Below, piece by piece: positions 1-64,000 of a stretch of 64,000 bases of DNA (its first letter is position 1; each line of letters opens with the position of its first letter). The translations under genes and the position numbers were made by a program. This DNA comes from Halichondria panicea. Its lineage: Eukaryota; Porifera; Demospongiae; Suberitida; Halichondriidae. The notes under the pieces were generated by a model, which saw only the letters and a list, made by a program, of their open reading frames with translations, searched no databases and was not told where the DNA came from. The DNA is taken from the NCBI RefSeq assembly GCF_963675165.1, contig NC_087380.1:6270071-6334070 (forward strand), given 5' to 3'.

Positions 1-109
1 GTCAATACAATTGGATAATGGAATCAGCATTCTCATTGTTCTGTATGTTGATCCCATACCTCAGGGGACAATATACATTGTGTACGTGTACACTCAAGCA
101 GACACTAAC

Positions 110-6233
<6,124 letters not shown>

Positions 6234-6391
6234 TTCTTTCGAGCTTGTTAGCAGGATTTGCCACGTTTCTAAATAATGCCCATTATATTCCTAATTAAAG
6301 CCCCCCAGCAATAGCTGCATGCAGTGAAGTTAGCTTAATTTTTGCAACGTTCTTTCTGTGTTGTCAACCCTCTTGCAGACCAAGAAACTCA
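6234..6391. promoter_or_regulatory. Putative bidirectional promoter, kinesin / RANBP3
   Basis: Only 158 bp separate the start codons of two divergent housekeeping genes. No TATA or CCAAT element stands out. A pyrimidine-rich TCTTGCAG just before the RANBP3 start could be a 3' splice site for an untranslated first exon. Confidence 0.5.
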
Positions 6392-9300
6392 ATGGCACAG
6401 ATAGGGCAAAAGGTGAGCCATAATTTCATTCAAAATTCGCCTTGTAATTATGCATATAAACACAAATGATAAAAATTAATAATGTTTCTTTTAATATATT
6501 CACTGCAGAGGCCTAGTCATGATATCGATGCTGACACTAGCACGGATACGATAGCGAACGATGACCTCATACAAGCGTCACCTTCTAAACGACCTGCCAA
6601 AGGATTGTCGAATTTTTCTTTCCGACCTTCCCCCCTCCAATCAGCTACCAAAGGATTTGCACTTCGCCAGAGCTCATTAAAGGCACCGCCGATAGCTGTT
6701 GCCGTGCCAACCCCGTCCAAGACCGCCAGTGCCGAGTCCATTTCTGAACAGTCTATTGAAGTGGAAAAATGTAATTACAGGAGAAGTTTGCACGCGCAAA
6801 AAATTGCTTACTGCACTGTGACTGAAGAATATTAAGTCTTGTGGCAACGTAAAGAATGTTCTGCTCTTATTGCCTCAATTTTAGCCTTAGGTTCCGATAA
6901 AATATAATGCCTGACCATAGTAAGTGGTCAGTATACATGCAGTGCAAGTAGACTGGAAGTACCTACGTTGTTGGATCCACTGTTATACTGGTGTAGGCTA
7001 CTAAAGACCACGTTTAGTATTGGTAACCTAAAGTATTGGCTACTGAACAACAGTAATTGACCCTGAGACCTTCACATGCTTACATGTACACAAATACTTA
7101 ACGATTTCCAAATGCTTGCATTCTTTTAGACCACTTGATAGTTGGTAGTACCTCGAAATGTTGTCGTCAGGTCAAAGCCTTATTTTTTAAGTGTTCCCCA
7201 ATGTCATGTTTCACTATCATTATGATGTATACTATTACCCCGCCTTCTCTTCTTCTTTATACACGTACATGTTCATGTAGCTACCAGTGGCTTCTTGAAG
7301 ATGAGTCAGGAGAGCATCAAGCTGGTGGGTGTGTCCAGTGTCAGCATCATGGCCGGTGAGGGGAAACCCGTCATGACAACCGGTGGGACTAGTATTGCTG
7401 CCATTGTCTCACACTCACGAAGTCCGTTCCTTCAATCAGAGTAAGCAAACAGTCCTTATTAGACAGCTGCTATATAGCCATGATTTATGATTAAGCTTGT
7501 TTCTCTTGCTTACAGGACAGGTGGTTTTAAATCAACTGTGGGCAGGTGAGCTTTGTTAAACCATACATTGTATAACATGTACATAACTATAACGACAGTA
7601 ACATGTGCCTAGTACTGTACCAGTACACCTGACAACACGTAGCAACAGTTATCTTACGTGACATCAGTTGTATGTGTTTTGCCAGGTACATGTACGTAGC
7701 TGCTATAAGGCAGCAATGAACATGTACAGCATCGAAATTGCTGCATTGACCTTCTCATGTGCTTTCCCGTCAGTGCTACTGGTATTCAAATGTGTATATA
7801 GCTAGAGTCCATACTTTTATCATAGTTACAATATTTTCTCCTCTTCAGTTCGTCAGAGAACTACTTTTCAGCTGCCAGTCAGACTAAGTCTGCGACCACG
7901 CCCTCCGACAATGGGGAAACCCCTGGCAATCAGGCAACCGAGGAGGGGAATTCCCCAAACACAAGTGTACGTTAATCGTCATCCTTCAGTGTCCGTGTAG
8001 TCCATGCACGTCTGTCAATTAATCATCAAACTGCATTGCTTGACTGTCAGTAACGCCACGTTTTGGTGACATTGTCTCTTTCTTTCATACAATTTAGTTG
8101 AGCCTGCCAAAAACTAAGCACTTGTTAACATTAACTACAATGTATACTCTTATATATACACTATACACGATTTTATAATCTTACCTAACTCTAGCTGTTA
8201 GTTGTTACATGTACTTTTCATACTTATAGATGTTTCTGGATAGTTCAAAGTCCAAACCCCTGTCGGACAAAGGTGGTGACAGTGTGGAGCAGGGGGTGTT
8301 TGGAGGTGCATCGTCTAGGCAACCAATACTGCCAGAGGTTCACGCATTCACAGGTGAGTCGGTGTACCAAGCACTACGTAATACAGTAGTTTCAAATAAG
8401 AAACTCTTTTGATTGCAAATTTCGAGTTTTGCATAGGTTACAAACAAACGAAGACTCGCAAATGAGAGGGCATACTCTTCGCATACAATTTGCAATTGTT
8501 AGAAATGCAATAGGGCTTGTACAGTGTCATTTACTGCAAATTATTAACTACGAATTCGAAACTCGGTGTACGTACGGTACCTGTATGTGGTTGAGTGGGT
8601 GTGCCTTGTTTGGCAGGTGTGTTTAGAGTCGTGCGATTGTCAATTTCAATATAATGTGTTGTGAGGTTCTCCCCTATAGAACCCCCCTCCCCATATTTAT
8701 GTAGAAGCTGAATGAGTTTTGGTTACAGTAGAAGCCAATTCCCTGTGTGTGGTCATCACTTGATACAATACAGTTTTTACGTGTATAAGTACTGTGCACA
8801 GTAGCTGTTACAGTGGTATAATTATGTAGCAACAGCCTATAGCAGTGTGGAAGTATCAGGTGTTGATGTGTATAGTTCGAGGAAGCGTTGCATGAGTACA
8901 TATGTGGCTTGCTTTTACTTCCAGCAGCAGTGATAATAGGACGTCTTGGTTTTCACCCAGGTGGCAATTTATTCCTCGTTTTGTAGAACTCTAGCGAGCA
9001 TCACTTACAAACCACCATCGTTACCATGCACCTCGAAGCATACTTTTTTGATCTATATAGGACCCTCCACTGTTTTTTGCATCTTGGTTAATACAGAGTA
9101 TATTTTACATGTACAACCTGATACATTCATGACATGTACATGTATCACTCTCTCAATTAAACGTTTCGTGCATGGTAAAATCATATGTACCATTGTACTA
9201 CATAAGTTATTTCCTCTAGCTACATGTACAAAAGTTATTTCCTCTAGCTACATGTACATAAGTTATTTCCTCTAGCTACATGTACATAAGTTATTTCCTC

Positions 9301-12300
9301 TAGCTACATGTACATAAGTTATTTCCTCTAGCTACATGTACATGTATGTGCTCTGCTATAATTATAAGAATGTGTTGTTAGTTAGTTAGTTAGGTTTGTA
9401 TGTCCACAATCTGACTAGTGATTCTCCTGGGGGGAGGGGGTGGGTGTGGTCTTCTCCACACCTCCCTGTAGTGATCGTCAGTGACTGGGTCGATGACGTC
9501 CAGAGCTGGCTCTCTCAGCTGGTCCAGTCTCACAGCAGACTGAATGATAGGCGGGTCATACAGGAGGTGTGGCTCTATGCAAGGAGGGGGCGTGTTCACT
9601 GTGCGGCCAGTATAACTGTCTACAGATTGTGTATCTTCAAACACCGAGTCCTCTGAATCGCTACTGTCCTGAATCAGTGCCACTAGCTCATAGTCTCTGT
9701 ACTGTCGTCTTGTGAAAATGCGTCTCAATTTTTTCCATGTTTCGGTATTTTTAAGCATGCAGTCGTAGACATGGTAGCCAAGGATAGCCAAAAACGTTAT
9801 AGCAACGATTGAGATAGATGTGATGATGACGGCTGATTGGTTTCCATTAGACTCTCTCACGTGATACGTAGCTGCCGATAAAACGATGATGTTGATTAAG
9901 AAGAAACTTTCCAGTGTGTCTAGTGCCCAGTTTTTGTATATTCTTGTGTTTAGGATCTTCAGAGCTACCAGAAAGATGGCTATGCAGGTGATGCTCAGTA
10001 TTGTGACTGACTGCTCGGCTATTAATGTTTGTAATATATTTTGAGCTATTCTAATGAACAGGAGCAGCCCCACCCAGTAGCGATGCTTAGGGTCAAAGGG
10101 GGCATGATAGGCATCAATGAATGCGTTGTACTTGGGATGTTTGGTCCATTTCATAAGCTTCCTATCAGAAAATCGAGTTAGCCATTGCCCAAAGAATAGC
10201 AGTATGGTGTATATAGCTCCTAGGACTATTATAAAGAGAGAGAAAACAAAGAGCACAATTCTGTGACTTGATCCAAAGTAGGGCATGTTAGCATCAAACA
10301 GCCACGCAATCTTGTAAGAGCCATCTGGTTGCTTAAGGTGTGTATACTGGAGTCCTGCTATGATGGTGCCTAGTAGCTTTGAGTAGGAGAGGAGTAAGAG
10401 AGTGCTCAAAGTGGCCACCGGGTTTTTGTGTGCTAGAAGAGTGGCAAATCGCTTTGAGTACTCACATAATACGATTATGATGATGGTGAGTAGAATTAGG
10501 TAGGACGGAAATGCCAGCTGTAATAGAACCTTTGTATTGGAATCCATTCCATCGTAGAAGCATGTCTCGATTCCAAAGTCTAGATTAAGCCATGATATGA
10601 ACACTCTTATAAAAAGTGTTTCTTGTCCCGAAAAGAATACTGGTTTAGCTGCACCGATTATGTTAGCGTAGAATATGAGTCCGTGGATTGTTCCTATGGC
10701 TACTGTCATATTTAGAATTAGAATAAACGCAACAAGTAAAATTCCTAGGCCAGCAAAGGGCACAATAAGAGACAAGTACTGATTTGTGCATGGCTTGCAT
10801 TTTGACGAGCCAAGAACTAAACTAAGTCCATATTTGCATTGCCCACATAATAGTTTTGTACGATTATAAGCACACTGCATATCAGGTCCACCATTGACCT
10901 CGAATGTAATATTAACCGGTCGTGGTTGACAGTAATCGAATGGACAATGATGAATAATGAGACCATTGTTGCTTTCACTTTCATTAACGTAGCCAACCCA
11001 TTTGTTTTGTATCAGCTGTATGAGTTCATCTTCAGAGCAGGTGGCTACTGTGCTTAGCTCTGTGACACACTCACAAATGCATTCTGTGGCTGATTTTGAC
11101 GGCTGAAATCCGATAGGGCAGTCACAAGGTAGAAAGATCACGTTTACAATTCTTTTAGAAATGCCTCTGTTACCACAAGGACCGTCGGCATAGAGATCTA
11201 TTTGAATGGTAGGTTTGTCAGAATACACATTATATAGAAGCTTTGTACACTTGTTAGAAATGCCTCTCTTTACTTGCTTCTCCTTGAATCTGCCAATACT
11301 GCTGTTCAAACTGAATGCAGCAAGTACCGTTGCGGCCATTTGTGTTTGAATGTGGTCGACTGCTGTCACTTCAACTCCAAATGTAGCTCCCCTTCTTGTA
11401 AATACATTCTGTTCCATAACTGTACAGTCGTACGTATTACCAGCTGTACAAAAGCATACCTGAACTGCATCAGAAGCAAAATGCTCTTTTAGTTCATTTG
11501 TAGATAATTTCATTCCGTTTCTGTGGTCGTGTCTGAAGAAAGCCATAGCTCTTATATAGTTTAAGCCTGTGACATTTTGCGAGTAAGCTTCCACGCTCGG
11601 TGAACATCTGTCTAAGAGTCCACCGTATATGTCATTCCCTTTGTACTTGGCTCTGTTGTTTGTGAATGATATGAATGTGTAGTCGTGATGGTGACCGGCA
11701 TGATCTAAAGATGCATCAAGATTGATGGCCGTGTTCAGTGTTAGTGTTTGCATGAAACACTCAGTCTGTAATTGCTCTGCCTGTTCGTCTCTCTTCTCAC
11801 ACACAGTACCAGCTGCAGTACTGTCTACAACGTATAGAGCTCCTCCATTATATGCTCTGTTGCTGGTGAAAGCCACTCGTCCAATTGCTATATCGTCTGG
11901 TGTAAAGGAAACGTTGTACACATACACTCTTGAGTTCTGCTCCAGAAACATAGCTCCACCGTGGACGCCCGTATTGTTCGATATGTCCACTGTCCCTCTC
12001 GACACTTTAAAGATGGAAGAAATTAGTGACACACCACCTGCTTGCTTAGTTACGGCCGTGTTTTGGCTTATTTGCATGCCCTGTTTGCTATTGAATATTA
12101 TTTTGCTTTGATAGGCATATATTGCCCCTCCAGCATGAGTGGCTGTGTTCCCTTGTAACGTCACTCTGCAGTATATGAGCAGCTGACTTTCAGCCAAGAA
12201 TAGACCACCACCAAGTTTAGCTTCGTTGTTTGCGATGATTACACTTGAGTTTCTGAACACGATAAAACTCTGTGTGCTGACTATTGCCCCGTTCTTGTTG

Positions 12301-15300
12301 CCCGTGAATGTATTAACTCCACTCAGCTCGACAATGCTGTCCAACATGTAGAGAGCATTACCTTCGTTGTGTATGTAAGAACTGTTATGGCTTGTCAGTG
12401 TGGTACCAACTATAGACACTGTTGTTATATTTCTCTGTGAATTATCCTCGAAAACACAATTGCTTATCTTTGCATCTCCATCTATAACGTGTAACGCAGC
12501 TCCAGCTAGCGTAGCTTGATTGCTCGTGAATATCGCTTGTTCAATGTTGGCAAAATCTTGAAATGTGGCCACAGCTCCACCAACGTATCCAGTATTGTTT
12601 GTGTATATGTCCTTTGCACTGAAATAGCTGCCGTGGACAACCTTTACAGCTCCACCGTAGTACACTGCTGAATTATTAACAAAAATATTGTGTGAACTTC
12701 GATAAACTCCATTTCCAATATTTCTCTCAAAAAGTACGTGCACAGCTCCTCCACCATCGCAAGCGGTGTTGTAAAAAAATTGATCATGTGAGCTCGTATA
12801 TTGATTTTTCCCATTGTCGTTGAACTCCACATTGACTCCGCCCCCAGTATACTTCGCACTGTTGCTATGAAACATGTTTTGTACACTGTAGTATGATCCA
12901 TTATCTCTTAGTATAACGTCCATCCCCCCTCCAACATACGCTGCAAAATTGTGACGAAGCCTGTTTTGTGAACTGTTATAAATCGCATTGTCTGTAACGT
13001 ATGTGTGTACACCCCCTCCGCCCCCTCTTATGTCATCTGCACTGTTTTGGCTAAACAAATTGTCAATGCTGTGATAGTAACCGTGGTTCCCAAGAAATAG
13101 GCTAACTGCTCCGCCGAAATTCTTTGCTATGTTGCGAATAAATTCATTTTTCTGGCTGTAATAGTAACCTGTGTTGTCGAGCTGTTCAACTAACGCCCCA
13201 CCCATGTTTGCAGTGTTGCTGAGGTAGAGGTTTTGTGAACAGTTGTACAAACCATGCTCTCCCATCGTGACATAGCTTGCCCCTGCTTGGTCTTCAGATG
13301 TGTTGTTGATGAACGTGTTCTGTGTACTTGTGTAATACCCTTTGTCCGCGTGTGTCACATGACCAGCTCCTCCTTTGTGTTTGGCTGTATTGTGTGTAAA
13401 TTCGTTCTGTGTGCTTTGAAACTGACCACCTGTGGTTAGAAATGCAGAAAATGCTCCTCCATTGAATTCAGCTTTGTTATTCGTAAAATAGCAATTAGAA
13501 ATAGTCATATTGGTCACACTGACCCAAATGCCACCTCCATCACCATCAGCTCTATTACCGGTATAATTATCGCTTTTAAAACTACATGTAGCTACATTCG
13601 TTGTCATGGCAACTGCGCCTCCGTCCATCTTTGCATGGTTATTCGTGTAGTCATTATTGGAGCTTGATAGTGTCCCGCGTCGTACATAGATTGAACCACC
13701 GTAGTCTGCTTTGTTGCTTGTGAATTGACAGCCTGAAATACTTATAAAATCGACCTCGGCATAGACTGCCCCACCCAAACTGTAACGAAACGTGTTTGAA
13801 GCTTTATTGCCCACAAATGTAGTGTTGATTATTTGAAATAGATGTGCGTTTCGTACGAATAGTACTCCCCCTCTTATATCTACTTGACATTTTGTGCAGG
13901 TGGCTTTATTTTCTTTCAGGATTGAGTCCAATATCATAACATTCTTAATTTCTTCCAAGTGTATCACTCCACCATTTATTTGTGTTAGCCCTCTTGCCTG
14001 GTTGTCAGTAAAGTTACTCTTGGCTATAGTGAAGTCGTGAGCACCCACGACTGACAGTGCACCTCCACGAATATACGATGACGTAATGTTTTGCTGTTGA
14101 ATACGATTATTTGTGAAGCTACTCCTCAGCACAAGCATGGATTCTGTTTGCCTCACTTGTATAGCTACATGTATTTGTTCACTAATTTCTTCATTTTCAA
14201 TCCCCGTCTGTATATTGCAGTCTTGAATTGTGACCCTCTTTGTCTGACTGATTTTCAATACCGTTTGTCCGCGTATGATCATTACAAGCCCTGCAATATC
14301 CAGTGTGTGCACATTACTCACAATAAAACCACTAGATCCTGTAACGTTGACAACTGTATTGCCTCCAGCTATGGAAACATTGCTGATATTCACGAGTGAG
14401 ATGTATCGGTCTAGTCGGTGCACTCCTGAGGAGAGGACCATTGTCAAAGCATCGTCCACACTCGGGTTGCTTAGACTACCAAACTGTGCTAATGACATGC
14501 ACCTATCAGTGCTGTACAGCTGACACATGTGATCGTCGGGTACAATATGGTAGAGGGTGGAGGTAGCAATACTCGTGACTGCTAGGAAACTGATGATCAC
14601 ACTTGCAGTGTACATAGTTACTGCTACTAACTGCACACTGTAATTTTCGTATAATGTAATTGAGAGTTAGCTTACATAAATGTTAGTCTTGCTGCATCAC
14701 AGGCTTGGTCCAGTTCCTTTTTTAACATTAAGGCTCTTTTGAACTGAAGTCGTTGTATCGAGTATGAAAATGAAAGTGTTTACACCTTATCCATCCATGG
14801 ACACGTGTTGTTGCAGTTGTGCATATAATGTATAGATAAAGCTAGTAAAACAAACAATTTCGTTGTTGTTTTGCAAAACAGTGTCTTAAAAACAACAAAA
14901 CAGTGTCTTTGACGATGCATTTGAACTCTCTTATTTTTTGCCAGCACTGGCTTAATTGGGAGTGTTTTTGCCAGCACTGGTTGTGGCACACTCACTCTTG
15001 AAGTACTTTGCTACAAAATTAAATGTTTGAGCTATACGTGCCCCCTCCCTTTGCAGGAGAAGAGAGTGAGAAGAATATTGTGCTCATCTCTGCCAAGCTC
15101 TACATATTTGAGGGGGACACTCGGACGTGGAAGGACAGGGGGCGGGGTGAGATACGCTTGAACGACTCGGCCAAAGATGAAGGAGTTTTCCAATCAAGAC
15201 TGGGTACACAATGCATGACACACACACACACGTTACGTATGAATGTTCTTCCATTAACTCCACAGTTTTTAAATCGCATAGCGCCACACACACACACTCT

Positions 15301-16443
15301 ACACACTACTCCCACACACCACACATACATTACCCCCCACACACACACACCACCCCCACAGTGATGAGGGCCTCAGGCACGCACCGAGTCCTACTCAACA
15401 CACACCTCTGGTCTCAGATGTCGTGTGAAAAGGCTAATCAGAAGAACCTTCGAATCACAGCACAGCACTTGAACTCAACTGAAGACATTGGAGTCTATCT
15501 TATCACGGTTAGTAGCTGTCTAAATGGTGCTTTGTGCATAATGGGATGTTTTGAGATGTCGGACTTTAGTTTGTGAGTAAGGTGTACAGTTACTGCATTG
15601 TCTATGACTAAGTGGTCTATTTACCCTCTGCTGCATGTGCACTGCTGGAAATCTCTCTCTGTAGCTGCTGACCTCCGCCAGCAATAACTTCTCTAGTTTT
15701 CAAATTTAAGTTACAGGAATGTAATGAATACTTATTTGTACTCGTACGTGTACGTGCAGTAGCTATAGACTAATTGATATTATGTAAATTCAATTACACA
15801 CCCACACACCACACCATATACATGTAGGGGGCGGCCAAGGACATTCAGACGCTCTTCACAGCTATCGACAGACGAATACAAGCTCTCAAACGCAACGTAC
15901 TCTCCGACAACACAGAGCAAGCCACAGATCCCTTGGAACCCTCCAACACAACGACCATATTGCCTGATGATGAGGAAGACAAAGACGAGTCTATCTCTCG
16001 GCAGTCCAGCCCAGACTCCTCCCCTGAGGCTATACGAGTGCGGGCCATTGAGCGGCCGCCCGTGATATCAGTGTCCAATGTTGATAGGGCACAAAGGTCA
16101 AGGAGCTCAGAGCCATCTACTGATGAAGGTTAATATTTTGCCATAGTACAGTATAAAATTAATTCACTTGTTTGGGAATCAATTGTACAGTAACTGGTGA
16201 CCTTTATTGAGAAGTTGTTTTGTACACAAACTGTTTATTTGGGATCTGGGTGCCTGGCCTTTGATGTACATTAATTGCTTTTAATTGGCTATTTTTCAGT
16301 TTAGTGTTATGTAGGTTCACTGTATCAACATAATTATTACATGCTCTTGGTCATTACATGTGTGTACTCCAGGTGGCAGCAAGTCTCCACCCCCTGACGA
16401 TGAGGATAAAGCCACACCCACTTCTGCACCCATAACCCGTTAA
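6392..16443 (+). CDS. RANBP3: Ran-binding protein 3 (nuclear export cofactor)
   Basis: Ten coding exons: 6392-6412, 6509-6770, 7281-7440, 7516-7545, 7849-7966, 8230-8353, 15057-15203, 15362-15507, 15828-16128, 16373-16443, giving 459 aa with every junction in frame. Residues about 1-245 are low complexity and Ser/Pro rich. The RanBP1-type Ran-binding domain spans about 245-365 (LYIFEGDTRTWKDRGRGEIRLND region, then VMRASGTHRVLLNTHLWSQM); the WxxRGRGxxRLND core is diagnostic. The acidic, serine-rich C-terminus resembles vertebrate RANBP3. RANBP3 binds Ran-GTP and CRM1/XPO1 and stimulates nuclear export. The splice FTG|EESEKN across the 6.7 kb intron restores the TGEE that precedes this domain in relatives, which supports the long intron hosting an antisense gene. 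The start MAQIGQK is the least certain part; a longer 5' exon is possible. Confidence 0.9.
9203..9345. repeat. 28-bp tandem repeat, about 5 copies
   Basis: Unit TAAGTTATTTCCTCTAGC plus TACATGTACA, nearly perfect. It lies in the large RANBP3 intron, just beyond the 3' end of the nested antisense gene, so it may fall in that gene's 3' UTR. Confidence 0.9.
9390..14636 (-). CDS. Giant intronless beta-helix ectodomain / multi-pass membrane receptor-like protein
   Basis: An uninterrupted frame of 1,748 aa. Residues 1-26 form a signal peptide (alternative start at Met8). About 30-1000 is a long series of imperfect ~25-30 aa repeats with the pattern N-x-A-x-x-x-GGA-[VI]-x-V, separated by NxF[TV]xN turns. 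This is typical of right-handed parallel beta-helices of the Pmp/pectate-lyase-like class and is rich in N-glycosylation sequons. About 1000-1285 is Cys-rich and ends in CGQCKYGLSLVLGSSKCKPC. About 1290-1622 holds eight or nine hydrophobic segments. About 1623-1748 is a cytoplasmic tail with acidic-serine stretches, tyrosines and a PHPPPPPRR motif. Sponge and cnidarian genomes encode similar unnamed proteins; function is unknown, and surface recognition or adhesion is only a guess. The gene lies entirely inside a RANBP3 intron, antisense, with no introns of its own. Confidence 0.9.
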   Translation of the reverse strand: MQLVAVTMYTASVIISFLAVTSIATSTLYHIVPDDHMCQLYSTDRCMSLAQFGSLSNPSVDDALTMVLSSGVHRLDRYISLVNISNVSIAGGNTVVNVTGSSGFIVSNVHTLDIAGLVMIIRGQTVLKISQTKRVTIQDCNIQTGIENEEISEQIHVAIQVRQTESMLVLRSSFTNNRIQQQNITSSYIRGGALSVVGAHDFTIAKSNFTDNQARGLTQINGGVIHLEEIKNVMILDSILKENKATCTKCQVDIRGGVLFVRNAHLFQIINTTFVGNKASNTFRYSLGGAVYAEVDFISISGCQFTSNKADYGGSIYVRRGTLSSSNNDYTNNHAKMDGGAVAMTTNVATCSFKSDNYTGNRADGDGGGIWVSVTNMTISNCYFTNNKAEFNGGAFSAFLTTGGQFQSTQNEFTHNTAKHKGGAGHVTHADKGYYTSTQNTFINNTSEDQAGASYVTMGEHGLYNCSQNLYLSNTANMGGALVEQLDNTGYYYSQKNEFIRNIAKNFGGAVSLFLGNHGYYHSIDNLFSQNSADDIRGGGGGVHTYVTDNAIYNSSQNRLRHNFAAYVGGGMDVILRDNGSYYSVQNMFHSNSAKYTGGGVNVEFNDNGKNQYTSSHDQFFYNTACDGGGAVHVLFERNIGNGVYRSSHNIFVNNSAVYYGGAVKVVHGSYFSAKDIYTNNTGYVGGAVATFQDFANIEQAIFTSNQATLAGAALHVIDGDAKISNCVFEDNSQRNITTVSIVGTTLTSHNSSYIHNEGNALYMLDSIVELSGVNTFTGNKNGAIVSTQSFIVFRNSSVIIANNEAKLGGGLFLAESQLLIYCRVTLQGNTATHAGGAIYAYQSKIIFNSKQGMQISQNTAVTKQAGGVSLISSIFKVSRGTVDISNNTGVHGGAMFLEQNSRVYVYNVSFTPDDIAIGRVAFTSNRAYNGGALYVVDSTAAGTVCEKRDEQAEQLQTECFMQTLTLNTAINLDASLDHAGHHHDYTFISFTNNRAKYKGNDIYGGLLDRCSPSVEAYSQNVTGLNYIRAMAFFRHDHRNGMKLSTNELKEHFASDAVQVCFCTAGNTYDCTVMEQNVFTRRGATFGVEVTAVDHIQTQMAATVLAAFSLNSSIGRFKEKQVKRGISNKCTKLLYNVYSDKPTIQIDLYADGPCGNRGISKRIVNVIFLPCDCPIGFQPSKSATECICECVTELSTVATCSEDELIQLIQNKWVGYVNESESNNGLIIHHCPFDYCQPRPVNITFEVNGGPDMQCAYNRTKLLCGQCKYGLSLVLGSSKCKPCTNQYLSLIVPFAGLGILLVAFILILNMTVAIGTIHGLIFYANIIGAAKPVFFSGQETLFIRVFISWLNLDFGIETCFYDGMDSNTKVLLQLAFPSYLILLTIIIIVLCEYSKRFATLLAHKNPVATLSTLLLLSYSKLLGTIIAGLQYTHLKQPDGSYKIAWLFDANMPYFGSSHRIVLFVFSLFIIVLGAIYTILLFFGQWLTRFSDRKLMKWTKHPKYNAFIDAYHAPFDPKHRYWVGLLLFIRIAQNILQTLIAEQSVTILSITCIAIFLVALKILNTRIYKNWALDTLESFFLINIIVLSAATYHVRESNGNQSAVIITSISIVAITFLAILGYHVYDCMLKNTETWKKLRRIFTRRQYRDYELVALIQDSSDSEDSVFEDTQSVDSYTGRTVNTPPPCIEPHLLYDPPIIQSAVRLDQLREPALDVIDPVTDDHYREVWRRPHPPPPPRRITSQIVDIQT

Positions 16444-16760
16444 ACTGTACTCATTTTATATATATATAATAATATGTGCTCGATGATCATGCAATCTCTT
16501 TACTTTGTACTTAACTTCTGATTAGGTTATAAAATCATGTATTCTCATACATACATTATTATACGTTATTATCATTGTATATAATTATACCACATATGAA
16601 TTTGATGGCAATAACTATCTATTATAATGTCAATTTAGAAGGGCTGCTATTATAATGTTACATCTGGGCATAATAATAATCATTATTTTGCTGTTTCAAT
16701 TCGAAAGAAAACAGATTTATAGACACAGTGATGTCGAAATAATTTAATAACGGAACACAA

Positions 16761-19700
16761 TCATGCTATGATGGGTGATATAGTTCCATTCTCTGGACTA
16801 GTTCTGTTGCTGGAACCCCCGAGAATGGCAGGGCTGCTCATTCTTGGACCACCCCCTGACACGCCCACCTCCACCCTCACCAACGATGCACTCGCACAGT
16901 CCCTGCCCACACTCATGTGCGGCTGTGTCGTCCACTCGTTCAGCAGGGGGTCGTACTTCTCCACAGATGACAGGGGGACTTTTCCATCGTGCCCCCCAAT
17001 AGCGAAAATGCACCCCTCGAGAACGACAGTACTCAGTCCACTACGAGGCGTGGTCAGGGGTGCCACAGATACCCATTGGTTCAAATTGGGGATGTATTTC
17101 TCGACGGAACAATGTTTCTTAGTCGGGCTTGTGTCAGCTCCTCCAATCACGTACACGCATCCAGAGAGAGTCTCAACACCTGGGAACTTTCGAGAGACAG
17201 ACATTGGAGCGATGAGGGACCAGGTCTTGGTGGAGATATTGTAGCACTCGGCAGAGCTCTGATTGGTTCCGTCTGACCCACCAACAGCGTAGATCTTGCC
17301 TAGGGGAGGGGAGGAGATAGTCAGCTTGAGTAACAAGAGTAACATTTACATGGACAAAGTCAAATGAAGTTTCGCTAGACCTCAAAAAGAGCAAGTGCAA
17401 TTTCCGAAAGAAAATATGCATTCAATACCTCTTGTAGAACCAATTTTGAAGAGACCAATAAAAAGCCACCTTTGTTTGGCACAAAGACATTCGATCACGT
17501 GCTTTACCTACATTACTTCACTCACCATCACAGACACAGGCTCCCAGTCCGAACCTCTTACTAGTCATGTCAGGGAGGGGGCTCCACTGGTTAGTACGGG
17601 GGTCATAACACTCGGCACTCTTCAGGGGGGCCACTCCATCAAACCCTCCGACAGCATACAACAATCCTACATAACAAGGAATACATACATGACGCTTGTA
17701 CTACGTACATATGTATGTATGCATGTATATTTTAGACAAACGATATAATTGTTTTAAAGATACAATAGGCTGAGAAATAATCATGAACCTACGTAGTTAT
17801 AATCGGCCTGAGCATATACTATTTAACAACACACGGGGGGGATGCAGAAGTTACAGTGACTGATCTCTTCACTCACCATTAGCAAAGACCACACCCACAC
17901 CATTCCTAGCAATAGACATATCGGCTAGAGACGTCCACTGATCACTCCCCACACTGTAACGTCCCAGTGAGCTCAGGCGTGACGATTCATTGCTACCCCC
18001 CACCAAGTATACCTCGTCACCCTTCTCAGCGTCCGTGGTAACAAGCCCCGCCCCCCAGCTCCCGGTGACCATCTGAGTGAGGAAACGCCATTGTCGGGAG
18101 GAGGGGAGGTACTGCTCTATGGAGGGTGTGCCAGTAAACTCTCTGCGGCCCATACCACCCACCACCAAAATAGCCTGAGGGGATACAAGAATTCGATTGA
18201 AGTGAAAAACACCTGCGCCTTGGCACGAACTCATGTATTGGGAAAATGTGTACACATTTGTACATACATATACATGACTGTACTACCAAGAGATCAAAGA
18301 AAGTTCACACATTTGTGGCTATAGTCAAAACTATGTAGACTTGTGGACTCTGTAAAAATATTTGCATAGTAGCATAAATTAACTATACTCACCTGAGTCT
18401 TATTGAGTGGTGCTCTGGGGCGTGTCTGCTCACTGCTAAACTCCGCCTTCCTCTCGGGCAGCAGATGGCATTCCAGAGCATCCATCAGGAGTGACATAGC
18501 CACTGAGCTTTGTTCGATCATGCCCACCTTACGAGCATGGTCACAGATGTAGGAGGGCGAGAGAAGAGGAAGTCGAACCTGAAGCAAAAACAGTGCATGA
18601 GTGCATTGCAGTATATATATACAAATGACCTTATTAACGTTTTGCAAGCATTACTATTATGCGAAATTTGAGAGTGCTAATGGCTTCGCAAAAATAAGAT
18701 CGCAAAGATCACAAAAACCTAGATACCGATACTGGTATTATAATTACATCACCTTGCCAGACCGTAAAGTTTGATCACAAAGTGTCAACATTTCTGCTGA
18801 TTTGGCTCATTTGCAAAGGTTTTTCGCTCGCAACTGTACAGTAACAGTAGTAATACTGTCAATGGTTGTATAAATATGTGTCCCAGTAGCAGACGTGATA
18901 GGGAATGTACATGAATGGTGTGGACTAGCCTCGATTCCAAATGCGGCCTGGAATCGAGGCTAGTTGTAGACATGTTAAATATTTGATTGCGTGTACCTAC
19001 AGTTTACAGTCAGTGCCTAGTTAGACCATTGAGACAACAAAGCCAAGGCAGGAAAACAAGTGGGCATGCTACCAGTAGATGTGACTGGTTGTTAGTAAAG
19101 AGACAAGCCAGAAGACTTAGACATGCTAACCACTATGCCCTGAGGGCCCACACTACAAAGCTGCAACAGACAAAGCTGCTTTAGGAGCCAATGGAGTGAT
19201 GCATGACAAAGACGACTGGCTATCAACCCACATAATAAGCAGATCACTCGTAGGCAATGAACTGACTCAAACGCCTACACAACAAAGGACATAACGTTAA
19301 CAAAGAAATACATCACTAAAACATGAGTTTGACCTCCACAGCTATGCAAAGAATTAGAGTAGGAAGGTGTCATCCCTTGTCCAAATATCTGATTCAATAC
19401 AAAAAATAATTACCTAGCATGTGAACTATTCGACTGTGCATGAACTTCACCAGAATTGATCAATATTTACCTCTGTAACAGCAGGATACTCATTCTATTA
19501 ACACTTCATATATAATTATATATATATACGTGCAGATTACCTCGTTCTAAATCTCACACCTTTTTCAAAAGCTGTGTCAGGTACTTGTCCCTGTTGGCAG
19601 GATCGTACTTGATCCACGTTACCACGGCATCAAACACACTCTCCTCAGACGACACATTCAAATCATTTGCTGAGAAAATCTCCAAAACTTGCCCGAGAGG

Positions 19701-20426
19701 TAGTTTCAGAAATTCTTCAGAGCTAACAACTTCAGGGAAATTTTTTCTCGTGAATTCGTCTGCAATTTTTTTCAGCTCGAAACAAGAGAGCATGTCAGCA
19801 AACGATCGAACTCCGAGACAATTGGACACACCCAGATGACGCCTCATAAACTCAGAGCAAGCATTTGTGACTGGAATCACTTGCAGCATACAAGAAGCTG
19901 CAAATATCTCTTGAATGTTACTTGTAGTCAGTGTGATCTCTGACGTGTAGAAATAGTTTACGAGCGATTCGAGCGCCTCCATTGTGATTCCATGCATCTC
20001 TACACTGCTTTGGCTTCCTTCTGAGTACGAGCTAGTGAACATTGCGCTGAAATAGGGACTACAAGCAGTAAGCACGGCTTTGTGAGCAGGGATGGTGGCA
20101 TCGTTAACGACTAGGGTAATATCGGAGAAGGTGTGAGAGGATCGGAGCTGGTTGAGCTCGTACAGTACTGAGTTGCTGTGCCCGTGCCAAGTGAAGCGTA
20201 CAGAGACTGGAGAGGGTGTGTGGCTGGGGTGGGAGGAGGCGAGGCTCTCCTCAGTAGCACGGGAGCGGGGATGACCCTGTGAGATTGAAAAATAAGTTAT
20301 CCTTCTGTGTGCACAATGGTGGTACAGAATGATTGTTCAGATATTGCTCAGCTGTACACTACCAGCAAGCTTATACAGCTAGCTGGGATCCAGTAGACTC
20401 ACCCTTCTATATAGCCCAGCACTCAT
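16761..20426 (-). CDS. BTB-BACK-Kelch protein (KLHL family, Cul3 adaptor)
   Basis: Six exons: 20403-20426, 19560-20276, 18393-18578, 17877-18174, 17526-17666, 16761-17299; 634 aa, all junctions in frame. The start is MSAGLYRR in a 24-nt first coding exon. The BTB domain (about 45-160) contains HTFSDITLVVNDATIPAHKA and LTACSPYFSAMFTSSYSE. The BACK domain (about 165-265) contains FADMLSCFELKKIADEF and LLKKVRLPLLSPSYI, spliced at LLKK|VRLPLL. Six kelch blades follow, each with a GG doublet and a downstream W (VVGGMGRRE, LVGGSNESS, AVGGFDGVA, AVGGSDGTN, VIGGADTSP, AIGGHDGKV). Such proteins recruit substrates to cullin-3 ubiquitin ligases through the kelch propeller. It resembles the KLHL12/18/20 group, but I cannot assign orthology. 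An extra ~45 aa Ser/Pro/His stretch precedes the BTB. Confidence 0.93.
18923..18963. repeat. Short perfect-arm hairpin
   Basis: Arms CTAGCCTCGATTCCA and TGGAATCGAGGCTAG with a ~9-nt loop, in a Kelch-gene intron. The same hairpin (TTAGCCTCRATCCCAG ... CTGGAATCGAGGCTAA) recurs near 46968-47021 and 60950-61001, so it is a small dispersed foldback sequence. Confidence 0.8.
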
Positions 20427-20576
20427 GACAAACACTCCTGCAGCACTGATGATTCTTGGACAGAAGTATTTAGCAGAGAATCTTCTACTCTTGATCTCAT
20501 GTTTGTTGTGTCGATCAGATTGCTATGAATATTAACTGCTTCATTAATAGAGGGGTCAAAGGTCATCTTCTAGCAA
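20427..20576. promoter_or_regulatory. Putative bidirectional promoter, Kelch gene / HAUS3
   Basis: 150 bp between divergent start codons. No clear TATA or CCAAT box was recognised. The assignment is from gene geometry only. Confidence 0.45.
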
Positions 20577-23500
20577 ATGGACAGTTCAAAGTTCACAGAC
20601 TTTTCTCAAGAATTGAAAATGACCGTAGATGTTGCCCAGTTGCAGTCATCATTTCAAGCCTCATTATTGGAGCTAGGGTACACTGGAAATGTGGGCCAAT
20701 TGCCATCAAATTTAGGGCAAAATGAGAAGTTATTTGGCTTTGTCAAAGCTGTCACGGAAAGGTTGAACAGAAAACACCATCTCACTTCAACAGAGACTGC
20801 GGAGTATGAAAAGCTCAAAGAGTCCGGAGCCACCTTGAAGGTAACTATTTGCATAAATCGGGTGCATAGTTTTATCTCGTGTGATGTGCAGGGAGAAGCG
20901 CTGCAGGAAGCTGTGTCTCGGTTGAGTGGATCAGGGGGTCAAAGGTCATCAGAGGCGGTTTCCAAGGAGGTAGAGGAGCTCAAGTTACAAGTAGCTAGTG
21001 CCAAGAGTCATCTGTCCACTCTCACCGCCGTTAAGGGGAAACTGAGGTATGTTATAATTTTGTCAATCACTTTATTGTACTACACACACAGTGACTCGAT
21101 CAATAGCATTTCAATCGGGTTTTGTAGCTGTACGTTTATTTGCTATATGAGGACTGCTGTTATTGTATGTGCTTGTTGCAGTGAGCACTATGCTTCTCTG
21201 GCCCACGAGCGAGATGATCTAGAGGCACAAAAGACCACTTGTCAGCGGCAACTGCAAGCATCCATGGAGAAAGCAGACCAAGACAATGCTGAGGTGAGGA
21301 GTATCTAATTATTATTATAGCTTGTATAATACAGCACACACATAGCCTCATTTTCAGGCCTTTTTTCACGATACACAAGTGCACATGTACTGTACTACGT
21401 CTTTAGTCATAGACACTATAGTACAACTGTATGAATCAGCTCCCTTGCCCCCGCCCCCACAAACACAGCTTAACAACGCTGCCCAAGAATTGGACTCATC
21501 AGTCCAGTCAGTGTGTCAGTTCCACGGTGAAGACTCTAAACCACCCCCTGGCAGATTCCTGAGCCAGGTATCTCAAGATGACTACTTTGCCTCGGAGAGA
21601 AAGTACCTCACAGAACTCACTGCATACTCTAAGAAACAATTCTTTGAGGTGAGCTCAGAAGATACACACTGCACCCAAATAAGCGCCACTTGGACATTTC
21701 ACTCATAATGTGAATTTTTTCCTCCGTCATTATTTTAGTTGCTTTAATTCTTTATTATTATACATGTATGTTCGCTACACTTGTTTTACAAAAAAACAAC
21801 CTCCCCAGGGCATAGTGAACATGGTGTCTGGTGACTCTGAGGGTGGTGACCTGGACCTGGGGGACAGGGAGGGACTGTTGTTAAGGGGATTCTCTCAGGA
21901 ACAGTACCACGCCCACTGTCAGGAATTGGCCCGATTACAAGCTGTGTAAGTGGGCCTGTGCGATTAATTTTTCCTTATTGCTTTTGAAGTTACGAATTAA
22001 GTCCCTGTTCAATTATTGGTTAACCACGAGGCTGTTTACGTATGTTGTAGAGTTAGTGATATTCGTTCTGTGTGAGGGTTGATGCTTATTTTTTGTTTCA
22101 GATACCCAGTCACTGAGATGAAGTACTTGAATGCCAAGATGGCTGAGCAGTACTCTGTATCAGCAGCTGCAATAGCAACGGAGAATTTGTCAACCCTGAG
22201 GCAACCTGGCAGTCAGTTGGAACCAGCTGCACTAAGGTTAGAACATATACTTCAGAACGTGCATGCATGTGTAACCATGCAGGAACTATTAATGGGCTCC
22301 TAATGTAACTCTGGCTATGTGATGTACTGTACAGTGTGTGTACGCGTAGCATGGTTGTTTATATATGCAGTATATAATTATATAGCACCTAATGCATGAT
22401 TTATAAACAGGGAACAAATATCTGTGAAGCAGACTCAACGCTCAGGACTCGAGTGTCAGATTCAAGAGATGTGCTTGACTGTGTTGCCCGCCCTCCTCAA
22501 GGACATGGCCACCCTGAAAGTGACAACTGTCCTCCACGGAGACCACGACCTCAAACTGGCCAGACAGGAATACTTCAACTCCAAACAGACAAAAGTGAGT
22601 ACAAAAATGAATATAATTTACGTAGTTTTGTACCGTGGTTAGTGCTTCTTAGTTGTGTTCTAAAATACATAGTTTTGTCGTGTAAGTAAATGTACTTATT
22701 GTTAGGTTATAGAGAGCCTCCAGTCTCAAAGAGCCCGTCATGAGCTGCTGTCCATGTTGTACGAGGTGGAGCTACGGAGACACAGGGAGACTCACCGCCT
22801 CCTCTCTGCCACTAAGAAACAGCTGGACAAATGGAAGTCCAGCCGAGACCAAAGATTGGTATCCTTGACATAATTTATGACCTATCTACAGCTTAGAACT
22901 CACCTCAGTGCACTTCACTCTCTTCCTGTATGTTCGTTTTGTCATAGCTTTTAGTTTACGCATTGCAAGTTTGAAATTCCTTAACTTGTTTGTAAGCTAC
23001 GTATAAAAAGTGCCACATTAGTGGACTCTAGTGCTCCTAGACAGACTGTTGATTCTGGTGATACTTTCACCCAAACCGCCTGCGCTCTTCTTGGTCTAAG
23101 CTCTACTCCAGAGGCTCCATTCATCACCATTGACTCACTTAAGGCTGCATTCAAGCAGCTGGCCCAAAGACTAACCACAGCTGAGGATGTACTACAAGCT
23201 ATGTTTATGGAACAAGAGGATTTGATGGAAGAACAGTAAGTGATAATAATAATATTATTATGACTACATTCAATGCCCGCCCCTATGCCCATCATTTATT
23301 ATTCACAGGCATCAGCATCATGACAGCTTGGTTTACAGTGTATTCCACAACTCAGAGAAGCCTGTGCTGACCATTGAAGAATACCAAGCTGAGTACATTC
23401 GCCTAAAGTCTGTGGTGACCACAATGGAAAAGAACATCAAAGCTCTATTGAAGCAGTTCGACAGTCACCGAAAGACTATCAGTTCAGATTCTTCCCTTAC

Positions 23501-23612
23501 CACTGAGAGAAAACTATTTGTTCATTTCTTCATAGACTCTAATAAACTACACGATGTCATAGGAGAGATTACCAAAAGAATCGACACCATTACAGCCACC
23601 ATAGAACAATAA
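20577..23612 (+). CDS. HAUS3: Augmin (HAUS) complex subunit 3
   Basis: Ten exons: 20577-20840, 20892-21046, 21182-21293, 21469-21648, 21809-21945, 22102-22236, 22411-22594, 22706-22858, 22997-23235, 23309-23612; 620 aa, close to the ~600 aa of animal HAUS3. Recognition rests on ordered short matches: the N-terminal FGFVKAVTERL region, LKESGATLKGEALQEAV, LTAYSKKQFFEGIV (vertebrate LTLYTKKQFFQGI), GDHDLKLARQEYFNSKQ and LLSMLYEVELRRHRE. Most of the chain is predicted coiled coil. Augmin recruits gamma-tubulin to existing spindle microtubules to nucleate branches. The 22997 acceptor (TTTGTAAG) is weak and is the least certain junction, but it keeps frame. Some introns are very short (51 bp at 20841-20891). 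Confidence 0.9.
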
Positions 23613-24033
23613 TATTTTTTACATATTTTATTAATTGATTTGTGATGTACAATCGCGACTGACCGTCTTGATTTGATTCATTACATTTTTTCATCGAAAT
23701 ATTGAAAATTAATTAATTAATTCATGCATTAATAATTAATAGGAGGCCATTATAGAGGATTCTTACGAGAGGGTCTTCTGGACCAAAGGTCACCACAGTG
23801 CCAGAGAAGTATAATCAAGGCCAGCTAAAAACAAGTTATAATGACATCCTATATAGCAACTAAGAAGTAGAGCAATTACCGTACACGTCTTTCCCATAAC
23901 ATTTTACAGCTGGATCTAGATCATGTATTACAAGGCAATTAATTGATCAGGATACTGAATTTAACACCATAATAACATTTATACTTATGTACAACACCAT
24001 GGAGATAAAAATGTTTCTTTTGAGGGAAGTGGT
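23613..24033. other. Convergent intergenic spacer
   Basis: AT-rich spacer between the 3' ends of HAUS3 and histone H4. It includes an ATTAATTAATTAATTC run. No further gene is seen. Confidence 0.6.
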
Positions 24034-24049
24034 GGCTCTTAGAAGAGCC
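24034..24049 (-). terminator. Histone mRNA 3' stem-loop
   Basis: On the minus strand GGCTCTTCTAAGAGCC matches the 16-nt replication-dependent histone stem-loop (6-bp stem, 4-nt loop). It sits 27 nt beyond the H4 stop and is followed by ACCA. A purine-rich CAAAAGAAAC at 24013-24022 fits the U7 snRNP-binding downstream element. Such mRNAs are cleaved without polyadenylation. Confidence 0.93.
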
Positions 24050-24076
24050 AGTTTGATGGAAGATGGGAGATGAGAT

Positions 24077-25492
<1,416 letters not shown>

Positions 25493-28400
25493 CTACAATG
25501 TGGTTGAATCAGTTTTTTCAGTGCTCCCTCCTATCACTACGGAAGGTGCTTTAGATACTGGGCTTTTATTTAGACCATCTTGAGATTGTACATCACTGCT
25601 TGTTGGGTTAGTAGCTTCCGTACGCTTGCTAGAAAAGTCGAAAGCACTCTCTCTACTTGTTTCATCTTTAGGGTCGTCACGACGACACACTTGATACCAC
25701 ACAACCAGGGCAACGATGAGGGCTAACAGGACGACAGCAAAGAGACCTCCCACCACACCAGCTACAACGGCAGTGTTGCTGCCGCTGCTCTGAGGACAGC
25801 TAGAAGTAAGACCATGACCTGTGCACAAACCAGAAGAGTTTCATGACATAATTATTACAAGCACTTTATACCATACTTTATAGCAGGTAAATTTCATGGG
25901 GTACAAAATTCGTTATTTTTGTGAACAAACTAACCTTGACGAAAATGTTACCAATGCAGTGCATGTAATAAAGCAAACGAACATTTTATTCATGAAAATT
26001 ACTAGCTATACGGAAGTTAGAACTTTTAAAAGCACATCTTTGGAAAAATACTAAGAGCTTCACTCAGTAAAGTTAATTCCCCTATAGACTTAATTTAATA
26101 GCTGCCCCGGGGCATCTTTATGTTTGTCTTACAGTCAGGTTGGCATGAGACAATCACACTAGTTTTATCTAGCGCAAGACCTCTACGTTTAAAGCGAGAC
26201 TACGTTTTGCTACACTTAACAAAATGGTGCTATGAGGTCGCCTTAAAAAGAGATGTTACGGTACATGTAGGATAATCACCTGCTGTGCAGACAGGCTGAA
26301 GGTTGCAGGTGGGCTGGAGGGCAGTGAATCTGTTCAGTTGTGGTGAAGTGTCGCAGCAACTTCCCAGCTCACTGCTCGAGTCACAGCACTCTGCATAATA
26401 GACACACTTCTGCTGAGAAGCACACCAGCTACACTCTCGCACACCCAGACAGGAGCTGTGGAGGCAACAAAGAAAAAAGTATACTTATTGTAAGTCTTCA
26501 TTATAATCAAATTATTGTAGTTTTCATTTTATTGGACGGACAAACTGTCACATTTTTCGCAGATTGTAACAAGCGCAAAGTTTATTTGTGTGGGTGCTCA
26601 ATATCAAAGGGGATCGAGGCTGCCGTTCTCCACAAAAGTGTTACCTTAATGTGACCCATATAGTATAAGACACTCCATGCATCTCTACTCATGTACTAGC
26701 TTATGTGCTCCTGACACCATTCAGGCAATATGTTTTTGTAATTTCAAGCACGCGTTCAATTTTGAGTAGCTTCTCAGGGGATTCACCTGACACGAAATAA
26801 CGTATGTACATGTACTGCGAATCACTGAATTTAGCCCTTCAACATTTAACGTACAGTCTCTTTCATAGCCACCACCTTTATTAGCATTAACACAGACTAC
26901 TTACTTTTGAGTGGCTTTGCAGTTGCAGTTTTGGTTGAAGCAGGTGTTTGTTTGTGTTGGGTTGGAAACGGCGGCTACTGCTACCTCGTAGTTGACTGGC
27001 TCCAAGCTCTTTGGTGCCGGACACGCCAACTGAATGCTGCAAGGTGGGGTAGATACAGACATGAGATACAGACATGAGAGGAGGAGGAATAAAGTGGCTA
27101 GTTCAAGTCATACGGACTGTAATGTAGTTCAGCAATACAGACTCATCATACAGACCTCTGGTGGTGTAAGAATATAGGCTGCTCACTGGTACATGCATAT
27201 CCCATCCCGTACAGTGTCAGGCATACACATACTTTTTCCAATATCACCCACTCTTCCTCACTATCCCTCTACCCCACTCTTCCCCACTATCACCCACTCT
27301 TCTATTTCTTCCGCTAAGAGTAGATACACTTATCTATTCTTGCTAGAGTATCTACTCTCGCTTCCGCACACTCCTTCCCCTTCCTTTTCTACTCTCTCCA
27401 ACCATTATCATACTGTACTTACGATCTAGCTAGGCACTCTTCTCTGCAGTAGCACGGACACTCGCAGCCTCCGGGGGAGAAGGTCTCGCAATCCTGACAC
27501 ACCAATCCATCACGCTAATAAGTGTTATGGAGAAACAGTAATTACATTGATTTGTGCTGGTACATGTATGAACAGATTAATTAAGGTAGTATGCAGAATG
27601 TCTTCAGCGAATGGAGAAGTTACAGTTACTGTACTGAGTACGCACATGTATAAGGCACCACACTATAAGCACCACACTATAGGCACCATACTATAGGTAG
27701 CACACTATAGGCAGCACACTATAGGCAGCACACTATAGGCAGCAGCACACTATAGGCAGCACACTATAGGCACCATACTATAGGCAGCATACTATAGGCA
27801 CCATACTATAGGCAGCATACTATAGGCACCATACTATAGGCAGCACACTATAGGCACCACACTATAGGCACCACACTATAGGCACCACACTATAGGCAGC
27901 ACACTATAGGTACCACACTATAGGTACCACACTATAGGCACCACACTATAGGTACCACACTATAGGCACCACACTATAGGTATACCACTCTATAGGCACC
28001 ACACTCTATAGGTACCACACTATAGGTACCACACTATAGGCAGCACACTATAGGCAGCACACTATAGGTACCACACTATAGGCAGCACACTATAGGCAGC
28101 ACACTATAGGCAGCACACTATAGGCAGCACACTATAGAACAACATTTGTTGCAAATTTTAGACCAAGCTACATTCAGGGAATAATAATTATCACTCGATA
28201 ATGTGCAATCCAATAAAGGCTATTCTGTAGCTATGCTTCTACCAATGTGCACATGATTGGAGCTTATACACACAACAATGTACATGTTCAGCACATTGAT
28301 TATTAAGAAGACACTTACACTACAGAAGCAGAGGATGCCACACTGCCTTGTCTCTTCCATGACCACCATAAATGCATTGGTGCCAGGGATGCGCTGGATC

Positions 28401-29221
28401 TGAAACAGAACAAAAACGCATCACTTAATTGTTAATAAAATCAAACAGGTACATTATCAACAGAGGGGGAGGGGCAAGCTACAGGTACAACGTCAAAACA
28501 GTAGACGGACCTAAAATAAAAAATATCATATGTACAAATTTAGGAGGTCCTTGCAACTATTTACAGTAAGCTATAATTATAGAGTACATACAACATGTAC
28601 GTATGACTATAAAGACACACCTAATCACACAATCAATGTTGAATTGATCACACTAGCAGTCACTCACCACATAATTGATACAGCCTCCTCCCGTTCCCCT
28701 CACTTCATCATCTTTGGTGATATCCAGCTGGAAGGAAGACAGTGTACATGTAGTCAACTAACACACGCATGTACACCTACAGAACTTGACAACAATACGT
28801 AAATGTAGCTACATGCATATACAGTGCCAGGACAGTACGTACAACTATAAAGTGTGTTAATCACTAGCGGACAATCACTTACGCTATAGAACCTCCTCGT
28901 TTCCACGCCAACCACAAAGTAATCCTCACACTCTCGTTTGGTAACCAAGTTCCCCTGCAGGCTAGTAAACAGTACCCGGATAGCATCGAGTCGATTATTC
29001 TGAAATGGTCGCTCCAGAAACAAAGCCCCTCCCCTGTACATGCCGCTGTGGACCACCACCTCATCGTAGATGATGCTACCGAGATCGTCGATAATGAAGC
29101 AGCTGACTTGGCTGCTCCCTTCGCAGAGTGGGAGGGCTTGGCGGACAAAGCCTCGTAGTGAATCCAGAGTGAGCTCAGCAGCTACTACAGCCAAGGTACT
29201 GCTGCCGTTAAATGCGTTGTC

Positions 29222-29275
<54 letters not shown>

Positions 29276-32200
29276 TGGGTGTGGGGGTAATATCAGCATG
29301 TGTGCTATGCAAATTGCTTAGGAAACAATCACGCATACGACCAAGAGTGCATGTCATGATAGGACTCATGATAACAATGTAACCTTATCCTAATAGCACT
29401 TGACTGACAGTCACGACAATAAAACTACATGCATCAATGACAAAGACGGTGCACAATCAATGAGACCACACCCACAACAGCATTAACTGATCATTATACT
29501 GCACCTTTCAGAAGAGGGTGTCCTAACAGCATAGCCGACAGAGACTGAGAGTCGTGATCCTTCTCTAAGCCCCTCGGTTGGGGGTGTGAGTGTGAGGAGT
29601 GAGGGGTGTGCTTGTGACGCTGTGTACCAGTTGCTGTTACGGGGGCGATACTCGGGCACAAACTGTGTGGGCGGGTAGGTGAGGTACGCTCCACTGGGTG
29701 TGGCCAGGTGACTGCAGAGATGGATAGAAATGTTAAACAAAGTGTTAAGTTCACCTCACACCAACACGAGCTTGCTCAAGCATGTACCCTACCACTGTTC
29801 ACACTCTAGACTAAGATACTGTAGCATCATCATAAATATAGCCTCGTCCCCACGCCTACTTCCTCTATAAAGCACTCGACATTGCAGTTCGATTAATATA
29901 TTAAGTGCCACCTTACGACAGTCTATAAGAGAAATGGCCAGTACAATATTCTTTATATCACATACCGTCTAGAGATGTAGTCACTGGGTGTATTGCTCCT
30001 GTCGACCCATTGTGAGGCAACGACTGAGCCTAGGGCAATCTCTGTCGCCACGCCCGCTGTCACCCAAGAGGGACGGCTCCCAGTTCCTTGTATGTAGGCG
30101 GACACTTCCTGTACGAGGTTCTGGTCATCGGCTGTGGGGGGTTGGCTGGGGGAGGTCAGTTGGAACGATAGGCGGTCTGAAAATGATAGAGGGTGGGAAA
30201 AATGAGACGAATGGACAGATAAAACACGAGCACTACCATGATTACACAATGACAATTTTGCCAGGGCATTTTTAAATGCACTTTGCTTGTACACACACCA
30301 AAGGTTCTATCTGAGAACACTCCAGTACTGATCAAACAGTTGTCCCACCTGTGAGAGAAGCTTTACAGAAGTAGTCACAACGTGGCGAGGTTGGTGCTGA
30401 CAGTGGCAGGTTGTGGTAGAGGGGTGGGCCAGATGGACGGGACGAGTAGGTTCCTGTAGGGGGCGGGGTTATGGGGAGGGGAGGGGTGCATTCTGATGGA
30501 CATACATGTATAGCTGGGAAAACTGTAATTGGATATAAGAGGTACTTCAAAGGGCTATACATTATATTTGTGAAAGCAACACATCATTAGATTCAATTTA
30601 GAGCAGACATCCTCGGGGGCAGACTAGCAATGGCTGTAATAAAGAGGTGGCCTGCTAAACACAGGTCCAATATAATTTATTATGGAGGGTGACCATTACT
30701 GGACATTCTGTGATCATTAAATAAATGCCATGTGAAACTCTGTAACTACTGTATTTCAAAAAACAAATCAAAGCGTACCTTGAACATTGGCGCTCGTTTG
30801 GAGTGTTGCCACGGTAACATCCTCATCGGCAACGATAACACAGACGTACATGGCCCCACTGTCAGTGCAGTGATACCGGGCAGGCACTTGCCTCACTACA
30901 AACGCAAAGTCTGTTTCAGCAGCAGTTGACTGTACAAGGAGTGTCTTAGTGACCGCTGCTGATAGGATGGTGCCGACGCTATGAGGGGGGAGGGGGGTTG
31001 GGTGAGTGAGTTCACATTGAGATAATATACATTGACTAATGATGTCATACAAGTATCAGTGTAGGTCGATCTTTACAATCTTCTTTTGCTCGCAAAGTGT
31101 GCATAATAATTTAATGCTCGCGAAACATTGTAGTAACTCAAAAATTCTTGTTGAAGGCTTTAACTATAATTATAATTATATGACGGACGGATTGAAGGAT
31201 TGGCACCACTTCACTTTTGTAGTATTTTGCCCGTATTATTTAGCTACGTATTATCCTCACCTAGTGCCATTCAGCACGGACACATCAACCTTCCCCATTG
31301 TTTCAGACTCTGACTCAGTAACAGGCACGTCCCCGAGAACATTGCTGGGCAGCAAAGGATGAAACAGAAGCTGATTGTTGTAATCGAACGCAAACGGGTA
31401 CGAGGACTTTCGCTCGGCAAGACGAGTGAGGGCGACAGAGAACAGGTGTTGCCAGGGTAACTCGGCATGAAGGACACCAATCAGTTGTGTTCCATTGATC
31501 ACAGGACGAGAAATAGTCAACACCCCCTCTGAGAGAGAAACAATACAACAAGAATATTAAAGTAGAGTATTCGTGAATTTGGTAAGGATCATCAACTAAA
31601 AATATATAAGCCTGGTCTGTAAAAAATGAGTAAGTACCGAAGAGAAACATATCAGCTACTGCCTACAAGAATAAGTAGATAACTTTGTAGGTGGCTAAAT
31701 AGACCATCCAACTACGTCATGTAGAGTATAATACCGTAATTGATGTAATTACAGCGCCACTCTAAACACGAAATTTTCGGCCATAAGTATAGCATCATAT
31801 AAATTCATTTGTTTTGTATACATAATTATAGTCTCACAAAAATAATTTTTTTTCTTCTGACGCTGTAATTACATCAATTACGGTAAGCCCATTCACTCAT
31901 GGACGAGCAAATGTGTAGTGAAAATGAAACATGTCATGCCAACACATTGACCTAAGGGATGATCATACGTACCTTGTGATATGCTGCTGGTGGCTCTTCC
32001 AGTGATTGGACTGGACGACTGTGGGGGGTCTGACGGGAGGGGGTAGAATCTCCCGGCCAGGGGTTGAAGAACAAGCGGAGTGTTGTCGTTCAATATCACA
32101 TTGACACCTCCACCACGACCAATCTGTAGGCCATGGAGACAAACCACGGTAAGTTCACAAGTGAAGTAGAGCAACTAGTAAGAGAATGGCACTTCAGAGG

Positions 32201-35200
32201 TTTTTGTTTATAATAATGGCAGTCACACAACAAGTTTAAGAACCTAGTTCTAAGCTTCAACAAAACATTTAACAGAAGAACGGTAAGTTCACAAGTGAAG
32301 TAAAGCAACTATATGTAGTATGATCTAGAGAATGGTATATTAGAAGTTTTTGTTTTGTAATTATGGCAGGAAAACTAGTTCTATGCTTCAAACAAAAGTT
32401 TAACAGGAGAATGTGCTCGTACATGTAGATCACTGTACTACAACTGTACTATACCTCCGAGAGTTCAGTGAACCGCGATGCTGTGAAGCTGCCTTCATTC
32501 ACAGCCCGATACGAGGACACCACCACTTCCATTAAATGTGGCATACTGCTGACAGTTTCCTCGAGACTGGACACCGCCTCAGAAAATCCATTAGTGATTC
32601 CAGGAACAATTGAGACCAGAACCTTGTCTGGGGATATAAGAATCATTATGTCAAGTGAGCTCTTGCATTCAGGCAATTCACACCTCGTTGGAATAGGGAA
32701 CATTATAGACAGCTAGCACAGAGGTTTCTTGGTTCTAACACTATACACCTTCACACACATAATGTGGTACCAAGAGTTATAATAGAGAGAGAGAGAGTAT
32801 GGAACGTAGGCATACATTGATATAGATTACATCACCCATGCTTGGATTGATCAGTGTGCAAATTCCAAGCCCATGACAGATACAGGAAGTCACGTTACTC
32901 TCTACATACATCTGATACACAGTATGCCTACGTTCGATACTCTCTTCTCTATCATATACTCTTGGTAGTACTTACAATGTACTACTGAGAACTTTCATAC
33001 ATGCCACGTACAGAAATACACAAATACCTGTGTCAGAATTGCTTGAGAACAGTCCGATACCGGTCTGGAATGCCGTCGTCATATTGGCATTGCTCATCTC
33101 TGAGACGGACGTGGCGAACTGTTCCATCTCAACAATGATGTCATCACACACGGGCACAACACGGGGATTAACACTATTAGCCAATCGAGTGATGATGAGG
33201 GGAAGATCTGTTAAACGATCAGGTCTCACCACGGCAACCTGTCAGGATGGAAAAACAACGTCTCAATGATTTGGCCCTAACTAAGAAACACAGTACATAA
33301 CATAACAATTAACCTCATGCAGTCAAGACTTATATATCGACAGCTGGACAAGATCTCTGAAGATCTGCTACGCAACTTTTAATCAATCGATATAACTATA
33401 AATTTATGCACGTGGAACCAGTTGAGATGCTATCATAATATCATATGTAACTAAGCCCTGAGGCATAATTATATGTGGCAGTAGTGGATTGGCAGCTCAC
33501 CATGTCCTGCTGAGTCAGGGATCTGATGATGCTCGTGGCAACTTCCTTCAAATTGACAATGTCAGTATTTGAAACGAATGAACTAGCATTAGAGGCGTCC
33601 AAGACTATCACCACCTCTAGAGGTCTCGATAACGCTCTTCTGTGCCACTGCCTGAGTATGTGTGAGGTGTGTGTGTGTGTGAGGTGTGTGTGTGTGGGTG
33701 TGGGTGTGGGTGTGTGTGGGTGTGGGTGCATGTGAAATTGGTGGATAGGAATAATTATCAACCTCTTTACAAGTATGAATTGTACACACGATGTACATTA
33801 AAGCCTTTGCAAACACTAACACTACGTAAGTTAACGAGTATGTGAGCATTGTTTGGGGGAGGGGTCAGAGTGAGTAATGTGTGTGTGGGGGTGTGTTATT
33901 GTGGGGGTGTGTCCACTCACTGTAATCGAGCATCCTTGACGACACAGTTGTCGGTGGATGAGGGACGAGGATATTGAATTAGCGGTCCCTCGTTTAGACC
34001 AAAGTACAGCTGACCTCCGTTAATAACACTGTGCTGAGTGAACAGAGCGGCTACTCTATCCGCTAACTCAGTATTAGAGAGACCATCACATTGGTGACAG
34101 CAAGCATTGGAACTGTGGGTGATTAGAATAGCCGTAGCGTTATCATACAAGCACATCAGTGCATGTTCGCATAACACATAGAGTGAACTGGGGGTCACCC
34201 CTTGGGCAGACCAACAGTGGTGAGTGGTGGCCTACTACACAGGTTTCTATGGAGACTTGAGGGTAACCTGACCCTACCAAACTGACCACAAAACACAGTT
34301 TCACTTGTACATGTATAGTACCAGGATTAGGTGAAGGATATATGATACTTCACTAGCACACACAGGCCAGGCACAGATGTATATAGAAACAAATGGCTAC
34401 TTTCACAACTACACCTAGCTGTTCTGTGCGGAGTTGTGCTTAAAAACTCACTCAGTGCTGCTACAACATTCCTGGGGAGACAGGGGGGTTGCCGTGCCTG
34501 TTTCCATAACAATATCGTCAAACAGGCTGAGGACAGAGTTCACAGGGCCAGTTAGGGTGGAGTCTGTCAACTGTGTGAGGGGAGGGAGTGAGTGACTGTG
34601 CTCACGTGCTCAGGTATTGACAATTGGTGTTTTCTACTAGGAAATGATCGATGTGCATGTGTTGCACAATTATTTTGATCACTAGCAAATAATTATTAAT
34701 GGTTTTGTGATGTACATTACTAGTTTACTAGTTTACTTATTACGACTGCCTAAAGGATGAGACATGTAACGATGTACTCTGATTAGATTAGTACAATAAG
34801 AATGAAAACGAAGCCATTGTAGTGCCGTCGCTACGCTCGGGATACTAAATCAGTGCCTTTGGGCTATAAAATCCCATAGACACCTCCAAAACAGTGTCTA
34901 ACTATTACACAGTATCAATCATGATCGAGTGTCCTCTTATTTAGTGTCTGCTCACCATCTCTTCAATCTGGCTCTGTGAGAGAGTGTTGTAGTTGAACTG
35001 AGCACCGCGATACGCACCCTGCAATACAGAGGAGGAGAGAGGGTAAAAACAGACAGACAGAAAGTATCACTTAATTGCTACCACATACCATAGGCTAGTA
35101 TGAAAACAACTAGTGCTCTAGCTGTACCAGTTGATACACACTGTGTACATACATGTGCTAATATCATTGTAAACCAATCACAAAATAATTACTGTGGAAT

Positions 35201-35594
35201 TTTAACACGTATAATTATTATGCTGCGTATGTACACATAATCATTAGACCACGCAGTTCTTCTTTAATTGCAATACCATCATACCTAAATATGTGTTTTT
35301 TCTGTGCATCGTAGGGGGTGGGGGGGGGGGCAGTAAACACCAACATTGATTAACATACCTGTAGTAACTATGGGTTACCTGGTACTACAGATGTTAGATA
35401 CACAAATAGCCATTGAAATCAACAATTAGGGTACAGAAACCATGTTATGTACAACATAGCCCAGTCTTTCAGTCTTTTGAAAGCAGTCAGTTAACTGGAA
35501 CTGTGTGTAGCTAAGTATGAGAAGATTGTTCTTACAGTTGAGCATTGCCAAGTTTCCTTGTCACCCCCACACACCACACACCACATACTGACCG

Positions 35595-35635
<41 letters not shown>

Positions 35636-38600
35636 CCTTATATGGTATTGGCATAGAACACCGAGGGTCTAGACAATCAATCTGTACTAGCTGCCTCTGC
35701 CATAGATACACAATTCTGATGGGAAAAACATTTCCAGAGCTTAGTTCGTTATCTTTATTAAAATTAATAAGTCACTAGCGTTCTTTCCCCTTTAACGGTA
35801 TGGCCCGCGAGACTAAGTTAATGTATTAAAAGTCAAAATTAACAAAACAACCGATTGAGCAAGCCAAGCGATATATAGCACCTAAGGCTATATACATGTA
35901 CCTGTAATTATGCTCCGTTTTATAGTATATGGCAACAACCACAACACATACTCTAAGAGATGGCCAAACACTTTTTACAATTAACGGGTGTTCACACATC
36001 AAATGACACATACAACACACACGACCATAAACCAACAAAAGCACAGAAGAGTCCTGCTATAACAACAGTGGTAAGCCATACCTACATGTACAGTGAAACT
36101 ACCAGCATGCCGACTCACCACAAGCCCTATATACAGTACATGTAAGGTATGATAGGTCATGTGCTCCCCCCTGGTGGCCACACAAGTCCGTGACCAAAAC
36201 CACTCAACAGTCACAAAGAAATTAGTTTTAGTTGCATGAGCAAACAACTCTAGGTAGTAAGAGAATTGATCACTAGGGTGTGGTACGTACATAACAGTGC
36301 AGCTGGCTCAGGCAGTCCATAGTCTTCACTGTCTCTCTGATACTCTGATACATCCCATTCATTACAACATTCATTACAAGAGAACTAAACAAAGAGCTAA
36401 CATCATTTGGTACCCAATAATTGTAAGTGGTGTAGAGTTGCAACGCTAATCCAAATCCTTCCCCATTTTGGGCTCTCACTAATAGCATTACTGCCTTAGG
36501 AGGTTAGCACTAACAACAAGCAGCTACACATAAACCAGCTAGCTACAGGGTGGCTATATCGTAGTGGTATAAGGTGTTTCTCCTATAGTGCCAGACAAGC
36601 ATTTCGTTTATAGACAAAACCATTATATTTGGTTATCACACTCTGTATACTTCTGACATGCAAAGTGTTAGATCATCTTAATACACTATATACCATGATG
36701 TAATCATGCGGGCATCATGGTTGTTAACAGGTGTTAGAACGTAAATGTGATAATCACGTGTGTACCAACTTTCCATTAACTATTTCACCGGATAAATTCT
36801 GCACACTCAACAAGTTACTTGTACAATAGTAGCCCATCAATAACAGTACTGCCTTCCACAGCTAATGTCCGAGGAAAGTGCTAACCTAAGCAGTTGTCTA
36901 CACACACACACAATAGACAGCTATACTACTAGAAAGAACCATCAAAACTAACTATTTCACCCCATGAATTCTGCATACTTCAACAGGTTGCTTAGTAGCC
37001 CATCAATAACAGTGCTACTTACACAGCTAACCTAGGCAGTAGTCTTACACACAGAATGACACATACACTTTATATTCTACTAGAGCTATCAAAAAACGAA
37101 GGGATAATTCATATTTAACACAGGCTGAAATATGAAGTTACTTTTTGAATGTTCAATCAATAGTGAAAACATCACATGACTGAGGTACAATGTATATATC
37201 ATATATAAGCTGTATACAATGCACCTGCAACCTCGTAGGCGACCAAAGACCACACAAAATGCAGGTGGCTGGCACACTAGCAGAGCAGGCTAATTGGACA
37301 TGGTATCCAAACTACAATGGTCGTGTTATTTCATTACACCTGCTTGCCAAACTGTTTCTGCCAGAATAGGGCATAATCATCGACCATCAGAGGGGTAATG
37401 TACATAACCACGTACATACATATCATCGACCTAACATACATAACCACATACGAGCATAATCATCGACCATCAGAGGGGTAACATACATAACCACATACGA
37501 GCATAATCATCGACCATCAGAGGGGTAACATACATAACCACGTACGAGCATAATCATCGACCATCGGAGGGGTAACATACATAACCACGTACGAGCATAA
37601 TCATCGACCATCGGAGGGGTAACATACATAACCACGTATGAGCATTATCATCGACCATCAGAGGGGTAACATACATAACCAAGTACGAGCATCGTACAGG
37701 AAGTACAGGCAGTATCATCGACCATCAGAGGGGTACATAACCACGTACGAGCATAATCATCGACCATCAGAGGGGTAACATACATAACCACATATGAGCA
37801 TTATCATCGACCATCAGAGGGGTAACATACATAACCACGTACGAGCATAATCATCGACCATCAGAGGGGTAACATACATAACCACGTATGAGCATTATCA
37901 TCGACCATCAGAGGGGTAACATACATAACCAAGTACGAGCATCGTACAGGAAGTACAGGCAGTATCATCGACCATCAGAGGGGTACATAACCACGTACAT
38001 ACAGTGACTGAACGCTACATGCACTGCAAGCACACTTGAATCAGCCGGCCGCCTTTCCCTAGGCGCGCCCCAGCCCTAGTTAGCTAGCTAGCTATAACCA
38101 TGAGCAAAGCCAGAATACAGTGCCAACTATTATACCTTATACTGTACTAATGGTAGAATTGGAGATGCAGTGCGACTCAGACTACCAGGCCGGGGTATTG
38201 GTAGACTAGTGACTCGCTACTAATTACTACACGTCTACTACCAGTCGTAGTTACAAGTCATAAATTACGTGCTCAACGATTCGTACTGACACTGACAGTA
38301 TATATGTACAGCATGCACAGATAAAGTATGTCATCTATTGGATGTAATTGGGGGCATTGATTAGCTGCAAACATTACACACATACCGTGCTTACAGCGAT
38401 GGTAAGCTACAAAGGGAGACCTGCTTTGATCGAGTTAGGTCTGCTATCAAAACAATCGATAAGATACGAACAACTGAAATACACAACAGTCGTATACAGT
38501 ATACAAAATGGGTAGATCTAGTTAAAAAAACATAGACCTGTGGTAGTTGACACTTCATGATTTTAATCAAGGCTCAGTACAAAAATTTCTCTCAGCTAGT

Positions 38601-38763
38601 CTGAGCTTACCTCAAGCTGATCAATCCCCAGTCCATCATTTCTGATGTCCTGAAATCTCTGAGCCAGATCTTGCACAACTTGGCCGATATTCACGGATGA
38701 CAGCTGAGCTGTCACACTGATCACCAGCAGGGAGAACACCACAAAGACACACCTTGCAGCCAT
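25493..38763 (-). CDS. CACHD1: VWFA/Cache-domain membrane protein, CACHD1-like (alpha2delta superfamily)
   Basis: 21 exons, 1,204 aa, all junctions in frame: 38611-38763, 36291-36494, 34956-35018, 34452-34570, 33921-34112, 33501-33651, 33028-33238, 32455-32627, 31973-32123, 31261-31528, 30779-30978, 30349-30453, 29966-30176, 29505-29711, 28883-29222, 28668-28727, 28319-28399, 27423-27514, 26905-27036, 26280-26455, 25493-25818. Signal peptide (MAARCVFVVFSLLVISVTA); N-terminal VWA_N-like region with AYRGAQFNYNTLS; VWA domain from about 255 (PLEVVIVLDASNASS); Cache-type segments near 475-560 (YPFAFDYNNQLLFHP) and 735-800 (RPRNSNWYTASQA); Cys-rich C-terminal ectodomain with RECSWC; one TM helix near 1111-1137 and a ~65 aa cytoplasmic tail. 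The TM anchor plus ECSWC point to CACHD1, a modulator of voltage-gated calcium channels, rather than GPI-anchored alpha2delta. The MIDAS reads DxSxA instead of DxSxS. Confidence 0.85.
27653..28137. repeat. 14-bp minisatellite, about 34 copies
   Basis: Unit GGCAGCACACTATA with frequent G/C and A/G variants (GGCACCACACTATA, GGTACCACACTATA), in the CACHD1-like intron between exons 28319-28399 and 27423-27514. Variants occur in runs, suggesting recent slippage or unequal exchange. Confidence 0.95.
29224..29270. repeat. (GT)n microsatellite abutting a splice acceptor
   Basis: About 23 GT dinucleotides. On the transcribed strand this is (AC)n ending directly in the AG of the acceptor of the exon at 28883-29222. 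Confidence 0.95.
31734..31883. mobile_element. 150-bp MITE with perfect 23-bp TIRs and TA target duplication
   Basis: The left end begins CCGTAATTGATGTAATTACA and the right end (31861-31883) is its exact reverse complement over 23 bp. It is flanked by TA on both sides (31732-31733 and 31884-31885). The interior is AT rich and has no coding capacity. TA duplication suggests mobilisation by a Tc1/mariner-type transposase. It is located in an intron of the CACHD1-like gene. Confidence 0.88.
32150..32412. repeat. Tandem duplication of ~130 bp
   Basis: Two diverged copies beginning CGGTAAGTTCACAAGTGAAG (one at 32150, one at 32281), each with AGAATGG..TT..AG.GTTTTTGTTT and GCTTCAA blocks, in a CACHD1-like intron. 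Confidence 0.8.
35596..35633. repeat. (CA)n microsatellite
   Basis: 19 CA dinucleotides in a CACHD1-like intron. Similar runs lie at 15281-15358, 33662-33735 (GT), 41336-41371 and 46610-46630. Confidence 0.95.
36776..37012. repeat. Local direct duplication (~70 bp arms)
   Basis: TTCTGCACACTCAACAAGTT...AGCCCATCAATAACAGT at 36776-36850 is repeated with substitutions at 36949-37012, in the first intron of the CACHD1-like gene. Confidence 0.75.
37369..38004. repeat. 47-bp minisatellite with higher-order structure
   Basis: About 12 units built from CATAATCATCGACCATCAGA, GGGGTAACATACATAACCAC and GTACGAG. A variant segment (CATCGTACAGGAAGTACAGG) occurs twice, about 247 bp apart with its neighbours, showing that a multi-unit block was itself duplicated. 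It lies in intron 1 of the CACHD1-like gene. Confidence 0.93.
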
Positions 38764-39038
38764 TAGGAAACACTAGGCTCACTGTACTAGACTGCAGCTT
38801 AGCTAATTAATCTTTACTGAACTTTGTTCTAGGAGTAGCTTGTAATAATGACACCATTGACCACAGTACAAGGAATTTTGCAAGAGTGCTTGTTGCGGTT
38901 GACCTCGCGGCTTCCTGGCGATGAGCCACTTCCTTTGATCACCAATTATCAATCTCATGAATAACTTGGGGACCCTAAAAAAATTTTGAAAAGCCCACAA
39001 AATTTGCTGCCCACGTGGTTGCGAAACAGAGAGAAGAG
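38764..39038. promoter_or_regulatory. Putative bidirectional promoter, CACHD1-like / FDX2
   Basis: 275 bp between divergent start codons. A CCAAT element lies at about 38942. The rest is unremarkable. Confidence 0.5.
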
Positions 39039-41564
<2,526 letters not shown>

Positions 41565-42045
41565 CTATTATTATAGTCTTTGCTGTTTTCTATTGCTGTG
41601 TGTATAATCATTTGTATGTGTTGTGATGATGAGCATAAGTATTTTTGTGTGAATGTAGTGTGTAACCTCAATCGATACGTACGGAGGCGAATATTGAACA
41701 TGCAGTTTGTCATGATCATAGCCTAAGTAGTTGGATTGCGTACAAGTACAGATGCACTTAAAAGTATAATTATAGTGATTATAGTGGAAAGTAAAATTTA
41801 ATGTTTCAAACATTAAAATAATGGACAAGTCTAGTCGTAAAGTCGTAAACTTTTACCTAAAGTGAACCTCCCCTTTAATTGTATATCCATTACTGCCATT
41901 GTATTGACGTATACGTATGTACTGTATGTATACGCCTTTTATATCCCATAAATGATTGAAATCAACTCATTAACAAAAGTGGATTGGGTGTGTGCGTGTA
42001 CATGTACTAATCAAGCAATTAAAGTGTTCAAATTTCAACACAAGT
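41565..42045. other. Convergent intergenic spacer, FDX2 / SREK1
   Basis: AT-rich, no coding exon recognised. ATTAAA near 41811 is a candidate poly(A) signal for FDX2. Confidence 0.5.
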
Positions 42046-45000
42046 TCAGTCATAACTAGAGTCTGTGTCTGGATCTTCGTTCTTCACCTTCTCTACCACT
42101 GGACTCCCCTCCCCCTCGGAACTGCCACGCCCACTAGTCTTAGGGGAACCCCCTGAGTCCTCACGGTCACGCCTATTCCCAACATCCTCTACGGGTGAGG
42201 GAGTGCGAGACTTGTGATGATGGCGGCGATGTTTCTTGGAGTGTTTCTTGCGTCTAGAAGATGATCTCTCATTAGGGCTGTTCTGGGGGGATGGGCTGCG
42301 GCTGTGGCTCTTGTGACGATGCTTCTTGCTCCTGGAGGGGGACGGGGTTAGTTGTAAAAGGTGACACATACAACAATTCCGTATAACTTGAAAATTTGGT
42401 GGGTGTTTTAATTTGGCAATTTGGCAGATTTTTACTGAAGATTGCCAAATTTAAAACCATCAAATTAAAGTTTCCAGTGGACACCAACGTCATTGCTGTA
42501 GTAGCCACGCTTGAGACGCCAAAAAAATATGCTAACTCGGTTTAAATGGCTCATTCGCCAAATACAATACCTGCCAAAATGCCCAGTTATAGAGGTGGCC
42601 TTGCTATCAGGGTTCAAACACATGCTATTAACAGAATAACCAGGCTGGTAATAGAAAGTAAACTGTTTATAGGGTGACCACAACACACAGGCTTCGCACT
42701 GTAACTGCACATTACTAGGAAGTTGTCTACAATGCCTACACCATTAGTACAGAGCAAGACTCTAATGAGGTCATGTACAGACAGAGCAAGACTCTAATGA
42801 GGTCACTTTGAAGTACATGTACAGACAACAACAGAATTATGTATACTGAAGATTTTACTCACTTCGATTTCTTAGGAGGCGGTGACTTCTCAGGGCTGGG
42901 AGAGACTGACTTCTCACGACGCTCGGATAACTCCTCCCTCCTCCGCTCTTGTCTCCGTGGTGACCTCGACTTTGACTTTCTACTATCCCTGCGCCTACGA
43001 GGGGGTGAGCGTGAACGAGACCTCGAGCGATGATACCTGCCTCGACGTGGTGGGGTTCTGGAGCGTGACCGTCTACGTACTGGAGATCTGGAATGAGAAC
43101 GTCTTCTTGGTGATCTGGAACGAGAACGTCTTCGTGGTGATCTGGAACGAGAACGTCTTCTTGGTGATCTGGAACGTGACCTTCTCCGTGGTGGGGTTCT
43201 GGAACGGGTTCTTTTACGTGGTGGAGTTCTAGAGCGTATCCTTATACGTGGTGGGGTTCTAGAACGTGACCTTATGCGTGGTGGAGTCCTGGAACGTGTC
43301 CTTCTTCGTGCACGGACTGAGGATCTGGAACGGGACCTCCTACGATATCGGTCTCTGGAGCGTGACGTTGAGCGACGCCTCTTGTCACGGGAACGGGACC
43401 TGGATCGTCGACGCTTGTCACGAGACCTGTATAAGTGAGAGGGTGGACTGACAAGCTATATACATGTAGAGATGCGTTACACATGTACACACACCATCAG
43501 TAAATTGTACAAGCCTGCCAAATTCTTGATTTCAGAGAAACATCATAAACTTCGATTCACACACACACACACCCCTCCCCACACACACACTGTACAATGT
43601 GGTGTACCTTGATCGTGACCTTGGTGGCCTCCTGATGGCAACTACAGGTACTTCTACCTCTGGCACCACGACACTGGCCTCAATGGCCATCATTGCCTCT
43701 TTGACCCTCTTCATGGCCTCGTCCACGTCCCTCTTGGTCTCCTGGGCAGTGGGGCCCTGAGGCTTCACTATGGCATTCTTGCTGTGGTTCACTCTGTGCG
43801 GTGGGGAGGGGTGTGGTGTGTGTGGAAGGTGGAGGGTGTGCGGTAAAGGCAGATACATCATAATATAGCAAAAGAATACAATATTACACACACTATGCAC
43901 AAAATGCACAATATTTACGTACATTTCTCTACAAATATCTACAATGTACTTATAAATTGACTATTTCCTTGATAACACTAGGGGGTACAAAAGTGGTCAC
44001 TGTAACGACATGAACAGGTTTCACTGTACATGTATGTCTATCATACAAGTTACGAGTTACACAGGCTAGTGCACGAGATGTGTACCAGAATAGGATGCCT
44101 CCAGGTCAGATGTACTGTACAGTAGGGAGGGGCGTATGCATGGCAACATGTGTAGGTAGTGTGTGCATGATATGTGTGGTGTGTGCGTGTTTATGTGTGC
44201 CAAAAAGAGAAAAGAAAAACCAATGATGACAGCATTATTTCAAAAGTGCATCATTGTGACAAAATATGCTATGGCTACTACATACACATGACTTGTACAT
44301 GCAGCTTGAGTGGGTGGGTGCCAACACATTCAATACATCTAGCATCCACATACAGTAAAAGGTAGCACACTAGAACCCTGTGCCTAAATACTCTCCTCGT
44401 GAACAAGGGATGGATGATGCACTCACTTGATTGGACGCTCTCCAAACATGGCTCCGTTGTATTGAAGGGCTATGGGCACAGACTCAGGTATTGCAAACTC
44501 AACAAACGCAAACCTAAAGAGTAAGACAAAGTGTTACTACAGCCAGTACATGTACATGATTGAGTATTATGTCTCTTGGATCTTTCCAGAAACAAAATTA
44601 GTCAGCAAAAATGAATAATCTGCTAAGCAGAATGGTTTACATTTAAATGTATGTGAAATCAAACCTAATAAGTTATCATTCATTTCCCTCACCTGGTGGG
44701 TTGGGTCTCGTCTCCGGCCATCCTCACGTATTTGATCTCACCACAAGGCTGGAAGAAAGTGAGCACCTGTTCAGCCGTCATGTTGCTAGCCAGGTTGCCG
44801 ACGTAGATGGTGCGTCGTATCTCTTCGATCTTGGTGGGGTCTACGTTACCAGTGAGAGGGGGAGGTTGGGGGACCACCGTGCCCATCATGGATATGAGGG
44901 GGGCAGTGAGCTGGGGGGTAGGTAATATCGTATATACACATGCATATATTGACAGAGCAAAGGTATCTAATGAGAACATAACGCTGTCACCAGACATATA

Positions 45001-46268
45001 CAACTACATTGTACATGTAAGTCTGTTGTATCTGGAAGCAAGAGAGGAATTTAAGTATATTTCGAGCGCTAAAGCTAATCTTGCATGAATAGTAACTTAC
45101 AGCTGCAGGGTTCATAGCAGCTCCCATAGCCATGGAGGCTGGTCCAGTGGGTGCTGGTGCCCCCATAGAGGGAGGTGTCGGGAGGAGAGGTGCAGTGTGA
45201 CCCATTGGTTTGCTAGCGCTGTTGGCCAGGGCAATGGCCGGGGCTGCCAGGAACATCGCAGCAGAACCATCAGGAATCTCAGCTGCAGGGAGTGTTAAGA
45301 CAGTTAATACACGTACACTGTAAGCTTGCTGTAATTAGGGTCTTACACAAACTCACACATTTTATTCTACCTTGTATCAATGTGAAAGTGAAACGTTGTC
45401 CTTAACACTAGTCAAAACTGTACGTGATTATAGTCACTGTTTACTAGTTCAGAATGTTCCCACAATTGATCTTCTGTACACCGGATTTCTTTCTATTGTG
45501 CATTGCGAGTTTGTTTGCAACGCAATCAGGCTTGTACAGTGTCATTCGTAATAATTACACGTATTCGAAACCCGTATACATGTACAGTAAGTTGAGATAA
45601 GATTGACTGCATCACCAACTGCCCTAGCTCACCATGTCTTGATCGTGCTATGATGAGAGCTCTGTCTATGAGCACAGTGTTGCTAAGGTGGAGACAAGCA
45701 GCTGCACTGTCTTCCTCCATGAAGTTGATGAAGCACACCTTGGAGGGGACACTCAGAGCAGCAAACTCCCTGCATGGAGAGGAGGGGATAAAGTGGGGGG
45801 TGGCAGATTATGTTCTTGAAAAATGGATGCCATATAGTTGAGACCGTAAATGTACGGCCCTTACACACTAGCTGGACGTGGCCAGGCCAACCGTTCTGAC
45901 AGATGGCTGAAGGACACGCTTATTGTAAATCTCTAAACATTGATATAAAAGACCGCTGTACTTTATATCGTCCATTGATACAATCACAGTTATTAAAAGA
46001 AAAGCAGACTTGAAAAGATTTACAATACAACCGTATATAAATATAACGGGGAATGGAAGCATAATCCCACTAAAATTAGCTGGGTACTAGGTATAGGCTT
46101 TATTTTCTCCAAATGATACCCACTCTCTCTCTCTCTCTCTCTCTCCACTTACTCCTCAGGGAAGAGCCTCAGTTCCTCAATATCTCCAAAGTAACTGAAC
46201 AGCTCCCTCATTTGTTGGAGGCCAGCAGAGGGCGACACATTGGTCACTTGGATCAGAGTAGTAGACAT
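42046..46268 (-). CDS. SREK1: SREK1-like splicing regulator (two RRMs, RS domain)
   Basis: Eight exons: 46153-46268, 45633-45769, 45101-45282, 44693-44910, 44427-44513, 43608-43793, 42863-43426, 42046-42331; 591 aa, all in frame. RRM1 (about 5-80) starts MSTTLIQVTNVSPSAGLQQM. An Ala/Pro/Met-rich linker follows (85-145). RRM2 (about 165-250) contains GNVDPTKIEEIRRTIYVGNL and RMAGDETQPTRFAFVEFA, nearly identical to vertebrate SREK1. NHSKNAIVKPQGPTAQETKR and a short coiled segment follow. The C-terminal ~280 aa are an RS domain with SRTPPR and SRSPRRR runs, mostly in one 564-nt exon lacking Met codons. SREK1 is a nuclear SR-related factor affecting alternative splice-site choice. A damaged paralogue lies at 57704-60256. 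Confidence 0.94.
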
Positions 46269-46857
46269 GGCTAGCTACTATACTAGACACTCTGTACTGT
46301 ACAGTTTCTATTCCATGTGCATGTGCTGAGGCTGATTCGATCTTTACCCAATTAATACACTTTTGTTTGTTTTACAGGGGGAGTACCCTCATAAACAGTT
46401 CTGTACAACCCTTTCAGTTGACAAAATCATCAATACAGACATTACATGTAGCTACAAATGTACATTATGGGCTTTCTAGATAAAAATGCGTTAGGTTTGA
46501 TTTACAAGATGTGATGCTGAAGGGCTACTGACATGTATATCAATAGAAAAATAAACATTCAAAAAGACACGAAATGTTTAAGTTACACTATACCTACATG
46601 TATCAAGAAGACACACACACACACACACACAACCGGCCACAATTAACGTTTTAGACTGACTCTTACAGTTTAACTATTATTTGGTGAGAAACTGCAATCA
46701 GGGCTGGTCTGTGGGTAAAGAATGTATATAATATAGCAGCCAGTCAATGTTAATGTTTAACTGAGTACTGGTAACACAGTGGGTTTACCACCCTATCTGC
46801 CCTATCGATCTGACATAGGTACAACCACTGATGTCATACATCAAGATTACCTCTTTG
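46269..46857. other. Spacer between the Death-domain gene 3' end and SREK1 start
   Basis: 589 bp, presumably holding the SREK1 promoter and the upstream gene's 3' UTR. It contains a (CA)n run at 46610-46630. It is about 98% repeated at 60257-60845. Confidence 0.6.
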
Positions 46858-49800
46858 TCATTTTAATGCCCTAGCGAGGATCTCGATATCCTTAGAGCTA
46901 TCAATTATAATGCCGCTTCTCGGCTGTGAGTAGAAAGCAATCAGTGATCATCAATGTACACAGTAAGTTAGCCTCAATCCCAGCCCCTCTCAATTGAGAA
47001 CGGCCTGGAATCGAGGCTAACAGTAAGTTTAATTACAAAACTGGTGTCATACGTATATACATGAGAAGCTAAATGCTAAATTGGAGTGCTAAATCTTCAG
47101 ACACTTCAATACGGTCATGGTGGTATACAGTAGACTCTCGTTAATCTGGTCACCCTTGGAACAGTGCAGCTTAATTAATTGGCTGGAATAGCGAGGTGAC
47201 TGCATTTTAGAAAATAGCTGCAGCTAAAAAGCGACCCTAATGACTAATTTTGCAGTTCTATCTCGAGGATAATGAACATTATGCTCTCTATTTAAGTGCA
47301 ATCAATTTTGCCAAACTATATACCCAAAACGGCCGTTATACATGTATAAAACCTATAGTTTTGGGCAGCCAGAACTGACCAGATACGGAATAGCGAGTGG
47401 CCGCACTTCAGGGCGAGTTTTGTGCAAGCTAGCAATCTGTACCGAACGAAATGACCGGATATCGAGGTGACCGTATTCAGAGAACCAGAATAGCGAGAGT
47501 CTACTGTATAATTAGTGGTGTGGTAATGTTCAGGCTTTTCATAACAAATTAATGTTCTGTTAGTCAGTCATCAGTCATCAGTGGTCACCATGCAATGTAC
47601 TATGTGAGGAGATAGCTAGCTAGTACGCTACTACATATATACTTGTAGTCTATTTGTGTCAACTGGTGATCTAAGTCATGATCGTTGTCAGAGATCTTAA
47701 TTAGTGGTGGATCACCGATGTACAATTAACAAATAGCATGACCCTCGTATTACCATTAGTGTCATACAAAGAATACCTGTGATGAAACAAAAAAGGTCGA
47801 TGAACTCAGTCGAGCCAGTGTATCTGGAGCATCAGTATCTGGAGCAACAGTTGGAGCATCTGGAGTATCTGGATGATCTGGATGCTGTTGGTAGAATGTA
47901 ATCAGAGATCAGTGTTCATCAATTAATGCACTCCAGCTAGTATTCTACTACATATATACTTGTAGTCTATTTGTGTCAACTGGTGACCTTAAGTCATGAT
48001 CGTTGTCAGAGATCTTAATTAGTGGTCAATCGCGATATACAATTAACAAATAGCAGGATACATTAAACAAGAGGGCGGCCAATTATTTGCGAGTACTAAT
48101 TTTTGCGATTTTACTCTCTCGAAATAGCAGAAATTAATACACGCGAAAATATGTCACCTTATTAAGATATAGATATATACTCGTAGTCTATTCGTGGTGA
48201 TTAGTGAATCTAAATCAATTACAATTTCTTAATCAGTTAGTCGATCACCAACACAAAATACTATAACCGTACATGGTACGATGATAGCTGGAGGAATCAC
48301 TATAGCTTCACTAAGAATACCTCACCTCACTAGATATCAAGAATAAATGATTCTTGCAAAGCCAAGCATAGATTACTGTACGTATAATTATAATAAAAAC
48401 TATGACCCTCGTATTACCAAGGGCTTATACAGAGAAGATACTTCTCTGTATACGCCCTTGGTAATACCATTGAAGATGTCGAAACAGAAGACATTGGAGG
48501 TGTAATATTAAGATGCTGTTAATTGGTAGAATGTAAATCAAAGATCAGTGTTCACCAATGAGAGGTGACAGCTAGTACATACACTAATATTATAGTTGTA
48601 GTTTCTTGTACATCATTTTTATATATTGTGGAGAGGTTGTTATGAATAATATCAAGGGCGTATAAAAGAAGAGAGGGCATGCAACTCCACTATCAGTACA
48701 CGTAGCTAGCAGAGTTCAAACATGGGCGGAGGAATGTGTGCATTTGCATGAAGTGCTAAAAACTGCGTTTCATGCACAGTCATGCACATTCATCCGCCCA
48801 CGTTTGAACTCTGCTCGTATAGGAGTTGCATGCCCTCTCTTCTTTTATACGCCCTTGATAATATGCTTAGTTGATGTGTCACAGGCATCGTGTTATGGCC
48901 TAATCCCAGGGGGGAATCTGTAGCCAGCCCCCCCCCCCCTGTATCTAGAGTACACTATATAGCTAGCTGTCACCTCACAGCATATTGGTGGACACTGATC
49001 TCTGATTTACATTCTACCAACATAATCCTGATAGGACACATGCAGTGTATCAAATGCCTCAAGTGAGTTTCACCGACCCTGTTTCATATCAGAGGAGGAA
49101 TGCCAGGGTCAAAAACTCATTAATTAAAACTTAAAACAGTATACCCTCGCGCCCCTGGGTTTATACACTACCACTAGCTTAATCCTCTTTATAATCACAA
49201 GAGGAATCGGTTGAGCTATCGCGCCCCAGAGGAATCAGCTTGAGAGAAGAGATCCAGACCTTTTATTACATTCTTCGAAACCACAAGATTGGAAAATTAG
49301 CCTTTCGTGGCTAGGGTATAAATTTTGATGTACTGGCTTACTGCACTGGATAGATCTAGGTATAGTAAGCTTCCCAAGCGGGCTAATAAAGAACAGAAGC
49401 GCTAAGCTGCTATATGCAGCAAATGTCAAGAACCTAGAACAAAGAATGTTTAATCCTTCAATTAAACGTGACCCTATTGACCCTGGCGTTCCTCTTCTGG
49501 TTTCATATAATGTTTATCGAGTATGTAGTAGAGAATACCATAAATATTATAGTTGTAGTTTTGCAGTGTTCACCAATGTGAGGTGACATGCAGCTAGTAT
49601 CAGTAGGTTTACATAGGATTGGCAGTGGGTTTGCCCGTGTTTAGCAATGTTCGCGAAATGATTGCTTACCGGAAGCCACGCCTTTAAATATTTGCACGTT
49701 ATAGCAGATTATTCTAAGAACAATTTTCGTGGACTTAATTTTCGTGTAGGATTGCTAACCCACGAAATCAGCAAAAATTAAGTCCCTCGAAAATTTCACG

Positions 49801-52800
49801 CTATACGAAATTAATGTTGTGCAATTGTTGACAATGAACGCACACACATATGCAGTTATTAGAAGAGGAGCTTAATGAAACAGAAGTCTATATATGGCTT
49901 AATGGACTGCACGACAAAATGTTTTCCTTTAAAACAAACAATCATCATAATGTTTGTATAAAAGCTATTAGCAAGTAGCTTTATGCTATGAAACCTCCGA
50001 GGCATCAGCACTCGCGGTGTTTTCATTAATTAATCAATGATGTTCCAGGATAGAAGCATGTAGATCTACAATGTGGAAGTATTAATAAGTATTTTGCATT
50101 AATTTCCTGTCAACGAATACTGTATGGTGGGTAATTTTCGTTCGTGCAAATTTTCGTACAAACGACCCTTTAATATTCGTACAGCTCGGATAGTGAAGTT
50201 GAATCTATCTTTTCGTATGATGCACTTCAATATGAAATATACGAAAATAACCTGCTATACAGTAATTAAAAAAGGGGGTGAATCTGCAATGAGGTCGGAG
50301 TTCACAAAATTAATGTTGCTTCTGGCAGTGTACATACATGCAGCTTTGCAGCTCTTTTCCGACTCTTGTAGCTAACAAACAGCTAGCGCTTTAGTGCAAG
50401 GCTAATAACTCAAATAGAAAGTTTGTGCGAACAGATAGTGCTACAAAAGATTCTGAAGAGACTGCAACAGCTTTCACTGTGAGTAAAACTAGCCATAACT
50501 CGAGAAAGAAGCTGTAGTTTGCTAATCCACGAATCACAATCCAAGAGAACGTGGCTAGAAGCCTAGAGAAGCTGTTATTTTTCGTCGCATTGCAACCGTT
50601 GAGCAGTTACAGCTGAAACAGACACACAGTCAAATTTAATATCCCTCGTGCGGCTACGCCTTGAGGCATATTACAAAATCAGCTACATATACATCAGTAT
50701 GTAATAGTGTATCCCTTCAGAGTTTCATCTAATGGGGGGGGGGGCAGGGGTAACCTTCCCCCCTCCCAAATTTTGTAGAATTATGACATATCATCAAGGG
50801 CGTATAAAAGAAGAGAGGGCATGCAACTCCATATGAGCAGAGTTCAAACGTGGAGCGGATGAATGTGCATGACTGTGCATGAAATGCTAAAAATAGAAAT
50901 TTCTATTTTTAGCACTTCATGCAAATGCACACATTCACGTTTGAACTCTGCTAGCTACGTGTACTGATAGTGGAGTTGCATGCCCTCTCTTCTTTTATAC
51001 GCTCTTGATATCATCACACTATGATGTGCAATATGTAACTCATCTACTGTGATGTAATAGGGGGTGTGGTCAAACATTTTACGTCGTGTTTCCGCGTGCC
51101 CAAACCTTCCCCCCAAACATTTAATCCTAGATGAAACCCTTCAGGGATTTAACCCTATGGACTTAGGTACGACCACTGGTGTCATATATACGTCATGAAA
51201 GTTTTACAAGAATACTGTATAGCGGGTAATTTTTGTGGGGTAAATTTGCTTCATTACATGCACTGTATTGCATGCGTTTCGGCAAGCCACGCCTATGTTT
51301 CCGTGGGTAAATCTTTGTAGAGGTCAGCCTGCCCACAAAATTACCCGCGAAACGGTAGCCAATTTTGTATTGATCATCACATCAGATATCTATGGTCAAT
51401 CACCAATATACCGTTGCGTAACAAAATACCATGACCAGCTAGGTATGATTGTACTACATGTACCATACATAAATCTTACAAGTACCCGACTCACTTACCT
51501 CCTCAGTTACAATTGTCACTGTGGGCTCAACCTCAACCATTACCCATAGTGTAGTCTTGGGTTCAGCCTCTTTTCCCTATATAAGAAGGCATACTAACCA
51601 TAATAAAGAAAAATTTGTGACAAATACAATGATATGTCCAGGTGGTACTCTTTTTTCTGAGGTGTCAGTGTTAGAGTTAGGGTTTTTATGAAATATACAT
51701 AGCAAAACACAGTAGAAATGTAAACGGCGACAATTTTCAAGCCTAGGTGCTTAATGGTGCTATATGAGTAGAGCTGTGTCTATTCCTGTGGCTACTGCAT
51801 TGGTATATAGAGCAAAGCTATTCCCAGACGAAGCTAATCAAAACACGGCAGCTTGAGCGACACCTAACTTACTGAAAATCGCTGGAATCTCCCCCTTTAC
51901 TACAGATAGTGAATTGTGGAAAGGTTGTTATGAATAATAACAAGATCTTTGCTTAGTTGGTGTGTCCATAGATAGAAGAGGAAGAGGGATTGGTAACGAA
52001 AGTACCCTCGTGTAATACCCGCTTTACCCGCGGTTCAATCGAGGCTGTGTCAACAAGCTAAAGCTGTAGATGGGCGTGTTCCGGTTAGGCCAAGCTGATG
52101 GCCTATTTCTACACACAGTGTATAATATACCACAAGCATATATGCTCAGTCTGTGCAACTCACTCGTATTTAAAGGTCTATGCCTATTTTAGCAGTTATA
52201 ACCAGCACGCTTACACGTTTTAGCAATACAAGACTATAAATAGCAGCTGTTCGCCTAAAACTTTACTGGAATGTCCCTTTTTACTGGGTGTGGTCAGTCA
52301 TTAGCAAGTATAACACGTGGCTCACAGACTGGGCGTGTTATATATTGCTGAAAAAGATTGTCTCGAGAAAACACAACTTTCTTATTTTGAGCGAGTTACC
52401 CGGCAAAATAGCCTCGTTTATAGGGCGTAACGCGGATAGTTTTCAAGGTTTTACTGCAGATTCAATGTAAAATGATCACGTGTACTGCTTCCGTTACCAA
52501 TCCCTCTTACTATTCTATCTATGGTGTGTCACAGGCATCGTGTTATGGCCTAATCCCAGGGGGGAATCTGTAGCAAGCCCCACCCCCACCCCACCTCACA
52601 GCATATTGGTGGACACTGATCTCTGATTTACATTCTACCAACAGATTCCTGATAGGACACATGCAGTGTATCAAATGCCTCCAGTGAGTTTCACCGACCC
52701 CTTCTGTTTCATATCAGAGGAGGAATGCCAGGGTCAAAAAGTCATTAATTAAAACTGGCCCTGTGTTTTACATGTAAAACTGAGTATACCCTCGCGTCCC

Positions 52801-55776
52801 TGGGTTTATACACCACCACTAGCTTAATCCTCTTTATAATCACAAGAGGAATCGGTTGAGCTATCGCGCCCCAGAGGAATCAGCTTGAGAGAAGAGACTT
52901 AATGACCTTTTATTACATTCTTCGAAACCACAAGATTGGAAAATTAGCTTTTCGTGGCTATAGGGTATAAATTTTGATGTACTGGCTTACTGCACTGGAT
53001 AGATCTAGGTATAGTAAGCTTCCCAAGCAGGCTAATAAAGAACAGAAGCGCTAAGCTGCTATATGCAGCAAAGGTCAAGAACCTAGAACTAATCCTACAT
53101 TAAACGTGACCCTATTGACCCTGGCATTCCTCTTCTGGTTTCATATAACGTTGTTTATCGAGTATGTAGTAGAGAATACTATATAGTTGTAGTTTTGCAG
53201 TGTTCACCAATGTGAGGTGACATGCAGCTAGTATTAGTAAAACCAGTAGGTTTACATAGGATTGGCAGTGGGTTTGCCCGTGTTTAGCAATATTTCACAT
53301 ATTTTGACTCATGTTTAATAATTATATAATTGTAGTTTCTTCCTATTCCAATAATGAGCGATTACTGTACGTATACAACTTACCCAATATTTAGCTATCC
53401 GTTCCTCCCTTGATAAATGCCTTGATGAATGCCTTGAAAACAATCTTTGGTACCACCTTTTCTCCCGTGTAGATGACTCACTACTCTCCTTAGTTACTCT
53501 TGTCACTGTGGGCTCAACTGTTTCCCCTGGTGATGATGTAGCCTTGGGTTCATCCTATATAAGAAGGCATACTAACCATAATAAAGAAAAAGTTGTGACA
53601 AATACAATGATATGTCCAGGTGGTACTCTTTTTTCTGAGGTGTCAGTGTTAGGGTTTTATGCATGATACATTGCAAAACACAGTAAAAATGTGAACGGCG
53701 ACAATTTTCAAGCCTAGGTGCTTAATGGTACTATGAGTAGAGCTGTGCCTATTCCTGTGGCTACTGCATCGGTATATAGAGCAAAGCTATTCCCAGACGA
53801 AGCTAATAAAAACACGGCAGCTTGAGCGACACCTAACTTAATAAAAATCGCTCGGTCAAGAACCCAGAACAAGAATGTTTAATCTTTCATTAAACGTGAC
53901 CCTATTGACCCTGGCCTTCCTCCTCTGGTTTCATATAACGTTGTTTATCGAGTATGTATATAGTAGAGAATACTAATATTATAGTTGTAGTTTTGCAGTG
54001 TTCACCAATGCCGTGAGGTGACAGCTAGTATACTAGTTTCTATAATGAGCGATTACTGTATGGTGCATTTTTAGAAAAAACTAACCATCCGTTCCTGACT
54101 ATATCTTCTTGATGAATGCCTTGGAAAGAATCGTTGGTACCACCTTTTCCCCCGTGTAGGTGACTCACTACTCTCCTCTGTTACACTTGTCACTGTGGGC
54201 TCAACTGTTTCCCCTGGTGATGGTGTAGTCTTGGATTCAGCCTCTTCTCCCTATTTAAGAAGGCATACTAACCATAATAAAGCGACAAATACACTGATAT
54301 GTCCAGGTGCAGATACTCTTTTACTCGTGCTATTATCGACACTCACTGCTCTTTGTGATGTTCTCCAAGAAAATAATCGCTGATACCACTTTTTTTCGTG
54401 GCTTTCTTGGATTGTCTTTTCCCCTTTCTCTTCAGTATACTCTTGTCTGATCTCAGGTGATGGTACTGGGTTGATGACTCTCTGAAATGAGCAAAACTAG
54501 GGAAAGTAATATAGGAGTCACAATCTCAACATACCTCAAAGATAATTTCACTTGTTGATCCATGAATTAACGACACCTTTAGCACAGAAGGAATTATTTG
54601 TGCAATTTGATCACACTGGTGAAATGATAATTGTACTATCCCTAGGAAGAAGAAAATAAGCTGAATGGAACCATCCTCGATTGAATGCAAGTGTAAAGTG
54701 TAGACAGGTACTTTAAGAATCCTAGCAATAGCAGCCTTTAGATCCGGATAAATTGCAAGAGAACAAGTGTCAAGCTTGAAGCAAAATTTAACTTTTTTTT
54801 TATCATCATCCAATCGGCTGATCTTGCAAGGCTCTACTTTCCATGCGTTGAGAAATTCTCTGAGCTCAATGAAATACGTAGCCAAATCACTTTGATCACT
54901 TTCAGCTCCAAACTTTTCTATCACATCTTCTAGAATCTCAAAATCAAGGAATGATGAAAATGGAGAGATAATAAGAAAGATTTCATCAACACTAGCAGCC
55001 CTTCTGAGATCTTCCTGCTGGTGGGCAAGCAGCATGTTACTCTCACTCTCAATCACAGCACAAGATGTTCGATACGATGTGAGGAGGGCTACCAGGGACA
55101 TCAATTCAACATTACACTTCTTTAGAGATTCTCTCGTTGCTGTTTGCAGGTTAGCAAACTTCTTCTTAATGTTTTTGATGTCGTTTGTCAGTTGCTGTTC
55201 ATCGTCACTCCTATACTTCCTTTTCTCCCTGTGGCCAGTTTTTTCTATGACGGCGGAGGAGTTGACATTTAATAATAGCTCTATTAATTATGTCTAAAAC
55301 AATTACCTGGAAGACAGTACTTCAGCTCCAACTTCTCTGCTAATCGTATTTCACCAACCAGAGCTGACCGTAGAGCATCAATCAATTGTTCCCATGAGGC
55401 TCCTATTGTCACCCGTAGCCAATGGAGCAGGACTGCCTCTAATGGATTGATTTTCCCCTGTTCGATTGCATCCAGGGTATCAGGAGTCAACCTCAGCTTC
55501 AGACCTATAGGTCGCCACTTAGCCCTCACTTCAACCAATTCTTCACATAGAGTACCCAAATCCTTTGTGTCTAAGCCTAGGTTTGTTCCTGTTCACAAAC
55601 ACAAATCTATATAATTATGTTCTCCTACATAATTATAGATCTAGCTACAGCTTTTTAGGCAGAGTGTACAACAAGCAGTTAATATGAACATTTTGATACA
55701 GAGTCCAATCTAATGATCAGAATAATTATGTCTAACCTTTCTGTTCCTGAATCTCAGGATCACCTTTAAAAGCCAT
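46858..55776 (-). CDS. Death-domain protein with serially duplicated tail exons
   Basis: My splice model has nine exons, 584 aa: 55737-55776, 55307-55588, 54535-55244, 54347-54481, 54086-54250, 53384-53554, 51499-51576, 47777-47884, 46858-46923. All junctions hold frame; exons 4-9 are phase 0 at both ends. Residues ~25-105 form a Death-fold domain (LCEELVEVRAKWRPIGLKL ... LLHWLRVTIGASWEQLIDAL). A charged, probably coiled-coil stretch follows (~108-165), then a module ending LHLHSIEDGSIQLIFFFLGI, a type I recall after Death domains in sponge and coral proteins. The tail is Pro/Ser/Thr rich and basic, with KKWYQRLFSWRTS, KRWYQRFFPRHSSRR and KRWYQRLFSRHSSR from three successive exons. Death domains mediate homotypic assembly in apoptotic or immune signalling; the role here is unknown. 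Tail exon usage is inferred and needs transcripts; the first three exons are firmer. Confidence 0.68.
47128..47506. mobile_element. 379-bp TA-flanked MITE, pogo/Tigger-like ends (copy A)
   Basis: Ends CAGTAGACTCTCGTTAATCT and AGAATAGCGAGAGTCTACTG (near-perfect TIRs of about 24 bp), flanked by TA. CAGT...CTCTCG termini resemble pogo/Tigger elements. No transposase is encoded. It lies in the last intron of the Death-domain gene. Paralogous copy at 61107-61486. Confidence 0.82.
48411..48467. repeat. 57-bp near-perfect palindrome
   Basis: GTATTACCAAGGGCTTATAC at the left mirrors GTATACGCCCTTGGTAATAC at the right. The core resembles the tips of the 48651 foldback family (AAGGGCGTATA), so it may be a minimal derivative. 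The related sequence near 47747 (CGTATTACCATTAG) lacks the insertion. Confidence 0.8.
48651..48859. mobile_element. Foldback MITE, copy 1
   Basis: Almost the whole 209 bp folds on itself. It starts ATCAAGGGCGTATAAAAGAA and ends with the complementary TTCTTTTATACGCCCTTGAT. Inner arms carry GCAGAGTTCAAAC and GTTTGAACTCTGC. It is flanked by AAT on each side (3-bp duplication). The paralogous module at 51930-51950 lacks it. Confidence 0.88.
50718..51142. mobile_element. CAGRGTTTCATCTA MITE interrupted by a nested foldback MITE
   Basis: Same family as 40157-40398. The outer element is split at ...GACATATC by the foldback MITE at 50793-51009 and resumes ATCATCACAC. A copy of the whole nested structure lies at 62991-63440. 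Confidence 0.85.
50793..51009. mobile_element. Foldback MITE, copy 2 (nested)
   Basis: 217 bp, same ends as the 48651 copy but opposite internal orientation, with a central AATAGAAATTTCTATT hairpin tip. It is flanked by ATC on both sides, inside the outer MITE. Confidence 0.88.
51905..53310. repeat. Diverged duplicate of the intron module at ~48620-49640
   Basis: Shares with 48870-49640 the blocks TCACAGGCATCGTGTTATGG, GACACATGCAGTGTATCAAA and AAGCTTCCCAAGCRGGCTAA. It differs by the absence of the foldback MITE and the presence of a 557-bp TIR insertion. Lies within the Death-domain gene introns. Confidence 0.85.
51967..52523. mobile_element. 557-bp inverted-repeat element
   Basis: Left end CATAGATAGAAGAGGAAGAG and right end TTACTATTCTATCTATG form TIRs continuing through GGGATTGGTAACG / CGTTACCAATCCC. 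It is flanked by GTGTGTC on both sides. The paralogous site at 48874-48880 has a single ATGTGTC and no insert. The interior shows no recognisable transposase. Confidence 0.82.
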
Positions 55777-56147
55777 ATGACTCACTGGCCAGTCCCATCA
55801 TCACCGGTTTGTAAAGACACGGCAAAGCTCCTTGCCTCGGGGAGGAAGCTGGGACTTTCCCTTAAATGCTGCGCCCCCAACACATCCACAAAAATATCAT
55901 TGATCAAAATTACACACTGTCTCTATACTATACATGTAGAGCTGGTTCTAGGAGAGCTAGGAGTGAGTGTTAGTAGAGTCTACATCTCTACTAAACTGCA
56001 CCCTCCTGGGGGTACCCAACCTCCGCCCCTGTCCCCTCCCCTCCTGGTCCACTGTGTGTACGCAGGGAGGAGGCCCTCACTCGATCATAGCATATCTGCA
56101 ACTGGGGGAGGAAGGGGGTGGATATTGTCACAAAACACGGTTTAATA

Positions 56148-56382
56148 CCGTATAGCGCGAACTTTTCGAGGCACTTACATTTCGTGGAATGGCCTCTAAA
56201 AGCATTTCGTTGCACAATGTTTGTGGATTTACTGCTTACCGGAAGCCACACGTTTAATCTTTGCACTTTATAGCAAATAATTCTAATTAAAGAATAATTT
56301 TCATGGACTTAATTTTCATGTAGGATTGCTAACCCACAAAATCAGTGAAAATTTCGCCCCTCGAAAAGTTTGCGCTATACGG
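56148..56382. mobile_element. 235-bp TA-flanked MITE (CCGTATAGCGCGAA ends)
   Basis: Left end CCGTATAGCGCGAACTTTTC and right end GAAAAGTTTGCGCTATACGG are complementary, flanked by TA. Degraded relatives are at 49640-49815 and 61955-62150, and ends of similar design (TACTGTATRGYGGGTAATTT) at 50118-50270 and 62388-62540. Confidence 0.85.
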
Positions 56383-56466
56383 TACATTTACATGGACTTG
56401 GAAAAAACTGTGTATCATTGGTATTGAATGAGTAACAGAGCACGACTCTAATGAGTCACTTTGAGG

Positions 56467-56972
56467 CAGAGGAGGTCGAACACCACTTGACCTTTCTGCT
56501 AATTATGACTTTTTAATTAAATTCTCTAATCCCGCCCAACTAGTACAATAGTGGCCTCGGCAACACTAAATCTAAACTTTGGAGACTACCTATAGCCTCT
56601 CGATCTTCAGGCTTTAGAGTCTCAGAGTCTCTGTTCCTCGGTATTCTCCAAACCAGAGTAACCAGAGTTTATTTCCAGTCTGTTTGTTTCTCTGTTTCCA
56701 AACAATGGCCTGTTGTGTACTAGCTGTATTCTGACTATACATGTAGACTAGTGAGGATATAGATATAGTGAGGTTAACAGGTGGTTAGAGGAACTGACAG
56801 AACTATAAGATCCTCCGAGTCTATAGATCTATAGTGTACGTGGCTTTGAGTGTTGCCACGGCCACTATTGCACTATACTAGTTGAACGAATTTAGCAGAG
56901 CGTGGGTAGTGAAAAGAATTAATTAAAAGGTCATACTTAGCAGAAAAGTGAAGTGGTGTCCGACCTCCTCTA
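56467..56972. mobile_element. 506-bp TIR element with 9-bp target duplication
   Basis: Left end CAGAGGAGGTCGAACACCAC; right end complement TAGAGGAGGTCGGACACCAC. The TIRs extend about 60 bp with mismatches. Flanked by ACTTTGAGG at 56458-56466 and 56973-56981. CAGAGG tips suggest hAT, while a 9-bp duplication and long TIRs suggest Mutator-like. No transposase. A paralogous empty site is at 42805-42813. Confidence 0.82.
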
Positions 56973-57002
56973 ACTTTGAGGTACATGACAGACAAAAACA
57001 AC

Positions 57003-57595
57003 TAGAGCACTGAAGTGCAAACCCTCGGCTGGTGACATTATATATACTAAAGAAAAGGGAGGAATGGTATAATTATAATGCAGTGCATGTAGCATGCCTA
57101 TGACTAGCACAGCAACTCAAACTAAACTAACAACGTACAACTACATGAGACATGCACTGTGGACTGGGATCACAGCAAAGAAGCCTGTAGTCTTAGTCTA
57201 AGAGAAGTATGGCTCCTGCTAAGCGAGAGTATAGGATCCAGAGTCAGTCAAAAACCAGTCATAATTTTACTTTCTTGACCGTAGGCCTATTCAATTGTTC
57301 CTGGTACGGGATCACTTCAGCTGAAAATAGGTAATGAAGCCTTGACTACGTATTTGCAACTGAAGTGATCCCGTACCTTGACTCAAGGCCATGTGCAAGT
57401 TTAGCTTTTGCTCGCTTTTATTCGACAAAGGAGCTTTAACATCAAAGTCTGCCACTATTTAAAACAAGATACTGTTGTGTGAAGGCTATCCATGCTGTAA
57501 ACGCAGTGCTGTGGCATCCAGGTGAGTAGAAAATCCCATCACAAACAAACAAACAGACAGACTACTATAACCTGTGGCCGCCCACGCGCCTCGGG
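57003..57595 (-). repeat. Inverted copy of the kinesin-intron repeat (3656-4233)
   Basis: Reverse complement of 3656-4233 with scattered substitutions. It includes an inserted hairpin at 57303-57377 whose arms are GGTACGGGATCACTTCAG and its complement. Confidence 0.75.
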
Positions 57596-57703
57596 TTAAC
57601 AACATGAAGTACATAATGTACAACTCACTGAGAGGTGGATTGTGTTAAACTATAGCTAGAGATGCATTACACCACACACACACCACACACGCACACTGTG
57701 TAC

Positions 57704-60256
57704 CTTGATCATGTCCTTGGTGGCCTCCTGATGGCGGCTACAGGTACTTGTACCTCTGGCACCACGACACGGGCCTCAATGGCCATCATTGCCTCTTTCA
57801 CCTTCTTCATGGCCTCGTCCACGTCCCTCTTGGTCTCCTGGGAAGTGGGGTCCTGAGGTGGTGCAGTGTGACCCATTGGTTTGCTAGCGCCATTGGCCAG
57901 AGCAATGGCTGGGGCTGCCAGGAACATTGCAGTAGGAATCTCAGCTGCAAGGAGTGTACATGACTTACACATACACACACACACACACACTGTACAATGT
58001 GGTTACCATCATCATGTCTTTGGTGGCCTCTGGTGGCGACTACAGGTACTTCTACCTCTGGCACCACGACACTGGCCTCAATAGCCATCATTGTCTCTTT
58101 CACCTTCTTCATGGCCTCGTCCACGTCCCTCTTGGTCTCCTGGGCAGTGGGGCCCTGAGGCTTCACTATGGCATTCTTGCTGTGGTTCACTCTGTGCAGT
58201 GGGGAGGGGTGTGGTGTGTGTGGAAGGTGGAGGGTGTGCGGTAAAGGCAGATACATCATAATATAGCAAAACAATACAATATCACACACACTATGCACAC
58301 ACAATATTTACGTACATTTCTCTACAAATATCAACAATGTACTTTATAAATTGTGACTATTTCCTTGATAACACTAGGGGGTACAAAAGTGGTCACTGTA
58401 ATGACACGACATGAACAAGTTTCACTGTACATGTATGTCTATCATACAAGTTACGAGTTACACAGGCTAGTGCACGAGATGTGTACCAGAATAGGATGCC
58501 TCCAGGTCAGATGTACTGTACAGTAGGGAGGGGCGTATGCATGGCAACATGTGTAGGTAGTGTGTGCATGATATGTGTGGTGTGTGCGTGTTTATGTGTG
58601 CCAAAAAGAGAAAAGAAAACCATTAATGACAGCAGTTGAAAAGTGCATCATTGTGACAAAATATGCTGATTATTGCTATGGCTACTACATACACATGACT
58701 TGTACATGCAGCTTGAGTGGGTGGGTGCCAACACATTCAATATCCACATACAGTAAAAGGTAGCACACTAGAACCCTGTGCCTAAATACTCTCCTCGTGA
58801 ACAAGGGAGGGATGATGCACTCACTTGATTGGACGCTCTCCAAACATGGCTCCGTTGTATTGAAGGGCTATGGGCACAGACTCAGGTATCGCAAACTCAA
58901 CAAACGCAAACCTAAAGAGTAAGACAAAGTGTTACTACAGCCAGTACATGTACATGATAACATAACGCTGTCACCAGACATATACAACTACATTGTACAT
59001 GTAAGTCTGTTGTATCTGGAAGCAAGAGAGGAATTTAAGTATATTTCGAGCGCTAAAGCTAATTTTGCATGAATAGTAACTTACAGCTGCAGGGTTCATA
59101 GCAGCTCCCATAGCCATGGAGGCTGGTCCAGTGGGTGCTGGTGCCCCCATAGAGGGAGGTGTCGGGAGGAGAGGTGCAGTGTGACCCATTGGTTTGCTAG
59201 CGCTGTTGGCCAGGGCAATGGCCGGGGCTGCCAGGAACATCGCAGCAGAACCATCAGGAATCTCAGCTGCAGGGAGTGTTAAGACAGTTAATACACGTAC
59301 ACTGTAAGCTTGCTGTAATTAGGGTCTTACACAAACTCACACATTTTATTCTACCTTGTATCAATGTGAAAGTGAAACGTTGTCCTTAACACTAGTCAAA
59401 ACTGTACATGATTATAGTCACTGTTTACTAGTTCAGAATGTTCCCACAATTGATCTTCTGTACACCGGATTTCTTTCTATTGTGCATTGCGAGTTTGTTT
59501 GCAATGCAATCAGGCTTGTACAGTGTCATTCGTAATAACTACACGTATTCGAAACCCGTACACATGTACAGTAAGTTGAGATAAGAATGAATGCATCACC
59601 AGGCAACTGCCCTAGCTCACCATGTCTTGATCGTGCTATGATGAGAGCTCTGTCTATGAGCACAGTGTTGCTAAGGTGGAGACAAGCAGCTGCACTGTCT
59701 TCCTCCATGAAGTTGATGAAGCATACCTTGGAGGGGACACTCAGAGCAGCAAACTCCCTGCATGGAGAGGAGGGGATAAAGTGGGGGGTGGCAGATTATG
59801 TTCTTGAAAAATGGATGCCATATAGTTGAGACCGTAAATGTACGGCCCTTACACACTAGCTGGACGTGGCCAGGCCAACCGTTCTGACAGATGGCTGAAG
59901 GACACGCTTATTGTAAATCTCTAAACATTGATATAAAAGACCGCTGTACTTTATATCGTCCATTGATACAATCACAGTTATTAAAAGAAAAGCAGACTTG
60001 AAAAGATTTACAATACAACCGTATATAAATATAACGGGGAATGGAAGCATAATCCCACTAAAATTAGCTGGGTACTAGGTATAGGCTTTATTTTCTCCAA
60101 ATGATACCCACTCTCTCTCTCTCTCTCTCTCTCCACTTACTCCTCAGGGAAGAGCCTCAGTTCCTCAATATCTCCAAAGTAACTGAACAGCTCCCTCATT
60201 TGTTGGAGGCCAGCAGAGGGCGACACATTGGTCACTTGGATCAGAGTAGTAGACAT
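57704..60256 (-). pseudogene. Damaged tandem copy of SREK1
   Basis: Exons 1-3 are present with near-identical sequence (60141-60256, 59621-59757, 59085-59266). Exon 4 (first half of RRM2) is missing: 414 bp equivalent to 44561-44974 are deleted. Exon 5 is intact (58825-58911). An exon-6 copy (58006-58193) has a deletion near its 3' end that changes the terminal residues. A further block (57704-57944) fuses the start of exon 3 (AEIPTAMFLAAPAIALAN) to the end of exon 6 (SQETKRDVDEAMKKVKEAMM), ending in a TGA. RS-domain exons 7-8 are absent. Splicing exon 3 to exon 5 shifts frame and meets TGA after four codons. At most an RRM1-plus-linker protein of ~150 aa could be made. It may be expressed as a truncated form; I call it a pseudogene. 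Confidence 0.85.
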
Positions 60257-60845
60257 GGCTAGCTACTATACTAGACACTCTGTACTGTACAGTTTCTATT
60301 CCATGTGCATGTACGTGCTGAGGCTGATTCGATCTTTACCCAATACACTTTTGTTTGTTTTACAGGGGGAGTACCCTCATAAACAGTTCTGTACAACCCT
60401 TTCAGTTGATAAAATCATCAATACAGACATTACATGTAGCTACAAATGTACATTATGGGCTTTCTAGATAAAAATGCGTTAGGTTTGATTTACAAGATGT
60501 GATGCTGAAGGGCTACTGACATGTATATCAATAGAAAAATAAACATTCAAAAAGACACGAAATGTTTAAGTTACACTATACCTACATGTATCAAGAAGAC
60601 ACACACACACACACACACAACCGGCCACAATTAACGTTTTAGACTGACTCTTACAGTTTAACTATTATTTGGTGAGAAACTGCAATCAGGGCTGGTCTGT
60701 GGGTAAAGAATGTATATAATATAGCAGCCAGTCAATGTTAATGTTTAACTGAGTACTGGTAACACAGTGGGTTTACCACCCTATCTGCCCTATCGATCTG
60801 ACATAGGTACAACCACTGATGTCATACATCAAGATTACCTCTTTG

Positions 60846-63806
60846 TCATTTTAATGCACTATGGATCTCGATATCGTCAGAGCTATCAATGCAGCTTCTC
60901 GGCTGTGAGTAGAAAGCAATCAGTGATCATCAATGTACACAGTAAGTTAGCCTCGATCCCAGCCCCTCTCAATTGAGAACGGCCTGGAATCGAGGCTAAC
61001 AATAAGTTTAATTACAAAACTGGTGTCATACGTATATACATGAGAAGCTAAATGCTAAATTGGAGTGCTAAATCTTCAGACACTTCAATACGGTCATGGT
61101 GGTATACAGTAGACTCTCGTTAATCTGGTCACCCTTGGAACAGTGCAGCTTAATTAATTGGCTGGAATAGCGAGGTGACTGCATTTTAGAAAATAGCTGC
61201 AGCTAAAAAGCGACCCTAATGACTAATTTTACAGTTCTGTCTCGAGGATAATGAATCATTATGGTCTCTATTTAAGTGCAATCAATTTTGCCAAACTATA
61301 TACCCAAAACGGCCGTTATACATGTATAAAACCTATAGTTTTGGGCAGCCAGAACTGACCAGATACGGAATAGCGAGTGGCCGCACTTCAGGGCGAGTTT
61401 TGTGCAAGCTAGCAATCTGTACCGAACGAAATGACCGGATATCGAGGTGACCGTATTCAGAGAACCAGAATAGCGAGAGTCTACTGTATAATTAGTGGTG
61501 TGGTAATGTTCAGGCTTTTCATAACAAATTAATGTTCTGTTAGTCAGTCATCAGTCATCAGTGGTCACCATACAATGTGCTGTGAGGAGACAGCTAGCTA
61601 GTACGCTACTACATATATACTTGTAGTCTATTTGTGTCAACTGGTGACCTTAAGTCATGATCGTTGTCAGAGATCTTAATTAGTGGTCAATCACGATGTA
61701 CAATTAACAAATAGCATGACCCTCGTATTACCATTGGTGTCATAAAAAGAATACCTGTGGTAAAACAGAAAAGAAACGCCTTGGTTCATCATAAATCTGT
61801 GGGTAGAACGCAATCAGTGATCACCAATGTACTGTGTTTGGAGACGTAAAGCAATGAGTGATGTAAGCTGTGCTGTGCTAATGCCTCTCGCTGCTCAAAA
61901 AGCATCAGGTATAACGGGTATATTAATTATAGAAGAAGTTTGCTTTGTATAATGTATACCGTATACATGTAGCGCGAAATTTTCGAGGCACTTATATTTC
62001 GTAGAATGGCATCTAAAAGCATTTCTTTGCACAATGTTCGCGGAATGACTGCTTACCAGAAGCCACGCCTTTAATCTTTGCACGTTATAAAGAACAATTT
62101 TCGTAGACTTATTAAATTAAGCCCCTCGAAAATTTCGCGCTATACGAAATTAATGTTGTGCAATTGTTGACAATGAACACACACACATCCAGTTATTAGA
62201 AGAGGAGCTTAATGAAACAGAAGTGTATATATAGCAAGTAGCTTTATGTTATGAAGCCTCCGAGGCATCAGCACCCGCGGTGTTTTCATTAATTAATCAA
62301 TGATGTTCCAGGATAGAAGCATGTAGATCTACAATGTAGAAGTTTTAATAAGTATTTTGCATTAATTTCCTGTCAACGAATACTGTATGGCGGGTAATTT
62401 TCGTTGATGCAAATTTTCGTACGAGCGACCCTTCGTATATTCGTACAGCTCGGATAGTGAAGTTGAATCTAAAATAATCTATCTTTTCGTATGATGCACT
62501 TCAATATGAAACATACGAAAATAACCTGCTATACAGTAATTAAAAAAGGGGGTGAATTTGCAATGAGGTCAGAGTTCACAAAATTAATGTTGCTTCTGGC
62601 AGTGTACATACATGCAGCTTTGCAGCTCTTTTCTGACTCTTGTAGCTAACAAACAGCTAGCGCTTTAGTGCAAGGCTAACTCATAAGAAAGTTTGTGTGA
62701 ACAGATAGTGCTACAAAAGATTCTAAAGAGACTGCAACAGCTTTCACTGTGAGTAAAACTAGCCATAACTCGAGAAAGAAGCTTTAGTTTGCTAATCCAC
62801 AAATCAAAATCCAAGAGAACGTGGCTAGAAGCCTATAGAAGCTGTTATTTTTCGTTGGATTGCAACTGTTGAGCAGTTACAGCTGGAACAGACACACAGT
62901 CAAATTTACCGTATCCCTTGTGCGGCTACGCCTCGAGGCATAATTACAAAATCAGCTACATATACATCAGTATGTAATAGTGTATCCCTTCAGAGTTTCC
63001 TCTAAGGGGGGGGGGGGGGGCAGGGGGTAACCTTCCCCCCCTCCCAAATTTTGTAGAATAATGACATATCATCAAGGGGGTATAAAAGAAGAGAGGGCAT
63101 GCAACTCCATATGAGCAGAGTTCAAACGTGGGCGGATGAATGTGCATGACTGTGCATGAAATGCTAAAAATAGAAATTTCTATTTTTAGCACTTCATGCA
63201 AATGCACACATTCCTCCGCCCACGTTTAAACTCTACTAGCTACGTGTACTGATATAGTGGAGTTGCTTGCCCTCTCTTCTTTTATACGCCCTTGATATCA
63301 TCACATTAGTACTGTCTATGATGTGCAATATGTAACTCATCTACTGTGATGTAATAGAGGGTGTGATCAAACATTTTACGTCGTGTTTCCGCGTGCCCAA
63401 ACCTTCCCCCCAAACATTTAATCCTAGATGAAACCCTTCAGGGATTTGACCTTATGGACTTAGGTACGACCACTGGTGTCATATACGTCATGAAAAGTTT
63501 TACAAGAATACCGATATAGCGTGTAATTTTTGTGGGATAAATTTGCTTCATTACATGCACTGTATTGCATGCGTTTCGGCAAGCCACGCCTATGTTTCCG
63601 CGGGTAAAATTTTTGTAGAGGTCAGCCTGTCCACGAAATTACCCACGAAACGGTAGCCAATTTTGTATTGATCATCATAACAGATATCCATGGTCAATCA
63701 CCAATATACAGTTACGTAACAAAATACCCGCTAGGTAGGATCGTACTACATGTACCATACATAAATATTACAAGAATACCTGACTCGTTAATTCCTCCTC
63801 TTCTCC
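60846..63806 (-). CDS. 3' exons of a second Death-domain-family gene (continues past the right edge)
   Basis: Three exons are recognisable by homology to the gene at 46858-55776: 63780-63806 (GEEEELTSQ), 61755-61796 (IYDEPRRFFSVLPQ) and the terminal exon 60846-60902 (ending IHSALK, stop). All are phase 0 with intact AG/GT sites. The terminal exon differs from its paralogue by in-frame indels of 6 and 3 nt and ends at the same stop. The Death-domain part would lie beyond base 64000. It could be a non-functional tail of a partial duplication. Confidence 0.5.
61107..61486. mobile_element. TA-flanked pogo-like MITE (copy B)
   Basis: Same element as 47128-47506, carried along by the segmental duplication, so not an independent insertion. 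Confidence 0.82.
62991..63440. mobile_element. Nested MITE pair, duplicated copy
   Basis: Outer CAGAGTTTC..TCTA element split by a foldback MITE at 63071-63296, exactly as at 50718-51142; duplicated after the nesting event. Confidence 0.85.
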
Positions 63807-64000
63807 CTATATAAGAAGGCATACTAACCATAATAAAGAAAAAGTTGTGACAAATACAATGATATGTCAAGGTGGTACTCTTTTTTCTGAGGTGTCAGTG
63901 TTAGAGTTAGGGTTTTTATGAAATATACATAGCAAAACACAGTAGAAATGTAAACGGCGACAATTTTCAAGCCTAGGTGCTTAATGGTGCTATATGAGTA

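Follow-up and report, generated by a model that had tools for sequence, protein, structure and literature searches.

Gene model and exon layout

The window, by which we mean the whole 64,000-nucleotide stretch of Halichondria panicea DNA analyzed here (contig NC_087380.1, hereafter C4, positions 6270071-6334070, in a genome of 131 Mb in 39 contigs), carries on its minus strand a gene model of nine exons that runs from window position 55776 to 46858 and encodes 584 residues without an internal stop. The predicted exon borders are AG/GT, every joint from exon 3 (E3) on is in phase 0, and E1 to E9 are predicted to be spliced in vivo as modeled. The start exon, E1 (55737..55776), has an alternative donor 27 bases earlier that leaves the phase unchanged, and it is the least certain exon because just two other places in the cluster of related genes described below align with it. 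E2 (55307..55588) encodes a Death domain, and E3 (54535..55244) a helical region followed, in about its last 95 residues, by a TRADD-N-like domain with the Gly-Ser turn EDGSIQL.

The remaining exons form the tail: E4 (54347..54481; 135 bases), which contains WYQRLFSW; E5 (54086..54250; 165 bases), a unit with PGETVE and WYQRFFPR; E6 (53384..53554; 171 bases), an apparent chimera with PGETVE and WYQRLFSR; E7 (51499..51576; 78 bases), a short unit whose donor follows ...TEE; E8 (47777..47884), a Pro/Asp-rich phase-0 exon whose copies were compared across the array; and the terminal E9 (46858..46923), whose stop recurs in the copies at C4:6330972 and 6365259. Upstream of E7 lies an intron module (51577..51880, minus strand) common to E6 and other units, and intron 7 holds a dispersed repeat (50250..50700, minus strand). 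Two borders of the earlier model were corrected, exon 3 to start at 55244 and exon 8 at 47884. The symmetry of the tail exons noted in the preliminary description is borne out, with E4, E5, E6, and E7 all open and in phase 0 at both ends.

As all the tail exons of the model are symmetric and in phase 0, any subset of them keeps the frame, as would be expected if the units were mutually exclusive or cassette exons that yield splice isoforms and are not all included, in the manner of Dscam. Tandemly duplicated exons are also found in Dscam, where they serve both immunity and the nervous system (PMC3236188), but these are mutually exclusive Ig-domain exons of one gene, unlike the short linker exons spread here across a gene array. 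The units are also scattered over kilobases and differ in type, which would be unlike a compact exon cluster, and we consider isoform choice of this kind unlikely.

Death domain and the TRADD-N-like region

The Death domain model PF00531 matched the window protein at E 3.7e-4 and 21.0 bits, slightly below the cut-off of 22.6, which was passed by three of the five neighbor copies scanned over the corresponding stretch (best, 28.4 bits). The identification of a Death-domain protein, made earlier from the letters alone, holds at the level of the family and is borderline for the window copy.

E3 encodes 237 residues after the Death domain, with the TRADD-N-like domain at its end, and had 109 matches in a genome search. 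In an alignment of 25 members the Gly of the turn is kept in at least 90%, the next residue is mostly Cys or Ser, and the window copy reads EDGSIQL, a tiny residue plus Ser. TRADD-N is described as having, in the turn from strand 2 to strand 3, a tiny residue with Ser or occasionally Cys (PMC8195603), and EDGSIQL may be this beta2-beta3 turn, judging from the sequence and a weak model. Profile matches were sparse: the Pfam model TRADD-like_N (PF20694) matched 4 of the 25 aligned members and, among relatives scanned singly, 5 of 20 (residues 173-232; best E 8.6e-4; all below cut-off), gave one match in the genome search (E 0.044), and, like every other TRADD-N model, had no match in the window copy. 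A genome search with PF13820 returned no match, and control searches with PF13820 were equally without one. The single-sequence fold of the whole of E3 was unusable (pLDDT 43.5); that of the 95-residue segment (pLDDT 57.5) gave helix-strand-strand-helix-strand, for which VIA-align placed FtsK best (Z 5.6), with ribosomal S6 permutants in other rows and no TRADD among the matches listed, and Foldseek reached a best E of 0.12. Searches of the PDB gave no match to the sequence of the Death domain plus E3 and weak matches only to the family profile, coiled-coil proteins at the top. We therefore call the end of E3 TRADD-N-like, a designation that draws on the relatives, the turn residues, and the published architecture.

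That architecture has a precedent. The sponge Amphimedon has 357 NCOA6-clade TRADD-N proteins, a large lineage-specific expansion (eLife 2021, PMC8195603), most of them with one to three Death-like domains ahead of TRADD-N and a C-terminus after it that varies and often evolves fast. The window gene, with its Death domain, TRADD-N-like domain, and variable C-terminus, is similar, and its relatives on contigs C3 and C2 also have the E3-like domain between the Death domain and a variable C-terminus. The view that no named family has this architecture is thus superseded by a published expansion (PMC8195603), although the NCOA6 clade is the placement of the Amphimedon proteins, and the window gene is likened to them by domain order, not by clade. 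The Amphimedon tails named in that account are ankyrin, SH3-LRR, kinase, MATH, SH2, PDZ, and enzyme domains, with exon-unit tails unmentioned there; the word "exon" occurs zero times in its main text, which does not describe tail variation at the exon level. Titles and abstract openings of the papers listed on sponge, TRADD, and death-domain proteins likewise revealed no exon-unit tails. Vertebrate TRADD also combines a Death domain with TRADD-N, but the window gene has the Death domain first, the reverse order, along with an extra helical region and the tail of repeated units.

Tail motifs and shared flanks

The tail exons are related to one another, as had been proposed, with five pairs scoring above all 5000 shuffles: E4-E5 (59 vs. 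best shuffle 49), E4-E6 (66 vs. 54), E5-E6 (186 vs. 67), E5-E7 (68 vs. 41), and E6-E7 (51 vs. 45). No similarity above shuffles was found for E4-E7, E8-E5, or E9-E5. The W-Y-Q-R motifs described earlier are present in E4, E5, and E6, near the exon ends and not at them as had been stated, and the PGETVEPTVT stretch is whole in E5 and E6, while E7 has the later part alone (VEVEPTVT).

Copied upstream introns had been attributed to all of these exons. E5, E6, and E7 do have a common acceptor motif, TTATTATGGTTAGTATGCCTTCTT (24 bases, 0 mismatches at the three acceptors; chance expectation 0.00 in 100 shuffles), which occurs a fourth time at 63813-63836, but E4 has a different acceptor, so that the shared upstream intron covers three tail exons and not four. 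The 20-base acceptor sequence given in the preliminary description is exact at E6 and E7 and differs in its first base at E5.

Counting its own copy, the intron module at 51577..51880 is matched at length 12 times within the cluster, while outside the cluster all matches are partial and either shorter or diverged. The repeat at 50250-50700 (about 330 bases) has eight cluster copies at 95-100%, own included, and 41 matches were listed for it from 40 scored of 2279 candidates; it may be a substrate for unequal exchange. We considered a transposable-element origin of the units and rejected it: although the repeat is dispersed, the exon units were found only in the cluster, which is not the pattern expected of a dispersed element.

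A tandem array with variable unit content

The window gene is one of about ten neighboring immune-adaptor-type loci. Ten loci, arranged in tandem at C4:6.324-6.434 Mb, are closely related, with E3 about 72-100% identical. E4-type exons were detected in eight of the ten and E5-type units in nine, and genome searches found no E4-type exons elsewhere and no E5-type units outside the cluster. Locus g6433 has neither type and g6410 lacks E4, and both keep an open core. Locus g6402 (within C4:6400001-6410000), whose E3 is split over frames and whose E5 is frameshifted, is by its sequence a probable pseudogene of the array.

We counted 21 E5/E7-type units, 17 by protein match and four by the acceptor module, with donors chosen by the analyst; 20 of the 21 are open and in phase 0 over lengths of 27-171 bases, the exception being in g6402. 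At C4:6333936, 6356586, 6391701, and 6426604, copies of the acceptor module are followed by quite different open exons of 27, 27, 27, and 54 bases (donors chosen by eye), and the exon near 6426604 reads GEEEDEQYEQYEQYEIEE. E8-type exons are in frame in five of seven copies (108, 81, 78, 66, and 42 bases), the frame being broken in the copies at 6408725 and 6407600, which lie on opposite strands with an identical reading. The sequence of locus g6348 would allow a longer tail, with E4, E5, four more units, and then a 114-base exon followed by exons of the E8 and E9 types; this 114-base exon is E4-like and lacks WYQR.

The locus nearest to the window gene, at C4:6394 kb, differs from it around E3 in 1 of 830 bases (99.9% identical) at a shift of 69,984 bases, a degree of identity that would also arise if part of the array were an assembly artefact in which uncollapsed haplotypes inflate copy number and identity. 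Against this, the two copies diverge downstream, where the place of the 78-base E7 is taken in the C4:6394 kb copy by a wholly different 27-base open exon, GEEEELTSK, and other loci differ by 7-17% in E3. An artefact of this kind is accordingly quite unlikely in our judgment.

Mosaic history of the tail

Different parts of the window gene match different neighbors. The window from 52.5 to 56.3 kb is 98-100% identical to C4:6392-6396 kb, whereas two blocks within 48.0-50.6 kb are 99-100% identical to C4:6421.6-6422.1 and 6423.6-6425.6 kb, the dispersed repeat being part of the second block. The E5 exons of the window gene and g6348 match at 165 of 165 bases and their E3 exons at 89%; for g6348 the disagreement between the E3 tree and the E4-E5 block tree fell short of significance (p 0.057 and 0.20). 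A clade joining the window gene to g6428 was rejected by the E3 tree test (p 0.0025).

E6 looks mosaic as well. Together with its 3' intron it groups with E5 of g6371, g6381, and g6428 (98/97), whereas the sequence flanking it on the 5' side falls among E7-type units (p 4e-27 against the neighbors' group). A clade of the window's own E5 and E6 was rejected when exon plus intron were used, both with g6348 (p 0.0045) and without it (p 3e-5), and was not rejected from the exon letters alone (p 0.34). E6 would most simply be a chimera formed by exchange, in which an E7-type 5' flank was joined to a neighbor's E5, and the units appear to recombine inside their own borders.

These results bear on the earlier proposal that the tail grew by repeated duplication within the gene. 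The related symmetric exons and copied introns are as described, but duplication inside one gene only does not account for gene parts that are 98-100% identical to different neighbors, and in-gene duplication alone misfits E6, because the exon and its intron group with E5 of the paralogues and its 5' flank with the E7 type. In its simplest form, with E5 copied to E6 and E7 within the gene, this explanation can point to the likeness of E5 and E6 (91% over 136 bases), to the 98% identity, over 103 bases, between the intron sequence immediately preceding E6 and that preceding E7, and to the exon letters, which by themselves do not reject it, but it conflicts with the rejected clade and with the grouping of E6 and its 3' intron, and we regard it as the least probable of the accounts weighed here. 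Intragenic duplication is possible as the founding event of the E4- and E5-type units.

Substitution rates

Rates differ along the gene. In E3, dN/dS was 0.23-0.45 in seven pairs of the window gene with paralogues, and in E4 there were zero synonymous changes in four of five such pairs, whereas the E3 dS of the same pairs was 0.21-0.34, which suggests recent homogenization of E4 or constraint on it at the RNA level. In the tail, pairs involving E5 or E6 gave dN/dS of 0.52-4.11, with few changes, and these high values could reflect relaxed constraint; g6402 was left out of the dN/dS sets for its frameshifts.

Exons were also compared with their flanks, in pairs that are not independent of one another. 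E7-type exons were more diverged than their flanks in all six pairs of four units (e.g., 21/78 vs. 8/118, p 1.5e-4). The E8-type exon was the more diverged in 20 of 21 pairs, with an upstream flank itself diverged (0.231 vs. 0.302 for the exon), and the E6-type exon in five of six, where its mean divergence (0.049) was close to that of the upstream flank (0.054). For E9 the exon exceeded the flank in two of three pairs among three units, a comparison that left out the copies at 6420495, 6387775, and 6407228, which do not keep the window's reading. The 60 bases on each side of E9 (46858-46923) are 98-100% alike in three loci, and the exon itself differs between the window and the other two in 5 of 57 bases plus nine gap columns.

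Such figures raise the possibility that the tail exons are mostly unconstrained, being leftover duplicates that drift, with no function tied to the number of units. The high tail dN/dS fits this, as do the frameshifts of g6402 and the open cores of g6433, without E4- and E5-type units, and g6410, without E4. Drift alone, however, predicts similar rates in exons and flanks, and E7-type exons outpace theirs in six of six pairs; in addition, 20 of the 21 E5/E7-type units and five of the seven E8-type exons are open and in phase despite lengths of 27-171 bases, given the donors chosen by the analyst. We hold this explanation to be somewhat unlikely, and the strongest of the alternatives.

Relatives outside the cluster and candidate docking partners

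The second and third closest relatives of E3 outside the cluster lie at C3:8.28 and 8.27 Mb (37% and 36%). Both loci, L025 (C3:8278500-8284000) and L044 (C3:8271500-8275800), have Death and TRADD-N-like exons followed by a RING-zfTRAF-MATH frame, the Pfam analysis of which covered the L025 copy. They resemble the window gene in that the Death exon is followed by an E3-like exon with a phase-0 donor, and differ from it in having RING-zfTRAF-MATH downstream where the window gene has its tail of units. In both, the joint after the E3-like exon is in phase 0, and in L025 an exon of 56 bases bridges in phase to the TRAF frame, so that a Death-TRADD-N-TRAF fusion gene is possible there; this 56-base exon was not found in L044 by exact match. 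Both may be fusion genes. Two loci on C2 (L026 and L027) have ankyrin-repeat frames downstream, and the closest relative outside the cluster, L024, had no Pfam match, to TRAF or to ankyrin, in five downstream frames.

TRADD recruits TRAF2 through the MATH domain of the latter (PMC8195603), and the same paper states that expanded TRADD-N sets are not accompanied, in the organisms that have them, by matching expansions of MATH. In the Halichondria genome, by contrast, scoring 150 of 317 candidates gave at least 150 MATH places of the TRAF type. Death-domain places number at least 148, and Death and MATH places are often clustered.

The MATH domain of TRAF6 binds the ligand motif PxExx[FYWHDE] (PMC9597381), which PGETVE fits. 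The motif was found in 12 of 16 units by script and in 12 of 21 when five read by eye are included, and is absent from the other nine, with a per-unit chance of 10-19%. All nine WYQR units also hold PxExx[DE]. The window tail has two PxExx motifs, and 674 of 5000 shuffled tails reached at least two, so the number is not above chance by shuffling and the motif is for that reason a lead only; docking of the tail to a MATH domain is a candidate function on the same footing.

Proposed explanation

We propose that the locus belongs to an array of Death plus TRADD-N-like adaptors with a conserved core and an exon-exchanging tail that serves as a docking arm, a reading that we think probable, if by no wide margin over doubt. 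The array, the units, their phases, and the mosaicism of the tail can be read from the genome sequence itself, and from these we infer an immune role, docking, and a docking partner. The conserved N-terminal part would join death-fold signaling complexes, and the tail would be a string of small phase-0 exons that recombine between neighboring genes by unequal exchange or conversion through near-identical introns, which would explain why near-identical paralogues carry different units. The tail itself may be a disordered arm for docking, its units acting as binding sites for partners and their number setting avidity. MATH/TRAF-type proteins would be the first candidate partners, because the second and third closest outside relatives have a TRAF module directly downstream and because the WYQR units without exception also hold PxExx[DE].

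A bolder version, which we put forward as very doubtful, is that innate-immune adaptors are tuned by exon exchange in the germline: paralogues would trade phase-0 cassettes so that docking valency differs among individuals and paralogues, full cassettes would carry the MATH/TRAF-docking motif and the basic-aromatic motif, and a countable, trans-recruiting tail would have replaced a cis-fused TRAF module.

Under the adaptor array that we prefer, the surprise is the exon-exchange history of the tail; the domain architecture was already known in kind. As an example of rapid tail evolution the locus is modest but open to test. An exon-level mechanism for variable C-termini is readable in the DNA as near-identical genes with differing tail exons; the reading frame is largely preserved, and short exons diverge more quickly than the sequence around them. 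The Death-TRADD-N-TRAF loci of the same genome point to what the tail may bind.

The SpTransformer (Sp185/333) protein of sea urchins is unrelated to the window protein. Its genes are comparable in that they are clustered immune genes with coding repeats and signs of local instability (PMC5491942, PMC8634487, PMC10887614), but their repeats are contained within one exon, the second of two, unlike the separate symmetric exons of the window units.

Other features of the window

A gene fragment with its flank is duplicated in tandem at 43632-47865 and 58030-61840, about 14 kb apart and 97-100% identical in blocks; the duplicate begins to one side of the Death gene, with its repeat on the other. 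At 9390-14666, on the minus strand, we detected a single reading frame of 1758 residues with repeated motifs.
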